Assembly (NCBI RefSeq): GCF_003967075.1
Contig: NZ_AP018664.1
Span: forward strand, 2,666,001-2,730,000
DNA length: 64,000 nt
DNA from: Sphingobium amiense
Lineage (GTDB): Bacteria > Pseudomonadota > Alphaproteobacteria > Sphingomonadales > Sphingomonadaceae
Reading direction: 5' to 3'
Under the pieces are notes generated by a model. It was not told the origin of the DNA and did no database searches. It saw nothing but the letters and a program-made list of their open reading frames with translations. The first letter of the stretch is position 1, and each line of letters starts with the position of its first letter. The position numbers were made by a program, and so were the translations under genes. Below, one piece after another: positions 1-64,000 of the stretch.

Positions 1-1
1 C

Positions 2-1741
2 GTGTCCGACGGCATCGCGGTGCGCGCCAGCGGCTTTTACCGGAGAACGGGTGGCTTCATCGACACGCTTGGGGCGGCGCGGCGGGACGCCAATGACGTG
101 GACAGCTACGGCGGAAGAGTCTCGATCCTGGTGAAACCTTCCGATCAACTGACTGTACGTCTGTCAGCGCTGTTGCAGAATCTGCGCGGGGATTCGCGCG
201 CGTCCTTCGATGCCGATCCGGTAAGTCTCGCGCCGCAACCGACCGATCCCGCCACAGGCGCCCCGGTTTCCGGCCTCACCCGGACGGAGTTTTCCCCCGG
301 CAGAACCAGCGTCGATTATCGGCTCTACAATGGCACGCTGGATTGGGACTGGGGCTTTGCGACGCTGACGTCCGTGACGAGCTACGGCAAGCTGTTCTCC
401 AAAGATCGGAACGATGCGACATACCAGCTTCCGGGCGTTGCCGATGCGATTTTCGGGACCGAGCCGGATACGCGCGGGCTGCTCTTCCCCTCTGAAGTGA
501 CGCAGAAGAAGTTCACGCAGGAACTACGGCTCGCTTCGCCCGATAATGACCGGCTCGAATGGCTGGTCGGCGGTTACTACACGCGCGAGAAGGGGCGGAT
601 TTTCCAGCAATATGTGCCCTTCGATCTGGCCACCGGAGAGACGGTCGATCCTACTCTCGTGCTGCCGGTCGGGCCGGGCGGGGCCGACATTTCCTTTCCC
701 GATTTCCTGGTAGCTCGCCTCGACTCGATCTATAAGGAATATGCGGGTTTCGGCAGCGCAACGCTGCATCTGGGGTCCCGGTTCGACCTGACCGGGGGTG
801 TCCGTTACAGCCATAACACCCAATCGACGGCACAGCTTCTGGACGGGTCCTTCCTGCCTCTGTCGGGCGGAGCGGTCGGGCCGGAAATCGAGCGTGGCAG
901 GTCGTCCGAAAATGTCCTTACCTGGTCCATGTCTCCGCGCCTCGAATTGAGCGATCATGCGTCGGTCTATGCGCGGGTAGCGAAAGGTTATCGCCCCGGC
1001 GGGCCGAATGTCGTGCCCCCCGGCGCTCCATCCGATTTCCCGCGTCAGTTCGACGCTGACACGCTGGTCAGCTATGAGGCGGGCCTGCGCGCGGAGACCG
1101 CCGACCGATCGCTCGCCGTCGATGCGTCCGTTTACTATCTCGACTGGCGGAACATCCAGACCGTTGTGACCTACCAGACCAGCATCGGTCCGGTGAGCGC
1201 CGATGGCAATGGCGACAAGGCTCGAAGCAAGGGAGCCGAAATCACCGTTGCCCTGCGCCCGATCAGGGGCTTCGATTTTACCGCCAGCATCGCCTATAAC
1301 GATGCGAAGTTGAAAGACGACTTGCCCGGCATCGACATCGGCGCGCCGGATCTGGTGGCTCCGGGGGTGAAAGGCGATCGCCTGCCCTATGCGCCGAAGT
1401 GGAGCGGCAATATCTCCGCCGATTATCGCTGGCCGATGAGCAGAAGCGTCAACGCTTTTGCCGGAGGCAGCATCCGTATCGTCAGCGATCAGACGACCGA
1501 TTTCGACCTGGCCTACCTGCTGACCTATGGACGCCGCCTGACAATTGACGGTTATGCCACGGTCGATGTGCGGGCGGGCTTCGAGGTTGGCCGCTTCAAC
1601 GTCCAGTTCTACGCTCGCAACCTCAACAATTCGCATGGCCTCATCAACGCGGGCCAGTTCCAGACGCGGCCGGGCACCTTGCTGAACGCGTCGCCGATCC
1701 GGCCGAGGAGCTTTGGCATGACGGTAGGAGCAAGTTTCTGA
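2..1741 (+). CDS. TonB-dependent receptor, C-terminal part (5' end outside window)
   Basis: About 579 residues of an outer-membrane TonB-dependent receptor are visible; the reading frame is open to the left edge, so the signal peptide, TonB box and plug are missing from view. The visible part is beta-barrel with alternating aromatic strands and a terminal Phe (GASF), typical of outer-membrane proteins. It shares blocks such as YAR-A-GYRPGGPN, VDAS-Y--DWR-IQ and GVKGDRLP with the receptor at 17913-20129, so the two belong to one subfamily. Its stop codon overlaps the start of the serine hydrolase by one base, showing an operon. By context it probably imports a peptide-like substrate; the substrate is inferred only. 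Confidence 0.93.
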   Translation: MSDGIAVRASGFYRRTGGFIDTLGAARRDANDVDSYGGRVSILVKPSDQLTVRLSALLQNLRGDSRASFDADPVSLAPQPTDPATGAPVSGLTRTEFSPGRTSVDYRLYNGTLDWDWGFATLTSVTSYGKLFSKDRNDATYQLPGVADAIFGTEPDTRGLLFPSEVTQKKFTQELRLASPDNDRLEWLVGGYYTREKGRIFQQYVPFDLATGETVDPTLVLPVGPGGADISFPDFLVARLDSIYKEYAGFGSATLHLGSRFDLTGGVRYSHNTQSTAQLLDGSFLPLSGGAVGPEIERGRSSENVLTWSMSPRLELSDHASVYARVAKGYRPGGPNVVPPGAPSDFPRQFDADTLVSYEAGLRAETADRSLAVDASVYYLDWRNIQTVVTYQTSIGPVSADGNGDKARSKGAEITVALRPIRGFDFTASIAYNDAKLKDDLPGIDIGAPDLVAPGVKGDRLPYAPKWSGNISADYRWPMSRSVNAFAGGSIRIVSDQTTDFDLAYLLTYGRRLTIDGYATVDVRAGFEVGRFNVQFYARNLNNSHGLINAGQFQTRPGTLLNASPIRPRSFGMTVGASF

Positions 1742-3729
1742 TGGCAAGCCTGTTCACTCGCTGGATTGCCCTCCTCTCGATGCTGACCATGTCGGCGACG
1801 GCCGCGACCGCGCAATCGTCCGCCGACCTCAATCCCGCGCGCGCGGCGGTTTCCGCTTCCGGAACGCAAACGTCGACAAATGGGCACGCACCGGCCTCGC
1901 TGACGGCGGCAGACATCAACGCCTGGCTCGATGGCCTGCTGCCCTATTCGCTCGATGCGGGCGGCATCGCAGGCGCGGTCGTTGTTGTCGTGAAGGATGG
2001 GCAGGTGCTGACGGCGCGCGGATATGGATATTCGGACATGCGTTCGCGCGTGCCGGTCGATCCGGCGCGGACGATGTTCCGGCCCGGCTCGATCTCAAAG
2101 CTGTTCACATGGACGGCGGTGATGCAGCAGGTCGAGGCGGGCAAGATCGACCTCAACCGCGACATCAATGCCTATCTCGATTTCCGCATTCCGCCGTCGC
2201 ACGGCAAGCCGATCACCATGCGGCACCTGATGACGCATACGGGCGGTTTCGAGGAAACGGCGAAATATCTGATTGTCGAGAAGGCCGGGCAGAAACACCC
2301 GCTGGGCGATGTGCTCAAGCGCTGGGTGCCGGCGCGCATCTATGCGCCGGGTGAAATGCCGGCCTATTCCAACTATGGCGCGTCGCTTGCCGGTTATGTC
2401 GTGGAGCGGGTGTCCGGCGAGAGGTTCGAGGATTATGTTCAGCGGCACATCTTCGCACCGCTGAACATGCGCCATTCGAGCTTCGAGCAGCCCCTTCCCG
2501 CATCGCTCGCGCCGCTCCTGTCGAAAGGCTATAACGTCGCGTCCGAAGAACCCAAGCCTTACGAGATTATCGAACTGTCGCCCGCCGGTGCATTGTCGTC
2601 CACGGGCCAGGACATGGCCCGCTTCATGCTCGCGTTTCTCGACAATCGCGGTGCGCTGATGAAGCCGGAGACGCGCGCGCGGATGTTTGCGGATGTCAAC
2701 CGGCCCATCCCGGCGCTCCCCGCGATGGCGCTGGGCTTCTATCATGAGGATCGCAACGGACAGGTGATCGTGGGCCATGGCGGCGATACCAACTGGTTCC
2801 ATTCGGACCTGCATCTGCTGGTGAACAGCAATGTCGGCATCTACATGTCGTTCAACAGCGCGGGAAAAGAAGCGGCTGCGCACGTTATCCGCCAGAGGCT
2901 GTTCGATCAGTTCATGGCGCGCTACTTCCCGGAATCGGGTTCTGAACGCCGCACCGCGTCCACCGCGCGGGACCATGGGCGGCTTATGGTCGGTCATTAT
3001 GTCAGCAGCCGGGCGTCCACATCCAACTGGCTGCGCTTCATCGGTCTTCTGGGGGAGGTCGAGGTAAGCCAGAACAGCGACGACACGATCACCGTCTCTG
3101 CGCTGCTCGATCCTGCCGGCGTGCCAAAGCGCTGGCGCGAAGTGGCGCCGTTCCAGTGGCGTGAGGTCGGCGGCAGCGGACGGCTGGCCGCGAGGGTGGA
3201 ACATGGCCGGGTAGCTGCCTTTTCCATCGCCGAGTTCGCCCCGATCATACTTTTCCTGCCCGCGCCCGCTGATCTCGATGCCGGATGGATCATGCCCGCG
3301 CTGTTGGCGGCGCTGGGCATCATGCTGCTCACGGCGCTGGCATGGCCGGTCGTGGCGGGGATGCGGAAGGTCTACGGTTACCGCTCACCCGTGTCGGGAC
3401 GTGCGCTTCTGTTTGATCGCGTCATGCGGTTTACTGCGGTTGTCGCGCTATTGGTGGCGGCCGGGTGGATGGGCATGATCGCGGCGATCAACACCGATGT
3501 CGGGCTGCTCGATGGGCGCCTCGACATCTGGATGCGCCTGATTCAGCTTATGGAAGTCGCCGCCATTCTTGGCACGCTGGTTTCGGTCTACAACGCCTAT
3601 GTGGTGCTTCGCAGCCCTGATCGGCGCTGGTTTGCGAAAATCTGGTCGATACTGGTCCCGGTGGCGGGCCTGTTTCTCACCTGGGTCGTGCTCAGCATGG
3701 GCCTGCTGACCATCGGGCTTGATTATTGA
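1741..3729 (+). CDS. Membrane-anchored beta-lactamase-fold serine hydrolase
   Basis: A 662-residue class C beta-lactamase-type (Pfam Beta-lactamase, PF00144) hydrolase. It has an N-terminal signal peptide (about residues 1-25), the SxxK catalytic pair Ser117/Lys120 (SISK), the YxN motif at Tyr209-Asn211 and an HGG motif at 346-348. After the catalytic domain (to about residue 390) and a linker domain, four hydrophobic segments (about 515-535, 555-575, 595-618 and 632-655) anchor it in the inner membrane with the active site probably periplasmic. Family members include D-aminopeptidases, esterases and penicillin-binding-like proteins. Lying between a TonB receptor and a peptide transporter, it most likely cleaves an imported peptide or amide in the periplasm. 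Confidence 0.9.
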   Translation: MASLFTRWIALLSMLTMSATAATAQSSADLNPARAAVSASGTQTSTNGHAPASLTAADINAWLDGLLPYSLDAGGIAGAVVVVVKDGQVLTARGYGYSDMRSRVPVDPARTMFRPGSISKLFTWTAVMQQVEAGKIDLNRDINAYLDFRIPPSHGKPITMRHLMTHTGGFEETAKYLIVEKAGQKHPLGDVLKRWVPARIYAPGEMPAYSNYGASLAGYVVERVSGERFEDYVQRHIFAPLNMRHSSFEQPLPASLAPLLSKGYNVASEEPKPYEIIELSPAGALSSTGQDMARFMLAFLDNRGALMKPETRARMFADVNRPIPALPAMALGFYHEDRNGQVIVGHGGDTNWFHSDLHLLVNSNVGIYMSFNSAGKEAAAHVIRQRLFDQFMARYFPESGSERRTASTARDHGRLMVGHYVSSRASTSNWLRFIGLLGEVEVSQNSDDTITVSALLDPAGVPKRWREVAPFQWREVGGSGRLAARVEHGRVAAFSIAEFAPIILFLPAPADLDAGWIMPALLAALGIMLLTALAWPVVAGMRKVYGYRSPVSGRALLFDRVMRFTAVVALLVAAGWMGMIAAINTDVGLLDGRLDIWMRLIQLMEVAAILGTLVSVYNAYVVLRSPDRRWFAKIWSILVPVAGLFLTWVVLSMGLLTIGLDY

Positions 3730-3730
3730 C

Positions 3731-5062
3731 GTGAGGAACACACCGCTGACCTCATCTGCGGCACGGGCAGCGCCCCCCGGACGCGGTGCCCCCCGCTCGC
3801 TTTTCGGTCATCCGCCGGGACTCACCAGCCTGTTCCTGACACAGATGTGGGCCGAATTCTCCTATTTCGGCCTTCAGGCATTGCTGGTCTACTATATGAC
3901 GCGGCACCTGCACTTCCCACAGGCGCAGTCGTCGCTGATCTACGGTCTTTATGGCGCGGCCGCCTTCTTCAGTCCCTTCTTCGGCGGCATCATCGCGGAT
4001 CGCTGGCTGGGCCGGACGCGCAGCGTCGTGATCGGCGGCGTATTGATGATGGCGGGGCATTTCCTGATGGCGTTCGAGGATATGCTTTTTCCTGCGCTGG
4101 GGCTGGTCGCCATCGGCAACGGACTGTTCATCCCGCCGCTCGCGGTGCAGGTCGGGAGCCTCTATGACGAGGGCGACCTACGCCGACCTCAGGCGTTCAG
4201 CGCCTACTATATGGGCATCAACCTGGGTGGCCTGCTGGCGCCCTTTGTCTGCGGGACGCTGGGCGAGCTATATGGCTGGCACTGGGGCTTTTCTGCCGCC
4301 GGGATCGGCATGGCGGTGGGACTGGCAATCTATCTGGCATCGCTGCGATTCCTGCCACCGGAACCGGGCATCCACCATCGAAATCGCATACAAAGTCCGT
4401 CGTTGAGTGGGGACGACTGGCGCAATCTTCGCCTGATACTGGCGATCGTTCTGGTGGTCGTCCTGTTCCGCATCGGCTATGAGCAAAGCGGCAATGTCAT
4501 TGCGTTGTGGGTGGCCGACCAGACCGACCGTCATGTCGTCATCGGCGGATGGCAGTTCGAGATACCCGCGACCTGGTTTCAGGCGATCAATCCGCTCCTC
4601 ATCATTCTGCTCACGCCACCGCTGATCCGCTTCTGGCGGCGGCACGACCGTGATGGATCGCCCGCCGCGCTGCTGCGCCGGATGAGCATCGGCTGCGCAG
4701 TTGCCGCGATGGCGATGTTGGTCATGATGGGGGCAGCAGCGCTCCATGCATCAACCGGCCAGCCGGTAAGCGCTGGCTGGGTGCTGGCCTATTTTCTGTT
4801 TCTCACCGTTGGGGAGTTGCTGACCCTGCCGGTTGGCCTGAGCCTGATCGGCACGCTTTCACCGGTTCGGATCGCCGCCATGCTTATGGGCGCATGGTAC
4901 ATCGCCAAGTTTCTTGGCAGCCTGCTCGCGGGAATCATGGGCAGTTACTGGGGACAGATCCCCGCAACAATCTTTTTCGCAGTGGGTATGGTTTCTTCGC
5001 TGACGGCCTTCACCATTCTGCTCGCGATGAGCCGCTCTGGACGATCACGTTTCGCTGCGTAG
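3731..5062 (+). CDS. POT/PTR2-family proton-dependent peptide transporter
   Basis: An inner-membrane major-facilitator protein of about 443 residues with 12 or more hydrophobic segments. PTR2 signatures are visible: GGIIADRWLGR after the second or third helix, and FSAYYMGINLGG in the fifth-helix region. The first helix carries AEFSYFG in place of the canonical ExxERFxYYG, so the second charged residue of that proton-coupling motif appears absent. I prefer the GTG at 3731, one base after the hydrolase stop; a TTG at 3719 would overlap the upstream gene. It ends the receptor-hydrolase-transporter operon and probably takes up the hydrolase products as short peptides. Confidence 0.88.
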   Translation: MRNTPLTSSAARAAPPGRGAPRSLFGHPPGLTSLFLTQMWAEFSYFGLQALLVYYMTRHLHFPQAQSSLIYGLYGAAAFFSPFFGGIIADRWLGRTRSVVIGGVLMMAGHFLMAFEDMLFPALGLVAIGNGLFIPPLAVQVGSLYDEGDLRRPQAFSAYYMGINLGGLLAPFVCGTLGELYGWHWGFSAAGIGMAVGLAIYLASLRFLPPEPGIHHRNRIQSPSLSGDDWRNLRLILAIVLVVVLFRIGYEQSGNVIALWVADQTDRHVVIGGWQFEIPATWFQAINPLLIILLTPPLIRFWRRHDRDGSPAALLRRMSIGCAVAAMAMLVMMGAAALHASTGQPVSAGWVLAYFLFLTVGELLTLPVGLSLIGTLSPVRIAAMLMGAWYIAKFLGSLLAGIMGSYWGQIPATIFFAVGMVSSLTAFTILLAMSRSGRSRFAA

Positions 5063-5368
5063 GAGATTGGCGTGGGCAAGGCATCGCATCGCCTGCTTTC
5101 CGCTTCCTGACGACCTGTGTGCCTCTCCTTATAGGTTTTCCAATCGGCTGGCGGCGCTCGCGTGAGAAGAAACCTTGCAGCCTCCTATGAGCGGGGGCGC
5201 AGGCATCACCTCCAGAATATCTCCGTGTCTGCCATGGTGAGGAATGGCCAGCCTGTAGTCCATCCGAAAGGGATGGAAACAATCTTGCTGTCGTATTGAC
5301 TTGTCGATGCAGAAAATTGACCCTCTTCTTCAGGGTAGCAAGTCCATTTCCTGGCCTTGGGGGGTTCT
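5063..5368. other. Intergenic stretch, nothing recognised
   Basis: About 300 bases between the peptide transporter and the lipoprotein gene. I see no convincing gene, operator or strong terminator. It must hold the promoter of the downstream gene, but no clear -35/-10 pair stands out. Confidence 0.4.
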
Positions 5369-6601
5369 TTGCTGGCACGTCATTTCCATCCATTCGCCGT
5401 GGCGCTCATCTTTGCCCTGTCCGGCTGCGCAGGCTCCGGCGCCGGACCGCTGGGCCTTGGCGCTGTTATCGGAGACCGCAACCTCGCATCGGCGGAGCCT
5501 CTTTTTTCCGAACGGGAGGAAAAATGCTTCGACAGCGGGGATCAGTTCCTGACAGCCATTTTCGGACCGGTGGATGAAGACCAGATGGCAAAGCCGGTCC
5601 AGGCGGGGGGCCGGCATTCCGACTGCGGGGCGATTGCGGCATCGTTCCAGCATGTCATCGGAAGCAGTTCGGAAGGCGGGCTGTCCAGCAGTCGCTACAC
5701 CACCCAGCAGCGGAACGAGATCATCGACATCCTGATGGCCACGTCCAACCGCAAATGCACGCGCTACGTTGCCATGCTCAAAAATGCGGACGCCGCCGTC
5801 AATTCCTCTCTCAGCATCAGCGCCATCATCACCAGCGGCCTCGGTTCCTTCGTCGGCGGCGTCAATACCGCAAAGGCGCTGTCCGGGTCCGCCGCGATCC
5901 TGAGCGGATCGCGCGAAGCGATCAACCAGACCTACCTCAGCAATCTCACCATTCACGTTCTGGCCGCTGCGATGGAAAAGGCGCGCGACCGGCTGCGTCG
6001 CGACATCACCAATCGCGAGGCCTGTTCCACCAGCAGTTACACGCTCAGTCGCGGGCTGGAGGATATTTTCCAGTATCATGGAGCCTGTTCGATCAGCGTG
6101 GGCCTCGCAGAGGCCGCGATCGCGGTGGAGCGCAGCCAGAATCCGGGCCTTGACGCGATGCGCAACAGCCTCGCCCAATATGCGGCGCTCGTGCGGCAGG
6201 CGGAGGAAGTCGGGAAGGCAGGAACCCCGACCCCGGTTGCAGGTCCGATGGCGACCCCCGATCTGTCGTCCGTGACGGCGACCAATGCAAAACTCGCTTC
6301 TGCACAGGCGAACGTCGCGACATTGACGCAGGAGCTGGACGCCTTCGCGAAGAAGGCAAAGCAGGATGCCGAGGCCGCGAAGGCCAGCCCCGCCGATGCC
6401 GCACTGGCCGCGACTGCCGCCGCAAGCGCCAAAGCGCGTGACGGGAAGCAGGAAGAACTAAACGGCGCAGGGTTTCAGCGCGATGCGCTGGTCCAGCAAT
6501 ATGCAGGGGAGTTGCAGAGGCTCGCCAGTTCGGTCACCTTCGCGACACCGGCGATCGTCGCGCCCGAGACACGCGCCTGTCCCTTCGGCATGGGCCAGTG
6601 A
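5369..6601 (+). CDS. Predicted lipoprotein with C-terminal coiled coil, function unknown
   Basis: I do not recognise this protein of about 410 residues. The N terminus is a lipoprotein signal: a hydrophobic stretch followed by the lipobox ALSGC, so it should be anchored through that Cys. The middle part (about residues 30-250) contains several cysteines and a Gly/Ser-rich hydrophobic patch. Residues of about 290-400 are Ala/Lys/Glu/Gln rich with heptad character (TNAKLASAQANVATLTQELD), likely coiled coil. The TTG at 5369 is preceded at 5 bases by a G-rich ribosome site; a TTG at 5357 is also open. It stands alone between the peptide operon and gene debris. Confidence 0.7.
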   Translation: MLARHFHPFAVALIFALSGCAGSGAGPLGLGAVIGDRNLASAEPLFSEREEKCFDSGDQFLTAIFGPVDEDQMAKPVQAGGRHSDCGAIAASFQHVIGSSSEGGLSSSRYTTQQRNEIIDILMATSNRKCTRYVAMLKNADAAVNSSLSISAIITSGLGSFVGGVNTAKALSGSAAILSGSREAINQTYLSNLTIHVLAAAMEKARDRLRRDITNREACSTSSYTLSRGLEDIFQYHGACSISVGLAEAAIAVERSQNPGLDAMRNSLAQYAALVRQAEEVGKAGTPTPVAGPMATPDLSSVTATNAKLASAQANVATLTQELDAFAKKAKQDAEAAKASPADAALAATAAASAKARDGKQEELNGAGFQRDALVQQYAGELQRLASSVTFATPAIVAPETRACPFGMGQ

Positions 6602-6795
6602 TATCCGAGCGGCCGGCCATATCATTGCCGATCCTCCGTCGCCGCTTACCGCTGCTTCCTCCAAGGTCGCGTGCGGACGTTTCCCCAACGCCGGGCATCC
6701 ACCGGGCCAACTGCCACCCCCGGACTGGAACTGACCGCCTGCCGTCCGGTCGCTGCCCCTTATTCATATGATGCAATGAAAAGACGGATGTTTGT

Positions 6796-6975
6796 TCAGC
6801 GTAGTCCCATCCGATCCATCTTTTTTAGCAGTCCCGCTCGCGAGAGGCCAAGTTCACGCGCTGCATGGGTGTGATTGCGCCCGGTGCGATCCAGTGCTTC
6901 GCTGATCCTGCGGCGTTCCAGCGCAGCCACCTCATCTTCCAAAGTCTGGTTACCCAGAATCTTCAGTTTACCGCC
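6796..6975 (-). pseudogene. C-terminal fragment of an NtrC-type sigma-54 activator
   Basis: Reading the minus strand gives about 60 residues ending at a TGA (6796-6798). They include TLEDEVAALERRRISEALD, then RTGRNHTHAARELGLSRAGL and LLKKMDRMGLR. This is the Fis-type helix-turn-helix that ends sigma-54-dependent response regulators, where E-A-L-x-x-T-x-G-N-x-x-x-A-A-R-x-L-G-x-S-R is characteristic. An in-frame stop (6976-6978) lies just upstream and no receiver or AAA+ domain follows, so only the DNA-binding tail survives. It is too short for most gene callers. Confidence 0.75.
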
Positions 6976-7033
6976 TCATTCAAGGAACGCGGCGCGCTCA
7001 TTGGCCCCCGCAATGGCGAGGAGTCAGGCTGCC

Positions 7034-7125
7034 TTAGATTTTCGTGCCCTCTGCCGATGTGAGTGCCCCCTCCACATCTACCCGAGGTATCTGACCGTGC
7101 TTTCGATCTTCGTATGCCCCATTTG
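7034..7125 (-). pseudogene. C-terminal remnant of a tyrosine site-specific recombinase, frameshifted
   Basis: The minus strand encodes QMGHTKIESTVRYLG, then after a one-base frame change VDVEGALTSAEGTKI and a TAA stop. GHTKIESTVRYLG is the box III/tyrosine end of phage-type integrases, including the catalytic His (GHT) and the Tyr nucleophile (RYLG). Restoring one base at about 7080 joins the two parts into the usual LGVDVE tail. The catalytic Arg and the rest of the enzyme are absent upstream. It marks an old integration event beside the regulator fragment. Confidence 0.65.
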
Positions 7126-7265
7126 ATCCCGACCCCGTGATCCAGGAAGAAGCGGATGGCTCAAATCCGACGGGGTTTGAGCGCTCGCCTTGCACCTGCC
7201 TTGCGTCCTGCATTCCGCTTTCAATCTGAGACGCTGGGATCGCCATCGCGCGCGCGTTTCGCCAG

Positions 7266-10200
7266 TCACGCTGCCGCCAGTTGCCCCATGGTGACATAGT
7301 CGAGCTTGCCCGTGCCCAGCACGGGCAGAGCGTCCACTTCGCGAATGTCGCGCGGGATGGCGAGTTCCGTGACGCCATTGGCGCGGCCCCATGCCTGAAG
7401 ATCGCCTGCCTTCGCGCCCCTGCGGGTGGTGAAGAGCACAAGTTGCTCACCCTTGCGCGCGTCCGGACGGGTGACGACGGCATGTTCGGCGTCGGGCCAG
7501 AGCGCTGCGGCATAGCCCTCCACCGCCGGCAAAGACACGATCTCTCCGCCGATCTTGGCAAAGCGCTTGGCGCGGCCGCGAATGGTGACGAAGCCTTCGC
7601 CGTCGATGGTGACGATGTCGCCGCTATCATGCCAGCCTTCCTCCGGCGGTTGAAGCACGCCCGGTGCATCGGCCTTCATATAGCCGGCCATGATATTGGG
7701 ACCACGGATCGACAGGCGGCCACCTTCGGTGATGCCGGGCACATCGTCCAGCTTCGCCTCGATGCCCGGCAGCAGGCGGCCGACGGTGCCGGCGCGGAAA
7801 TGCATCGGCGTATTGACCGCGATCACCGGCCCCGCCTCGGTTGCGCCATAGCCTTCCAGGATGCGCAGGCCGAACTTGTCGGCATAGACCTTGCGCGTTT
7901 CATCGCGCACTCGCTCCGCCCCCGCAAAGATGTAGCGAACGGAGTAGAAGTCGTAGCCGTGCGCCATGCGGGCATAGCCGGACAGGAAAGTGTCGGTGCC
8001 GAACAGGATCGTCGCATTGCTGTCATAGGCCAGCGCCGGCACGATGCGGTAATGAAGCGGGCTGGGATAGAGCAGCGTCTTCACCCCGTGCAGGATCGGC
8101 AGCAGCGTGCCCCCGGTCAGGCCGAAGCTGTGGAACACCGGCAGCGCGTTCAGCACCATGTCCGCCGTGTTGAAATCAATCCGCGCGGCCAACTGGCGAC
8201 AGTTGGACAGCAGGTTGCGGTGGCTCAGCACCACGCCCTTGGGCAGCCCTTCCGATCCGCTGGTGAACAGGATCACCGCCGGGGCATCGGGCGCGATGCG
8301 CAACCTCCTGTGCGCCCGCCCGGCAAAGCGGCTGGCGATCAGCGCGCGCAGCTTCGCCCCGGTGCCGATGGTCGCGCCGATATCCTCCAGCCAGAGGATG
8401 TTCAGGCCTTCGCCCGCAAGCGCAGCGACGATCTCGCCGAGCTTCGCCTGATCCACGAAGGCTCGGGCGGTGACGATGGTGCGGATCTGCGCAGCTGTGC
8501 AGGCGGCCTTCAAACTGGCAAGGCCCGCCGTATAGTTCAGCATCGCCGGCACCCGGCCGTGCGCCTGCAATGCGAAGAAGGTCGCGACCACCGCCGCCAC
8601 ATTGGGCAGCAGCACGCCGACCGCCTCGCCCCGGCGGCTGGCAGCCGCCAGCGGACGGCCGAGCGCAAGACTGCCGGTGACAAGCCGGTCATATGACATG
8701 GGCTCGCGCTTGATGTCCTCCACCACTGGCGCCTTGCGCCCATGGATATACCGTGCCTCCAGCAGCGCCTGAAACAGCGTCTCTTCCGTGCGTGAGGTGG
8801 CGAAGATCATCGCGCTCATCTCGTCATACAGGCGACGTCCGGCGATGGCGCGGCGCGCCCGCGCAGTCATTTCCCCCTCTATGCTGAAGCGGCGCGGCGG
8901 CAGAACGGTCAGTTTAACCCTGGGGAAGCTGCGCAACCGCACCTTGCCGCGCAGGCGCGAAAAAGGCGTATATTGCGCGCCGTCGATGCGCACCGGGATG
9001 ATCGGCGCGTCGGCCTTGTCGGCAACCATACCGGGGCCGTCGAACACCTTCATCAGTGCGCCGGTCACGGTGATACGCCCTTCCGGGAAGATCACCAGCG
9101 TCCGTCCTTCGCGCACCGCTTTCACCATCGCCTTGGCCGCCATCGGATTGGTCGGATCGACCGGGAAAGCGTCGAACAGCGGCAGGAAGGGCTTGATCCA
9201 CCAGGCTCTCGCAATGCGGGTATGCACCGCAAAGGTCGGCTTGCCCGGCAGGAAGGCGGCGAGCAGCAACCCGTCGAGAAAGGACACATGGTTGACCACG
9301 ACCACGGCAGGCGTCCCCGCCTGCGGCATGTTCTCGACGCCCGTCACCTCGACGCGATAGAGCAGCCGCAACAGCCCCCGGAACAGCGACTTGATTACCG
9401 TTTCAGGCAGAAGCCAGCAGGAAATCAGCGCGATCGTCAGCGTCGCAAAGCCCATCGCGCCGATCACGCCGGGCACGCTTTCCCCGCGCGCCAGCATCAG
9501 CGTCACCGCCAGCACCACGGCCACGCTGACGGCGGCATTGACGATATTGTTCGCCGCGATGGTGCGCGATCGCTCCTCGCGCGGGGCGTGGGTCTGAAGG
9601 ATCGCATAGAGCGGCACGATGAACATGCCCCCGGCAAAGGCGATGCCGAACAGGTCGATCAGGATGCGCCAGCTCCCCGCCGACGCGACGAAGGCGGCAA
9701 TGCCCGCTTCGCCACCCTGCGGAACATAGGCGCCGGTCGACAGCCACAGGTCGATCATGCAGCCAGCCAGCGCCAGCGCTGACACCGGCACGAAACGGGC
9801 CGAAACCTCGCCGCGCAGCAGGCGATTGACCAGCAGCGACCCCAGCGCCACGCTCAGCGAGAAGACCAGCAGGAACAGGGTGGCGACTTCCTGCCGCGCA
9901 TGCAGCACGCCGCTGACCAGCGGCGCGAACTGCGCCAGCAGGACGGCTCCCACGGCGAAGAACCAGCTTATCCCCAGGATGGACAGCCACACGCCGCGCC
10001 CATGGCGCGCCGCCTTCAGTATCTGCCAGGTGCTGCGAAAGATATTGGCGTCGATCCGCAGCCCCTTCGCCACCGGCGGCGCGGACGGGACGGCAAGGCT
10101 GGCGATAAAACCCAGCAGCGCGACGCCGACCGCGACAAGGCCCGCCGTCTGCGCCGAAATCACCCCGGCCAGCAACTGCCCGCTCAGGATCGCGAGAAAT

Positions 10201-10661
10201 GTACCCGCCTCGATCAGGCCCGTGCCGCCCATCATTTCCCGATGATGCAGATGCTGCGGCAGGATCGAGAATTTGACCGGGCCGAAAATGGTGGAATGCA
10301 GACCCATCAGGAACAGGCAGGTCAGCAGCAACGGCACGGACTGCAGCCAGAAACCGATGAGTGCCAGCGTCATGATGGCAATTTCCGCCGCCTTGACCGC
10401 CCGCACCAGCTTCGCCTTGTCCCAGGCGTCGGCAATCTGCCCGGCCAGCGCGGAGAAGAGGAAATAGGGCAGGATGAACAGGCCCGTCGCGATCGTCGCC
10501 AGCAGTTCCGCCTTGCCAGGCGCCGTCCGGAACAGGACGAAATTGGCCAGAAACAGCAGAGCGAACTTCAGCAGATTGTCGTTGAACGCCCCCAGAAACT
10601 GGACAACGAACAAAGGCGCGAACCGACGTTTGGCAAGCAGTGACAGATCAGGTGCGGACAT
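7266..10661 (-). CDS. aas: Acyl-[ACP]-phospholipid acyltransferase / acyl-ACP synthetase fused to an MFS transporter
   Basis: A 1131-residue three-part protein. Residues of about 1-400 are an MFS domain resembling the lysophospholipid transporter LplT. Residues of about 425-625 are a PlsC acyltransferase with the H-x4-D motif (NHVSFLDG, about 454-459) and FPEGR (about 524). From about 650 it is an AMP-forming acyl ligase with the phosphate loop TSGSEGLPKG (about 800). In the known family this flips lysophospholipids across the inner membrane and reacylates them with fatty acids activated on ACP. The ATG at 10661 is preferred over an upstream TTG. It lies 51 bases downstream of the DUF2339 gene on the same strand. 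Confidence 0.9.
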   Translation of the reverse strand: MSAPDLSLLAKRRFAPLFVVQFLGAFNDNLLKFALLFLANFVLFRTAPGKAELLATIATGLFILPYFLFSALAGQIADAWDKAKLVRAVKAAEIAIMTLALIGFWLQSVPLLLTCLFLMGLHSTIFGPVKFSILPQHLHHREMMGGTGLIEAGTFLAILSGQLLAGVISAQTAGLVAVGVALLGFIASLAVPSAPPVAKGLRIDANIFRSTWQILKAARHGRGVWLSILGISWFFAVGAVLLAQFAPLVSGVLHARQEVATLFLLVFSLSVALGSLLVNRLLRGEVSARFVPVSALALAGCMIDLWLSTGAYVPQGGEAGIAAFVASAGSWRILIDLFGIAFAGGMFIVPLYAILQTHAPREERSRTIAANNIVNAAVSVAVVLAVTLMLARGESVPGVIGAMGFATLTIALISCWLLPETVIKSLFRGLLRLLYRVEVTGVENMPQAGTPAVVVVNHVSFLDGLLLAAFLPGKPTFAVHTRIARAWWIKPFLPLFDAFPVDPTNPMAAKAMVKAVREGRTLVIFPEGRITVTGALMKVFDGPGMVADKADAPIIPVRIDGAQYTPFSRLRGKVRLRSFPRVKLTVLPPRRFSIEGEMTARARRAIAGRRLYDEMSAMIFATSRTEETLFQALLEARYIHGRKAPVVEDIKREPMSYDRLVTGSLALGRPLAAASRRGEAVGVLLPNVAAVVATFFALQAHGRVPAMLNYTAGLASLKAACTAAQIRTIVTARAFVDQAKLGEIVAALAGEGLNILWLEDIGATIGTGAKLRALIASRFAGRAHRRLRIAPDAPAVILFTSGSEGLPKGVVLSHRNLLSNCRQLAARIDFNTADMVLNALPVFHSFGLTGGTLLPILHGVKTLLYPSPLHYRIVPALAYDSNATILFGTDTFLSGYARMAHGYDFYSVRYIFAGAERVRDETRKVYADKFGLRILEGYGATEAGPVIAVNTPMHFRAGTVGRLLPGIEAKLDDVPGITEGGRLSIRGPNIMAGYMKADAPGVLQPPEEGWHDSGDIVTIDGEGFVTIRGRAKRFAKIGGEIVSLPAVEGYAAALWPDAEHAVVTRPDARKGEQLVLFTTRRGAKAGDLQAWGRANGVTELAIPRDIREVDALPVLGTGKLDYVTMGQLAAA

Positions 10662-10712
10662 GAACAATACCCCTTATGATCAAGGCCATAAGCGCGAGAT
10701 GATGACGACACG

Positions 10713-13604
10713 TTAATGGGTGTCGGCGCGCAGATGCCTGCTGTAGAGCCAGCCGATGCCAATCAGGCTGAAGCCCAGCGCCAGGAAGGATGCGATGCGC
10801 AGCAGGCCGGTCAGGCCCGATGCATCGAGCAGGAACACCTTTGCCACGGCACCCAGCATCAGCAGCAGCGATGCGATCCGCCAGTCGCGTCCACCCCGGC
10901 GAATGCCCCACAGCAGGAAGCCGGTGGCCAATATGATCGCCAGCACGGAGCGGCCAATATCCTCGCCCGCCGACAGGTGTCGCAGGTTCAGCATCGGCCC
11001 GGTGAACAACTGGCGCAGCGTGGCGAAGGCGAAAAGCAGGATCAGGACCATGAAGCCACCGTCGCGAAAGCGCGCGCAACGCTCGGCCGGTTCGGGCATT
11101 ATCCGTCCGGCCAGCCATAGCCCGGCCAATGGAATGGCAAAGGCAGGCGCCAGCAGGTTGAACAGCGGCACGCTACCAACCGCCTGCGCCGCCCAGAGCG
11201 GGTTATGGAGCAACAGCGTGTAGAGCAGGTTATGGGCGATACCGGCCGCCAGCAGCGTCAGGGCGACCCCCCGCCTGTTGAACCGGCGCCATGCGGCCCA
11301 GCCCGCCATGATCAGCAGGCCTTCCCAGATCGTACGCTCGGCAAGCCCGGCCCGCACGAAGGCGGCGTGGTCGGCGATGGCGAAGGCCTGCCTGTAGAGG
11401 ATATGCAGGGCAATCGTGCCAAACAGGCCGATCACGATCGCCGCCAGTTGCCGTCCGATCGGCCCGATCGCGGCTTTCCCCCGGACCAGCGCCAGCGCAA
11501 TCAGCGCGGCCGGCAGGGCAAGGTGAAGCAGCATGTCGGTCATATCGGGCAACAGGTTCACCAGCAGCGGCCGCCCTAGCAGCGACATCACCGCCGGTTC
11601 AACCCAGGCCAGCAGCGGTTCCGCCGCCCACAGCAGCGTCAGCAGGAACAGGGTCGCCAGCGCAGGCAGCAGGCGCAGCGGCGGCAGGCGGCGCGCCCCT
11701 TCGGCCAGTAACGGAAGGCCAAGCGCAGCGATGGGGCCAAGCCAGAGGACCGGCGCGACCTGCGCAATGGCGCCATAGGCGCAGAGCGCACCGACGATCT
11801 GCGCCACCAGCCGCCCTTCGGCCAGTCTCGCCCGCCACGCAAAGAGAGTCAGGGCCAGCGCCACGCCGCTCCAGCGCAGCAGGGCTATGCCCGGCGCGGC
11901 GTCCGCGCCCATCCCGGCCAACCGGCCCAGCTCGTCCAGACCCCGACCGCCGGACACGAGCGAGGCGACGGCCGTGAAAGCAAAGGCCCAGCCGCTCCAT
12001 TCGATCCGCGCATTCCCGGCCTGCGCCGCCAGCAGCAACAGGGCGACTGCGACGATTCCGACCACCAGCGGCAGGGTCCATCCGGCCAAGCCAAAAATGC
12101 CGGCAAGGACGAGCAGGATCGCCGCGCCGGTTGCCAACAGGGCAGCGCGCGCATCACTCCGCTGCGCCGGATTGCTCCACCCCATCGCCATAGCGAGGGC
12201 AGGCAAGGCGCTGGCGACAAGCGCCATCAGGGCGAAGCGCAGATCGTCGGCCGCCGACCCGCGGTAGAAGTGCAGTGCGCTCACCGCCAGACTGCCCAGC
12301 GCTGCGCCGGCAACCTGTCCCGCTTCGATCAGGCCACCCGCCGGGCGCCAGAGCCGCCACAGCGCGCCGCCGCCATAGATCAGGACCAGCCCCAGAATGA
12401 CCGGCGCGAAGCTGGAAGCAGCAGGTGCAGGCCAGGCTCCGGACAGCAGCAGCCCCACTGCCAGCCCGACAGGCATCAGGCGGCGCAGCGCCGGCTCCCG
12501 ACCGCTCAGCCAGAGGAAGGCGGCCGAAAGCAGGCCAAACAGCGCCCAGTGCAGCAGCGTAAAACCGCCGGTCGCGATCAGCGCCGCCATCTGCGCCGAT
12601 GCCGCGACAGCCGACACCATGCGGATCAGCGTGGCCCGGCTGCCCGAGAAAGCGAACAGCGGAAAGGCAATGCCGAGCGCCAGAATGAACAGGCCCACCG
12701 ACAGGGAAGACGCCAGATCCAGCGCGCCCGACAGCAGCAGCAAGCCGCCCCAGCCCGCACCCCCGATCAACGCGCCCACGCCCAGCCACATCCAGCGCTG
12801 GGTCCGCGACAGGGCGCAAAGGCCACCGACGGTGAGTGCAAGATAGCAGGACAACAGAGGGATATTTGGCTCATCCGCCCCCGCCAGTGCCGGCGCGGCC
12901 AGACCACCCACCAGCCCCAGCATCGCGCTGGGCGGACCGAAGCGCAGCGACAGGCCCATGGCCAGCGCGGTCACTCCGGCCAGACCGGCAAATGCCATAC
13001 CCGGCCCCATCAGATGATAAAGATTGGCCGCCGCCAGTATGACGGCATAGAGGGTGGCAAGCCCAGCCCCCGCCAGCGCCTGCCGCACGCGGACATCGCG
13101 CACCCGCGCCTCCTGCCGCAATGCGACTTCCGCCCCGCCAATCAGCCCGGCACCGAAGATCAGGCCCAGCAGAACGCGGATGATAGGCGACAGCAGCCCG
13201 GAATCGATCGAATATTTGACCAGCAGTGCGCCCGCAACCGCCAGCGTGACACCTCCCGCCCAGATCGGAAGACGCCGTCCAAACAGGTCTTCAAACCCAG
13301 AGGCGGGCTGAACATAAGCGGCCTCACCGATCTGCTCGTCACCGATGACCTCAGGCTCAGCCGCAACTTCCGGCTCGGCGAAGGTCTCAGTCCATGGTGA
13401 ACGACGCGCCGCTGCAGTCGGCGTGAAAGGCGGCTGTTCTTCTGCCGGTGCGTGCTCGGCCCGGACTGGCTCCGGCGCACCCGGTGCTGCCGCTGGTTGG
13501 GCCTCCGTCTCGATCATGATGATACGGTCTTCCAGCTCCATGACGCGGCGCCGCGTATCAAAGAGCACGATCCCGCCCACGATCAAAAGCAACGCAACCA
13601 GCAT
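10713..13604 (-). CDS. DUF2339 polytopic membrane protein
   Basis: A 963-residue inner-membrane protein with a short N-terminal helix, an acidic Pro/Ala-rich region (about 30-100) and then more than 20 hydrophobic segments. This layout matches the DUF2339 family, whose function is not established. The ATG at 13604 has a good ribosome site (GGAAGGTGAG). It is the first gene of an operon with aas and is divergent from the TetR gene, with two operators in between, so it is the likely target of that repressor. The shared operon suggests an envelope-lipid or cell-wall role, which is an inference. Confidence 0.88.
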   Translation of the reverse strand: MLVALLLIVGGIVLFDTRRRVMELEDRIIMIETEAQPAAAPGAPEPVRAEHAPAEEQPPFTPTAAARRSPWTETFAEPEVAAEPEVIGDEQIGEAAYVQPASGFEDLFGRRLPIWAGGVTLAVAGALLVKYSIDSGLLSPIIRVLLGLIFGAGLIGGAEVALRQEARVRDVRVRQALAGAGLATLYAVILAAANLYHLMGPGMAFAGLAGVTALAMGLSLRFGPPSAMLGLVGGLAAPALAGADEPNIPLLSCYLALTVGGLCALSRTQRWMWLGVGALIGGAGWGGLLLLSGALDLASSLSVGLFILALGIAFPLFAFSGSRATLIRMVSAVAASAQMAALIATGGFTLLHWALFGLLSAAFLWLSGREPALRRLMPVGLAVGLLLSGAWPAPAASSFAPVILGLVLIYGGGALWRLWRPAGGLIEAGQVAGAALGSLAVSALHFYRGSAADDLRFALMALVASALPALAMAMGWSNPAQRSDARAALLATGAAILLVLAGIFGLAGWTLPLVVGIVAVALLLLAAQAGNARIEWSGWAFAFTAVASLVSGGRGLDELGRLAGMGADAAPGIALLRWSGVALALTLFAWRARLAEGRLVAQIVGALCAYGAIAQVAPVLWLGPIAALGLPLLAEGARRLPPLRLLPALATLFLLTLLWAAEPLLAWVEPAVMSLLGRPLLVNLLPDMTDMLLHLALPAALIALALVRGKAAIGPIGRQLAAIVIGLFGTIALHILYRQAFAIADHAAFVRAGLAERTIWEGLLIMAGWAAWRRFNRRGVALTLLAAGIAHNLLYTLLLHNPLWAAQAVGSVPLFNLLAPAFAIPLAGLWLAGRIMPEPAERCARFRDGGFMVLILLFAFATLRQLFTGPMLNLRHLSAGEDIGRSVLAIILATGFLLWGIRRGGRDWRIASLLLMLGAVAKVFLLDASGLTGLLRIASFLALGFSLIGIGWLYSRHLRADTH

Positions 13605-13646
13605 GACTCACCTTCCATTCGACGTGGAGATTGCTCGATACAGGTA

Positions 13647-13665
13647 AATTGAACGGTGTTCAATT
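13647..13665. promoter_or_regulatory. TetR operator 1
   Basis: A perfect inverted repeat AATTGAAC-GGT-GTTCAATT with 8-base arms, in the divergent intergenic region 42 bases upstream of the TetR start. Size and symmetry fit a TetR dimer site. Confidence 0.75.
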
Positions 13666-13670
13666 AAAAT

Positions 13671-13687
13671 ATTGGACAGTGTTCAAT
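13671..13687. promoter_or_regulatory. TetR operator 2
   Basis: ATTGGAC-AGT-GTTCAAT, the same site with one mismatch in the left arm, centred 23 bases (about two helical turns) from operator 1. Together they could hold two dimers on one face of the DNA and block both divergent promoters. Confidence 0.7.
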
Positions 13688-13706
13688 TAAAATCCTAGAC
13701 GATCCT

Positions 13707-14306
13707 ATGGGCAGACGATCCGACCATAGCCGCGCGGAGCTGGAAGCACTGATCCTCGATGAAGGCCATAAATTGCTGGCCGAGGTGGGCTTTGCACGCT
13801 TTTCCGGTCGCGAGGTCGCCAAACGGATCGGCTACACGGTGGGCACGCTCTATAATATTTTCGGCAGTTATGACGTGCTGCTGGCCACGATCAATACGCG
13901 GACATTTGAGCAATGGGCAGCGCATCTCGAACGCCAACTCGCCCAGGATAACGGGGACCGGATTGCATCGCTCGTCGAAGGCTATTTCAGTTTTGCGACG
14001 CAGCACCCCAACCTCTGGATGGCGATTTATGACCATCGACTGCCCGCAGACGGTGTCATTCCGGAAATTCTCGCCGAGCGCCGCGGCGTGCTGACCGATA
14101 TAGTCGTGCGCGAAGTCGAAGCGATATTACCCGCGGACGCACGGGAAAAGGCTCCACGCCTCGCACGTTCGCTGGTTGCGACGGTGCACGGCCATTGCAC
14201 GTTCGCCTTGAATGGCAGTTTCGCGCTCCTCGGCGAAACCGACCCTCCTGAAATGGCAACGGCGCGGGTGAAAGAGTCATTGGCTGCCGCCGGTGCTCAT
14301 ATGTGA
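13707..14306 (+). CDS. TetR/AcrR-family transcriptional regulator
   Basis: A 199-residue protein. The N-terminal helix-turn-helix (about residues 20-55; GREVAKRIGYTVGTLYNIFG) is typical of TetR proteins, and the C-terminal ligand domain resembles TetR_C_13/WHG-type domains. It is divergent from the DUF2339-aas operon and has two matching operators between the promoters, so it probably represses itself and that operon. The ligand is not evident; a fatty acid or acyl compound would fit aas but this is inference. Confidence 0.88.
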   Translation: MGRRSDHSRAELEALILDEGHKLLAEVGFARFSGREVAKRIGYTVGTLYNIFGSYDVLLATINTRTFEQWAAHLERQLAQDNGDRIASLVEGYFSFATQHPNLWMAIYDHRLPADGVIPEILAERRGVLTDIVVREVEAILPADAREKAPRLARSLVATVHGHCTFALNGSFALLGETDPPEMATARVKESLAAAGAHM

Positions 14307-14598
14307 GGCAGGCGAAAGCGCCATTTTATCGCTGCTCGGTCCCGCGCTCCGGTGCGCCAGAAACGGGCGTTTCTTGATGGCCTCTGTCAATGAACAGACT
14401 TGGGCCGGCAGGAGACAGTCCGGCTTGCGATGATCGGCGACGAACCGCTGTCGACCGGCCACCGACCCATATTGGTCTGTCATCGTCATTTCTGATTCTC
14501 ACGTGCCGATCGTGGACTTCTCTGTCGAGCGTCGATCAAAGTCGGTCGCTTAAATCAACCGCTGTGAACGATAGCTCCAGATGAACACTGCCGATACG

Positions 14599-15174
14599 GG
14601 CACTGTCAGTCTAATGCGAACTCGTCTCCACCGGATGTATTTCGGACTTGGGATGCCTGCCCTCAGCTCGCGATGGACCACCACTCTGCCAGGGCGGCAG
14701 AGCGTCTCTCCCTGTAGGTCTTTCGGTTAACGAGGTGGCGCTCCAGTGAGAAGTGGTTGTGGAGATTGGCGTGGACTGAGGCGAACTTCTGTAACGCCTT
14801 CATCTGCCTGAAGCGCAGCATCGCCCGCTCTCGTCGCCGAAAAGGCAGGTGGCTGTTTTCCGTCCTGTTGTTGGCCCAGCGTCCGACTTCCTGCCTGTCG
14901 CGATTACCAAGCTCATTCATTGCGGCACCGTAGGAGCGCAGTCCGTCCGTGGTGATCGCCTCGGGTGATCCATGGCGCTTGAGCGCCTTCTTCATGAAGG
15001 CAAGAGCTGCCCGTTTATCGCGCGTCCTGGTGACGTAGCTCTCGAGAACCTCGCCTTCGTGATCGACGGCACGCCAGATATAGACCATCTCTCCATTGAT
15101 CTTCACGTACATCTCATCGAGGTGCCAGCGCCAGTGGCGGAAGCCCCTCATCCGGCTGGCCCTCTGTCGGCGGA
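14599..15174. mobile_element. IS6-family element copy A, right part missing
   Basis: It starts with the terminal sequence GGCACTGTCAGTCTAATGCG shared with the copies at 26145 and 30593. From its left end to about 15145 it reads the same as the 30593-31429 copy. From about 15146 to 15174 similarity falls to about 80 percent, and it then ends, so roughly the last 260 bases and the right terminus are lost. It lies in the same orientation as the other two copies. No target duplication is visible. Confidence 0.85.
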
Positions 15175-15205
15175 ATGGCGGCTTAGCTCGGCATTGGCGG
15201 AACAT
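14663..15205 (-). pseudogene. Truncated IS6-family transposase
   Basis: 180 codons, of which about 150 match the C-terminal part of the intact 238-residue transposase at 30657-31373. The DDE residues are visible in WHLDEMY, TTDGL and NRTENSH. The N-terminal zinc-finger/helix-turn-helix part is absent and replaced by about 20 unrelated codons, so it is probably inactive. Confidence 0.85.
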
Positions 15206-15265
15206 CGCTTGCCGTTAGCCGCTCTCGCGCAGATCTGACGGCATCCGGGCGCGGTAGCGTCCGTC

Positions 15266-16639
15266 TCAACCGTTGAGGGCTTCACGAATAGCGGGGATGG
15301 CGAGCATGTCGTCGAGTGTCGATTTCACCCGCGCGACCATCTCGTCGATCTCGTCGATCGTGCTGATAAGCGGCGGCGCAAGCCCGATCATCGCATCGCC
15401 GAATGCGCGAAACAGGACGCGCCGTTCAAAGCCGCAGCGGGCAAGTGCGTCGGGCAGGCCGAGCGCAGGATCAGGCCGTGTTTTTGCAACCTTGTCGGTT
15501 ACAAGCTCTATGCAGGCAAGCAGCCCACGGGAGCGGACATCGCCCACCAGCGGATGGTCGCTTAGCGCCGTCAACGCGCTGGCGAGGTGAGCGCCGCTGG
15601 CCTGACCGTTGGCGATGATCCCGCCTTCCTCGTAAAGGCGGAGCACCTCGAGGCCGACGGCCGCGCTTACCGGATGCCCAGAATAGGTCTGGCCATGGCC
15701 GATCACTGCCTTGCCGCTTGCGTCAACGATCGCGCGATAAAGCCGGTCGGACAGAAGCGTAGCCCCCATCGGGACGTACCCCGAGGTCAGGCCTTTGGCG
15801 AGGGTCATGACATCAGGGGCGACGCCGTCATACGCTGATCCGAACATTGGCCCGGTGCGTCCGAAGCCGGTGATCACTTCGTCTGCCACAAATACTATGT
15901 CCAGTTCGGCGCAGGTATCCCGCATCGCCCTGAACCAGCCATCGGGCGGCACGATCACGCCGCCGGAGCCGACGACCGGCTCGGCAAAGAAAGCCGCGAC
16001 CCTGTCGGGACCGATCTCAGCCACTTTCGCGCGCAGATGGCGGACGGACGCGGCGATTAGATCGGCGTCGCTGCCATCGAAGCGATAGGGCCAGGCGGTG
16101 GGTATATGATGTTGCGTCGCAACTGGCGCGTCGAAATGGGTGTGGAACACAGCCAGGCCCGTGATCCCTGAGCCAGCCGCACTCGACCCGTGATAGCCCC
16201 GATCGACCGCGATCATGTGCTTCTTTTCCGGTCGCCCGGTAACGTTGAAATAGTAGCGGATCAGCCTGATGGCGGTATCGACCGCGTCCGACCCGCCCTG
16301 AGTGAAGAACACATGATCGAGATCGCCCGGCGCACGTTCGGCGAGCCGCGCGGCCAACTCGACCGCGGACTCACTCGCGAAATGAAAATAGTTTGTGGCA
16401 TAGGGCAGGCGCGCCATCTGTTCGGCTGCTGCAGCCACCACGCTCTGCTGACCATAGCCGATGTTGACGCACCACAATCCCGAGAAAGCGTCAAGCAGAC
16501 GATTGCCGTCGCCATCGGTAAGCCAGACGCCATCGCCCGAAGTGAGAATGGTCGCACCTCGCCGTTCATGCTCCCCCCAGGACAGCACGGAATGGATGAG
16601 ATGGCGGCGATCTTTCTGGATCAACCCGTTATCGGACAT
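15266..16639 (-). CDS. Class III (omega) PLP aminotransferase
   Basis: A 457-residue fold-type I, class III aminotransferase of the omega-amino-acid/beta-alanine:pyruvate type. Visible signatures are FFTQGGSDAVDTAIRL in the cofactor phosphate region, FVADEVITGFGRTG with the Asp that binds the pyridine nitrogen, and MTLAKGLTSGYVPMG with the PLP Lys at about 282. It moves an amino group from a terminal amine or beta-amino acid to a keto acid. The ATG at 16639 is chosen because homologues begin near here. It is divergent from the LysR gene, with an inverted repeat between them, and probably handles an amine released by the downstream hydrolases. Confidence 0.9.
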   Translation of the reverse strand: MSDNGLIQKDRRHLIHSVLSWGEHERRGATILTSGDGVWLTDGDGNRLLDAFSGLWCVNIGYGQQSVVAAAAEQMARLPYATNYFHFASESAVELAARLAERAPGDLDHVFFTQGGSDAVDTAIRLIRYYFNVTGRPEKKHMIAVDRGYHGSSAAGSGITGLAVFHTHFDAPVATQHHIPTAWPYRFDGSDADLIAASVRHLRAKVAEIGPDRVAAFFAEPVVGSGGVIVPPDGWFRAMRDTCAELDIVFVADEVITGFGRTGPMFGSAYDGVAPDVMTLAKGLTSGYVPMGATLLSDRLYRAIVDASGKAVIGHGQTYSGHPVSAAVGLEVLRLYEEGGIIANGQASGAHLASALTALSDHPLVGDVRSRGLLACIELVTDKVAKTRPDPALGLPDALARCGFERRVLFRAFGDAMIGLAPPLISTIDEIDEMVARVKSTLDDMLAIPAIREALNG

Positions 16640-16735
16640 GCATTGGCCCCGTCGCAGATACCCGTTTTCGGGCGTATGACAGGCATATGTGCAGTCGGAA
16701 CCCGGTGCCATTGAAGTCGCCTAGATTGACAATGT

Positions 16736-16752
16736 GGTGCTCTGGCAGCACC
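16736..16752. promoter_or_regulatory. Putative LysR operator, copy 1
   Basis: An inverted repeat GGTGC-TCTGGCA-GCACC between the divergent aminotransferase and LysR genes. The same arms and the same 7-base spacing recur at 17792-17808 before the receptor gene. The T-N11-A pattern of LysR boxes is satisfied. Confidence 0.6.
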
Positions 16753-16807
16753 GTCGGCGCGTTCGCTGGGCAATTCCTGCCACAGTCGGCGCATCATCGA
16801 CGGGATC

Positions 16808-17785
16808 ATGACCAAAGAGCCGGACGCTGCCCCTCGTTCCTCAAGCGCAGATACCCTCGCAGAATCGTCAGGCGAGATTGCGCTGCCCCCATTTGCCTCG
16901 TTGCGCGCGTTCGAAGCGGTGTTCCGGCTCGGCGGCATTCGGAAGGCGGCAGCGCACCTCAGGCTCAACCACGCTGTCGTAAGCCGCCATGTCAAGCAGC
17001 TGGAAGAATGGCTGGGCGGGCCGTTGATCTCACGGTCCGGCAACCGACTGGCGCTTACCCCCGAGGGCGAGCGCTTCCATAGCCGGGTCTCTGCCGCCTT
17101 TGCCGAACTGCTGTTCGCCACCCAGGAATTCGAAGGTCGCCGTCGCAACGGTCCCTTGCGCCTGTGGTGCGTGCCCGGCCTTTCGATCCAATGGCTTTCC
17201 GCTCAGCTTGCCGCGTTCGAGCGCGCCAATGCCGATTTCCGCGTGGAACTGAAGCCAACCGATATCCCGCCGAATCTCTCGATACATGAGGCCGATGCCG
17301 ACATACGCTATTATCGCGACGATGGGCCGACCGTGCCCGGCGGTCGTGGGTTGCGTTGCTTCGAGCTGGCCCGGCCGGAGGTGATGGCGGTCGCCAGCGC
17401 TGCGGTTGCGTCCGCGCTTGGCCCGATCGATGCTCGCCGCCTGCCTTTTCTTCACGAGGAAGATGATAGCGAATGGCGGGCATGGCTGCGGCTCAACGGC
17501 ATAGAGCCTCCTGCCAGCCTCGAAGGTCCGGTCTGCTGGCACGCGCATCTCGCCATCGCCGCCGCCAAGCAGGGTCGCGGCGTCGCGCTCGCCAGCCGCT
17601 TCCTGGTTGAAGCGGATCTGGCAGAAGGTTCGCTCGTGCAGGTCAATATCCCGGATACTCGTCCAGCCGTGCTCGGCGGCTATATCCTCGTCGCGCGAGA
17701 GGATCGCTGGTCTACGCCAGTGCTGGCCTCGCTTCGGCATTTTCTGCGTCAGCGCGCCCAGGATTTCGTCGCGGCTAATATCTAA
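16808..17785 (+). CDS. LysR-family transcriptional regulator (GcvA-like)
   Basis: 325 residues with an N-terminal winged helix-turn-helix (about 30-90; GGIRKAAAHLRLNHAVVSRHV) and a C-terminal substrate-binding domain of the periplasmic-binding-protein type. It is divergent from the class III aminotransferase and lies directly upstream of the receptor operon. The identical inverted repeats on both sides suggest it controls both transcription units. About 20 extra residues precede the helix-turn-helix compared with usual members; the ATG at 16808 is the best start I see. Confidence 0.9.
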   Translation: MTKEPDAAPRSSSADTLAESSGEIALPPFASLRAFEAVFRLGGIRKAAAHLRLNHAVVSRHVKQLEEWLGGPLISRSGNRLALTPEGERFHSRVSAAFAELLFATQEFEGRRRNGPLRLWCVPGLSIQWLSAQLAAFERANADFRVELKPTDIPPNLSIHEADADIRYYRDDGPTVPGGRGLRCFELARPEVMAVASAAVASALGPIDARRLPFLHEEDDSEWRAWLRLNGIEPPASLEGPVCWHAHLAIAAAKQGRGVALASRFLVEADLAEGSLVQVNIPDTRPAVLGGYILVAREDRWSTPVLASLRHFLRQRAQDFVAANI

Positions 17786-17786
17786 C

Positions 17787-17813
17787 AATATGGTGCCTTC
17801 AAAGCACCATATT
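17787..17813. promoter_or_regulatory. Putative LysR operator, copy 2 (10-base-arm inverted repeat)
   Basis: AATATGGTGC-CTTCAAA-GCACCATATT begins two bases after the LysR stop and 100 bases before the receptor start. Its core GGTGC-N7-GCACC repeats copy 1. It could also fold as a hairpin at the end of the LysR message, but no T-run follows, so an operator is more likely. Confidence 0.6.
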
Positions 17814-17912
17814 TATATCCTTCGCACCTTCCGTGAAGCAGGATCTGCCCTGATCATGAGGCCTAATTGGGAGCCTGCACCAACGCCGGCCCGGTCATCG
17901 GGGGTAAGAGAA

Positions 17913-20129
17913 ATGGGAACCAGTTTTTCGCGCCGCATGAAAATTTCGCTTGGCCTAGCGGGCCTGATAATGCCCACCATGGCTACGGCGCAGGTCAGTG
18001 CCGCAGGCGAGGCATCAACCGCCGAGATCATCGTGACGGCCCAGAAGCGGGACGAATTGCTGAAAGACGTGGCGGTGCCTGTGACCGTATTGAAGGTCAA
18101 CACGCTTGTTGGCAGCAACAAGACGTCGATCAAGGACTATTTCTCCGCCGTTCCGGGGCTGGCGCTCGTGCCGTTTGAAACGAATGGCGCAGCGTCGATC
18201 GCCATTCGCGGCGTCACGACAGGCGGCTTTACCAATCCCACGGTCGGCGTCACGATCGACGATGTGCCATTCGGTTCATCCACCAGCCTTGGCGGCGGCA
18301 CCCCGGCTCTCGATCTCGACCCGAGCGATCTCTCCAGCATAGAGGTGCTTCGCGGACCGCAAGGCACGCTTTACGGCGCCAGCAGTATTGGCGGGCTTCT
18401 CAAATATGTAACGACGGCCCCATCGCTGACGGAGTTCAAAGGCCGTGTCGAGGCGGGTCTCAACAGCGTTTCGCATTCTGGTGACATTGGTTATGTCGTC
18501 CGCGGCGCAGTGAACGTCCCCGTCAGCGAAACCTTTGCGTTTCGGGCAACCGGGTTCAGCCGGTTTGACCCTGGCTATATCGACAATGTTCTGACCGGCC
18601 AGAAGGATGTGAACCATAGCAAGGCTTTTGGGGGAAGACTTTCGGCGCTGCTGAACCTGTCCGAGAGTTTTTCAGTTCGTGCGAGCGCCCTTTATCAGAA
18701 GACCAAGACTGGGGCCCTTGATGAAGAGCACACTGGCCCAGGCTATAATCTGGCGGCCCGCGAACAAAGTGTCGTGCGAGGCGTAGGGGTCGGCGAACAC
18801 GAGGTGCAAGCCTATAGCGTCGTGATGAACCTCGATCTGGGCAAGGTGGATCTGACGTCGCTCACGGGCTACAGCGTCAATGATCTCCGGGACTCGTTCG
18901 ATTACAGTTTCTATCTCGGCCAGGCGCCGGGATCGTTCAGCGACGCCACCTTCGGCGTTGCCGGCGCTCCGCTGAAAGAGCGTTATCTCACCAAGAAATT
19001 TTCGCAGGAATTGCGAGCATCCGCGCAGATCAAGGATTGGATCGACTGGCGCGTGGGTGCATTCTTCACGGATGAACAATCCCCCGACTGGCAGCGTATC
19101 GACGCGGCGGACCCCCTGACCGGGGCGGTCGCCGGCGAGCTTGCGTTATTCGACTGGAAAGTCACGTACCGCGAATATGCGGCTTTTTCGGACGTGACGG
19201 TGAAACTCTCGCCGATGTTCGACATCCAGTTTGGCGGCCGCAAAAGCTGGATCAGGCAAAGCTATGGCGAGGTCGATACCGGCCCCTATGCGGATGCGTT
19301 CGAAGGTGGATCGCCGGCTATTTTCCCCAAGACGATGACACGCGATTCAAAATTCACCTATCTGATCACACCCCGGCTGAAGCTCGCGTCGAGCTGGATG
19401 ATCTATGCCAGACTTGCGACAGGCTATCGCCCCGGCGGTCCAAATTCGACAGCAGCTCTGTTTGGCTTGCCCTTGAGCTACAAGCCGGACACGACGACCA
19501 ACTATGAAATCGGGATGAAAGGCAGCATCTTCGACAACAAATTGTTCGTCGACGCATCGCTTTACCATATCGACTGGCGCGACATTCAGATCTCGCTCGT
19601 GGATGCGGCGACCAGTCTGACCTACAACGCAAATGGCGCCAAGGCGAAGAGCCAGGGCATTGAACTCTCGCTGACGGCCAAGCCCTGGCAGGGCATGACG
19701 GCAACAGCTTGGGGAGCATTCAACGTCGCGGAGCTTTCAGAGCCGTTCCCGGCTGCGTCCACGGTCTACGGCGTCAAAGGTGATCGCCTGCCCTTCACCA
19801 GCCGCTATTCCGCTAGCCTGTCGCTCCAGCAGGACTTTCCACTATCCGACAACTGGTCGGGATTTGTTGGCGGTCAGCTTGATTATGTCGGTCGACGCAT
19901 CGGCGCGTTCACCGGGCCACCGCCGGCCGAGCGTCAGGTCTATCCGAGCTATGTGAAGGTAGACCTCAAGGCGGGCGTTGAAAACGGTCCCTGGGCCATC
20001 AATCTATTTGCTAACAACCTGACCAATCGCCGTGGCGTCCTTACCGGCGGTGCGGCCTCCCTTTTCCCCTATTCCTTCCGTTACCTGCCGCCGCGCAGAG
20101 TTGGTCTTTCGATCGCGCGAACTTTCTGA
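17913..20129 (+). CDS. TonB-dependent receptor
   Basis: A complete 738-residue outer-membrane receptor. It has a signal peptide (cleavage after about residue 27, TMATAQ), a TonB-box-like stretch (AEIIVTAQKRDE), a plug domain (about 50-160; LRGPQGTLYGASSIGGLLKY) and a beta-barrel ending in RTF. The ATG at 17913 follows GGGGGTAAGAG and gives a normal signal peptide; the frame is open further upstream into the LysR gene. It is related to the receptor at the left edge. It heads a run of genes for two kinds of amide/peptide hydrolase and an amino-acid permease, so it probably imports their substrate; no haem or siderophore context is present. Confidence 0.93.
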   Translation: MGTSFSRRMKISLGLAGLIMPTMATAQVSAAGEASTAEIIVTAQKRDELLKDVAVPVTVLKVNTLVGSNKTSIKDYFSAVPGLALVPFETNGAASIAIRGVTTGGFTNPTVGVTIDDVPFGSSTSLGGGTPALDLDPSDLSSIEVLRGPQGTLYGASSIGGLLKYVTTAPSLTEFKGRVEAGLNSVSHSGDIGYVVRGAVNVPVSETFAFRATGFSRFDPGYIDNVLTGQKDVNHSKAFGGRLSALLNLSESFSVRASALYQKTKTGALDEEHTGPGYNLAAREQSVVRGVGVGEHEVQAYSVVMNLDLGKVDLTSLTGYSVNDLRDSFDYSFYLGQAPGSFSDATFGVAGAPLKERYLTKKFSQELRASAQIKDWIDWRVGAFFTDEQSPDWQRIDAADPLTGAVAGELALFDWKVTYREYAAFSDVTVKLSPMFDIQFGGRKSWIRQSYGEVDTGPYADAFEGGSPAIFPKTMTRDSKFTYLITPRLKLASSWMIYARLATGYRPGGPNSTAALFGLPLSYKPDTTTNYEIGMKGSIFDNKLFVDASLYHIDWRDIQISLVDAATSLTYNANGAKAKSQGIELSLTAKPWQGMTATAWGAFNVAELSEPFPAASTVYGVKGDRLPFTSRYSASLSLQQDFPLSDNWSGFVGGQLDYVGRRIGAFTGPPPAERQVYPSYVKVDLKAGVENGPWAINLFANNLTNRRGVLTGGAASLFPYSFRYLPPRRVGLSIARTF

Positions 20130-20238
20130 GGATGACGAAGAGCGTCTCCTTCCATGGCGCCACGCCTCCTTCGGGTTCACACATATATTGGCGGGCGCCA
20201 GCTCCGCATCTGAACAACGACAAGGCTGAGGATCGGCA

Positions 20239-21339
20239 ATGAAATATGCAAGAATGGCGATCGAAGTCGAATCGCCCGAAGAATATGGCTACGACCTCAT
20301 CCGCAACAATCTTTCCGAAAGCTCGATCCGCGATCGGACGATCGCCGATTTCGGCCTTACCATTCCCAACCTGACATTGCTCTATGGCGAGCATAGGGGG
20401 GACAAGCGCCTTCGGGAGCTGGTCGCGGCGCAGGGTTCCGGTCTGTCGGCGGACGACGTTCTCGTCACTACCGGCGCCGCAGGGGCGCTCTTCATCATAT
20501 CGACCACGCTGCTTCGGCCAGCCGACCATCTGGTCGTCATTCGGCCGAATTACGCGACCAATATCGAAACGCCGAGGGCGATCGGTTGCCAGATCAGCCT
20601 GATCGATCTCAAGTTCGAAGACGGCTTCGCGATCAATCTCGACGCAGTGAGGCAGGCGATCCAGGCCAACACGCGGCTAGTGAGTGTCACCTGCCCGCAC
20701 AATCCAACGGGAACGATGCTTACGCGTGAGCAGCTTGATGGCCTTGTTTCGCTCACCGGGGATTTGGGCATCCATCTGCTGGTCGATGAGACCTACCGCG
20801 ATCTCTCATACGATGTGCAGCTTCCTATCAGCTCAAGCCTTGCGGATCATGTGATCAGCGTTTCGTCGCTGTCTAAGGCCTATGGCATTCCGGGCGTACG
20901 GACGGGGTGGCTCATCACCAAGGATCCCGAGCTGTATGTCAAATTTCTGGCTGCGAAGGAGCAGATCAACATCTGTGGCAGCATCGTCGACGAGTGGATA
21001 AGTGGGGCTGTGCTGGAGCAGCGAGACGATTTCCTGGCCCTGCTGCGGGTGGAGATGCGCAAGCGCTTGTCCATCGTGCGCGATTGGGTTGCCAGCGAGC
21101 CGATGATCGACTGGATCGAACCCAGCGGGGGCGTCGTCTGCTTCCCGAAAATCGTGGCAGACGCGGCATTCGATACCAAAGCATTCTATGCACGTCTGCT
21201 GGAGAAACATGGGACATATGTGGGGCCGGGGCACTGGTTCGAGATGCCGACCAATTTCTTCCGCATCGGCTATCTGTGGCCCACCCAAGATGAGCTTCAC
21301 GCAGGTCTGGAGGGCATTTCGAAGGCGCTTCGTGATTAG
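20239..21339 (+). CDS. Class I/II PLP-dependent aminotransferase
   Basis: A 366-residue fold-type I enzyme. Visible are the cofactor phosphate segment TTGAAGALFI, the N-P-T-G motif (PHNPTGTML), D-E-T-Y and the PLP Lys at about 213 (SSLSKAYGIPGVRTGWL) with a downstream Arg for the carboxylate. It resembles aspartate-aminotransferase-like enzymes, a family that also includes capreomycidine- and enduracididine-type PLP enzymes, so simple transamination is likely but not certain. It is the second aminotransferase of this cluster, of a different class from the one at 15266, which suggests that two kinds of amino group are processed. Confidence 0.87.
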   Translation: MKYARMAIEVESPEEYGYDLIRNNLSESSIRDRTIADFGLTIPNLTLLYGEHRGDKRLRELVAAQGSGLSADDVLVTTGAAGALFIISTTLLRPADHLVVIRPNYATNIETPRAIGCQISLIDLKFEDGFAINLDAVRQAIQANTRLVSVTCPHNPTGTMLTREQLDGLVSLTGDLGIHLLVDETYRDLSYDVQLPISSSLADHVISVSSLSKAYGIPGVRTGWLITKDPELYVKFLAAKEQINICGSIVDEWISGAVLEQRDDFLALLRVEMRKRLSIVRDWVASEPMIDWIEPSGGVVCFPKIVADAAFDTKAFYARLLEKHGTYVGPGHWFEMPTNFFRIGYLWPTQDELHAGLEGISKALRD

Positions 21340-21383
21340 ACGCAAACACGGCAAGGTGCGGCCTGCAATCTCTGGAGTTGGTA

Positions 21384-22604
21384 TTGTCGACGTCTTCCCC
21401 CATCGAGTTCGGCGGAAAAAAGCCATCAACCGCTTTGGAAATGGGGCTGATGGTGGGATCGCCTCCGCCTTCCGAACGGATCGTTACGCACAGGAACTGG
21501 GAATATCCGCCATTCAACCGCTGGGCATTCCAGAACATGCCTGCGATCTTTGCCACTGGCGAGGTCGAGCGGAACCCGGCGTTCGAGCGCGACCTCAGCA
21601 CGCCGCGATACACGATTGATACGCTTCAGGTCGGAGCTGGGCGATCCGTTCGCGAAGTTCTTGATGCGACCTACACTGATGCGTTCGTTGTAGTGCATCG
21701 CCGCAAGTTGCTGGTCGAACATTACGACAATGGCATGAAACCATCGACGCTGCACATGGCGGCGTCCATTACCAAGTCCCTCTTGGGGACGATCGCCGGG
21801 ATCATGGCGCACAGAGGGCAGCTGAACGTCCGCGCTCCCGTGAAGGACTATCTTCCGGAACTGGCGAACTCATCGTTCGGAGACGCCGCCGTGCAACAGG
21901 TGCTCGACATGACCACGGGCACGAAATTCAGCGAGGATTACGAAGACCCGGATGCTGAGATCCGGATCAAGGGTCAGGCAGACGGGTGGGATTTCAAGCG
22001 CGATCCGTCAGTCCCGGACACGATCTACGATTTCCTGCTCACCACAGTGAATGATCGACCCCATGGCGAGCGATGGGCTTATCGCAGTTGCATCACGGAT
22101 GTCCTCGGCTGGATATTGGAACGGCTGTCGGGTCTTCGGCTGCCCCAGCTCATATCCCAGGAACTGTGGGTCAAGATCGGCGCAGCGCATGACGCCCGCT
22201 GTATGCTCGGGCCAACGGGCAACGCACTCTATGACGGATGCTTCTTATCGACGGCCAGGGATCTCGCAAGGTTCGGATTGGCATTCTCGGATCGCGCGCT
22301 GGTGCCGCCCGCTTTCGTTGAAGATACGTTGGCAGGCGATGCCGAAAGCCGCGCCGCGTGGCTGGCGTCGGAGGTAGGACAGCGACGCTTCCCCGATGGA
22401 CATTACCGGAACCAGCTGTGGGTACCGGATCGGTCGCAACGGATACTCCTGGGGGTCGGGGTTTATGGTCAATATCTCTGGGTCGATCTGGACCGGGATG
22501 TGGTCATCGTGAAATTCTCTTCTTTGCCGGAAGCCTCCAGAGACCATTGGCGCGAAGCACATCTCGACCTTTTCCAGCGTATCGCGGCGCAATGCGCGGC
22601 CTGA
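21384..22604 (+). CDS. NylB-like serine hydrolase (beta-lactamase fold)
   Basis: A 406-residue class C beta-lactamase-fold hydrolase that resembles 6-aminohexanoate-dimer hydrolase (NylB) along its length. Compared with NylB as I recall it, shared blocks are NRWAF, TYTDAF, S-x-x-K (SITK, Ser128/Lys131), SEDYEDP (NylB NEDYVDP, Tyr170), Y-x-S-x-x-T-DVL-W (Tyr233, NylB Tyr215) and STARDLAR-G. The residue at NylB position 181 is Gly, as in the weakly amidolytic NylB' form. No signal peptide is seen, so it is probably cytoplasmic. The TTG at 21384 follows CTGGAG; an ATG at 21441 is possible. It likely cleaves an amide or ester; the true substrate is unknown. Confidence 0.85.
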   Translation: MSTSSPIEFGGKKPSTALEMGLMVGSPPPSERIVTHRNWEYPPFNRWAFQNMPAIFATGEVERNPAFERDLSTPRYTIDTLQVGAGRSVREVLDATYTDAFVVVHRRKLLVEHYDNGMKPSTLHMAASITKSLLGTIAGIMAHRGQLNVRAPVKDYLPELANSSFGDAAVQQVLDMTTGTKFSEDYEDPDAEIRIKGQADGWDFKRDPSVPDTIYDFLLTTVNDRPHGERWAYRSCITDVLGWILERLSGLRLPQLISQELWVKIGAAHDARCMLGPTGNALYDGCFLSTARDLARFGLAFSDRALVPPAFVEDTLAGDAESRAAWLASEVGQRRFPDGHYRNQLWVPDRSQRILLGVGVYGQYLWVDLDRDVVIVKFSSLPEASRDHWREAHLDLFQRIAAQCAA

Positions 22605-22647
22605 GCGCCGAACGGCGTCAATGTACGGCGATGGAAGGCCGCAAGAC

Positions 22648-24093
22648 ATGGGGAATGGCATGGCCATCAGTGAAACAGTCGATATGGTAGACGGCAACGC
22701 TGCGGATGCACAGCGTCCGGTCGCAGGTAAGCTCCACAAGCAGCTCACCACTTGGGGATGCCTGTTCCTGGCCATGTCCGGCCTGTCGCCGGCGCTTTCG
22801 GTATTCGGCATAGGATCGGACGTGCTGTTGCAGACCGGCTCCGCCGCTGCCCCCCTGTTCCTTTTGAGCATCGGCGTCGCGGTGATCTGGGGCACGGTCT
22901 ATGCCGAACTCGGATCGGCCTATCCCTATGCAGGCGGCGACTATGTGGGGGTCGGCACGATATTGGGCGCCTGGGCCGCCGCAGTCACGCTGGCCATCTG
23001 GGCAACGACATTGGCACCACTGATCGCCTTTGAAGCCAAAGCCTTCGCGACTTATATCAACTACGTCCTACCGGACGTCTCGGCCAGCCTCCTAACTGGG
23101 ATCGCATTGGCTGCTTCGGTGGGTATAGCCTTGCTGGCCGTGCGTGCCGGTGCCTGGGTCACGGGCGTGTTCCTCCTGATTGAGATGCTGGCCATCGTCG
23201 CCCTCGGTGCAGCCGGCCTGCTCCATTCCTCGGGCGATCCGCTGACGATCATCGCCAATCCCGTGGTGGCCGGACCCGAGGGGCTGCTCGTAGCGCCAAC
23301 TTTGGCCGCTTTGGCACTTGGCGGTGTCAACGCGGCCTATGCCACGATCGGCGGCAATCAAGCGCTCTATTTCGGTGAGGAGCTGATCGACCCTCACAAG
23401 GCCATGGGGCGCGTGGTGCTGATTGCGTGTTTCGTCGGCGCGTTCGCCATCGCCGTGCCGATGGTCCTGGTGGTCCTTGGAGCTCCCGATCTCGGCGCTA
23501 TCCTGCGCAGTCCCGCACCTCTGGCGACATTTCTGACCCAAACTCTTGGTTCGGGAGCCGGCAAGCTAATCAGCGTCTGCATCGCTCTCGCCATTTTCAA
23601 CGCCATGATCGTCCAAATCATGCTGGGTGCGCGGCTATATTTCAGCCTCGGGCGCGATGGGGTGTTTTCCGGCCCAGTTAACCGGTTCCTGAACCATGTG
23701 AGCCATAAATCCGGCGTGCCGCGCCGCGCGACGCTTGTGTTGGCCGTCTTTTCGGCCCTGTGCTGCCTGGCCAGCGCGCATGCCTTGCTGGTGTTTATGA
23801 GCGGCTTGCTGGTCTACGCTTGGGGCCTCGTCTGCCTTGCCGTGTTGATCGGCCGCCTGAAAGGGAAAACGGGGCAAGATGGCTATTGGCGGGCGCCTTT
23901 TGGAATTTTTGCTCCTGTGCTCGGCCTTGCTCTGGCCTTGGTATTTGCGATCGCCAAGGTGACTGATGAGGAATATGGAAGGCCAAGCCTGATTATCATG
24001 GGCGGTATCACGATTGCGGCGGTGTTCTGGAGTCGGCTCATCCTTGAGAAGCGGCCGGGCGGCTGGACGCCGACACTGGTGGATCATTCCTAG
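22648..24093 (+). CDS. APC-family amino-acid permease
   Basis: 481 residues with about 12 hydrophobic segments and the N-terminal APC pattern (LTTWGCLFLAMSGLSPALSV), placing it in the amino acid-polyamine-organocation superfamily of inner-membrane symporters. The ATG at 22648 has GGAAGG nine bases upstream; ATGs at 22621 and 22660 are alternatives. It lies 43 bases after the NylB-like gene in the same direction. It probably brings the periplasmic substrate, an amino acid or small amide, into the cytoplasm where the hydrolases act. Confidence 0.88.
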   Translation: MGNGMAISETVDMVDGNAADAQRPVAGKLHKQLTTWGCLFLAMSGLSPALSVFGIGSDVLLQTGSAAAPLFLLSIGVAVIWGTVYAELGSAYPYAGGDYVGVGTILGAWAAAVTLAIWATTLAPLIAFEAKAFATYINYVLPDVSASLLTGIALAASVGIALLAVRAGAWVTGVFLLIEMLAIVALGAAGLLHSSGDPLTIIANPVVAGPEGLLVAPTLAALALGGVNAAYATIGGNQALYFGEELIDPHKAMGRVVLIACFVGAFAIAVPMVLVVLGAPDLGAILRSPAPLATFLTQTLGSGAGKLISVCIALAIFNAMIVQIMLGARLYFSLGRDGVFSGPVNRFLNHVSHKSGVPRRATLVLAVFSALCCLASAHALLVFMSGLLVYAWGLVCLAVLIGRLKGKTGQDGYWRAPFGIFAPVLGLALALVFAIAKVTDEEYGRPSLIIMGGITIAAVFWSRLILEKRPGGWTPTLVDHS

Positions 24094-24156
24094 GCACAGT
24101 TCGTCCCACGCGAATGTCCATATTCCTTTGCATCTAATCCGGGAGGAAGAACAGAA

Positions 24157-25635
24157 TTGACCCAAACGCGCTGGCAGACATTGAGGGTCGATCCGGTTGC
24201 TTCGTCTGACCATGTGCTGGCTGGACTGGTGCTTCTAACCGGATCGGGCGAGATCATTAGCGATGTCGCGAATGTCGACGATCTGGCCGCGATCGTGGGA
24301 TCGCTCGCGCCGATCGAGCCCGGACGTGCGATCGAACTCTTCGGCGCAGATCAGAAGCGACGACTGCTGGTCCTCGGCGTCGACACCGGCACAAAGGATT
24401 GTTGGCTTCTGGCGGGTGGCCACCTGTTCGACGCGATGGTGGCGCACCGGTTTGAAGAAATTTCCCTTCCTGCGGTTTCCCTCATCGGCATCGATGCTTT
24501 CCATGCCATGTTGAAGGGAGCCTTGCTGCATGGTTTTCAGCTTGAAAATGGAAGGAAGACAGCGCGTAGGGGATTTCGGCCTCAGCGGCTGATCGTGCAG
24601 GAGGCGGACAGGGCATCTGCCGACGTGATCTCAACGATTGTCGAGGCAGTCAACCGTAGCCGCGCCTGGGTCGAGTCGCCTTCCAATTTGCTCAATCCGG
24701 TAACGTGGGCTGCGGAAAGTCAGACGGTCTTTGAAGCATTGGGTTGCAAAGTGAGTGTGCTTGGCCCGGCCGAACTCGAAGCCGCCGGGGCGGGCGCCCT
24801 TCTCGCGGTTGCAAGAGGCGGCGAGTTTGGCGCCCGTCTGGTTTCCGTGGAATGGTGCGGCGACCCGGGGCGCAGTAGTTGGGATGCCATCCTGGTCGGC
24901 AAAGGCCTGACCTTCGATGCGGGCGGACTCAACGTGAAGTCCGCTAGCGAAATGCACAAGATGCGTTCGGACATGGGCGGCGGTGCGGCTGTCTTTGGAG
25001 CTCTGGAACTTGCCGCGAAACGTGCATCGCGAGTGAACGTTGTCGCGATCGTGCCAATGTCCGAGAATCAGATTGACGCACTGTCATATCGGCCAGGTGA
25101 TATACTCACCTCAATGTCAGGGCTGACAATTGAAGTGGGAAATACCGACGCAGAAGGCCGGCTGGTGCTGGCCGACGCCATGACGTGGGGAATTCGCAAA
25201 TATCGGCCGACATGGACGATCGATGTCGCGACGCTGACAGGCATGGCCGGTGCAATACTTTCAGAAGAATATGCAGCATTTTATGCCTCGGATGATCAAC
25301 TGGCCGAAGATCTCGTTCGGGCTGGCCGTGCGTCTGGAGAGTGGCTCTGGCGCTTCCCTTACCATTCTTCACAAGAATACGTGGTTGAATCCGAAGTTGC
25401 CGATGTCTCCAATGTCGGGGTGCCCGGCTATCTCGGTATGGGCTGGGGCTCCCCGCTTGCCGGCGCTCTTTTCTTGGAAAAGTTTCGCGAACATACGAAA
25501 TGGGCGCACCTTGATATTGAGGGGGTCGTATGGGCCACCCGCCGCCGCTCGCTAGGCGGCAAAGGCGGCACCGGCTTTGGCGCGCTGTTATTGGATCAAT
25601 GGCTGCAAATAATAGAAACAGACATTGATTTGTAA
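24157..25635 (+). CDS. M17-family leucyl aminopeptidase
   Basis: 492 residues, the usual length for M17 cytosol aminopeptidases. The C-terminal catalytic domain carries the dinuclear metal ligands and catalytic Lys: VGKGLTFDAGGLNVK (about 247-261), RSDMGGG and the family signature NTDAEGRLVLAD (from about 329). It removes N-terminal residues from peptides in the cytoplasm. The TTG start is preceded by the strong site GGGAGGAAG. It is the last gene of the cluster and is a different paralogue from a housekeeping pepA context, suggesting a dedicated role in dismantling a peptide-like substrate. Confidence 0.93.
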   Translation: MTQTRWQTLRVDPVASSDHVLAGLVLLTGSGEIISDVANVDDLAAIVGSLAPIEPGRAIELFGADQKRRLLVLGVDTGTKDCWLLAGGHLFDAMVAHRFEEISLPAVSLIGIDAFHAMLKGALLHGFQLENGRKTARRGFRPQRLIVQEADRASADVISTIVEAVNRSRAWVESPSNLLNPVTWAAESQTVFEALGCKVSVLGPAELEAAGAGALLAVARGGEFGARLVSVEWCGDPGRSSWDAILVGKGLTFDAGGLNVKSASEMHKMRSDMGGGAAVFGALELAAKRASRVNVVAIVPMSENQIDALSYRPGDILTSMSGLTIEVGNTDAEGRLVLADAMTWGIRKYRPTWTIDVATLTGMAGAILSEEYAAFYASDDQLAEDLVRAGRASGEWLWRFPYHSSQEYVVESEVADVSNVGVPGYLGMGWGSPLAGALFLEKFREHTKWAHLDIEGVVWATRRRSLGGKGGTGFGALLLDQWLQIIETDIDL

Positions 25636-26144
25636 GCCGATACACCCAAGGACTTCACTGAAAGTATCGTGTCCCACATGCGACCAATGGGCAACGGCGG
25701 CGGAAATAATCCACTGACAAATCAACCGGCTTACTCGGCGGGGGCAGATCACCCACGGTCACCATTCAGGTGCCAAACATGGAGGTTGGTATGGATGCAT
25801 ATGCCGAACTTATCGTGCACGGAAAAGCGGGTGCTGACGTGATCCCTGGTGGGGTAGCTGATCCACGCAAGCGATAGCGTGAGATTCGTTTTAGCGGAAT
25901 GCCTCATCAAGCTAGCGCCAGGGAGGGGTTCGATTCCCCTCCGTCACTCCGACAACCATTTAAATGTTCGCGAGTTCGGCCCATATAGCCATCTCAGCCA
26001 CAAACGTTTGTTTCGTATGGCATCTTGCTGTTCAGCGGCCGCAAGTCACCTCTACACGCTTGACGAAACCCGGTCGCCAGCACGCCGCGCGCAAATTTCT
26101 TCTTCTTTCTTGTTCTATATCAATATTTTACATTCGAATAATGC
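25636..26144. other. Intergenic stretch with gene debris
   Basis: About 500 bases between the aminopeptidase and IS6 copy B. It has a short open frame (about 25780-25878; VTIQVPNMEVGMDAYAELIV and on to PRKR) that I cannot identify, and a tRNA-like 3' arm (separate entry). AT content rises near 26100. It looks like scrambled DNA at an insertion boundary. Confidence 0.45.
25916..25950 (+). other. tRNA-like T-arm and 3' acceptor fragment
   Basis: AGGGG-TTCGATT-CCCCT forms a perfect 5-bp stem with a canonical 7-base T loop (TTCGAtt), followed by CCGTCAC as a possible acceptor strand. No anticodon arm or matching 5' acceptor strand is visible upstream, so it is at most the 3' end of a tRNA gene, as left by integration at a tRNA. 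Confidence 0.3.
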
Positions 26145-26986
26145 GGCACTGTCAGTCTAATGCGAACTCGTCTCTACCGGATGCATTTCGGGCTTTCGAC
26201 GCCTGCCCTCAGCCCGCAATGGACCACCACCCTGCCAGGGCGGCAGAGCGTCTCTCCTTGTAGGTCTTTCTGTCGACGAGATGGCGTTCCAGTGAAAAGT
26301 GATTGTGGAGATTGGCGTGGACGGAGGCGAACTTCTGTAATGCCTTCATCTGCCTGAAGCGCAGCATCGCACGCTCTCGTCGCCGGAAGGGTAGGTGGCT
26401 GTTCTCCACCCTGTTGTTGGCCCAGCGTCCGACCAACTGCCTGTCGCGATTACCAAGTTCATTCAATTGCGGCGCTGTAGGAGCGCAGGCCATCTGTGGT
26501 GATCACCTCGGGTGTTGCGTGGCGCTTGAGCGAGCGCCTTCTTCATGAAGGTAAGAGCAGCCCGTTTATCGCGCGTCTTGGTGACGTAGCTCTCGAGGAT
26601 CTCGCCTTCGTGGTCGACGGCACGCCAGAGATAGACCATCTCTCCATTGATCCTGACGTACATCTCATCAAGGTGCCAGCGCCAGTAGCGGAAGCCTCTC
26701 ATCCGGCTGATCCGCTGCCGGCGGATGTCTCCTGCGAACAGAGGGCCGAACCTGTTCCACCAGAGCCGTACCGTCTCGTGACAGATGTCGATCCCACGCT
26801 CGAACAGCAGATCCTCTACATTCCGCAGCGACAACGGATAGCGGACATACATCAGCGCCACGAGGCGGATCACCTAGGGCGACGAGTTGAAGTAGCGGAA
26901 TGGATTGGCTGGTTTTCGTGGACGAGACATGGAGCCTCGCCTAACTCCGACATCCTAACGGCTGGTGCATTTGCTTTGACAGTGCC
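26145..26986. mobile_element. IS6-family element copy B, decayed
   Basis: 842 bases from GGCACTGTCAGTC to TTTGACAGTGCC, so both ends are present. It is diverged from copies A and C and is exactly five bases longer than copy C (837), matching the 4-base and 1-base insertions seen in its transposase. The flanks (AATAATGC and CTCTGGTC) show no 8-base target duplication. Confidence 0.88.
26209..26928 (-). pseudogene. IS6-family transposase, inactivated
   Basis: Compared with the intact copy, the minus-strand gene has a nonsense change (SSP then TAG instead of GAG, at about 26873-26877), a 4-base insertion near 26530 (CTTGAGCGAGCGCC for CTTGAGCGCC) and a 1-base insertion near 26466. The DDE region is otherwise recognisable. 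It cannot make a full transposase. Confidence 0.85.
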
Positions 26987-27189
26987 CTCTGGTCGGCTGC
27001 GAAGTCGAGCAGGATTTTACGGGACACGGCGCGTGGGCGGACGAACGCGGTTTGGTGGCGATTTGATTGTGTGGGTTCCAATTGCCAAAGCGCCTCCACG
27101 ATCCGATTGAAAATGCCTCCGGGAAGCCGGAGCGGTTGAGAGTGGCGATCCATCTTGAGCTCAGGACGTGCCTCCAAAGCCCAAATTAT

Positions 27190-27218
27190 ATCCGGCAGAG
27201 ACGAGTTCGCATTAGACT
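27190..27218 (-). mobile_element. Solo remnant of the IS6-element left end
   Basis: The stretch TCCGG--GAGACGAGTTCGCATTAGAC is the reverse complement of the inner part of the left end of copies A, B and C. The outermost bases (TGACAGTGCC) are missing and no transposase follows. It sits inverted relative to the three copies, 200 bases beyond copy B. Confidence 0.6.
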
Positions 27219-27229
27219 ACTACCACCAT

Positions 27230-28153
27230 TCAAACTGTTGCAACCGTGGCGAGAGGCATGCCTTCATCCCAATAGGGCGGATCGCCGATGCTAAGTTTTA
27301 AATGATCGATCAGCGCGCGCATCTTCGCGGATGGGCCAAGGCCGTTATGATAGGCGATCGTGATCGGCGTCACATCAGGATCGACGCCGATATCTAATAT
27401 TTCGAGCGTGCCATCCCTGACCGCCTGATAGCTGTGGAAAGTCGGTAGCCACGCGATGCCGATCCCCGCGATGGCGGCGTCGCGCATGGCATAGCAGGAC
27501 GTGACCCGGAGCCTCGGCGTCACCCGCGCGACGACGCGCTCGATCTCCGCCTTGAACGTCCAGTCGTCGGGGCCGCGCTCCATATAGTGGATGGCCTTGT
27601 GCTGCTCCAGTTGATCGACCGTCTCCGGCCTGCCATGCCGGTCGAGATAGGACGGGGCGGCCACCAGTGTCCGGCGGCTGATTGTGAGGCGCTCGCTCGC
27701 CATCTTGGGCAGGTCCGCAGGCGCGATGCGCACCAGCGCGTCGAAGCTGCTGCCCAGATCGCTGATCCGGTCGTCGAAGTCCGCCGTGACGCTGACATCC
27801 GGATAGCGATGCATGAAGTCGTAGAGGATCGGCCCCAGATGCAGATCTCCAAAGGCGCGCGGCACGGCGATGCGCAGCGGTCCCGATATTTCACCGCGCC
27901 TCCGCGCCAGATCCTCCTTCGCCTCACGCGTTTCTGCGACGATCCGCCGCGCGCGGTCGAGCAGCGCCAGGCCGTCTTCCGTCAGGGCAAGCTGGCGGCT
28001 GTTGCGGCTCAGTAGCCGGGCGCCCACAGCATGTTCCAGTTCGGTCAGCCGCTCGCTCACGGCGGATTTCGACAGGCGAAGCTGCCGCGCCGCCTCGTTT
28101 ATCGATCCGCAGTCCGCGACTGTCACAAAAGCGATGATGCCGTCGAGCTTCAT
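27230..28153 (-). CDS. LysR-family transcriptional regulator
   Basis: 307 residues with an N-terminal helix-turn-helix (about 15-45; GSINEAARQLRLSKSAVSER) and a LysR substrate-binding domain; the overall pattern is of the DsdC/YafC-like single-domain group common next to hydrolases. It is divergent from the alpha/beta hydrolase gene 145 bases away and likely controls it. A 16-base direct repeat starts one base upstream of its ATG. The sequence is full length and shows no damage even though IS debris abuts its 3' end. Confidence 0.9.
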   Translation of the reverse strand: MKLDGIIAFVTVADCGSINEAARQLRLSKSAVSERLTELEHAVGARLLSRNSRQLALTEDGLALLDRARRIVAETREAKEDLARRRGEISGPLRIAVPRAFGDLHLGPILYDFMHRYPDVSVTADFDDRISDLGSSFDALVRIAPADLPKMASERLTISRRTLVAAPSYLDRHGRPETVDQLEQHKAIHYMERGPDDWTFKAEIERVVARVTPRLRVTSCYAMRDAAIAGIGIAWLPTFHSYQAVRDGTLEILDIGVDPDVTPITIAYHNGLGPSAKMRALIDHLKLSIGDPPYWDEGMPLATVATV

Positions 28154-28191
28154 GGTTCGCCTTTTCCGAGATATCGGTTCGCCTTTTCCGA
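28154..28191. promoter_or_regulatory. Tandem 16-base direct repeat in the LysR/hydrolase intergenic region
   Basis: GGTTCGCCTTTTCCGA occurs twice (28154-28169 and 28176-28191) with a 22-base period, i.e. two helical turns. It overlaps the LysR translation start region and would suit autoregulation by a protein binding one DNA face. Confidence 0.55.
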
Positions 28192-28298
28192 CCTACCCTG
28201 ATCGTTTCGTTCCGAGCATAATGTCAAAGGAGAGCGAATGCCAATCGAGCGATTACAGGCATCTACCGGACTTATCCTGAGATCTGATGGGGGACATC

Positions 28299-29222
28299 AT
28301 GAAGCCGTTTGCCTTGTCTTTGATGCTGTTTGGCATGGCGCTGGCGCCCTTGCCGGCCTCGGCCCAGGATTTCGTCTTTCCGCCCGGTTTCCAGATGAAG
28401 GAGATTGCGACCGACGGGACGACACTGCATGTGCGGATCGGCGGCAAGGGGCCGGCGGTGCTGATGCTGCACGGCTATGGCGAGACGGGCGACATGTGGG
28501 CACCGCTCGCGCGCGACCTCATGCGCGACCATACCGTGATCGTGCCTGACCTGCGGGGCATGGGCCTCTCGGCCAGGCCTGCGTCGGGCTACGACAAGAA
28601 AACGCAGGGCGCCGACATGGCGGGTCTGCTCGACGCGCTGAAGATCGGTCAGGTCGATCTCATCACCCATGATATCGGTAATATGGTCGGCTATGCCTTT
28701 GCGGCGCAGAACCGCGACCGGGTCAAGCGCTTCGTCCTCATGGATGCGCCGCTGCCCGGCGTCGGGCCGTGGGAGGAGATATTGAAGAATCCGCTGCTCT
28801 GGCACTTCCGCTTTGGCGGGCCGGACATAGAGCGACTGGTCGCCGGGCGCGAACGCATCTACCTCGACCGCTTCTGGAACGAGTTCTCGGCCACGCCGGC
28901 CCGGTTCAGCGAAGCCTCGCGCGAACATTATGCCAGCCTCTATGCGCAGCCGGGCGCGATGCATGCGGGTTTCTCCCAGTTCGCGGCCTTCGATCAGGAT
29001 GCGATCGACGACAAAGCCTTCCTCGCCCAGGGCAAGCTGACAATGCCGGTTCTGGCGATCGGCGGGGAGAAGTCCTTTGGCCCGATGATGGCGACCGTCA
29101 TGCGCTATGCCGCGACCGATGTGACCGAAGGCGTGATACCCGACGCCGGCCACTGGCTGATGGAGGAACAGCCCAAGGCAACCATCGCCATGGTCTCCGC
29201 CTTCGTGCGGGGCGGAAAGTGA
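28299..29222 (+). CDS. Secreted alpha/beta hydrolase, epoxide hydrolase/dehalogenase-like
   Basis: 307 residues with a signal peptide (to about residue 22, PASAQ), so probably periplasmic. The oxyanion motif HGYGE (about 59-63), nucleophile elbow THDIGNMVG with Asp125 and a final His in PDAGHWLMEE place it with Asp-nucleophile hydrolases (epoxide hydrolases and haloacid/haloalkane dehalogenases) rather than Ser esterases. The ATG at 28299 has GGGGGAC in front and gives the signal peptide; an ATG at 28287 is less likely. It is divergent from its LysR regulator and overlaps the disrupted cupin gene by four bases (GTGA), so the two formed an operon. Confidence 0.88.
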   Translation: MKPFALSLMLFGMALAPLPASAQDFVFPPGFQMKEIATDGTTLHVRIGGKGPAVLMLHGYGETGDMWAPLARDLMRDHTVIVPDLRGMGLSARPASGYDKKTQGADMAGLLDALKIGQVDLITHDIGNMVGYAFAAQNRDRVKRFVLMDAPLPGVGPWEEILKNPLLWHFRFGGPDIERLVAGRERIYLDRFWNEFSATPARFSEASREHYASLYAQPGAMHAGFSQFAAFDQDAIDDKAFLAQGKLTMPVLAIGGEKSFGPMMATVMRYAATDVTEGVIPDAGHWLMEEQPKATIAMVSAFVRGGK

Positions 29223-29332
29223 GCAGCCGGCTGGCGCCCATGCTGGGATTGGCATCGCTGCTCTTCTCCTACGGTGTCGCCTTCGCGCGGGAGACGCAGA
29301 TCAGGCTCACCCCCGCGGAAATCGACGCTCTA

Positions 29333-30444
29333 GGGCGCGTGGACAAATTGGCTACTGCGCCAACTTCCAGATCAGGTGGCCTATGATGAAGTAGGTTGCG
29401 ATGATGCCAATAGCTGCAAGAAAGCCTGTAAAGCCGGAAACGACTGTGCTGCGGAACCATCCACGTCCTGAAGCGAGCAGGCGCCTTTGCACGATTGCGT
29501 TTGTCGTGGCTGCCGAGAGCACCGCGACGATCACAACGAGGATTGTCAGCACTTCCATGTAACCATGCTCGCACGGAACCGGGCTTTCGCCAAACGATTG
29601 CCGCATGGGTTAGCGATTGACGTGGCACACTTGCCTTGATTCAAGGCTGCTTTTTGGAGGCAGGCTTGAGCCGGGGCGATTTAACCGAAGCAGAGTGGCG
29701 CGTTTTAAAGGACTTGCTGCCGATCGAGCCGGAGAACCGTGGCCGAGGCAGGCCACCTGAGCAGAACCGTTCGATCATCAACGGCATTCTCTGGCGGCTC
29801 CGGTGTGGCGCTCCGTGGCGAGACGTGCCGCCCAAATATGGTAGCTGGAACACAATCTATCGGCGGTTCCGACGATGGAGCGAGGCTGGCGTCTGGGAAA
29901 CGGTTGCGGTCACCCTGGCTGAGATCATGGCGGACAGCGGCCACTATAGCATCGACAGCACCACAGTCCGCGCCCACGTCTCGGCAGCGGGCGGAAAAGG
30001 GGGACTCATCGACGCGCTCTTGGCCGCTCGCGGGGCGGGTTCACCAGTAAGCTTCACTGCCTGGCTGATGCCCTCGGACGACCGCTCGCCTTCATTCTGA
30101 CTGGCGGTGAAGCAGCGGACTGCAAGGCGTATGATGCGCTGATCGATTTGCCCGAGCGCGCACCCGATGCCTTCCTTGCAGACAAGGGTTATGACGCCGA
30201 CGCCATCCGCGCGGACCTCGCCGAAAGGACGATCAAGGCCGTCATTCCGGGCCGATCAAACCGCCGTGTGAAAATCCATTATGATCGGGTGCTCTACCGA
30301 CAGCGCAATCGCATCGAGCGCATGTTCGGCCATCTCAAGATCAATCGCGCCATTGCCACCCGCTACGACCAACTGGCCAACAGCTTCCTCGGAATGGTCC
30401 ACCTCGCCACCGCCAGATACTGGCTCAAATTTGTCCACGCCGCC
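29333..30444 (+). mobile_element. IS5-family (IS427-group-like) insertion sequence
   Basis: About 1112 bases. The ends are imperfect inverted repeats: left GGGCGCGTGGACAAATT, right (reverse complement) GGCGGCGTGGACAAATT. A TA duplication within CTAG flanks both ends, as is usual for this group. It carries a two-frame transposase and, unusually, a small membrane-protein frame between the left end and the transposase. Confidence 0.85.
29352..29606 (-). CDS. Small membrane protein carried inside the IS5-family element
   Basis: 84 codons opposite to the transposase and just inside the left inverted repeat. The protein has two hydrophobic segments (MEVLTILVVIVAVLSAATT, about 17-36, and FTGFLAAIGIIATYFIIGHL, about 58-77) joined by a basic loop. 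Translation might instead begin at the ATG at 29558 (68 residues). I do not recognise a family. The coherent membrane topology and the element's extra length compared with the usual 0.85 kb suggest a passenger gene, but expression is unproven. Confidence 0.5.
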   Translation of the reverse strand: MRQSFGESPVPCEHGYMEVLTILVVIVAVLSAATTNAIVQRRLLASGRGWFRSTVVSGFTGFLAAIGIIATYFIIGHLIWKLAQ

Positions 30445-30447
30445 TAG
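29666..30447 (+). CDS. IS5-family transposase, two overlapping frames (-1 frameshift)
   Basis: The first frame (TTG 29666 after GGAGG, to about 30100) encodes the N-terminal half, with LTEAEWRVLKDLLP, RCGAPWRDVPPKYGSWNTIY and the first catalytic Asp in SIDSTTVRAH. The second frame encodes RRALGRSRGGFTSKLHCLAD, ADKGYDADAIR with the second Asp, and RNRIERMFGHLK with the Glu. Joining them needs a -1 shift near GGAAAAGGGGGACTC (about 29992), an A/G run suited to programmed frameshifting. The final stop (30445-30447) uses the target TAG. The product would be about 260 residues. Confidence 0.85.
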
Positions 30448-30592
30448 TCAAGGCCGGCCCGGGCGCTGGAACCTCCGGCGTCGCGGGCATTCAAAGCATC
30501 ATATTGTCGGGCGATCCCACAAAGGAAGGCCCCTACACGATCCAGATCCGCGTTCCGGCACATACCCGGATCGCCGCGCATAGCCACCGGGA

Positions 30593-31429
30593 GGTGCTGT
30601 CAGTCTAATGCGAACTCGTCTCCACCGGATGTATTTCGGACTTGGGATGCCTGCCCTCAGCTCGCGATGGACCACCACTCTGCCAGGGCGGCAGAGCGTC
30701 TCTCCCTGTAGGTCTTTCGGTTAACGAGGTGGCGCTCCAGTGAGAAGTGGTTGTGGAGATTGGCGTGGACTGAGGCGAACTTCTGTAACGCCTTCATCTG
30801 CCTGAAGCGCAGCATCGCCCGCTCTCGTCGCCGAAAAGGCAGGTGGCTGTTTTCCGTCCTGTTGTTGGCCCAGCGTCCGACTTCCTGCCTGTCGCGATTA
30901 CCAAGCTCATTCATTGCGGCACCGTAGGAGCGCAGTCCGTCCGTGGTGATCGCCTCGGGTGATCCATGGCGCTTGAGCGCCTTCTTCATGAAGGCAAGAG
31001 CTGCCCGTTTATCGCGCGTCCTGGTGACGTAGCTCTCGAGAACCTCGCCTTCGTGATCGACGGCACGCCAGATATAGACCATCTCTCCATTGATCTTCAC
31101 GTACATCTCATCGAGGTGCCAGCGCCAGTGGCGGAAGCCTCGCATGCGGCTGATCCGCTGCCGGCGGATGTCCCCCGCAAACAGCGGACCGAACCTGTTC
31201 CACCAGAGCCGCACCGTCTCATGGCAGATGTCGATCCCACGCTCGAACAGCAGATCCTCCACATTCCGCAGCGACAGCGGATAGCGGACATACATCAGCA
31301 CCACGAGCCGGATCACCTCGGGCGACGAGTTGAAGTAGCGGAATGGATTGGCTGGTTTGCGGAGGCGGGGCATGAACCAGCGCCTAACTCCGACATCCTA
31401 ACGGCCGGTGCATTTGCTTTGACAGTGCC
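30593..31429. mobile_element. IS6-family element copy C, intact
   Basis: 837 bases ending in TTTGACAGTGCC on the right. The left end reads GGTGCTGTCAG, where copies A and B have GGCACTGTCAG, so its outermost bases are altered or derive from the target. The flanks (CACCGGGA and CCAACAGG) are not duplicated, which fits recombination or an adjacent deletion after insertion. Confidence 0.9.
30657..31373 (-). CDS. IS6-family transposase
   Basis: 238 residues, full length for the family. The N-terminal part (NPFRYFNSSPEVIRLVVLMY) leads into a helix-turn-helix (about 45-70), then the DDE catalytic core with Asp in WHLDEMY, Asp in TTDGL and Glu in NRTENSH. It works by replicative transposition producing cointegrates. 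It is the only undamaged transposase among the three copies and could act on the ends of all of them. Confidence 0.95.
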   Translation of the reverse strand: MPRLRKPANPFRYFNSSPEVIRLVVLMYVRYPLSLRNVEDLLFERGIDICHETVRLWWNRFGPLFAGDIRRQRISRMRGFRHWRWHLDEMYVKINGEMVYIWRAVDHEGEVLESYVTRTRDKRAALAFMKKALKRHGSPEAITTDGLRSYGAAMNELGNRDRQEVGRWANNRTENSHLPFRRRERAMLRFRQMKALQKFASVHANLHNHFSLERHLVNRKTYRERRSAALAEWWSIAS

Positions 31430-31985
31430 CCAACAGGGCTTTGCCCCCAGCCGCCGAACTACCGCTTCCGTTCAGATCTACCACGCAGTCCGCACTACCG
31501 ATACGGCCGCTTGCCCCACGATGCGGCGTTCCGTTTTCGACCCAAATCGGACGGTCAGCGCGCGATTTTCGACTACCAACAGCGGTCGTTCCTCTAACCG
31601 GCAGGTCGCGACCACTTCAAGCCGTTCCGATGCCGCGGACGGAATGTCGACTTACGCCGGAACCGGTCATTCAAGGTTTCATCAGCCGGCAAGCGCATCC
31701 GCGTGACTCCACGCAGTTCAGCGACTAATCTTTCATTTTTTTGGAAGCGCTCACCTTCTTAGATCGAGCGGATCGCCGAAACCTCTCCGCCTCTCGCGAT
31801 CGGCGTTGCACAGCAGAACATGGCAGGCACTGCCCTGCGCGGGTTGTCTTGGCGTATGGCGACGGTCGATCGGAACCCAGCCAGGCGGCGGCGCGCCGCA
31901 AAATGGGATGGAGCGCGCAACCGCCGGTGCCGGCAGAGCTCCCGCCGCCAGATTGAGGCAAGCAGCAGCCGTTAGCCATGCCGCG
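31430..31985. other. Non-coding stretch between IS6 copy C and hemN
   Basis: About 550 bases with no gene I can support. Short frames on both strands look random. A motif at 31531-31558 (TTTTCGACCCAAATCGGACGGTCA) resembles one left of IS6 copy A at about 14461-14485, so it may be a dispersed repeat. Confidence 0.4.
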
Positions 31986-33290
31986 CTAGACCGCATGGCT
32001 GAAACGCCTTTCCTCGGCCGCCAGATAGGCGTCGAATCGTGCTGCAATGGCCCGCGCATAGGGACGAGCGGCCGGCGTCAGAAGCATGCGTCCCTCGCTG
32101 CGCCGGACCAGCCCCAGCGCCTCTAAATCCGACAGATCGGGCATGGGTGTCTCACCCGGATGGGCCTCGCCCCGGCAGAGCAGTGCCTCTATGATGCGCC
32201 CCCGCCGCCGGTCTTCCCCATCGCGGATGAGCCCGCGGGTGGCAGTAAGCCGGCCGGCAGCGATCCGCTCGCGCCAGGCCCCGGCGCGCTTCTCATTCTG
32301 GACTAGCAGATCGGGAAAGGCGCTGATCGCGCTCGCGCCCATTCCGATGAGTATGTCGGCGTCATCGTCGGTGAAGCCTTGGAAATTGCGCCGCAGCCTC
32401 CCCTCGCGCGTGGCGTGCGCCAGCCCGTCCCCAGGGAGGGCGAAATGGTCGAAACCGACCGCTTCATACCCCGTGTCGATCAGCCGATCGTGCCCCTGCG
32501 CCGCCATGGCGAAGCGGGTTGCCAAATCCGGCAGGTCGTTGGCGTCGATCCGCTGCTGGCGCGGCAGCAGGCGTGGCATATGGGCATAGCCAAACAGCGC
32601 GATCCGTGCGGGCGCAAGCACGATGCTGGCGTCCAGCGTAGCGATGAGGTCTTCAATTGTCTGTCCCGGCAGGCCGTACATCAGGTCGAAACCGGTCGCC
32701 ACGCCGGCGCGGGCGAAGCCCTCCACCGCGCGCTTCACCAGGTCGTGCGGCTGAATGCGACCGATCCGCGCCTGCACCGCCGGTGCGAAGGTCTGCACGC
32801 CCAGATTGACGCGACTCACCCCCATGGCCGCCATCGTCGTGATCCATTGGTTGTCCAGTCGGCGGGGGTCCAGCTCCACCGAGATCTGCGCATCATGCGC
32901 ATCGAAACAGCGGCTCAGCTGTTGCGACAACCGGACGAAATCGACCAGCGGCAGGGAATTGGGACTGCCCCCGCCAAAGGCGATGCGCCGCACCCGGCCG
33001 CGGCCGGACAAACGCGTGGCAATCATTGCTATTTCGCGCTCCAGCGCCTCGATATAGGCAGTCAGGCGTTGGATGCGATTAGCCGCTCCGGTGTTGCAGC
33101 CGCAATACCAGCAGATATCATGACAATAGGGAATATGGACATAGAGGGAGAGCGACGTGTCCGTCTCCAGTGCGTCCAGCCGTGCCATCAATTCAGCCTC
33201 TCCCACAGCATCGCTGAACTGGGCTGCGGTGGGATAGCTGGTGTAGCGCGGCACCGGACGCGCGAGCAGATCGTGATAATAGGTCCACAT
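31986..33290 (-). CDS. hemN: Oxygen-independent coproporphyrinogen III oxidase
   Basis: A 434-residue radical-SAM enzyme that decarboxylates coproporphyrinogen III to protoporphyrinogen IX without oxygen, in the cytoplasm. The HemN cluster motif C-x3-C-x2-C-x-C is present at Cys56, 60, 63 and 65 (CHDICWYCGC), followed by GGGSPN in the SAM site and a C-terminal HemN domain. The ATG at 33290 is preferred over the GTG two codons upstream. Two FNR-like boxes lie in front, and the gene sits beside the cbb3 oxidase locus, which needs haem at low oxygen. Confidence 0.95.
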   Translation of the reverse strand: MWTYYHDLLARPVPRYTSYPTAAQFSDAVGEAELMARLDALETDTSLSLYVHIPYCHDICWYCGCNTGAANRIQRLTAYIEALEREIAMIATRLSGRGRVRRIAFGGGSPNSLPLVDFVRLSQQLSRCFDAHDAQISVELDPRRLDNQWITTMAAMGVSRVNLGVQTFAPAVQARIGRIQPHDLVKRAVEGFARAGVATGFDLMYGLPGQTIEDLIATLDASIVLAPARIALFGYAHMPRLLPRQQRIDANDLPDLATRFAMAAQGHDRLIDTGYEAVGFDHFALPGDGLAHATREGRLRRNFQGFTDDDADILIGMGASAISAFPDLLVQNEKRAGAWRERIAAGRLTATRGLIRDGEDRRRGRIIEALLCRGEAHPGETPMPDLSDLEALGLVRRSEGRMLLTPAARPYARAIAARFDAYLAAEERRFSHAV

Positions 33291-33324
33291 CCACACGTGA
33301 TCGCACGGGCGCGGTCAGTGCACA

Positions 33325-33338
33325 TTGCGCCATGTCAA
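33325..33338. promoter_or_regulatory. FNR/FixK-like box 1
   Basis: TTGCG-CCAT-GTCAA in the hemN/ompW divergent region. It matches TTGNN-N4-NTCAA with the TTG...CAA core intact. Confidence 0.5.
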
Positions 33339-33346
33339 ATAACGCG

Positions 33347-33360
33347 TTGCGCCGGATCAA
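33347..33360. promoter_or_regulatory. FNR/FixK-like box 2
   Basis: TTGCG-CCGG-ATCAA, 22 bases from box 1 and on the same DNA face. Closer to the consensus TTGAT-N4-ATCAA, with two mismatches. It may serve hemN, ompW or both. Confidence 0.6.
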
Positions 33361-33420
33361 TGTCCAATCGGCCGGTGGGGCGCAAAGGGCAGTCACCAAC
33401 CAGAAGGGAAGGAGACCCCT

Positions 33421-34083
33421 ATGAACAGGACAGTCCTATTGCTGGGTGCCGCAGCCATTGCCGGCGCGCTCGCCACGCCGGCGCAGGCGAAACAGGGCGA
33501 TGTGCTGATCCGCCTGCGCGGCATCATCGTCGCGCCCAACGAAAAAAGTGGTAGTGTGCTGCCTGGGTTCCCCGGCGAAAAGGTGAGCATCGATAATGCA
33601 ATCGCGCCGGAGATCGACTTCACCTGGATGGCAGCCGACCATATCGGCTTCGAACTGATCGCAGCGACCACCAAGCATAGCGCCAGTGGTCGTACCGGCA
33701 CGACGGGCAGCATCGGCAAGCTCGCTTCCACTTGGGTGCTGCCACCGACGCTCACGGCGCAATATCATATCCTGCCCCAGGGCAAGGTACGTCCATATGT
33801 AGGTGCCGGCATCAACTACACGCTGTTCTACAATGAGGACGCTTCCACGGCTCTGGAGGGCGCTGTCGGCAAGACCAAGGTGCACATGTCCGACAGCTTC
33901 GGCTGGGCGGCGCAGGCCGGCGTGGACATCGACCTGACCGATAAGGTCTTCCTGAACTTCGACATCAAATATATCGACATCGACACCAACGCGCGGCTTA
34001 GCACGAGCGCTGCGGGCGTGCAGAAGGTCCATGTGGAGCTAGACCCACTGGTCTTCGGCGTTGGCTTGGGTATGCGCTTCTGA
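33421..34083 (+). CDS. ompW: OmpW-family outer-membrane protein
   Basis: 220 residues: signal peptide (to about 23, PAQA), then an eight-strand beta-barrel with the OmpW pattern (GDVLIRLRGIIVAPNE near the start, LPPTLTAQYHILPQGKVRPYVGAG in the middle) and a terminal Phe (GLGMRF). OmpW proteins form small hydrophobic channels and in several bacteria are induced by FNR at low oxygen. An AAGGAG ribosome site precedes the ATG. It is divergent from hemN with FNR-like boxes in between, and is followed by a hairpin. Confidence 0.92.
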   Translation: MNRTVLLLGAAAIAGALATPAQAKQGDVLIRLRGIIVAPNEKSGSVLPGFPGEKVSIDNAIAPEIDFTWMAADHIGFELIAATTKHSASGRTGTTGSIGKLASTWVLPPTLTAQYHILPQGKVRPYVGAGINYTLFYNEDASTALEGAVGKTKVHMSDSFGWAAQAGVDIDLTDKVFLNFDIKYIDIDTNARLSTSAAGVQKVHVELDPLVFGVGLGMRF

Positions 34084-34088
34084 CCTCC

Positions 34089-34123
34089 GAGAGGGGTGCC
34101 GCCGCTGAAACGGTGCCCTTCTC
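34089..34123 (+). terminator. Hairpin after ompW
   Basis: GAGAGGGGTGCCG and CGGTGCCCTTCTC pair over 13 positions (three G-T) around a 9-base loop, six bases after the ompW stop; TGTTTG follows, so the T-run is weak. Confidence 0.55.
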
Positions 34124-34178
34124 TGTTTGCGGGTATCCGAACCATTGACCGCCCAACTGGTCCTGCCACTATGCGGCC

Positions 34179-35186
34179 ATGCGCATCGCGATCTTCGGCA
34201 CCAAAGACTATGATCGGCAGTTCCTGAGCGGGGCCAATATTGTGCACGGGCATGAGCTCCATTTCCTGGAACCCCGGCTGGATGAGAGCACGGCGCCTCT
34301 GGCGCAGGGGTTTCCGGCTGTTTGCATCTTCGTCAACGACCGGGCCGACGCTGCCGTGCTGGAACGGCTGGCGGCGCAAGGCACGCGGCTGGTGGCGTTG
34401 CGCTGTGCGGGGTACAACAATACCGACCTCCGGGCTGCGGCGAGGCTGGGTGTCGCTGTCGTACGGGTGCCAGCCTATTCGCCGCATGCCGTCGCCGAGT
34501 TCACTATTGCGCTGCTGCTGGCACTCGACCGCAAGGTGCATCGCGCTTGGGCGCGGGTGCGGGAGAATAATTTTTCCTTAGACGGCCTGATTGGCCGCAA
34601 CCTGCACGGTCGTACCGCAGGTGTCATCGGCACCGGCCGGATCGGCGCGCTGGTGGCGCGCACGCTGCAACTAGGCTTCGGCTGCCAAGTGTTGGCGAGC
34701 GACGTCGTCGAGGATCCGGAGCTGGCGGCGATAGGCGTTTCCTATGTGCCGTCCGCCGAGTTGTTGGAGCGGGCCGAGATCGTCTCGCTGCATTGCCCGC
34801 TGACACCCAAGACGCGCCATATCATTGACGCCGATGCAATTGCGAAGGCGCGCGAGGGACTGGTAATCGTCAACACGAGCCGTGGTGCGCTCATCGACAC
34901 GCGGGCGCTGATCGCCGGACTCAAGGCCCGCAGGATCGGCGGCGTCGCGCTCGACGTCTATGAGCAGGAGGCCGATCTCTTCTTCGAGGACCTGTCGAAC
35001 GAGATCATCGAAGACGACGATTTCCAGCGCCTTCTGACCTTCCCCAACGTCCTCGTCACCGGGCACCAGGCCTTCCTGACGCAGGAGGCGCTGGAGGGCA
35101 TCGCCGAAACGACGCTGGGGAACATTAGCGATTTCGAGGCGGGACGGCCTCTCGCGAACAGCATCGATCCGGCGCTGGCACGGTAG
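34179..35186 (+). CDS. ldhA: D-2-hydroxyacid dehydrogenase, D-lactate dehydrogenase-like
   Basis: 335 residues of the D-isomer-specific 2-hydroxyacid dehydrogenase family. The NAD site is G-T-G-R-I-G at 151-156, with Asp following in LASDVV; the catalytic Arg lies in NTSRGALIDT (about 235), and a Glu and the His of TGHQAFLT follow. The length and the E-Q-E-A-D-L-F-F-E-D insertion fit fermentative D-lactate dehydrogenase, which reduces pyruvate to D-lactate. Beside hemN, ompW and the cbb3 genes, it probably regenerates NAD when oxygen is short. Confidence 0.88.
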   Translation: MRIAIFGTKDYDRQFLSGANIVHGHELHFLEPRLDESTAPLAQGFPAVCIFVNDRADAAVLERLAAQGTRLVALRCAGYNNTDLRAAARLGVAVVRVPAYSPHAVAEFTIALLLALDRKVHRAWARVRENNFSLDGLIGRNLHGRTAGVIGTGRIGALVARTLQLGFGCQVLASDVVEDPELAAIGVSYVPSAELLERAEIVSLHCPLTPKTRHIIDADAIAKAREGLVIVNTSRGALIDTRALIAGLKARRIGGVALDVYEQEADLFFEDLSNEIIEDDDFQRLLTFPNVLVTGHQAFLTQEALEGIAETTLGNISDFEAGRPLANSIDPALAR

Positions 35187-35208
35187 CGCCTCTCGGTGCC
35201 AGCGCTGT

Positions 35209-35712
35209 TCAGAAACAGCGCTCCAGCATCACTAGGGTAGCATCACCATCCACGGCTCGCGCGGAGAAACCCTTCTCCCGCTCCAGCGAGATCGCGGAGT
35301 GATTTTCGCGACTTTCGATCGAACGCAGTCGGCGGATGCCCCATTGCCGGGCCTCGACAGCTGCGTGATCGAGCAGAGTCCAGCCGATGCCGCGTCCCTT
35401 ATAGTCAGCGTCGATGGAGATCGCGACTTCGGCGCTCTCCCCGGTCCGGTCGGCTGCGAGCGTGGCGGCAGCGATAATCTCGTCCGTGCCGGGCAGGAAG
35501 GCGAGGAAGGTCTCGCGCCGGTGATAGTCGAAGTCGATGATGTCCTTTGCTTGCGCCGCCGTCAGGTGGCGGATCGAGGACAGGAAGCGGAACCGGCGAT
35601 CCTCGTCCGACACCCGGTCGAAGAAGTCGATCACTGCGGCGGCATCGGCGGGCGTGGCAGGGCGGACCGCGAGGCTGAAGCCGGCGCGGGTTTCGAGATG
35701 GATCATAGCCAT
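35209..35712 (-). CDS. GNAT-family N-acetyltransferase
   Basis: 167 residues with the GNAT fold. The acetyl-CoA loop R-G-x-G-x is visible in DYKGRGIGWTLLDHA (about 108-122). The substrate is unknown; comparable domains occur in protein acetyltransferases and in stress-linked Pat-like enzymes. The ATG at 35712 follows GAAAGGAC. It is the second gene of a two-gene minus-strand operon, ten bases after the 120-residue protein, inside the low-oxygen island. Confidence 0.85.
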   Translation of the reverse strand: MAMIHLETRAGFSLAVRPATPADAAAVIDFFDRVSDEDRRFRFLSSIRHLTAAQAKDIIDFDYHRRETFLAFLPGTDEIIAAATLAADRTGESAEVAISIDADYKGRGIGWTLLDHAAVEARQWGIRRLRSIESRENHSAISLEREKGFSARAVDGDATLVMLERCF

Positions 35713-35722
35713 GTCCTTTCGT

Positions 35723-36085
35723 TCAGGCGGGCGCGAGGCCCTTGACCAGGAAGGGGAGCTGCGCGCCGTCGGGCTCCGTCAGCGTCAGATAGCTGCCCGG
35801 TCGGACGCTGTGCGCTTCCAGCCGGAATATCCTTTCGTCATCCTCTTCCCCGCGGGCATAGGACAGCACCCACCCCTCCGGCGTCCGTAGCAGATAGCCG
35901 CGCCGATCCGGCTCGTTCGGCCAGAAACGGCGGGCGGTCGCCAGTTCAGGGTGGGTCCGATATTCCTGCTCGTCGATCAGCCCGTCGGATTGCAGCGGCA
36001 GGCGCAGCACATAGCTGCGCGCCGCCGAACCATTGGGGAAACCCTCCGTGCGGGCCAGTTCCAGGCGTATCGTCGTCCATGTCAT
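35723..36085 (-). CDS. Conserved hypothetical protein
   Basis: 120 residues, soluble, no signal peptide. The sequence has LPLQSDGLIDEQEYRTHPEL, RRFWPNEPDRRGYLLRTPEG and a beta-rich C-terminal half ending in LTEPDGAQLPFLVKGLAPA. I do not recognise a named domain. GGAAAGAGG precedes the ATG. It is co-transcribed with the acetyltransferase and divergent from the universal stress gene, so it is probably part of the same low-oxygen or stress response. Confidence 0.7.
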   Translation of the reverse strand: MTWTTIRLELARTEGFPNGSAARSYVLRLPLQSDGLIDEQEYRTHPELATARRFWPNEPDRRGYLLRTPEGWVLSYARGEEDDERIFRLEAHSVRPGSYLTLTEPDGAQLPFLVKGLAPA

Positions 36086-36204
36086 GGCCTCTCTTTCCGG
36101 TTTCCGGGCGTCCGAGGAAATAAGGACTATCCCTGATGGTGCGATCTCGGACCTCCGGCCTAGGGAAAGGCGATCGGAAGCATCCGCTCGGAAAGGCCGG
36201 GGCC

Positions 36205-37020
36205 ATGAAATCGATATTGCTTCATATCCATGACGATCTGGGTCAGGAAAGCCGACTTCAGGCCGCCTTCGACATCGCGCGGGCGACCAGTGCCCATATT
36301 CGTTGCGTGCAGGTGACGATGCTGCCGGATTTGGTGGCGGCCGATCTCTATGGCGGTGCGGGCTTCGCGCCGACGATCATGGCGGAACTGCGGGACATCG
36401 ACCGCAAAGCGCAGACGGAGGTCGAGGCGCGGCTGGCGCGGGAAGGCGTGCAATGGGACTGGATTCAGTGCGAGGGCGAGGCCGTAAGCGGTATCCTGTC
36501 CGCCGCACGCCTGGCCGACCTGGTCGTGGCAACCCTGCCGCGAGGGCCGCGCAGCGGCATGCTCGACCCGCTTTCCATCGTCCCGGACCTGGCGCTGAGC
36601 CGCTGCGGACCGGTACTGGGCGTACCGCAGGCGGCGACGCGCTTCGCCGTTGCCGGGCGGGCTCTGGTGGCCTGGGACGGGTCGCAGGAAGCCGGCACTG
36701 CGCTCCGCTCCGCCGTTCCGCTCCTCAAACTGGCGGATGCGGTGCTGGTCGTGACGATTGAGGAGGGCGGGAAGCATGTCTTGCCGGCCACCGACGCGCT
36801 GGAATATCTGTCCCGCCATCGCATCGAGGCCGAATTGCGTAGCTGGCCGCGGCAGGAGGAAACTGTTGACGAGGCGCTGCTGCGCGTCGTGGGCGACCTA
36901 GCGATCGATTGGATCGTCATGGGCGCATACGGCCATAGCCGGTTGCGCGAAACGGTGTTTGGCGGCGTAACCCGCCGCCTGCTGCGCGATGCGCCCGTCC
37001 CGCTCTTGCTGGCGCACTGA
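36205..37020 (+). CDS. Universal stress protein, tandem UspA domains
   Basis: 271 residues with two Usp-like halves. The second half ends with the ATP-binding pattern G-x2-G-x9-G-(S/T) in [20 protein letters not shown]; the first half lacks a clear copy. The ATG at 36205 has GGAAAGG upstream and gives the usual KSILLHID-like first strand; an ATG at 36136 would add 23 atypical residues. Usp proteins are commonly under FNR/FixK control in alphaproteobacteria. It lies 20 bases before fixL. Confidence 0.88.
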
Positions 37021-37040
37021 AAGGGCGGCATGGTCGCGGC

Positions 37041-38186
37041 ATGGCGGTGGCGGATGACGAGACGGACGGGCTGAGCGAGCGCGCGCACAGCCTGGAGCAG
37101 GCGTTGCTGGGATCTATCTTGGCGACGGTGCCCGATGCGCTGATCGTCATCGACATGGCGGGGCACATCGTCTCCTTCGGCGCGGCGGCGCAGCGCATGT
37201 TCCAATATGCCGAAAGCGATGTGCTGGGCGAGAACATCTCGATCCTTATGCCGTCCCCCGACCGCGAGCGGCATGACGGCTATATCGGCCATTATCTTGC
37301 CACGGGCGAAAAGCGGATCATCGGCATTGGGCGGCTCACCAGCGCGCGGCGGCGGGACGGGTCCACTTTCCCCATCGAACTGTCGGTGGGTGAGGTGAAC
37401 GACGGGACGCGGCGGCTGTTCACCGGCTTCATCCGCGACCTCACGGAACGGCAGCAGGCCGAGCGGCGCGTCGCCGACCTCCAGGCCGAACTGGCCCATG
37501 CCAGCCGCGTCACGGCGATGGGCACACTGGCCTCCGCCCTCGCGCACGAGCTGAACCAGCCGCTGACCGCGATCGCCAACTATATGGAGGCAGGGCGCGA
37601 CCTTCTCGACGTGGACGGCCCGGTTGATCGGGACATGCTGCGCGAGGCGATGGCCGAAAGTGCCAACCAGGCTCTGCGCGCGGGGGAGATCATCCGGTCG
37701 CTTCGCGAATTCATCCGTCAGGGCGAAACTCTGCGCCAGCCAGAGCCGCTGCGCGTCGCTCTGGCCGAGGGCGTCGCTCTGGCGTTCATCGGCGTGGACA
37801 GCCGCGGGATCGACATGGACATCGCCGTCGACCGACAGGTGGACAAGGTGCTGGTCAACCGGGTCCAACTCCAGCAGGTGATCATCAACCTGGTGAAGAA
37901 TGCAGTGGAGGCGATGCAGAACCGCCCGGCGCGCATCCTGCGCCTGACCGCCACCCCGGCGGAGGACGGCCGGGTGGAGGTCGTGGTGGCCGACAGCGGG
38001 CCGGGACTGGATGTTGAAATGTCGCGCACGCTCTTTACCCCTTTCACAACCACCAAGGCGCACGGGATGGGCCTCGGCCTCTCGATCAGCCAGACCATCC
38101 TGGAGGGGCATGGCGGCCGCATCTGGGCCACGCCGTCGCAATGGGGCGGCACCGCCTTCCATTTCACCCTGGACGCCGCGGACTAG
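37041..38186 (+). CDS. fixL: Oxygen-sensing haem-PAS histidine kinase FixL
   Basis: A 381-residue soluble kinase. The PAS domain (about 22-140) has the FixL haem signature [10 protein letters not shown] with the proximal His at 78, and GIGR with the signal-relay Arg at 98. The dimerisation/phosphoacceptor helix carries His169 ([10 protein letters not shown]), then the N-box ([10 protein letters not shown]) and G-boxes (DSGPGL, GMGLGLS). Binding of oxygen to the haem inhibits autophosphorylation, so it fires at low oxygen and passes phosphate to FixJ, encoded 15 bases downstream. No membrane segments are seen, as in the soluble Bradyrhizobium form. Confidence 0.93.
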
Positions 38187-38201
38187 CAACGGAAGACCGG
38201 C

Positions 38202-38807
38202 ATGAGCGAACCCTACATCATCTATGTCGTGGACGATGACGAGGCGATCCGCCGCTCGCTGTCCTTCATGCTCCGGACCAGCGGCTATGCCGTGCGCCTG
38301 TTCGCGGGCGGTCTGGAGTTCCTGAAGGAGGCGGGCGCGCTGCCTCGCGGCTGCGTGCTGCTTGACGTGCGCATGCCCGACATCGACGGGCTGGAGGTAC
38401 AGCGGGAACTGCGCGCGCGCGGCATCACCCTGCCGGTCGTGATCATGACTGGCCATGGCGATGTTGACATGGCGGTCGCGGCGATGAAGACGGGCGCCAG
38501 CGACTTCATCGAAAAGCCCTTTGAGAAGGCAGCCCTGCTTGCCTCTATCGAGGCCGCCAAGGCGCTGTCCCTGGCGGAGCGCGGCGCCATCGCGCGCGCT
38601 GAGGAGGCGCGGGCGCGGCTCAACGTGCTGACGGATCGCGAACGCGACGTGCTGCACGGGCTCGTGCAGGGCCTGCCCAATAAGAGCATCGCCTACGATC
38701 TGGGGATCAGTCCCAGGACCGTGGAAATCCACCGTGCCAACCTGATGCAGAAGCTAAGGGTGAAGAGTCTGGCGGAGGCGCTGCGTATCGCCTTTCACGC
38801 CGGGTAG
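38202..38807 (+). CDS. fixJ: Response regulator FixJ
   Basis: 201 residues: a receiver domain with the acidic pocket DDD at 11-13, phosphorylation site Asp55 (LLDVRMPD) and Lys in EKPFEK, then a LuxR-type helix-turn-helix (GLPNKSIAYDLGISPRTVEI). It is the partner of FixL and, when phosphorylated, should activate the FNR/FixK gene that follows 30-130 bases downstream. The length equals rhizobial FixJ. Confidence 0.93.
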   Translation: MSEPYIIYVVDDDEAIRRSLSFMLRTSGYAVRLFAGGLEFLKEAGALPRGCVLLDVRMPDIDGLEVQRELRARGITLPVVIMTGHGDVDMAVAAMKTGASDFIEKPFEKAALLASIEAAKALSLAERGAIARAEEARARLNVLTDRERDVLHGLVQGLPNKSIAYDLGISPRTVEIHRANLMQKLRVKSLAEALRIAFHAG

Positions 38808-38821
38808 AGGAGACGAAGAAT

Positions 38822-38836
38822 TCATCAGTATGATGA
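38822..38836. promoter_or_regulatory. Palindrome upstream of the FNR-type gene
   Basis: TCATCA-GTA-TGATGA, perfect over 6-base arms, 14 bases after the fixJ stop. Its half-sites are the wrong way round for FNR, so another regulator would have to be responsible. Confidence 0.35.
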
Positions 38837-38938
38837 GTGAAGCCTGACACGCAATTTCCGGCTTCATTCCTTCGACCCCGCGCACCGATAGGGACATTTA
38901 CGGATAGGTCGCGGCATGCGCTCTCGTCATCCAGCGGC

Positions 38939-39682
38939 ATGGATATGCGATTTGACATGGCGCAAAATGGCGCCTTCCCGATCCCGGCACGATCCTGCGG
39001 TAGCCAGTGCTGCAACGCTTGCATCGTGCGCCACCGTGCCATCTGCGCAGACCTCAGCGAAGGCGATCGCCACGCGCTGAGCCGCCTGGGGCGGCGGGTC
39101 ACATTGCAGGCGGGACAGACGGTGATGTGGGAAGGAGACGATAGCATGGTCGTCGCCAATGTGATCGAGGGCACGCTGAAGCTCGCCACGTCCACAGGCG
39201 ACGGGCGCGAGCAGATTGTCGGCGTCGTCTATGCCTCCGACTTCATCGGCCGCCCTTTCGGCGCACGAACGCCGCATAGTGTTACGGCGTTGACCGACGC
39301 GCGGCTGTGTCTTTTCCCGCGTGGCGGTTTCGATGGTTTCGCCATGCGGCACGGGGAATTGCAGCATCGCTTGTTGCAACGAACGCTGGATGATCTCGAC
39401 CGCACCCGCGCCTGGATGCTCCTGTTGGGGCGCAAGTCTGCGCGGGAGAAAGTCGCCACTTTCCTCCTCGACATAAGCCGGCGGCTGCACGCGGACAGGG
39501 ACGGCGTGATCGCGCTCCCGCTGTCGCGGCAGCAGATCGCCGACATTCTGGGCATTACCATTGAAACGGTCTCCCGGCAGATGACCGAGATGAAACGTGA
39601 CGGCTTCATCGACTTGGTCGGGCGACGCGGCGTGCGGCTGGTGAACATGGCTGCACTGAAGACGCTGTCCGAGGCGGCCTGA
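38939..39682 (+). CDS. fnr: Fe-S FNR-type regulator (FnrN/FixK family)
   Basis: 247 residues from the preferred ATG at 38939; a GTG at 38837 would add 34. The N terminus has a Cys cluster (20, 24, 25, 28 and 36; [17 protein letters not shown]) and a central Cys124, close to the Cys20-29/Cys122 arrangement of E. coli Fnr, so a [4Fe-4S] oxygen sensor is expected. A cyclic-nucleotide-type barrel and a C-terminal helix-turn-helix ([20 protein letters not shown]) with the E-x2-S-R recognition residues follow. It should bind TTGAT-N4-ATCAA sites. Placed after fixLJ and before ccoN, it links oxygen sensing to the oxidase genes. Confidence 0.9.
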
Positions 39683-39828
39683 CGCTTGCCCGTCCGGCTC
39701 ATTCACCGCGAACCTCACGGCCTACGCATTTTCCCGTAAAGACCCGCCGCATCGCTTTTGACAGAGGTCGGGGCATAGCGGCGGGCACTTTCCAACAGGG
39801 CGCCGCAAAGCCTTTGCGGGGTAGATCC

Positions 39829-41448
39829 ATGGACAGACTGGTAATGCGGACGGGCGGCTGGTTCGCGCTGGCGCTGCTCGCCTTCGCGGCGATGCTGGCG
39901 GCGCGCGACAGCGGCTTTTCCGTTCATATGGGGATCGTGAGCGCGGTGGCGCTCGGCCTGGCCATCTACGGCATGCGCACCGCCGATTATGCAGCCTTCG
40001 CGCGAGGACTGGTCAGGAGGCAGCATGATCGAGGGCGCTATTATGACGATGTGATCCGCTGGGGCGTGATCGCCACCGTCTTCTGGGGCCTCGCGGGGTT
40101 CCTGGCGGGCCTCTACATCGCTTTGCAGCTCGCCTTCCCGGCGCTCAACCTGGGCCTTGAATATACCAGCTTCGGGCGGCTGCGGCCGCTGCACACCTCC
40201 GCGGTCATCTTCGCCTTCGGCGGCAATGCGCTTATCGCCACCAGCTTCTACGTCGTCCAGCGCACCTGCCGCGCCCGACTCTTCTCGCCCGCGCTCGCGA
40301 ACTTCGTCTTCTGGGGATACCAGCTTTTCATCGTGCTGGCCGCTACCGGCTACCTGATGGGCGTGACCGAGGGCCGCGAATATGCCGAACCCGAATGGTA
40401 TGTCGACCTGTGGCTGACCATCGTATGGGTCGCCTATCTCGTGGTCTTCGGCGGCACGATCCTGAAGCGCAGCGAGCCGCACATCTATGTGGCGAACTGG
40501 TTCTACCTGTCGTTCATCCTGACGATCGCGATGCTGCACATCGTCAACAACCTGACGGTGCCGGTCAGCTTTCTGGGCTCCAAGAGCTACAGCGCCTTCG
40601 CGGGCGTGCAGGATGCGCTGACCCAGTGGTGGTACGGCCATAATGCGGTGGGCTTCTTCCTGACCGCCGGCTTCCTCGCCATGATGTATTATTTCGTGCC
40701 GAAGCAGGCGGAACGGCCGGTCTACAGCTACCGCCTGTCGATCATCCACTTCTGGTCGCTGATCTTCCTCTACATCTGGGCGGGGCCGCATCACCTGCAC
40801 TACACCGCGCTGCCCGACTGGGCGCAGACGCTGGGCATGGTCTTCTCGATCATGCTGTGGATGCCGAGCTGGGGCGGCATGATCAACGGGCTGATGACGC
40901 TGAACGGCGCCTGGGACAAGATCCGCACCGATCCGATCATCCGCATGATGGTGATGGCGCTCGCTTTCTACGGCATGTCGACCTTCGAAGGCCCGATGAT
41001 GTCGGTGAAGGCGGTGAACAGCCTGTCGCACTATACCGACTGGACCATCGGCCACGTCCATTCGGGCGCGCTCGGCTGGAACGGCATGATCACCTTCGCC
41101 TCGCTCTACTATCTCGCCCCCCGCCTGTGGAAGCGGACAAGGCTCTATTCGCTGCGTCTCGTCAACTGGCACTTCTGGCTCGCGACGGTGGGGATCGTCC
41201 TCTACGCCGCGTCGATGTGGGTCGCGGGCATCATGCAGGGGCTGATGTGGCGCGAATATGGGTCGGACGGCTATCTGGTCTATTCGTTCTCGGAGGTCGT
41301 GAGCGCCATGCTGCCCATGTACCTGAGCCGCGCGGCCGGCGGCCTGCTCTACCTTTCCGGCGCGATCATCATGGCCTGGAACATCGGCCGGACCATTGCC
41401 GGCAGCCCGCTGCGCGTTGAAAAGCCGATGCACGACGCGGCCTTATGA
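39829..41448 (+). CDS. ccoN: cbb3-type cytochrome c oxidase subunit I
   Basis: 539 residues, 12 or more membrane helices. The haem-copper site His residues are visible in [14 protein letters not shown] and [13 protein letters not shown], and the low-spin/high-spin haem ligands in [18 protein letters not shown] and [13 protein letters not shown]. It reduces oxygen to water at high affinity and pumps protons in the inner membrane. The ATG at 39829 follows GCGGGG. A half-matching FNR site (TTGAC-AGAG-GTCGG, 39758-39771) lies upstream. It heads the ccoNOQP operon. Confidence 0.96.
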
Positions 41449-41500
41449 CCCGGCGGCCGACAAGCCGCTGATCGCCCAGCCCGCTTAAGGAGACGCCCTC

Positions 41501-42235
41501 ATGGCATCCCGATTTTTCGACCATGGCAAGCTCGAGCGGAACGTATCGCTGCTGGGCATCGCCGCTCTGATCGTCGTGGCCATCGGCGGCATCGTGGAGA
41601 TCGCGCCCCTCTTCTGGATCGACAACACGATCGAGAAGGTGGAGGGGGTGCGCCCCTACACGCCGCTGGAGCTGGCGGGGCGCAACATCTACATCCGCGA
41701 AGGCTGCTACAACTGCCATAGCCAGATGATCCGCCCCTTCCGGGACGAGACCGAGCGGTACGGCCATTACAGCCTCGCCGCCGAGAGCATGTACGACCAC
41801 CCGTTCCAATGGGGGTCGAAGCGCACCGGGCCGGACCTTGCCCGCGTGGGCGGTCGCTATTCGGACGAATGGCATGTCCAGCACCTCAAGGACCCGCGCG
41901 CGGTGGTGCCGGAATCGATCATGCCGACCTATCCCTTCCTCGCCGAGCGCGACCTGAAGGTGGGCGACATGGCCGCGCATCTGACGGCGCTGTCCGATGT
42001 CGGCGTGCCCTATAGCAAGGATGACGTGGCCAAGGCGAATGCCGACCTCGCGGCCCAGGCGGACCCAACCGCCGACACTGTCGACCTGCTGAAGCGCTAT
42101 CCCAAGGCGCAGGTGCGCGATTTCGACGGCGATCCGAACAGGCTGACGGAGATGGACGCGCTGGTGGCCTATCTCCAGATGCTGGGGACGCTGGTCGACG
42201 TGAACGCCGCCGAGCCGCAGGAGGTGGAGCGATGA
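41501..42235 (+). CDS. ccoO: cbb3 oxidase monohaem cytochrome c subunit II
   Basis: 244 residues with one N-terminal membrane helix (about 14-36) and a single haem c site Cys69-x2-Cys72-His73 ([10 protein letters not shown]). A distal Met ligand is likely in the SIMPTYPFL segment. It passes electrons to ccoN from the periplasmic side. An AAGGAG ribosome site precedes the ATG. Its stop overlaps the ccoQ start (ATGA). Confidence 0.96.
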
Positions 42236-42408
42236 GCAGCTATGACACGCTGCGGCATTTCGCCGACAGCTGGGGGCTGGTGTTCATGGGGGTAAGCTAC
42301 CTCGTTCTGGTGGGTTGGCATTTCCTGCCGCGCGGCCGGGCGCACAGCCGCGCCGCATCCACGATGATCTTCAAGGATCGCGAAGATACGGAGGCCGATC
42401 ATGGCTGA
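42232..42408 (+). CDS. ccoQ: cbb3 oxidase small subunit CcoQ
   Basis: 58 residues with one membrane helix ([20 protein letters not shown]) and a charged tail that ends [12 protein letters not shown], typical of CcoQ, which stabilises the oxidase. It overlaps ccoO by four bases and ccoP by eight, so the three are translationally coupled. It is short enough to be missed by automatic callers. Confidence 0.92.
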
Positions 42409-43321
42409 CGACAAGCATGTCGACACCGCGACGGGCACGGAGCTCAAGGGCCATGAATGGGATGGCATCCGGGAGCTGGATACGCCGCTGCCGCGCTGGT
42501 GGCTGTGGACCTTCTACGCCACCATTCTCTTCGCGGTCGCCTACACCATCGCCTATCCCGCCTGGCCGATGATCCACAGCGCCACGCAGGGCATACTCGG
42601 CTGGTCGAGCCGGGGCGCGCTGGACAAGGAGCTGGCTGCGCGGGAGGCGCAGGTCGCGCCGATCCGCAAGGCGATCGCCGAAACGCCGATCGAGGCGCTA
42701 CCCGGAAAGCCGCAGCTGATGCAGGCGGCGGTCGAGGGCGGGCGGGCCGCGTTCCGCGTGCATTGCGTGCAGTGCCATGGTTCAGGTGCGGCGGGGTCGA
42801 AGGGCTATCCCAACCTCAATGACGACGACTGGCTGTGGGGTGGCGACCTGGCGACGATCGAGCAGACGATCTTCGATGGCGTGCGCAATCCCGACCATAC
42901 GGCTACCCGCATGTCGCAGATGCCCGCCTTCGGCCGCGACCAGCTGCTGACCGCAGCGCAGGTGGATGATGTCGTCGCCTATGTCCGCGCCATCAGCCGG
43001 CAGGATCGTCCCGGCGCGACGGCGCAGCGCGGCGCAAGGCTCTTCGCTGACAATTGCGCCGTCTGCCACGGCCCCACTGGGCACGGCAGTCGCGAACTCG
43101 GCGCGCCCAACCTCACAGACGGCATCTGGCTCTATGGCGGCGACCCCGACACGATCCGGGAGACCGTGTGGAACAGCCGCCAGGGCGTGATGCCTCGTTG
43201 GGGCGATAAGCTCGACAGCGCGACCGTGCGGATGCTCGCCGCCTATGTCCACAGCCTGGGGGGCGGCGAAGCGGCGCCGGTCGTTGCGACTGCCGAAGGG
43301 GCGCGCGATGTCGGCAAATAA
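42401..43321 (+). CDS. ccoP: cbb3 oxidase dihaem cytochrome c subunit III
   Basis: 306 residues: an N-terminal extension with a membrane helix (about 33-58), then two cytochrome c domains with haem sites Cys122-x2-Cys125-His126 (CVQCHGSG) and Cys219-x2-Cys222-His223 (CAVCHGPT). It takes electrons from cytochrome bc1 or soluble cytochrome c. The ATG lies inside the end of ccoQ. It completes the oxidase complex. Confidence 0.96.
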   Translation: MADDKHVDTATGTELKGHEWDGIRELDTPLPRWWLWTFYATILFAVAYTIAYPAWPMIHSATQGILGWSSRGALDKELAAREAQVAPIRKAIAETPIEALPGKPQLMQAAVEGGRAAFRVHCVQCHGSGAAGSKGYPNLNDDDWLWGGDLATIEQTIFDGVRNPDHTATRMSQMPAFGRDQLLTAAQVDDVVAYVRAISRQDRPGATAQRGARLFADNCAVCHGPTGHGSRELGAPNLTDGIWLYGGDPDTIRETVWNSRQGVMPRWGDKLDSATVRMLAAYVHSLGGGEAAPVVATAEGARDVGK

Positions 43322-43342
43322 GCTCGCTCGGGGGCAGGCAGC

Positions 43343-44779
43343 ATGCTGATGCCTGCGGGCTCCTCCGACCTCTACGAAAAGCGCAACGGCGTCTATCCCA
43401 AGGCGGTGGACGGCTTCTATCGCCGCCTGAAATGGGCGGTGATGGTGGCGACGCTCGCCATCTACTGGGTGACGCCGTGGCTGCGCTGGGATCGCGGGCC
43501 CTATGCGCCCGATCAGGCGGTGCTGATCGACCTCGCCCACCGGCGCTTCTACATGTTCGCGATCGAGATCTGGCCGCATGAATTCTATTATGTCGCCGGC
43601 CTGCTGATCATGGCGGGGGTGGGGCTGTTCCTGGTCACCTCGGCAGTCGGGCGGGCCTGGTGCGGCTATGCCTGCCCGCAGACGGTGTGGACCGACCTCT
43701 ACCAGCATGTCGAACGCTTTATCGACGGCGACCGCAACGCGCAGATCCGGCTGGCGAAGGCGCCCTGGACCCCGGCGAAGCTGGCGAGGCGCCTGCTCAA
43801 ATGGACCGCATGGCTGGCCATCGCCTTCCTGACGGGCGGCGCCTGGATCTTCTACTTTGCCGACGCGCCGACGCTCCAGCAGCAATTCTGGGACGGCACC
43901 GCCGCGCCCGTGGCCTATGCGACGGTCGGCGTGCTGACCGCCACCACCTTCGTCCTGGGCGGTTTCATGCGCGAGCAGGTGTGCATCTACATGTGTCCCT
44001 GGCCGCGCATCCAGACCGCGATGCTGGACGAGAAGTCGCTGGTCGTCACCTACAAGGACTGGCGCGGGGAAAAGCGCGGCAGCCTAAAGAAGGCGGAGGC
44101 GCATCCGGGCGATTATGGCGACTGCATCGACTGCAACCAGTGCGTTGCGGTGTGCCCGACCGGCATCGACATCCGTGAAGGGCCGCAGATCGGCTGCATC
44201 ACCTGCGCGCTGTGCATCGACGCCTGCGACAAGGTGATGGCACAGGTCGGCCGCCCGCGCGGCCTGATCGATTATTGCACCGAGGACGATGCGGAAGCGG
44301 AGAAGAAGGGCGCAGCGCCCCAACCGGTGTTGAGGACGCTGCTGCGTCCCCGCACCATCGCCTATTTCACGCTGTGGTGCGGGATCGGCCTTGCTATGCT
44401 GTTCACGCTCGGCGCGCGCACCCGCATCGACGTCAGCGCGCAGCAGGACCGCAATCCGATCGCCGTGCGCCTGTCCGACGGCATGGTCCGCAACGCCTAT
44501 ACGGTGAAGCTCCGCAACATGGAGGCTCGGCCACGCCCGATCGTGGTGACGGTCGAAGGGCTGCCGGGGGCGCGCCTCTGGACCGACGGCATGACTCGTG
44601 ACGAGGCCCAAGCCGACGTCGGCACAACCGTGCCCGCCGACAGCGTCGCCAGGCTGCGCCTGTTCGTCGCCCTCCCAGGCGCCGGGCCGCAGCGCCAGGA
44701 CTTCCGTTTCACCGTTCGCGCTACTGACCGCGAGGGCGGCGGCGACAGCGAGCCCGCCCGTTTCGAAAGGTCCCGATAA
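43343..44779 (+). CDS. ccoG: Cytochrome oxidase assembly protein CcoG (FixG)
   Basis: 478 residues with membrane helices in the first half, a polyferredoxin core of two [4Fe-4S] motifs (CIDCNQCVAVCP and CITCALCIDACDK, about 256-296), a further helix and a periplasmic Ig-like FixG_C domain. CcoG reduces Cu(II) for delivery to the oxidase. It begins 21 bases after ccoP and overlaps ccoH by one base, so the assembly operon ccoGHIS likely shares the oxidase promoter. Confidence 0.94.
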   Translation: MLMPAGSSDLYEKRNGVYPKAVDGFYRRLKWAVMVATLAIYWVTPWLRWDRGPYAPDQAVLIDLAHRRFYMFAIEIWPHEFYYVAGLLIMAGVGLFLVTSAVGRAWCGYACPQTVWTDLYQHVERFIDGDRNAQIRLAKAPWTPAKLARRLLKWTAWLAIAFLTGGAWIFYFADAPTLQQQFWDGTAAPVAYATVGVLTATTFVLGGFMREQVCIYMCPWPRIQTAMLDEKSLVVTYKDWRGEKRGSLKKAEAHPGDYGDCIDCNQCVAVCPTGIDIREGPQIGCITCALCIDACDKVMAQVGRPRGLIDYCTEDDAEAEKKGAAPQPVLRTLLRPRTIAYFTLWCGIGLAMLFTLGARTRIDVSAQQDRNPIAVRLSDGMVRNAYTVKLRNMEARPRPIVVTVEGLPGARLWTDGMTRDEAQADVGTTVPADSVARLRLFVALPGAGPQRQDFRFTVRATDREGGGDSEPARFERSR

Positions 44780-45252
44780 TGTCCAACAGCCTTCCCGCGC
44801 GCCGCTTCACCGGCTGGCACATGACTGCGATCCTGGTCGCCTTCTTCGCGGTGGTGATCGCCGTCAACTTTCTGATGGCGACCGTCGCCGTCCGGTCCTT
44901 CGGCGGCACGGTGGTCGAGAACAGCTATGTCGCGAGCCAGCGCTTCAATGGCTGGCTGGCCGCTGCCCGCGCTCAGGATGGGTTGCGCTGGAAGGACGGG
45001 GTGGCGACGGATGGTGCGCGCCACGTCGTGCTGACGCTGGGCAGCGGGACCGGCGCGCCGGTCCGGGGCGGGACTGTGAAGGCGCTCGCGCAGCATCCGC
45101 TCGGCCGGGCCGCCGATATTCCGCTCGCTTTTCGTGAGGCCGCGCCCGGCCGCTATGTCAGCGAAGCTGCGCTGCCACCCGGTCGCTGGCGCGTTCGCCT
45201 CGACGTCTGGCATGGTGGCAGCGAGCAGCATCTGCTGCGGGAGATCGACTGA
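44779..45252 (+). CDS. ccoH: cbb3 oxidase assembly protein CcoH (FixH)
   Basis: 157 residues: one N-terminal membrane helix (about 12-36, TGWHMTAILVAFFAVVIAVN) and a periplasmic FixH domain. It is needed for maturation of the cbb3 oxidase and interacts with its subunits. Both ends overlap neighbours by one base, which indicates tight translational coupling with ccoG and ccoI. Confidence 0.93.
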   Translation: MSNSLPARRFTGWHMTAILVAFFAVVIAVNFLMATVAVRSFGGTVVENSYVASQRFNGWLAAARAQDGLRWKDGVATDGARHVVLTLGSGTGAPVRGGTVKALAQHPLGRAADIPLAFREAAPGRYVSEAALPPGRWRVRLDVWHGGSEQHLLREID

Positions 45253-47387
45253 TGGCGACACGGGCGCTCCTCCCTGAACCCGCACCGCTGGCCGAAACAC
45301 GCGAAAGCCTCCTAGCCGTCCCTGGCATCCACTGCGCGGGCTGCATCTCGAAAATCGAGAACGGCCTGCCGAAGGTGAACGGTATCGAATCGGCCCGCGT
45401 CAACATGGGGGCCAGGCGCGTCGCAATCCGGCATGATCCGGCTTTGAGCCCGCCAGACCTGAAGGCGGCGCTCGCCCGGCTCGGTTTCGAGGCCGAGGCG
45501 CTGGCCGACCCTAGCCTTGACGTTGCGGCGGCGGAGAACCGGGCCATGCTCCGAGCCCTCGCCGTTGCCGGCTTCGCCGCGATGAACATCATGCTGCTGT
45601 CGGTATCCATCTGGTCCGGTGCGGAAGGCGCCACTCGGCAGATGTTCCACTGGCTCTCCGCCCTGATCGCGCTGCCGACCGTCGCCTACGCCGGCCAACC
45701 CTTCTTCCGTTCCGCCTGGGCGGCGCTGCGGCAAGGACGCACCAACATGGACGTTCCGATCAGCATTGGCGTGCTGCTGACCACGAGTATGAGCCTGTTC
45801 GAGACCATAAGCGGCGGCGCGCATGCCTGGTTCGACGGGGCGGTAATGCTGCTCTTCTTCCTGCTCGCGGGACGCTGCCTCGATGGCATGATGCGCGGTC
45901 GGGCGCGGGCCGGGGTCGCGGCGCTGCTGAAGCAGACAGCGCCTGGCGCGCTGGTGCTGGACGAGGCGGGACAAAGCCGCTGGACGAAGGGCGACGCGCT
46001 TCGTCCCGGCATGCGTATGCTGGTCGCGGCGGGAGAACGGCTGGCGGCGGACGGGCGCGTTCTGGCGGGAGACAGCAGCCTCGACATTTCGTTCCTTACT
46101 GGAGAAAGCACGCCCGTTCGCGTCCATGCGGGCGATGTCGTGCGGGCCGGGGCGCTTAACGTCGCCGGCCCGTTGACGGTCGAGGTGACGGCGGCGGGCG
46201 CCGACACGGTGATCGCAGACATCGCAAGGCTGATGGAGGAGGCGGGGCAAAGCAAATCGCGTCATGTCCGCCTCGCCGATCGGGCGGCGCGCTGGTACGC
46301 GCCCTGCGTCCATCTGCTCGCCGCCCTGTCTTTCATCGGCTGGATGGTCGGTGGTGCGGGCGTGCACCAGTCGCTGCTGATCGCGGTCGCGGTGCTGCTC
46401 ATCACTTGTCCCTGTGCGCTCGGCCTCGCTGTCCCTGCCGCGCAAATCGTGGCTTGCAGCGCGCTGATGCGGCAGGGCGTGTTGGTCAAAGAGGGTTCGG
46501 CGCTGGAACGTCTGGCCGAAATCACTGAGGCCGTGTTCGACAAGACCGGCACGCTGACCTTGGGCCGTCCAGTGCCGCGCGCCCTTGACTGTCTGAATGG
46601 GGAAGACCGCTCCATCCTGCTCGCGTTGGCGCAGGCGAGCCGCCACCCTCTGAGCATCGCGCTGCGACAGGCGCTGGAGGCTGAGGGCGTCCGACCCGCC
46701 ACGCTGGACTCCATCCGTGAGGTGCCAGGCGAGGGGTTGTTCGCCGACCATCGCGGCGTGCCGGTATCGCTCGCCCGGCCGCACAGCCTGATCACCCTGT
46801 TTGAGTTGGCGAGCGAATATCGCCACGGCGCGGATGTTCACCTGCTCCCGTTCAACGATGTTCTGCGGCCCGATGCGGCCGAGACGCTGGCCGCGTTGCG
46901 CGCTGCAGGTCTTGGGACACTCATCGCCAGTGGGGACCGGCCCGAGGCGCTGGAGGAAATCGCGCGCTCGACTGGCACGACCGCTATCGGCCGACTTCGA
47001 CCTGCGGACAAGTTGGCGCTGCTCGACCGTCTCAAGGCGCAGGGGCAGAAGGTGCTGATGGTCGGTGACGGGCTAAATGACGGCCCTGCGCTTGCCGCAG
47101 GGCACGCCAGCATGGCGCCGGCGTCGGCTAGCGATGCCAGCCAGCTTACAGCCGATATCGTCTTCTTGGGCGACAGGCTGGCGCCAGTCGCGATTGCGCT
47201 GCGCGCCGCACGGCGCACAGTGCGGGTGGTAAAGCAGAATTTTGCGCTCGCCATTGGCTATAATGTGCTGGCGGTGCCGCTCGCCATCGCGGGCAAGGTG
47301 ACCCCGCTGGTGGCCGCTATCGCCATGTCGCTGTCCTCGCTGGTGGTGATCGCCAATGCTCTGCGGCTGAAGGGGGCGGCGCGATGA
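45252..47387 (+). CDS. ccoI: Copper-exporting P-type ATPase for cbb3 assembly
   Basis: 711 residues. The N-terminal metal-binding domain has C-x2-C at 28-31 (GIHCAGC), the transport site is CPC (ITCPCALGLAVPAA), and the phosphorylation motif DKTGTLT and hinge GDGLNDGPAL are intact. P1B-ATPases of the CcoI/FixI type pump copper to the periplasm for the oxidase active site rather than for copper resistance. About eight membrane helices. Overlaps ccoS by four bases. Confidence 0.95.
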   Translation: MATRALLPEPAPLAETRESLLAVPGIHCAGCISKIENGLPKVNGIESARVNMGARRVAIRHDPALSPPDLKAALARLGFEAEALADPSLDVAAAENRAMLRALAVAGFAAMNIMLLSVSIWSGAEGATRQMFHWLSALIALPTVAYAGQPFFRSAWAALRQGRTNMDVPISIGVLLTTSMSLFETISGGAHAWFDGAVMLLFFLLAGRCLDGMMRGRARAGVAALLKQTAPGALVLDEAGQSRWTKGDALRPGMRMLVAAGERLAADGRVLAGDSSLDISFLTGESTPVRVHAGDVVRAGALNVAGPLTVEVTAAGADTVIADIARLMEEAGQSKSRHVRLADRAARWYAPCVHLLAALSFIGWMVGGAGVHQSLLIAVAVLLITCPCALGLAVPAAQIVACSALMRQGVLVKEGSALERLAEITEAVFDKTGTLTLGRPVPRALDCLNGEDRSILLALAQASRHPLSIALRQALEAEGVRPATLDSIREVPGEGLFADHRGVPVSLARPHSLITLFELASEYRHGADVHLLPFNDVLRPDAAETLAALRAAGLGTLIASGDRPEALEEIARSTGTTAIGRLRPADKLALLDRLKAQGQKVLMVGDGLNDGPALAAGHASMAPASASDASQLTADIVFLGDRLAPVAIALRAARRTVRVVKQNFALAIGYNVLAVPLAIAGKVTPLVAAIAMSLSSLVVIANALRLKGAAR

Positions 47388-47530
47388 CTGGCCTCGCCTT
47401 GCTCATCCCGCTGGCACTGGGCTGCGGCATGATGGGCCTTGCGGCCTTTTTCTGGGCGATGCGCAGCGGCCAGTATGACGATCTGGACGGTGCGGCGATG
47501 CGGTTGCTGGCGGACGGCGAGGAGGACTGA
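47384..47530 (+). CDS. ccoS: cbb3 oxidase maturation protein CcoS
   Basis: 48 residues with one membrane helix (LLIPLALGCGMMGLAAFFWA) and the typical C-terminal stretch SGQYDDLDGAAMRLL, diagnostic of CcoS/FixS, which is needed for haem and copper insertion into CcoN. It starts within the ccoI stop (ATGA) and ends the operon. Confidence 0.93.
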   Translation: MTGLALLIPLALGCGMMGLAAFFWAMRSGQYDDLDGAAMRLLADGEED

Positions 47531-47702
47531 ATCCGACCAACTCAAGCCCTTCACGGACCAGCCCCCGAACGGCTGCATCTGCCAAGACGCGCCATTCCCG
47601 CCTCATTTTGATGGGCAGCAGTGCACGGCCATTACCGCCGTTCCCGGGCTCATAGCCGCTTCCCCTCTTAACGAGAGGTCGACATGAGAGGTGCTTGACA
47701 CG

Positions 47703-47720
47703 TTGTTAGTCTCCTGACAA
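47703..47720. promoter_or_regulatory. Possible MarR operator
   Basis: TTGTTAG-TCTC-CTGACAA, an imperfect inverted repeat with one mismatch, 31 bases before the MarR start. Size and position suit autorepression. Confidence 0.4.
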
Positions 47721-47751
47721 TAATTCCAAACAAGGTCTCCCGTCGATCGCC

Positions 47752-48168
47752 ATGTGGGCGAAGCGATGCTATTTCGCGGGAAGAGCGGTGATGGAGGACA
47801 CGCTTCGTGTCCATGGGCTGGGTGCCACGCAATGGTACGTCCTGCATGAACTCGCCACAGTCGGCCCCTCGAAGCAGCGCGACCTTGTAACGAAGCTCCA
47901 GGTCGAACGGGCGACCCTGAGCGCCGTGGTCGGGACGCTCGTGGCCAAAAATTTGGTCGAGCAGGTGCAGGATAGCGTCGATCTGCGGCAGAAATCGCTT
48001 CGCCTCACGCCCGCCGGCGAGCAGCTCTGGGCAGAACTGCCTGACCTCAGTTTCATTCACGAAGCGGCGTTCGGCGGCGTCAGCGAGGCCGATGCTGAGA
48101 TCGTGGCGCGGGTTCTTCGGACTGCCACCGAGCGCCTCGTTCAAAGATCCGAAGGAGGAATGGGATGA
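47752..48168 (+). CDS. MarR-family transcriptional regulator
   Basis: 138 residues with a winged helix-turn-helix (about 40-105; SKQRDLVTKLQVERATLSAVVGTLVAKNLVEQ) and the wing VDLRQKSLRLTPAGE. The N-terminal dimerisation helix is somewhat short for the family; an in-frame TAG lies not far upstream, so this ATG is the best start. Its stop overlaps the start of the epimerase gene (ATGA), so it probably controls that gene as a self-regulating operon. Confidence 0.85.
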   Translation: MWAKRCYFAGRAVMEDTLRVHGLGATQWYVLHELATVGPSKQRDLVTKLQVERATLSAVVGTLVAKNLVEQVQDSVDLRQKSLRLTPAGEQLWAELPDLSFIHEAAFGGVSEADAEIVARVLRTATERLVQRSEGGMG

Positions 48169-48979
48169 CAATCCTTTTGACCGGCGCAACCGGGCTCGTC
48201 GGAGAACGCCTGCTGACCCGACTCGTCCAAGCCGGCGTCAGCTGCCGCGCCCTGGTCCGGGCGGGCAAGACCGTTAGTGTCGGTGCCAACGTCTGTGAGG
48301 CGACCTTTTCGACCGCGACGCGCTTGAAAGGGCGGTCGATGGCATCTCGGCAATCGTGCATCTTGCCGCCGTGTTTCGCACCGCCGATACGGATCTGATC
48401 TGGAAGAGCAATCTTGAGGGGACGCAAAACCTGATCGCCGCAGCAAAGGCGCGCGCTCCCGACGCACGCTTCGTCATGGCCAGCACCGCCCATGTTTCCG
48501 GTCGGAGCGGCCCCCATCCAGGTCGGGAAAGCGATATCGTCGATCCGCAGCAGGCCTATCCCGCGAGCAAAGTGGCTGCCGAGCGGGTACTCCGGGGAAG
48601 CGGCCTCACCTGGTCCGTCCTGCGCTTCCCATTTGTGTATGGCGACGGTGACGGTCATCTTGAGGCGCTGCCGTCCCACCTGCGTGCGTTCGCCTTCCAC
48701 CCGGCGCAGCGGATGAGCACCGTCCACCACATCGATATTGCAGCGGCCATCCGACTGGCGTTGACTGGTACGTTCGACGGGCAGATCGTCAATATCGCGG
48801 ACGACGCGGCGACGACACTCTACGAACTGGTGCGCTTCGTCGGCAAGGATATGGACGCATCGTCAGAACCGATGCCGGACCCATGGTATCTGCATGTGGA
48901 TGGATCCCTAGCCCGCAGGCTCGGTTTTCGGCCCAGCGTGCGCACAGTCCGCGAAGCGGTCGAAGGCGGCCTGATGTAG
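48165..48979 (+). pseudogene. NAD-dependent epimerase/dehydratase, frameshifted
   Basis: The first frame has the NAD-binding start TGATGLVGERLLTRL. The second frame from about 48300 reads DLFDRDALERAVDGISAIVH, then LAAVFRTAD and the SDR catalytic YPASK (Tyr-x3-Lys), running to 48979. The two join if one G is restored near 48300 (GAG-GC to GAG-GGC), giving about 271 residues of an atypical/extended SDR. As written the protein is split; this is either a true pseudogene or a sequencing error. Confidence 0.8.
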
Positions 48980-49006
48980 ACGACGTCGCCTGCAGCGCTC
49001 CCGAGC

Positions 49007-49621
49007 TCACCGGCGCGTGAGCAACTCTGTCTCCAGAGCGCCGAAGGTTTCTCGCAACAGGGTGGGCATCGTGCGCGCGCCGTCTTCCTGATTGAACGCT
49101 TCGGTGGACAGGCGAATGGCGCCCATCGCGATCATCGCGACGAGCTTGAGCGCGGATTCCCGTTCCGGTTCGGGCCAGCGCTCGCGCAAGGCCGCGAGCA
49201 AGGTTCGTTCCTGGTCGACATAGCTGGCCTGCTTGCGGGCCTGCACGGTGTTGCTCGATCGCATTAATCGGTCGATCGCGAGCATGTCGTCGGGGGGGAC
49301 CGCGGCGCATACATCGAGGACGGCATCACGCACGGCCTCGATCGGGCGCTTGTCCGGGGGCGCATTGCGGATCGCCTCGGCGATCGTGGTCCCCATCCCG
49401 CTCTGCAGGGAGATGAGGATGTCGTCTTTGGACTTGAAGTAATGGAAGAAGCTTCGCCGCGAGATCGCGGCCGCGGCGGCAATATCGTCCAGCGTGGTCG
49501 CTTCGTAACCGCGATCGAGAAAGAGGCGTATCCCGGCCTCGGTGATGCGCTCCATGGTCTCGCGGTGTTTGCGAGCCCTGGCACCTTCCTCTGATTTCCC
49601 CCCGTGGGACCCCGCCGGCAT
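49007..49621 (-). CDS. TetR-family transcriptional regulator
   Basis: 204 residues. The helix-turn-helix is at about 25-65 (ATTLDDIAAAAAISRRSFFHYF), followed by an alpha-helical ligand domain. It is divergent from the SDR gene, with two matching palindromes between them, and probably represses both. The inducer is not evident. Confidence 0.9.
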   Translation of the reverse strand: MPAGSHGGKSEEGARARKHRETMERITEAGIRLFLDRGYEATTLDDIAAAAAISRRSFFHYFKSKDDILISLQSGMGTTIAEAIRNAPPDKRPIEAVRDAVLDVCAAVPPDDMLAIDRLMRSSNTVQARKQASYVDQERTLLAALRERWPEPERESALKLVAMIAMGAIRLSTEAFNQEDGARTMPTLLRETFGALETELLTRR

Positions 49622-49639
49622 GCTGACCTTCTTGAAATA

Positions 49640-49652
49640 TGCACTGAGTGCA
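49640..49652. promoter_or_regulatory. TetR operator, site 1
   Basis: TGCACT-G-AGTGCA, a perfect 13-base palindrome 19 bases upstream of the TetR start. It is flanked by A/T on both sides. Confidence 0.65.
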
Positions 49653-49662
49653 AATATTATCC

Positions 49663-49675
49663 TGCACTCGGTGCA
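49663..49675. promoter_or_regulatory. TetR operator, site 2
   Basis: TGCAC-TCG-GTGCA, the same half-sites, centred 23 bases from site 1 and 21 bases before the SDR start. The paired arrangement mirrors the operators at 13647-13687. Confidence 0.65.
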
Positions 49676-49695
49676 TATATATGAACGGATGAAAC

Positions 49696-50634
49696 ATGCG
49701 TAAATGGACGGTGGCAGATATTCCCTCTCAGGAAGGCCGCGTCGCGGTGGTCACCGGGACGGGAGGCCTCGGGTACGAGACCGCACTCGCCTTGGCGCGC
49801 GCGGGCGCGAACACGATCATCGCTGGCCGGAGTTCGCAGAAGGGGGCGGCCGCGTTGGCCCGGATCTTCGCCGAGCTTCCATCCGCGCGCGTGCGGTTCG
49901 AGTTGCTCGACCTCGCATGCCTGGCTTCCGTCGCGACGTTCGCGGCCCGACTGGCAGGCCAGGAGGAGAAGCTCGACCTACTGATAAACAATGCCGGCGT
50001 GATGGTTCCTCCCAGGCGCGAGGAGACGAGGGACGGTTTCGAGCTTCAGTTCGGAACCAATTACCTCGGGCACTTCGCGCTTACGAACTATCTGCTCCCG
50101 CTGCTTCGCAAGGCAGGCAACGCAAGGGTCGTCTCTCTTTCGAGCGTCGCCGCGCGCAGCGGCGCGATCAACCTTGACAATCTCAACAGCGAGAAGGGCT
50201 ACAAGCCAATGCCGGCGTACAGCCAATCCAAGCTCGCCTGCCTGATGTTCGGCTTCGAGTTGCAGCGCCGCAGCATTACCGGCGGTTGGGGCGTGACAAG
50301 CATCATCGCGCATCCCGGCGTCGCGCGTACCGACCTCTTGCACAATGCTCCGGGTCGCTGGAGCGGAATGGGCCTGGCACGGACACTGTTATGGTTTCTT
50401 TTCCAGCCGGCCCCGCAAGGCGCTCTCCCGACGCTGTTCGCCGCAACATCTGCCGACGTCAAGCCGGGCGGCTATTACGGCCCGGACGCGCTCGGCGAAA
50501 CGCGCGGATATCCCTCACCGGCGCGGATTCCGTTGGCTGCACTGGACGAGATTATCGCAAGGCGTCTTTGGGAAGCCTCCGAGGAACTTATCCAGAGCTT
50601 CTGCGACCGCGGCTCAGCGACCGACCGACCTTAA
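49696..50634 (+). CDS. Short-chain dehydrogenase/reductase
   Basis: 312 residues of the classical SDR fold, closest in layout to retinol-dehydrogenase/WWOX-like SDRs. The cofactor loop is T-G-x3-G-x-G (TGTGGLGYETA, about 20-30), NNAG is at 98-101 and the catalytic Tyr175-x3-Lys179 is intact (YSQSK). Arg45 after the second strand (AGRS) suggests NADP. It acts on a hydroxyl/keto group of unknown substrate. It is under the divergent TetR gene. Confidence 0.9.
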   Translation: MRKWTVADIPSQEGRVAVVTGTGGLGYETALALARAGANTIIAGRSSQKGAAALARIFAELPSARVRFELLDLACLASVATFAARLAGQEEKLDLLINNAGVMVPPRREETRDGFELQFGTNYLGHFALTNYLLPLLRKAGNARVVSLSSVAARSGAINLDNLNSEKGYKPMPAYSQSKLACLMFGFELQRRSITGGWGVTSIIAHPGVARTDLLHNAPGRWSGMGLARTLLWFLFQPAPQGALPTLFAATSADVKPGGYYGPDALGETRGYPSPARIPLAALDEIIARRLWEASEELIQSFCDRGSATDRP

Positions 50635-50881
50635 AAATTCGACCGCGGAGTTAGGTTCAGGCCCATTGATGTGATGGTCTCGATGTGATTCAGGCTCCGG
50701 TTTTGATTGAATCATTCAGGAACCGGACAATCGGCAGCGTCATTGCAATGAGCGCATTTGTCGACAATACCGCGCCTTCCCTTTGGAAACGATGGAAGCT
50801 GCGACATTAGAGTCGAGCATCGAAACATGATAAAGACTTCTTATAAGGGAGCCATCAATTGCTGGAGGATTTTCTATTCCG

Positions 50882-51877
50882 ATGAAGACCATAGGCTTGG
50901 TGGAACTGGCGAAGATAGCTGGCGTCCATGTGTCGACGGTCTCGCGCGCGCTTGATGACAATCCACGGGTTTCGGCAAAGACTAAGGCACGCATCAGGGC
51001 CCTTGCGGAAGAACATGGTTTCAGGCTGAACCAGACCGCGAGCTTCTTCCGCAAGCGCCGCACCGGCGCGGTGGGCGTGGTTTTCCCCTTGGGTCATGAG
51101 GTACAGCAAAGCCTGTCCGACCCGTTCTTCATGGGTCTGCTCGGCCCTCTTGCCGATGCCCTGGCGGAACAAGGCTACGACCTGCTGCTGTCCAGGGTCG
51201 TCCCGGGCGACGCAAGCTGGCTGGAGAATATGGTCCTGTCCGGGCGGGTCGATGGCATCATCCTGATCGGACAATCGGACCAGACCGATGTCATAGAAGG
51301 CGTGGCGAAGCAGTTTGCGCCGCTGGTCGTGTGGGGCGCAAATCGCCCGGACCTGGTTCAGATCACCGTCGGCACCGACAATCTGACGGGAGGCGAAATC
51401 GCAGCGAGGCACCTTATCACCATTGGCCGCCGCAGGCTGGCGTTTCTGGGTGACCCGGCCGTTCCCGAATTCGCCGATCGCTATGCGGGCTTCCATCGCG
51501 CCATTGACCAAGCCGCGGAGGTCGAGGAAATCCTGTTGCCGCTGCACCTGACGGACCAGGACGCCTATGAAGACATGGCGCGTTACCTTGAAAGTCATCC
51601 GTCGCCCGACGGTATCTTCGCCGCGTCCGACGTGATCGCCATGAGCGCCATGCGGGCGGTTGCCGACCAAGGGCTGCGGGTGCCGCAGGATGTGTCGATC
51701 GTGGGCTATGACGACATCAGCATTTCGGCGCATACGGTCCCGCCCCTCACCACCGTTCGGCAGGATATGCGCAATGGCGCGAGACTGCTGGTCGACCTGC
51801 TCATGCGGCGCATGGCGGGAGAGACGGTCACGTCCGTCGCGATGAAGCCGGAACTGATCCTGCGCGGGTCGGCATAG
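50882..51877 (+). CDS. LacI-family regulator of the sucrose/fructan locus
   Basis: 331 residues: an N-terminal LacI helix-turn-helix (about 6-28; VELAKIAGVHVSTVSRALDD) and hinge, and a sugar-binding periplasmic-type domain. Its gene ends one base before the convergent transporter gene ends. LacI proteins of this group bind CG-centred palindromes such as GCAAACGTTTGC, exactly the sites between the transporter and the receptor, so this is the probable repressor, released by a sugar. Confidence 0.92.
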   Translation: MKTIGLVELAKIAGVHVSTVSRALDDNPRVSAKTKARIRALAEEHGFRLNQTASFFRKRRTGAVGVVFPLGHEVQQSLSDPFFMGLLGPLADALAEQGYDLLLSRVVPGDASWLENMVLSGRVDGIILIGQSDQTDVIEGVAKQFAPLVVWGANRPDLVQITVGTDNLTGGEIAARHLITIGRRRLAFLGDPAVPEFADRYAGFHRAIDQAAEVEEILLPLHLTDQDAYEDMARYLESHPSPDGIFAASDVIAMSAMRAVADQGLRVPQDVSIVGYDDISISAHTVPPLTTVRQDMRNGARLLVDLLMRRMAGETVTSVAMKPELILRGSA

Positions 51878-51878
51878 G

Positions 51879-53267
51879 TCAGTTCGCGCTAGCCGCTTCG
51901 GTCCTGCCTTCCTTCACGCGCAGGGTCGCCGCAGCCGCGATCAGCATCATGGCGCCCGACAGGAGCAGGACATTGCGCGGATCCCCGGCCAGCAGGGGCC
52001 GATAGATGAGCGGCATAACCAGCGTTTCGATCATCATCGGGACGACGATGAACATGTTGAAGATACCCATATAGACGCCGGTTCTGGCGGGGGGAATGGC
52101 GCCGGCCAGCATGACATAGGGGTTGCCCATCAGGCTGGCCCAGCCAATGCCGATGCCGATCATCGCAGGAATAAGGCCCATCCTGGTCGTGACCAGACCG
52201 AGCGACAGCATGGCGAGGCCCGAGAGCAGCATCGCCCCGGCGTGGACCGGTTTTGCACCCGCGCGCTGCACGATCGGCATCATCGCGAACGCGGCGAAGA
52301 AGGCGACGAAATTATAAAGCGCGCCTGCCTGGCCGGTGAGTAGAACGGCCTGCCGAAAGGCCGCGCTGCCCGCGTCCGCCGTGCCGAACAGCGATCGGCC
52401 GAGGGCAAAGGCGATATATTGCCAGTAAGCGAACATCGCGAACCATTGAAAAAGCATCGCGACAGCCAGTTGCCGCATGGGGCGCGGCATATCCTTGAAC
52501 GCCGCGACGAAATCGCCGAGCGCGGCGCTCGCGGCCAGCCCTTCGCCCGTCATGCGCTGGCGCTCGTCTGCCTCCAGAGGCAATTCCGGCACGCGCAGGA
52601 CCGAATAGACAATGGTGGTGATCGACAGGACCGCGCCGATGAGAAAGGCGATCCGCGTAATCTCCGGAATGCCGTTGGCGTCGATCAGGTCGGCGCTGAC
52701 GCCCGCCTGGACGAGCAGGGTGGGAGCCAAATAGGCGAGTGTCTGCGCAAGACCCGTAAAAGCGGATTGCGTAAGAAAGCCCAAGCTCTGCTGGCTGGGG
52801 TCGAGGCGGTCGCTCACATAGGCACGATAGGGTTCCATGGCGACGTTGTTGGCAGCGTCGAGTATCCACAGAAGCGACGCGGCGACCCACAGGACGGGAC
52901 TATAGGGCATGGCGAACAGGCAGATGCTGCATAGGGCGGCCCCGATCAGGAAATAGGGCGTACGCCTTCCCAGGCGGCTGTTCGTGCGGTCGCTCAGCGC
53001 GCCGACCAGCGGCTGCACGAGGAGGCCGGTTATGGGTCCGGCCAGCCACAACAACGGCATCGACGCTTCGTCCGCGCCCAGAAAGCTGTAGATGGGACTC
53101 ATGTTCGCCTGTTGCAGGCCGAACGAGAATTGCAGGCCGAAAAAGCCCAGATTCATTTCGGCGATCCGGATAGCGCTCAGACGTGGCTTGGGTCGAAACA
53201 ACACGGCCTTCCCTCTCCCAAAACTTGCCGGATTCGCTGCGATTTCCGGTCTGTCGATCATTGTCAT
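51879..53267 (-). CDS. MFS sugar:cation symporter, sucrose-transporter-like
   Basis: 462 residues with 12 hydrophobic segments and the pattern of GPH/SLC45-like sugar transporters: GADEASMPLLWLAGPITGLL and QPLVGALSDRTNSRLGRRTP (MFS loop 2-3 motif D-R-x-x-S-R-x-G-R-R). These take up sucrose or other disaccharides with protons. The start is placed at the ATG at 53267 because the frame above it runs through the operator; the ATG at 53261 is also possible. It resembles SuxC in the sux loci of Xanthomonas and Caulobacter. Confidence 0.88.
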   Translation of the reverse strand: MTMIDRPEIAANPASFGRGKAVLFRPKPRLSAIRIAEMNLGFFGLQFSFGLQQANMSPIYSFLGADEASMPLLWLAGPITGLLVQPLVGALSDRTNSRLGRRTPYFLIGAALCSICLFAMPYSPVLWVAASLLWILDAANNVAMEPYRAYVSDRLDPSQQSLGFLTQSAFTGLAQTLAYLAPTLLVQAGVSADLIDANGIPEITRIAFLIGAVLSITTIVYSVLRVPELPLEADERQRMTGEGLAASAALGDFVAAFKDMPRPMRQLAVAMLFQWFAMFAYWQYIAFALGRSLFGTADAGSAAFRQAVLLTGQAGALYNFVAFFAAFAMMPIVQRAGAKPVHAGAMLLSGLAMLSLGLVTTRMGLIPAMIGIGIGWASLMGNPYVMLAGAIPPARTGVYMGIFNMFIVVPMMIETLVMPLIYRPLLAGDPRNVLLLSGAMMLIAAAATLRVKEGRTEAASAN

Positions 53268-53274
53268 AACCGAT

Positions 53275-53317
53275 TGCGCAAACGTTTGCCAAATAATTCT
53301 TGGCAAACGTTTGCGCA
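53275..53317. promoter_or_regulatory. Double LacI operator
   Basis: A perfect inverted repeat with 18-base arms, TGCGCAAACGTTTGCCAA and its reverse complement, around the 7-base spacer ATAATTC. Each arm itself contains the LacI-type palindrome GCAAACGTTTGC, so two dimers can bind 25 bases apart. It sits between the divergent transporter and receptor genes. Confidence 0.85.
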
Positions 53318-53374
53318 CATCCTATGCAATAGGTGCATCGAGTCGGCGCAACCGACCATTTGGGGAGTGATGAC

Positions 53375-55846
53375 ATGAAAGCATTTGGAATTTTGCTGGC
53401 AACGACCGCGTTGATGATGCCTGCTTCGGCCCTGGCTCAAAGCGACGCGGCGGATGCCCAGCCTGCTGGAACCGACTCTTCCGATATCATCGTTACCGCT
53501 GTCGCGCGCGGCCAGAACAAGCTGGACAGTTCCGTCTCGGTCAGCTCGCTCAGCGCCGACGCCATTCAGCAGGCCGCGCCGCGCTCGGTCGCGGAGATTT
53601 TCCGCAACATTCCGGGCATCAGGTCCGAATCCTCGGGCGGCGAAGGCAATGCCAACATCGCAGTCCGTGGGCTGCCCGTCGCGTCCGGCGGCGCCAAATT
53701 CCTGCAGTTGCAGGAAGACGGCCTGCCCGCTCTGGAATATGGCGACATCACCTTCGGCAACGCCGACATCTTCCTGCGGTCGGACTTCAACGTGCAGCGG
53801 GTCGAAGCCATACGCGGCGGTTCGGCGTCCACCTTCGCGTCCAATTCGCCCGGCGGCGTCATCAACCTCATCTCGAAGACCGGCGAGACCGAGGGCGGCG
53901 CGATCCAGGCTTCGACCGGGCTCGACTATAGCGACTACCGGCTCGACGTCGATTATGGCGGCAAGCTGTCGGACGACCTGCGCTTCCATATCGGCGGCTT
54001 CTACCGGCAGGGCACCGGCCCGCGCCAGGCCGGCTATGACGGCAACAAGGGCGGGCAGCTCAAGTTCAACATCACCAAGGAATTTGCCGGCGGCTATATC
54101 CGGCTCTACGGCAAATATCTGAACGACCGGGCCATCGGCTATCTGCCCAACCCGGTGCGGGTGACGGGCACGAACAAAGACCCGAAATATAGCAACATTC
54201 CCGGCTTCAGCATCAACCAGGACACGCTGCATTCGCGCTACATCACGCGCAACGTGACGCTGGACGGCAACAACAACCCGGTCGTCGACGATATCCGTGA
54301 CGGGCAGCATCCCGTCGTCAAGGCGTTCGGGCTGGAGAGCCGGTTCGAGATCGCCGATGGCTGGGAAGTGACCGAGCGTTTCCGCTACTCGGACGTGTCC
54401 GGGCGCTTCATCTCGAACTTCCCCGCCAATATCGATTCCGCGACGAGCATCGCCACAGCCATGGGCGGCGCCGGCGCGACCCTCAGCTATGCGAACGGTC
54501 CCAACGCCGGGCAGGCGATCGCCAATCCCTCGTCGCTGAACGGCAACGGGCTCCTCGCCCAGATCGTCGTGTTCGACACTAAGCTCAACAGCCTCAACAA
54601 CATCACCAACGATATCCGCGTGACGCGCGATTTCGAAATGGGCAGCGGCAAGCTCAGCTTCACGGCGGGCTTCTACAAATCGCGTCAGACGATCGACACC
54701 GAATGGCTCTGGACGTCGTTGCTGTCCGACGTGGTCGGCGGCGGCAGGGCGGCGCTCGTCAATGTGCAGTCCGCGATGGGTGTGCCCGTGACGCAGGACG
54801 GCATCTTCGGCTATGGCGCCAGCTATTTTGGCGGCTGCTGCCGGCGCAGCTATAATATCGACTATAATACGAACGCGCCCTTCGCCTCGCTCAGCTGGGC
54901 GTCGGACAAGCTGACGCTGGACGGCAGCATCCGCTATGATTTCGGGGACGCCAACGGATCGATCGCGGGCGCCGACCTGGGCGGTGGCCGCACCGGCACG
55001 GTGTCGCGCGACGTGAATGGCGACGGCGTAATCTCCGACGCGGAAACGCGCGTCTCGGTCATTCCGCTCAGCAGCCCGGCGCCGGTGAACTATAATTTCC
55101 ACTACTGGTCCTATTCGCTGGGCGCGAACTATCGCCTCGCTGACGATCTGGCGGTCTTCGCCCGCTACAGCCAGGGCGGCCGCGCCAATGCCGATCGCCT
55201 GCTGTTCGGCCCGGCCGTCAGCACCGTGGACGGGCATCTGGTCGATTCGAACGCGGCGGTCGACATGGTCAAGCAGGCCGAAGGCGGCGTCAAATATCGC
55301 ACGGGCGACCTTGCCCTCTACGCAACCGCCTTCTGGGCGCGCACGGAAGAGCAGAATTTCGAAGCCACCACACAGCGGTTCGTCGATCGCAAATATCGCG
55401 CCTATGGCCTGGAACTGGAGGGCAATTACCGCGCCGGTATCTTCAGCCTGACCGCTGGCGGCACCTGGACCAAGTCCAAGATCTGCAGCGATGCATTGAA
55501 TCCGGGGGTCGTTGGCAAGGTGCCGCGTCGTCAGGCTGAGTTCGTGTTCCAGGCGACGCCACAGGTCGATCTCGGTCCGGTCACGGTGGGTGCAAACGTT
55601 ATCGGGACGACGTCCAGCTACGCGCAGGACAGCGATCAGTTGAAGCTGCCGGGCTACACCACCGTCAATGCTTTCCTGCAATACCGGCCCATCGAGCGGG
55701 TGCAGCTGTCGCTGAACGCCAACAACCTCTTCAACGTCAAGGGCTTCACCGAGGCGGAAGAAGGCGCGATCCCGGAGAACGGCATCGTTCGGGCGCGGTC
55801 GATCAACGGGCGCACCATTTCCGCCGCAGTCAAGGTGGGCTTCTGA
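53375..55846 (+). CDS. TonB-dependent receptor of the sucrose/fructan locus
   Basis: 823 residues with a signal peptide (to about 22, ASALAQ), a TonB box (SSDIIVTAVARG), a plug (about 50-165; ISKTG, NSPGGVIN) and a barrel ending in KVGF. The ATG at 53375 follows GGGGAGTGATG. It is not close to the receptors at 2 and 17913. Under the LacI operator and followed by GH68 and fructokinase genes, it likely imports sucrose, fructo-oligosaccharides or levan fragments, as SuxA does. It is separated from the GH68 gene by three bases. Confidence 0.92.
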   Translation: MKAFGILLATTALMMPASALAQSDAADAQPAGTDSSDIIVTAVARGQNKLDSSVSVSSLSADAIQQAAPRSVAEIFRNIPGIRSESSGGEGNANIAVRGLPVASGGAKFLQLQEDGLPALEYGDITFGNADIFLRSDFNVQRVEAIRGGSASTFASNSPGGVINLISKTGETEGGAIQASTGLDYSDYRLDVDYGGKLSDDLRFHIGGFYRQGTGPRQAGYDGNKGGQLKFNITKEFAGGYIRLYGKYLNDRAIGYLPNPVRVTGTNKDPKYSNIPGFSINQDTLHSRYITRNVTLDGNNNPVVDDIRDGQHPVVKAFGLESRFEIADGWEVTERFRYSDVSGRFISNFPANIDSATSIATAMGGAGATLSYANGPNAGQAIANPSSLNGNGLLAQIVVFDTKLNSLNNITNDIRVTRDFEMGSGKLSFTAGFYKSRQTIDTEWLWTSLLSDVVGGGRAALVNVQSAMGVPVTQDGIFGYGASYFGGCCRRSYNIDYNTNAPFASLSWASDKLTLDGSIRYDFGDANGSIAGADLGGGRTGTVSRDVNGDGVISDAETRVSVIPLSSPAPVNYNFHYWSYSLGANYRLADDLAVFARYSQGGRANADRLLFGPAVSTVDGHLVDSNAAVDMVKQAEGGVKYRTGDLALYATAFWARTEEQNFEATTQRFVDRKYRAYGLELEGNYRAGIFSLTAGGTWTKSKICSDALNPGVVGKVPRRQAEFVFQATPQVDLGPVTVGANVIGTTSSYAQDSDQLKLPGYTTVNAFLQYRPIERVQLSLNANNLFNVKGFTEAEEGAIPENGIVRARSINGRTISAAVKVGF

Positions 55847-55849
55847 GCG

Positions 55850-57004
55850 ATGACGTCAGCGGTGACATCAGGGAACGGGGTTGCGACTGAAGTGGACATA
55901 TCCACCTTCCACTGGACTGCGACCCATGTTGCCGCCATCGGCGATGACCATCGAGCGCCCGTGATCGAGAAGTCCGCTCCGGTGCTGCCCGGGACAGACC
56001 TTTGGGATCATTGGCCGATCATCGACAGGCAAGGGCGGACGGTTAAGTTCTCCGGCGGCCCGCTGGTCATCGCCCTGACGGCGCCCGTCATGCCGGACCC
56101 GGAGGCACGCCACGCCGTAGCCCGCCTCCGGCTGATGCAGAAAAGGCAGGAAGGCTGGCTGGACTTGGGCCACCTTCTGCCTGACGACCTCAATCCGGGA
56201 AGCAGGGAATGGGCGGGAACGGCCGTGCTGGAAGAGGACGGCAAGACGCTCTCGCTCTACTATACTTCGGCAGGGGTTCGCGGGGAGGCAGTGCCTACTT
56301 TCCTCCAGCGAATGCTCCTCATCCGCGGCACGCTTCGGCTGTCCGAGGCCGGGGCCGGGGTGAATGACTGGACGACGCCCGAAGAGCTGTTCGTTCCGGA
56401 CGACCGCCTGTACCGGTCGGATATGACGGGGGGTGGCGCCGTCGGCACCATCAAGGCATTCCGAGACCCATTCCCTGTCATCCATCCGGAAACCGGCGAA
56501 GAGTTCATCCTGTTCAGCGCGTCCAAGCCGGGCTCACCATCCGACTGGAACGGGCTGATCGGGGTCGCCCGGCGGGAGGGAGGAGTCTGCACGTTTCTCC
56601 CCCCGCTGGTCGATGCCGACCGATTGAACAACGAGCTTGAGCGGCCCCATATGGTTCGCCATGGCGGGCGCTTCTATCTCTTCTGGTCGACGCAGGCGAA
56701 GGTCTTCGCCGCTGGCGGTCCAAGAGGACCGAACGGGCTTTATGGCGTAGTGAGCGACAATCTGCTGGGGCCATGGCGGCTGCTCAACGGAACCGGTCTG
56801 GTCGTCGGCAACCCCGAAGACGCCCCGTTCCAAGCCTATAGCTGGCTCGTGCTCGACGACCTGAGCGTCTGGAGCTTTGCGGATCTGGTCGGCCTTGCTA
56901 CGCCTGCCCGCGATCCGGCGGAGGCGCGGTCCGCCTTCGCCGGATCGCCTGCGCCGGTGCTGCAAATCGCGCTCGACGGCGACAGCAGCAGCATCGTCGC
57001 ATGA
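55850..57004 (+). CDS. GH68 family levansucrase/beta-fructofuranosidase
   Basis: 384 residues of a five-blade beta-propeller of family GH68. The three catalytic positions are recognisable: nucleophile Asp53 (LWDHWPI), transition-state Asp206 (RDP, FRDPFPV) and acid/base Glu264 (ELERPHMV); the EWAGTA block (about 120-125) corresponds to the family EWSGS. It cleaves sucrose and transfers fructose to water or to a growing levan. There is no signal peptide, as in Zymomonas levansucrase, so it is cytoplasmic or exported by an unusual route. It overlaps the fructokinase start by four bases. Confidence 0.9.
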   Translation: MTSAVTSGNGVATEVDISTFHWTATHVAAIGDDHRAPVIEKSAPVLPGTDLWDHWPIIDRQGRTVKFSGGPLVIALTAPVMPDPEARHAVARLRLMQKRQEGWLDLGHLLPDDLNPGSREWAGTAVLEEDGKTLSLYYTSAGVRGEAVPTFLQRMLLIRGTLRLSEAGAGVNDWTTPEELFVPDDRLYRSDMTGGGAVGTIKAFRDPFPVIHPETGEEFILFSASKPGSPSDWNGLIGVARREGGVCTFLPPLVDADRLNNELERPHMVRHGGRFYLFWSTQAKVFAAGGPRGPNGLYGVVSDNLLGPWRLLNGTGLVVGNPEDAPFQAYSWLVLDDLSVWSFADLVGLATPARDPAEARSAFAGSPAPVLQIALDGDSSSIVA

Positions 57005-57927
57005 CCGAGACTCCCGTCGTCGCGTCGCTCGAACTGGGCGGCACCAAATCCATCGCTTCGCTGACGCAGGGGACGCGCATCCTCCGGCAGGAGCGCATGG
57101 CCACGGGCGACCGTCCAGAGGCGGTATTGGCCTTCATGATCGAGACGCTTCAACGGTGGATGAGCGAGACGCCGTTCGCGGCGATCGGCGTCGCGAGTTT
57201 CGGACCTGTCGGCCTCGACACCAGCCGTGAGGACTTTGGATATATATTGACCACGCCGAAGCCCGGCTGGTCCAACTTCAACCTGCTGCGGCGCATCAGG
57301 GACAGCTTCGATCTGCCGATCGGTTTCGACACCGATGTCGGCGGCGCTGCCCTGGCCGAAGGGCTGTGGGGGGCTTCGACAGGCTGCCGCACCCATGCCT
57401 ATCTGACGATCGGAACGGGCGTGGGATTGGGGCTGGTCGTCGATGGAAAGGTCCATCATGGCGCACTGCATCCCGAAGCCGGCCATGTGCGGCTCCGCCG
57501 ATCGCCGGGCGACACCTTTCGAGGCATCTGCTCTTTCCATCGCGATTGTCTCGAAGGCTTGATAAGCGGCCCCGCCCTTATCAGCAGAGCGGGTGGGCCG
57601 GTTGATCAACTTTCCGCGAGAGATCCCATCTGGGCGCATGTTGCGCATGACCTCGCCGAATTTCTGACGATACTTCTGTTGGTCACGTCCGCCGAGCGCA
57701 TCCTCCTGGGCGGCGGAGTCGCGCTGGGACGACCGATGTTGCTGCCGACGATCCATGCGGAAGTCGCGCAGCGCCTCAGCGGTTATCTCCACAAATGCGC
57801 GTCGGCCGATTTACAGAAGCGCATACGCTTTGCAGGACTGGGTGCGAATGCCGGGCCTTTGGGCGGGTCGGCAGTCGCGATGCAGGCGTTACAATCTCAA
57901 TGTACAAATTCGACGTTGAACGTCTGA
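57001..57927 (+). CDS. ROK-family fructokinase
   Basis: 308 residues. The N-terminal phosphate loop is ELGGTKSIASL (about 9-19), the nucleotide site GTGVGLGLVVDG is at about 139-150, and the fructokinase-type zinc motif H-x-E-A-G-H...C-x2-H-x2-C is seen in CSFHRDC. It phosphorylates fructose released by the GH68 enzyme. Start and stop context show the final gene of the operon. Its last codons run into sequence shared on the opposite strand with the hemerythrin remnant, so its natural C terminus may have been altered. Confidence 0.9.
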   Translation: MTETPVVASLELGGTKSIASLTQGTRILRQERMATGDRPEAVLAFMIETLQRWMSETPFAAIGVASFGPVGLDTSREDFGYILTTPKPGWSNFNLLRRIRDSFDLPIGFDTDVGGAALAEGLWGASTGCRTHAYLTIGTGVGLGLVVDGKVHHGALHPEAGHVRLRRSPGDTFRGICSFHRDCLEGLISGPALISRAGGPVDQLSARDPIWAHVAHDLAEFLTILLLVTSAERILLGGGVALGRPMLLPTIHAEVAQRLSGYLHKCASADLQKRIRFAGLGANAGPLGGSAVAMQALQSQCTNSTLNV

Positions 57928-58166
57928 TCAAGCCATTGGTCTTCAAGATTATTCGGCGGATCGATTAGCGCATACTGCGAAAATTCCTCTTCGGAGCGAT
58001 CGGAAATACGGGTTTGCTCCGCACTGTCAATGTCTTCAGCCAGCTTGGGAAACCAAGTACCTTCCTCGGAATAGACATGGTGAGCGACCGCACCACGAAC
58101 ATGCTCGAGTTTGTCGAGATAATCCTTGCTCATCGGGTCGAGCCGTTTGAGCAGCTCCATTTCCAT
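57897..58166 (-). pseudogene. Hemerythrin-domain gene, 5' part missing
   Basis: 89 codons that match only the C-terminal half of an HHE hemerythrin-like protein (LEHVRGAVAHHVYSEEGTWF, with the His-x3-Glu iron ligands). An in-frame TAG lies directly upstream of the first ATG and the recombinase gene ends 20 bases further, so the N-terminal His ligands are gone. The normal size is about 150-190 residues. It overlaps the convergent fructokinase by 31 bases. Confidence 0.75.
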
Positions 58167-58186
58167 CTAAGGGCTCCCGTGATCCG

Positions 58187-59860
58187 CTAGCTGGTCTGCA
58201 TCATCATCCTTTCCTGCTCGCACCATCGCACGGGCACAGCGCCGGTGGCGAGGAGCGCTGCGCTGTTGAGCCCTGCAGGCTGCCGCCCTGTGAGGATGGC
58301 GCCGGTGATGGCGGGCGAGGGGAAGGCGAGCCGCAGCACCCGGCTCATCCATGCGTCGGAGACCTTCTCGCGCTCGCACAGCATGGTGATGTTGACCTCG
58401 CCCTTCCGGAGCTCATCCCACCAGCGGTGCGCCTGCACGATGAGGCGGACGAGCGAGGCATCGGGCTGCGCCATGACCGTGCGCCCGTCCTGCTGTACAA
58501 GCTTCATGGCGCGGCCAGAGCGGCGCAGCCGCGCCCCGTCGACGAGCGTAACCCGCGCAGGCGCGTGATCGGCCTGCTCTGCCTGCAGCAGCGCGGCAAT
58601 GGCCTCGCTGCTGCAGTGGATCATGGTCCTCCCCTCCTCCACCTCGACGCGCAGGAGGACGGTGTCGAGCAGTTCCCTGTTCCTGCCCCGGAGCTGGGCC
58701 GCGATCTCCCTGCCCCTTATTTCGAGCGCCGGGAGCCGCCTGGGGTCCACCTCGAGCGCAGTCCTCTCGATGAGATCCAGCATGTCCTCGAACAGCGTGG
58801 CGATGCGGTGCAGGACCATCGCGTCGATCTCGCGCGCGGGAATACGCACGGTCGATCCCTGCCCGCCAGACTGCCGCGGCGCGCTGGCATAGTAGCGCCA
58901 GCGCTTCTGCGCCCCTGTCGCGCTCCCCTTCGACGCATGGCTGGCGATGAACGGGACGCCGGTCCGATCGACGATCCTGCCGGCCAGAAGGCTGGGCGCT
59001 GCCGCGCGGATCCTCTGGCGATGCCCATGGGTATTGGCGGCAAGCTGCGCCTGTACCGCATCGTAGAGTTCGTCCGGGACGATGGCGTCATGGAGGCCGG
59101 GATAGACCTGGTCCCCATGCTGCACCCTGCCGGTGTAGGTCCGGCATTTGAGCATCAGATAGAGCTGGCCCCGGCTGAGCGGGCGTCCGCCGATGCGCCG
59201 GCCGGTGCCGGTGGTGCGCATCGGCGCCAGCAGCCCGTCCCGCTCGAGCCTTTGCGCCAGACAGCGGACATTGCCGGTTTCGAGATAGAGCCCGAAGATC
59301 GTGCGCACGAGCGCGGCATGCTCTTCGACGACAGCGAGGCTGCGCCCGTCGGGCCGATAGCCGAGCGGCGGGATGCCGCCCATCCACATGCCCTTCGCTT
59401 TCGAGGCCGCGATCTTGTCGCGGATGCGCTCGGCGGTCACCTCACGCTCGAACTGGGCAAAGGAGAGCAGCATGTTGAGCGTCAGGCGTCCCATGCTGGT
59501 GGTGGTGTTGAACGACTGGGTGATCGAGACGAACGACGCGCTGGCGGCATCGAACGCCTCGACCAGTTTCGAGAAGTCGAGGAGCGAGCGGGTAAGGCGG
59601 TCGACCTTGTAGACGACGACGATGTCGATCCGCCCCTGCGCCACATCCTCCAGCAGCCGTCTCAGGGCCGGCCTCTCGAGCGTGCCGCCCGAGAGGCCGC
59701 CATCGTCATAGCGGTCCGGAACCTGGCTCCAGCCCTCGCTCGCCTGACTGAGGATATAGGCGGAACAGGCCTCGCGCTTTGCGTCGAGCGAGTTGAAGTC
59801 CTGTGCCAGTCCCTCCTCGCTCGACTTGCGCGTGTAGATGGCGCAGCGCACGCTCTTCAT
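58187..59860 (-). CDS. Large serine recombinase
   Basis: 557 residues. The resolvase domain starts at once with CAIYTRKSSEEG (Tyr9, Arg11, catalytic Ser13 or 14), then VVYKVDRLTRSLLDF and the long E helix, followed by a Recombinase (PF07508) domain (about 165-280) and a C-terminal DNA-binding part. It cuts and joins DNA through a 5'-phosphoserine link. The ATG at 59860 is used because it fits the family start and overlaps the natural DUF2924 stop (ATGA). With DUF2924 and DUF3489 genes it forms a module seen in many sphingomonads. Confidence 0.9.
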   Translation of the reverse strand: MKSVRCAIYTRKSSEEGLAQDFNSLDAKREACSAYILSQASEGWSQVPDRYDDGGLSGGTLERPALRRLLEDVAQGRIDIVVVYKVDRLTRSLLDFSKLVEAFDAASASFVSITQSFNTTTSMGRLTLNMLLSFAQFEREVTAERIRDKIAASKAKGMWMGGIPPLGYRPDGRSLAVVEEHAALVRTIFGLYLETGNVRCLAQRLERDGLLAPMRTTGTGRRIGGRPLSRGQLYLMLKCRTYTGRVQHGDQVYPGLHDAIVPDELYDAVQAQLAANTHGHRQRIRAAAPSLLAGRIVDRTGVPFIASHASKGSATGAQKRWRYYASAPRQSGGQGSTVRIPAREIDAMVLHRIATLFEDMLDLIERTALEVDPRRLPALEIRGREIAAQLRGRNRELLDTVLLRVEVEEGRTMIHCSSEAIAALLQAEQADHAPARVTLVDGARLRRSGRAMKLVQQDGRTVMAQPDASLVRLIVQAHRWWDELRKGEVNITMLCEREKVSDAWMSRVLRLAFPSPAITGAILTGRQPAGLNSAALLATGAVPVRWCEQERMMMQTS

Positions 59861-60283
59861 GCCGCCATCCTCTTCCTGAGGCCGAAGAAGGCAGGCCCGG
59901 ACCAGCGCGTGCCGGTGATGGCGCGGGCAACGTCGGAGAGGGAGCGATACACCCCTCCCCTCCCAGCGCACCGCGCCATCCTCGCCGACGGTCACGACAT
60001 GGGCCCTGCCCTGCCATTCGCGCACCAGCCGCGTGCCGGGCGATACCGCCACGGTGCCGCTTCCCGCCGCCATCGCCTGCGCCAGTCTCTGGCCCGTCTG
60101 GCGGTCAAAGCCCCCCAGCGCCCGTGCCTGTATCTCCCGGCCCAGTGCCAGCCGCAGCATGGCCGGACTGATGCGGGGCACGGGACTTGAGGTCATCGTT
60201 ACCCAGCGCTCCTTCAGCGCCGCCGACGACAGGCCTTCAAGGGCTGCAAGTTCCGCCTCGATGCGGGCGTCCATCGGGCTCAT
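59857..60283 (-). pseudogene. DUF2924 protein with a one-base insertion
   Basis: The first about 110 codons match DUF2924 (SPGTRLVREWQGRAHVVTVG). At a G-rich run near 59950 (GGGGAGGGGTG) one extra base throws the frame off; the missing tail YRSLSDVARAITGTRWSGPA and FFGLRKRMAA is present in the next frame and ends at 59857. Because of the extra base the gene reads straight into the recombinase as one 698-codon frame. The length of 427 bases is not a multiple of three, which supports the insertion. Function unknown; probably helps the recombinase. Confidence 0.78.
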
Positions 60284-60285
60284 CG

Positions 60286-60798
60286 TCAGGCGCCCGTGAC
60301 GAGGCGATAGACCGCAACCTCGCCCCGTTTCTCCCGGCCGATGGCATGGCCCTTCCGGCGCAGGCCGCTCAGGGCGGCGCGCATCGTATGGGGCAGCCAG
60401 CCGGTCGCATCGATGAGCTCGGCCGGCGATGCGCCACCCTCACGTCCGAGCATGGCGAGCACCGTCGCGCTCTTCGAGCCGGAACGCGGCGCGGCAACCG
60501 GCGTGGCCTCATCCGTCACGCAGGACGCTTCTGCCTCCCCGTCGATGAGTGCACGGGCCTTTGGCGTCAGGACAAGGCCGATGCGTTCCCCGCCCTCCTC
60601 CTTCCATATCGCCGACCGGTCCGTGACCGCCCCCTTCTCCACCAGCCTGCGCCGCAGCAGACCGGCAATGGCTGCCTCCACCGCGTCGCTCCTGTGGCGG
60701 ATGCTTTCGCGCAGCGGATGCAGCAGCCCGCTCTCTCGTGCCGATGCGGTCGAGAGCAGGATGAGGTCGAGATCGTCCAGTTTGACGGGACGTGCCAT
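60286..60798 (-). CDS. DUF3489 protein
   Basis: 170 residues. The C-terminal half is a winged helix of DUF3489 type (KSATVLAMLGREGGASPAEL, IDATGWLPHTMRAALSGLRR, KGHAIGREKRGEVAVYRL). The N-terminal half (LDLILLSTASARESGLLHPL) also looks like a winged helix. The ATG at 60798 is preferred to longer frames, which are not family-like. It lies two bases upstream of DUF2924 in the same direction and may regulate or assist the recombinase. Confidence 0.85.
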   Translation of the reverse strand: MARPVKLDDLDLILLSTASARESGLLHPLRESIRHRSDAVEAAIAGLLRRRLVEKGAVTDRSAIWKEEGGERIGLVLTPKARALIDGEAEASCVTDEATPVAAPRSGSKSATVLAMLGREGGASPAELIDATGWLPHTMRAALSGLRRKGHAIGREKRGEVAVYRLVTGA

Positions 60799-61298
60799 GG
60801 ATGGTCCTTTCGCAGCGGAAGGCGGCCCGATGCCGCTTCCACTGCCCAGAGCCCCGTCCATAATCATGGCGGGGCAGCGCGCGCCCAACGCAGCGCGCCC
60901 GTCCGATTCAGCGGTGTCGCTGTCGCTCCGACCGCCCGGCAAGTCGAGCAGATTGTGCAGTGCGCGGATCTGCGCGTTGCGGCCCACCACTACCGGCGGC
61001 ACGGAACGGACGATGCACGGAACGATCGGTCAGCGTGACGGGCATCCGAACCCCGGCCGCCTTTTGCTCTGGCGAATGGAAACAGGCTCCCAGCTGAATC
61101 TTCAATCCCGTCCGACACCGGCCACTCCGCTCAAAGAGCGGCAATCATCCCGGCAGATGCATGGCGCGCAAGGCGACCGTCAGACCCCGCTTACATATGT
61201 TCGGCCGCCGTCTCGCGCTATGTCGACGTCCGGACTGGCACGGGTTTCCGTGCGAGAGTATCTGTCGATCGATCGGCAAATACCGATGCCTGGGATCG
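60799..61298. other. Intergenic stretch, nothing recognised
   Basis: About 500 bases between the recombinase module and the secreted-protein pair. Open frames on both strands have no family-like content. It should hold the promoter of the DUF3489 gene, and possibly an attachment site, but I see no repeat that shows one. Confidence 0.4.
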
Positions 61299-61913
61299 TC
61301 AGTCGGCAATAGCGGCCGACGCCTGCAGCGGCGCGGAGGGGATCGCGACGACCGAGGGTGGAGCTGCCGGTGGCGGCGTCACATCCACATAGCCGGTAAA
61401 GCTGTCCCCCGCTTTCAACCTGGCGCTGTCGCCTCCGGTAAGGAGGCCCAAGATGCCGAAACCTACAACCGCCAGCACCACGCCGGCACCGTTGCCGTCG
61501 CCTTTGTCAGCGTAACCGCCGCGCAAGGGCACACGGCCGGAGGGAAGATCGAGGTAGAGGAGCTTGGCGCCCAGTCGCCCGCCCTTACCCACAGCGCCGT
61601 TCTTTTCGACGCTCGCTATCTCGCCCCAAGCGGTCGATCCAACAGGCACCGCCGACGCGCCGTCGATGTAGATCGGTTCGTCTACTCGCAGTTTAAACCT
61701 GTCGCCCAGACGCGCCGTGCGGCTGTTGATCTCTTTGAGGACCATCAGGCGCACGGGCGTGCCAGCGGGAAGCAGCGGCGTTGCGACTGGCGGCGTTGTC
61801 GTCGCAATCATCCCGCCTGCAGCCTGAGGACTAGAGGGCAAAACCGCTGGCTGAGCCTGCGACCCGGCCGCGCCGAAGGCGGCAATTGTCAGCATCGCCG
61901 CTAAGGCGAGCAT
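61299..61913 (-). CDS. Secreted hypothetical protein with Gly-rich hydrophobic segment
   Basis: 204 residues. A signal peptide (to about 21, GSQAQ) is followed by a Pro-rich stretch, a beta-rich domain (TPVRLMVLKEINSRTARLGD, RFKLRVDEPIYIDG) and a Gly/hydrophobic segment (AGVVLAVVGFGILGLLTGGD, about 140-162), then a Pro/Ala tail. I do not know a named family; the beta domain resembles those in cell-envelope proteins. Its ATG overlaps the stop of the 129-residue protein by one base, so the two are translationally coupled. Confidence 0.75.
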   Translation of the reverse strand: MLALAAMLTIAAFGAAGSQAQPAVLPSSPQAAGGMIATTTPPVATPLLPAGTPVRLMVLKEINSRTARLGDRFKLRVDEPIYIDGASAVPVGSTAWGEIASVEKNGAVGKGGRLGAKLLYLDLPSGRVPLRGGYADKGDGNGAGVVLAVVGFGILGLLTGGDSARLKAGDSFTGYVDVTPPPAAPPSVVAIPSAPLQASAAIAD

Positions 61914-62302
61914 CAGTTGCTCGCGGGCGCTGCGGGATCGAGGAACTTGATCGCTACCCCGGTAGCGCTGCTGGAGCCCCAGCTCAAGGCAGTCACGTGA
62001 GCGTCGCCATACTGCGCCTTGATCACCGCGTCGGCGCCCAGCTTTTCGCCGCGCTCCCATAACTCGCGGTAAATCTTCTCTTGGCTGGGCGCCTTGCTGA
62101 AGATGGTGGCCTTGCGCACACCCGCTTTTACCTCGCCGATAACCGTATAAGGACGGTCAGTTATGTCATATGGGAAGACGGGAAGGCCTATTTCCTCGTT
62201 GACCACTACATAGTGCTTGGCTTCTGGCGCTGCAGCCAGGATCTGGGCCGGCGTAACAACGGCCGTCGCCAATGCCGCGACGAATAAGGCTTTAACTTTC
62301 AT
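61913..62302 (-). CDS. Small secreted hypothetical protein
   Basis: 129 residues with a signal peptide (to about 24, ILAAAPEAKH). The mature part has the order YTVIGEVKAGVRKATIFSKA, then LWERGEKLGADAVIKAQYGD, which resembles YbjQ/heavy-metal-binding-type domains (vigEvkaga...lk..A..lGADAVi). The ligand is unknown. A GGGGGA ribosome site precedes the ATG. First gene of the two-gene unit. Confidence 0.75.
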   Translation of the reverse strand: MKVKALFVAALATAVVTPAQILAAAPEAKHYVVVNEEIGLPVFPYDITDRPYTVIGEVKAGVRKATIFSKAPSQEKIYRELWERGEKLGADAVIKAQYGDAHVTALSWGSSSATGVAIKFLDPAAPASN

Positions 62303-62673
62303 AGCGTTCCCCCAATTTACTTCCGATTGATTGCAGGGGCCGGAGCGTGCGTCAAGCAGGTTCTAGCATATGGCGGCCTCCCCAATGGGCGATGCGCGTC
62401 AGCTCGCCTCAAGCCGCACGCCTGGCACCTGACTGGACGCGCCGCGCCGTCTCACCGCGCCGTCGCTCAATATGCCCGATATCTCCACTACCGCGTTATT
62501 GAATCCGATGACTGACACGACGCCTGGCGCAGGGCAGTGCTGCGTTACGCGACCTGCATGATCAACAGGTCGGCGGCAGGACCATGGGCAGCCCCAGACA
62601 AACGGCCCCTAGTCGACGGAGCATGTGAGCGGCATCGATGTAGCGAACAGCGACACCGGTGCGCATTGCTAGC
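62303..62673. other. Intergenic stretch, nothing recognised
   Basis: About 370 bases between the membrane protein and the secreted pair, both on the minus strand. No gene, repeat or clear terminator stands out. Confidence 0.4.
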
Positions 62674-63690
62674 CTATTGCGGTGCGCTCCCTATGGGAAT
62701 CACACCACGACGCCGCGCCGCCCGTATTTCTGTGAGGCGCGCGATATCTTCATATTGCCAGCGCTCGCGGATCACCTGTTCGCTGTAGCTGCCAACCTTG
62801 GCCATACGGCAATACCAGCGGAGCGGATCTCCTGCCGCCCTCACGAGGCCGCGCAGAATTTCCGGTTCGACGAGAAGTTTGAGCTTGCCTATGACAAGAT
62901 CCCTGTCTTCATGCCCTCTGCGGCACCGGCCCAGAAGCCACAGATGGCTGCCTAAGGCGTCCCGATAGGTTGCCTTATATTTTGCAAGGAGGATGCCGTT
63001 GTCAGGTTCATAGGGGCTCATCAGATAGATGGCCGCTTTGCGATAGGCGTTGGCTGGAACGAGCCCGAGGCGATTCTCCTGATCCTTGGCCAAGTCGCTC
63101 AATAAAATGAAGTGGCGTTTGCGCTCACGAATGACAGCGATCCGGCTCTGCGCAAATACATCGCCATAATGCTTGTCCAAATAGTGGAAGATCCGATCCG
63201 CGTCATCAAATTTATAAGCCTTAATATAGCTTTCAGCGAGATTGACATGACGATATTTGAAATCCATCTGCGCCGAACGAGTTAGATATTTGATCTCGTT
63301 CTTCACAATGAAGATGGATGAAATCAGAAAGATCGGCATAAAAACGACGAGTAGTAGAGAGGCCAACGACAGGATCGTATAGGATCCGATCTTGGCCCGC
63401 CTGTCATTCCCCCTTACGATATGATAATGGCTGAAACGTAAGAATTTCAGTTCGCGCAAAAGAAATTTGCCGATGATGTCGGCGTAAAAGAGCAGCGCCA
63501 GGGCTGTTACGGCCATGGCCATGTCTGGCCACAGCATCTCGAAGGCGATCTGAATATTTTCGCCGATCGTCACTCCATCGCTTGATGAAAGATAACCGAA
63601 GGCGGCTGGCAGAAGGCCTGCCATCCCCGTAATGATCGCCAGCAGCCAGACCCTGAACTCTCTGAATGTCTTCACTATCTTACCACTCAT
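62674..63690 (-). CDS. Membrane protein of unknown function
   Basis: 338 residues not matching any family I know. Three hydrophobic segments (about 13-33, 52-72 and 103-128) are followed by a 200-residue soluble domain rich in Arg, Lys and Tyr (KYLTRSAQMDFKYRHVNLAE, DADRIFHYLDKHYGDVFAQS) that may form helical TPR-like repeats. It overlaps the upstream partial gene by 11 bases, so they form an operon. The codon use is less GC-rich than in the rest of the window, hinting at transfer. Confidence 0.65.
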   Translation of the reverse strand: MSGKIVKTFREFRVWLLAIITGMAGLLPAAFGYLSSSDGVTIGENIQIAFEMLWPDMAMAVTALALLFYADIIGKFLLRELKFLRFSHYHIVRGNDRRAKIGSYTILSLASLLLVVFMPIFLISSIFIVKNEIKYLTRSAQMDFKYRHVNLAESYIKAYKFDDADRIFHYLDKHYGDVFAQSRIAVIRERKRHFILLSDLAKDQENRLGLVPANAYRKAAIYLMSPYEPDNGILLAKYKATYRDALGSHLWLLGRCRRGHEDRDLVIGKLKLLVEPEILRGLVRAAGDPLRWYCRMAKVGSYSEQVIRERWQYEDIARLTEIRAARRRGVIPIGSAPQ

Positions 63691-64000
63691 TTGAGCGGCT
63701 CTTTAGCCAGTCCACGGTCCGTCCGAAGCCCTCGCTCTTTATGAGAGGCCTGGACCGGCCATAGGTGGCATTAAAGGCGCTGCGTGCGCTCGTGCAGCGC
63801 CCTTGGTCCCCGATCGGCTTCGGTACGCACAGTCCCCAAGCGCGCCAGAACGCGCCGCGTATGACGAGCAGGTTGATAAGGTCGCTTTCCAGTTGGTTGC
63901 GCGACTGAAGAGCAGAGATGAATGCGCCGCTGGCGGACGGCTCAAGGTGCATATCTGTATCTTCGCCGCGGGTCGAGATGGAGAGCTCGACCAGAGCCTT
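63680..64000 (-). CDS. Partial gene of unknown function, runs past the window end
   Basis: The frame is open from 63680 (stop) to the right edge, at least 106 codons. The visible C-terminal part includes FISALQSRNQLESDLINLLV, IRGAFWRAWGLCVPKPIGDQ and GFGRTVDWLKSRSNEW. The Trp/Cys/Gly-rich stretch resembles T-hook-like Rap/lysozyme-inhibitor-type small secreted domains only loosely. It may begin well beyond the window. Coupled to the membrane protein by an 11-base overlap. Confidence 0.6.
   Translation of the reverse strand, partial: KALVELSISTRGEDTDMHLEPSASGAFISALQSRNQLESDLINLLVIRGAFWRAWGLCVPKPIGDQGRCTSARSAFNATYGRSRPLIKSEGFGRTVDWLKSRSNEW

Follow-up and report, generated by a model that had tools for sequence, protein, structure and literature searches.

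NylB is a textbook example of an enzyme that acts on a man-made compound; as far as we know, what its family does in nature has largely yet to be established. The presence of a NylB-like gene among genes for uptake, peptide cleavage and transamination in Sphingobium amiense raises the question of whether these genes work as one unit and, if so, on what kind of compound. In the 64,000-nucleotide stretch analysed here (the window), the ORFs and their Pfam and NCBIfam matches bore out all seven gene families, and their positions, named in the preliminary description of the locus (Table 1). Throughout the text, the class-III aminotransferase is called AT3, the class-I/II aminotransferase AT1 and the NylB-like hydrolase HYD.

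Table 1. Genes, operator-like sites and bordering elements of the cluster (window coordinates).
Feature	Position	Strand	Matches and remarks
IS6-family element, truncated, left border	14603..15174	-	transposase remnant ORF 14663-15205; PF13610, NF033587
AT3, class-III (omega-type) aminotransferase	15266..16639	-	PF00202 287 bits; ORF open to 16711
Operator-like palindrome GGTGC-N7-GCACC, AT3-LysR gap	16736..16752	.	contains T-N11-A
LysR regulator, GcvA-like	16808..17785	+	PF00126, PF03466
Palindrome with 10-bp arms AATATGGTGC-N7-GCACCATATT, LysR-receptor gap	17787..17813	.	
TonB-dependent receptor	17913..20129	+	PF00593, PF07715; start 17913 or 17937
AT1, class-I/II aminotransferase	20239..21339	+	PF00155 141 bits
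HYD, NylB-like serine hydrolase, beta-lactamase fold	21378..22604	+	
APC-type amino acid permease	22621..24093	+	AA_permease_2 PF13520 85 bits
M17 leucyl aminopeptidase family protein	24157..25635	+	PF00883 313 bits
IS6-family element, right border	26149..26987	-	transposase ORF 26463-26873, just 136 aa

The receptor, AT1, HYD, permease and M17 genes are co-directional and separated by successive gaps of 109, 38, 16 and 63 bp, and AT3 is divergent from the LysR gene. The start of AT3 probably lies at the position given in the table and not at 16711, because a length of 459 aa is shared by four of its six closest homologues (the remaining two have 495 and 501) and the alignment to the NCBIfam model begins at residue 25. 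For the receptor either of the two tabulated starts is probable; the longest ORF, from 17607, overlaps the LysR gene. A third IS6-family copy begins at 30597, which the left and right border copies match at 98.8% over 572 bp and at 90.3% over 839 bp, respectively. The two flanking copies share one orientation around the seven-gene cargo, which is the arrangement of an IS6 pseudo-compound transposon. Per 2-kb step, the G+C content was 57.6-62.0% between 16 and 28 kb and 61.0-68.3% in the rest of the window, with the exception of 56.3% at 62-64 kb. The segment thus bordered appears to have been acquired by horizontal transfer. Predicted promoters and terminators showed no excess over chance.

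The preliminary description had placed uptake, hydrolysis and transamination under one LysR gene, and we found support for such a regulon in an operator-like site that is shared by the two gaps flanking that gene and conserved in a relative; this evidence is new. The regulator carries both LysR domains, and the palindrome in its divergent gap contains T-N11-A, which is the LysR box. The same GGTGC-N7-GCACC form lies at 17792-17808 within the longer palindrome of the LysR-receptor gap. In the 4.77-Mb genome this form occurs at eight places, the two flanking gaps and six others, and a backward-read control pattern occurs at three. The six other places are each inside an ORF with an above-cut-off Pfam match (GGDEF/EAL, DUF4198, carbonic anhydrase, PEP carboxylase, LMW phosphatase and release factor), and the two ORFs overlapping position 16736 had no Pfam match. 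The two sites of the window are therefore alone in not lying within a recognisable gene. Mere overlap with an ORF is not discriminating here, since both palindromes of the window also fall in long ORFs; the Pfam scan does discriminate.

The palindrome was first noticed by eye and the statistics were computed afterwards. Any palindrome with 5-bp arms and an equal gap of 0-15 was shared by one of 5000 shuffled gap pairs, a frequency not corrected for the six gaps inspected. When the whole window was shuffled, 0.16 matches to the palindrome were expected, and at least two appeared in 2 of 100 shuffles. A 9-bp-arm palindrome arose in 47 of 5000 shuffles of the LysR-receptor gap and is on its own not rare enough. 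The cluster LysR may bind both palindromes.

The conservation of the site became apparent from the relatives of AT3, which at E<=1e-170 was present in 12 of 337 family genomes, with S. amiense itself counted. The AT3 loci of five of the 11 other genomes were fetched. One of them (L152), from an organism whose name we take to be Rhizorhabdus dicambivorans, has LysR (65-66%), a divergent AT3 (73%) and a TonB receptor (35%) arranged as in S. amiense. Its AT3-LysR gap retains GGTGC-N7-GCACC beside a 19-bp identical block ending in TTGACA, and its LysR-receptor gap holds ATGGTG-N9-CACCAT, one base off GGTGC-N7-GCACC. Thus the regulator, the divergent transaminase, the receptor and both palindromes are alike, whereas downstream of the receptor the place of AT1, HYD, permease and M17 is taken by an MFS transporter, an S15/PepX (CocE/NonD) hydrolase and a partial M14 carboxypeptidase match. 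LysR, AT3 and receptor therefore recur as a module whose accompanying hydrolases differ. The other four fetched loci had no LysR relative at E<=1e-8, the contig of one (L153) stopping 0.3 kb upstream of AT3; L155 gave a weak partial receptor match. Two further LysR relatives, at 42%, lie divergent from genes annotated gabT-gabD in Novosphingobium EMRT-2 and Sphingobium TomTYG64. These loci resemble the cluster in pairing the regulator with a divergent transaminase, but they include a succinate-semialdehyde dehydrogenase and have no adjacent receptor, hydrolase of the HYD kind or peptidase.

The downstream genes gave evidence of a second association. The close HYD relatives P0003, P0005 and P0006 (68-74%) and the AT1 relatives P0123, P0126 and P0125 (74-77%) agree in the sizes of their longest contigs (567,665, 25,428 and 813,931 bp). 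The matching sizes imply that both relatives lie on the same three contigs and that the AT1-HYD pair recurs. None of the best 120 of 7973 AT3 proteins, each taken by its longest contig, was on these three contigs, which suggests that AT3 is no regular companion of the pair; the best of these AT3 proteins, P0241 at 95% identity, is on 17 contigs, all outside the neighbourhood comparison. Together with the different downstream genes in L152, the linkage of AT1 and HYD elsewhere makes the cluster look like two joined modules, LysR-AT3-receptor and AT1-HYD, to which permease and M17 are added. More distant AT1 relatives (62-67%) occur in other settings: in the best 80 of 343 such loci no relative of HYD, permease, M17, receptor or LysR was found at E<=1e-20 within the retrieved sequence, and an AT3 relative was present in one, at 39%. 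The surroundings were mostly those of Mesorhizobium, with glucoamylase-, 6PGDH- and G6PDH-like neighbours as judged by eye. One locus had PutA and one a P5CR-like neighbour. A role of AT1 in proline or ornithine metabolism was considered and dropped: by tblastn, P5CR-like matches were present in 2 of 81 loci and PutA-like matches in 6 of 81, several of them weak.

The complete set of seven genes was found in the genome of S. amiense alone, with no second copy of the whole cluster among sampled genomes of the genus (94), the family (397) and the order (396). The genus, family, order and class samples overlap. HYD was confined to its own genome in the genus sample at E<=1e-60 and in the family sample at E<=1e-80; at E<=1e-70 one further genome of the order sample carried it, at 36% identity, and at E<=1e-60 it was present in 19 of 385 class genomes, its own included, the others at 34-43%. 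Similarly, M17 at E<=1e-80 was found in one of 318 class genomes, its own. In 20 loci with distant HYD (32-41%) no M17, AT1 or permease was detected at E<=1e-6; AT3 occurred in one (29%), a LysR relative in five and a receptor relative in two. On named plasmids, neighbourhoods were viewed for 2 of 15 listed matches to the receptor, 2 of 15 to M17, 1 of 12 to AT3, 2 of 10 to LysR, 1 of 30 to AT1 and 3 of 20 to HYD; one of the three HYD loci had class-III aminotransferases, and no M17, TonB receptor or class-I aminotransferase was annotated at them. As judged from these comparisons, the seven genes are not an old unit. Nor did we find the set described in the literature searched, which consisted mostly of titles and abstracts among the matches listed and included few subscription journals.

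The individual proteins and their relatives bear on the kind of substrate. AT3 scored 725 bits against PRK05965 (cut-off 729), and its best solved structures include chains named polyamine, putrescine, 4-aminobutyrate and omega transaminases. The best NCBIfam models for AT1 (PRK07324, GntC and VioD) were all below the cut-off; Lys213, Arg342 and Asp183 were invariant across 18 aligned sequences. The M17 peptidase, which the preliminary description called dedicated, is one of three M17 genes of the genome. A 49% relative of it belongs to a peptidase cluster of Paracoccus denitrificans together with PF00144, M81 and M42 proteins. That MFS-PF00144-M81-M17-M42 cluster is alike in setting M17 beside a beta-lactamase-fold hydrolase, but it differs in that the hydrolase could not be aligned with HYD, M81 and M42 are present, and no LysR, TonB receptor or transaminase is annotated across the 19 kb shown. 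A receptor relative at 36% lies beside a PF00144 hydrolase, a dipeptide epimerase and a POT peptide transporter, whereas the closest one viewed (42%, Novosphingobium humi) has PepSY and GSDH genes for neighbours instead of peptidases. The link to peptides and omega-amino acids drawn in the preliminary description is thus upheld by relatives of M17, of the LysR-aminotransferase pair and of the receptor in such clusters, with the exception of the closest receptor relative viewed.

HYD aligned with NylB over the full length at 38% identity and has the same fold. Its S130, K133 and Y235 correspond to the catalytic Ser112, Lys115 and Tyr215 of NylB and were invariant in 15 aligned sequences, namely the HYD of the window and 14 of 120 relatives listed. 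Y170, which NylB uses on the amide, was likewise retained in all 15. The positions of NylB D181 and N266 are occupied by G199 and D286. Asp181 and Asn266 are reported to be important for 6-aminohexanoate-dimer hydrolysis (PMC7019077), and a G181D/H266N/D370Y enzyme bearing on the same residues is described in another source (PMC11809917).

We consider it somewhat probable that the genes were acquired horizontally and form a LysR regulon with which the cell scavenges a compound held together by amide or peptide links. Gene content and order, the shared and conserved palindromes and the recurrence of two modules can be read from the sequence, whereas the order of steps and the class of substrate are what we infer. 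The TonB receptor would bring the compound through the outer membrane, and the APC permease would move it or a fragment of it into the cell. HYD may make the unusual cut, in an amide or possibly an ester bond, and M17 would remove N-terminal residues. AT1 would deaminate the released alpha-amino acid, and AT3 the released amine or beta/omega-amino acid. According to Pfam, an aldehyde dehydrogenase is absent among the seven cluster genes, which implies that the AT3 product would be oxidised by an enzyme encoded elsewhere. Bound to the palindromes on the two sides of its gene, LysR would turn both arms on in the presence of the compound or its amine product. A more specific form of this proposal, which we offer tentatively as a possibility of limited likelihood, is that the regulon serves a natural peptide with a mixed alpha/omega or alpha/beta backbone: HYD would cut the non-alpha amide, M17 would take the alpha-residue and the two transaminases would deaminate both kinds of product, a reusable LysR-transaminase-receptor module for sensing and uptake being joined to exchangeable hydrolase modules.

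Other readings have to be weighed against the scavenging of an amide- or peptide-linked compound. HYD might be an esterase, or its target a different carbonyl bond, for instance in a beta-lactam, and the regulon might serve an ester-linked or other conjugate whose amine part goes to the transaminases. Pme of Pseudomonas fluorescens (PFLU3311), a serine hydrolase most closely related, among validated enzymes, to nylon-dimer hydrolases, is a proven phenylpropanoid methyl esterase (PMC12642758); it differs in its ester substrate and its place in aromatic catabolism, and the likeness to HYD is one of description. An ester substrate would leave M17, the amino acid permease and the two transaminases unexplained, and the retention of Y170 also speaks against it; we regard this reading as unlikely. 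Somewhat less likely still, in our opinion, is a fortuitous gathering, in which LysR-AT3-receptor came to lie next to AT1-HYD between IS6 copies, whether or not permease and M17 belonged to the latter, and the two need not share one substrate. Either module is found without the other, the segment is flanked by IS6-family copies and the 62-67% AT1 relatives sit in unrelated settings, all as such a gathering would have it; against it, a palindrome lies directly upstream of the receptor-AT1-HYD-permease-M17 run, and the gaps of this run contain no + strand terminator-like site, in a scan that was overall at chance level.

MlrB has a beta-lactamase fold, and a cyanopeptide (microcystin-like) route could be imagined, with HYD acting on a linear peptide, the aminopeptidase on fragments and AT3 on an Adda-like beta-amino acid. 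The successive action of MlrA, MlrB and MlrC in the mlr route (PMC7232508) fits this idea, as does the Paracoccus M17 relative beside a PF00144 hydrolase and an M81 protein (MlrC 309 bits, cut-off 999). However, Pfam found neither M81/MlrC nor an MlrA-type protease among the seven proteins, to which this search was confined, and the Paracoccus PF00144 protein fails to align with HYD, which makes the route very improbable. The catabolism of nylon-6 oligomers, with HYD as NylB and AT3 as NylD, is the least credible of the readings. In its favour, the best relatives of HYD with solved structures are 6-aminohexanoate-dimer hydrolases. As the main reading it was rejected because of G199 and D286 at the dimer positions and the missing NylC: NylC/BapA-type peptidases (PF03576) had no match in the genome, in a search that was positive in 5 of 14 control genomes. 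Moreover, the lack of an aldehyde dehydrogenase among the seven genes counts against it, M17 would be unexplained and, unlike in the nyl pathway, the neighbours of HYD are M17, permease, receptor and AT1. Thus, of the earlier proposal that the cluster takes up and dismantles an amide- or peptide-linked compound, the general reading stands, while the nylon analogy is unsupported, given the absent dimer residues, the absent NylC/BapA-type peptidases and a NylB relative of proven function that is a methyl esterase.

If the tentative reading of a mixed-backbone peptide regulon is true, the cluster would show a NylB-type amide hydrolase in a catabolic setting of natural origin. Here a NylB relative is tied to uptake, peptidase and transaminase genes and to testable operators, and a natural substrate could be sought directly through the inducer. 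At the same time, a LysR-transaminase-receptor module with swapped hydrolases would suggest how sphingomonads build new catabolic routes.

Among 81 loci carrying relatives of the class-I/II aminotransferase AT1, there are 10 (L007, L010, L019, L028, L040, L066, L070, L078, L084 and L087) in which the AT1 gene is adjoined by a relative of a 278-aa regulator, which on inspection by eye appeared to be a LuxR-like helix-turn-helix protein. At L087, situated on a plasmid of Rhizobium etli Mim1, the AT1 relative (63%) also adjoins genes for a class-V aminotransferase, RidA, LysR and an ABC transporter. This plasmid locus may be linked with mimosine use.

Genes for NylB-like hydrolases occur in adjacent pairs in 7 of 20 retrieved loci carrying distant members of this group (L163, L167, L168, L169, L171, L173 and L177), four of the seven originating from a single genus (g153). 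In G107, a genome of the same family as that of the window, a NylB-like hydrolase gene lies 3 bases after the end of a TonB receptor gene. A NylB-like hydrolase (40%) encoded by a plasmid of Pseudomonas sp. MPC6 is accompanied by two class-III aminotransferases, a phosphotransferase and three MFS transporters.

Coordinates of features in the window and in loci of other genomes
Feature	Location	Positions	Details
Inverted 80-bp fragment	window	27139-27218	80% similar to the end of the IS6 element
Second LysR, divergent from alpha/beta hydrolase	window	27230-29222	the IS6 copy at 26149 lies just to its left
Serine recombinase with fused DUF2924 domain	window	58187-60283	PF00239, PF07508, PF11149
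AT1 relative and neighbours	L087	5011-11107	
NylB-like hydrolase and neighbours	L088 (Pseudomonas sp. MPC6 plasmid)	3661-16857	
NylB-like hydrolase after TonB receptor	L179 (G107)	5249-9226	
MFS-PF00144-M81-M17-M42 row	L119 (Paracoccus plasmid)	4653-11336	also in L120
PF00144 hydrolase row	L182	3518-12380	Novosphingobium EMRT-2

Rows of peptide-handling genes were also observed. In Novosphingobium EMRT-2, genes for a PF00144 hydrolase, a dipeptide epimerase, a POT transporter, a TonB receptor and DUF1611 are consecutive. On two Paracoccus plasmids, an MFS transporter gene is followed consecutively by those for a PF00144 hydrolase, M81, M17 and M42 proteins. The Paracoccus M81 protein is MlrC-like with a score of 309 bits, which is below the cut-off of 999. 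It is possible that this Paracoccus row represents a cluster for the degradation of unusual peptides.
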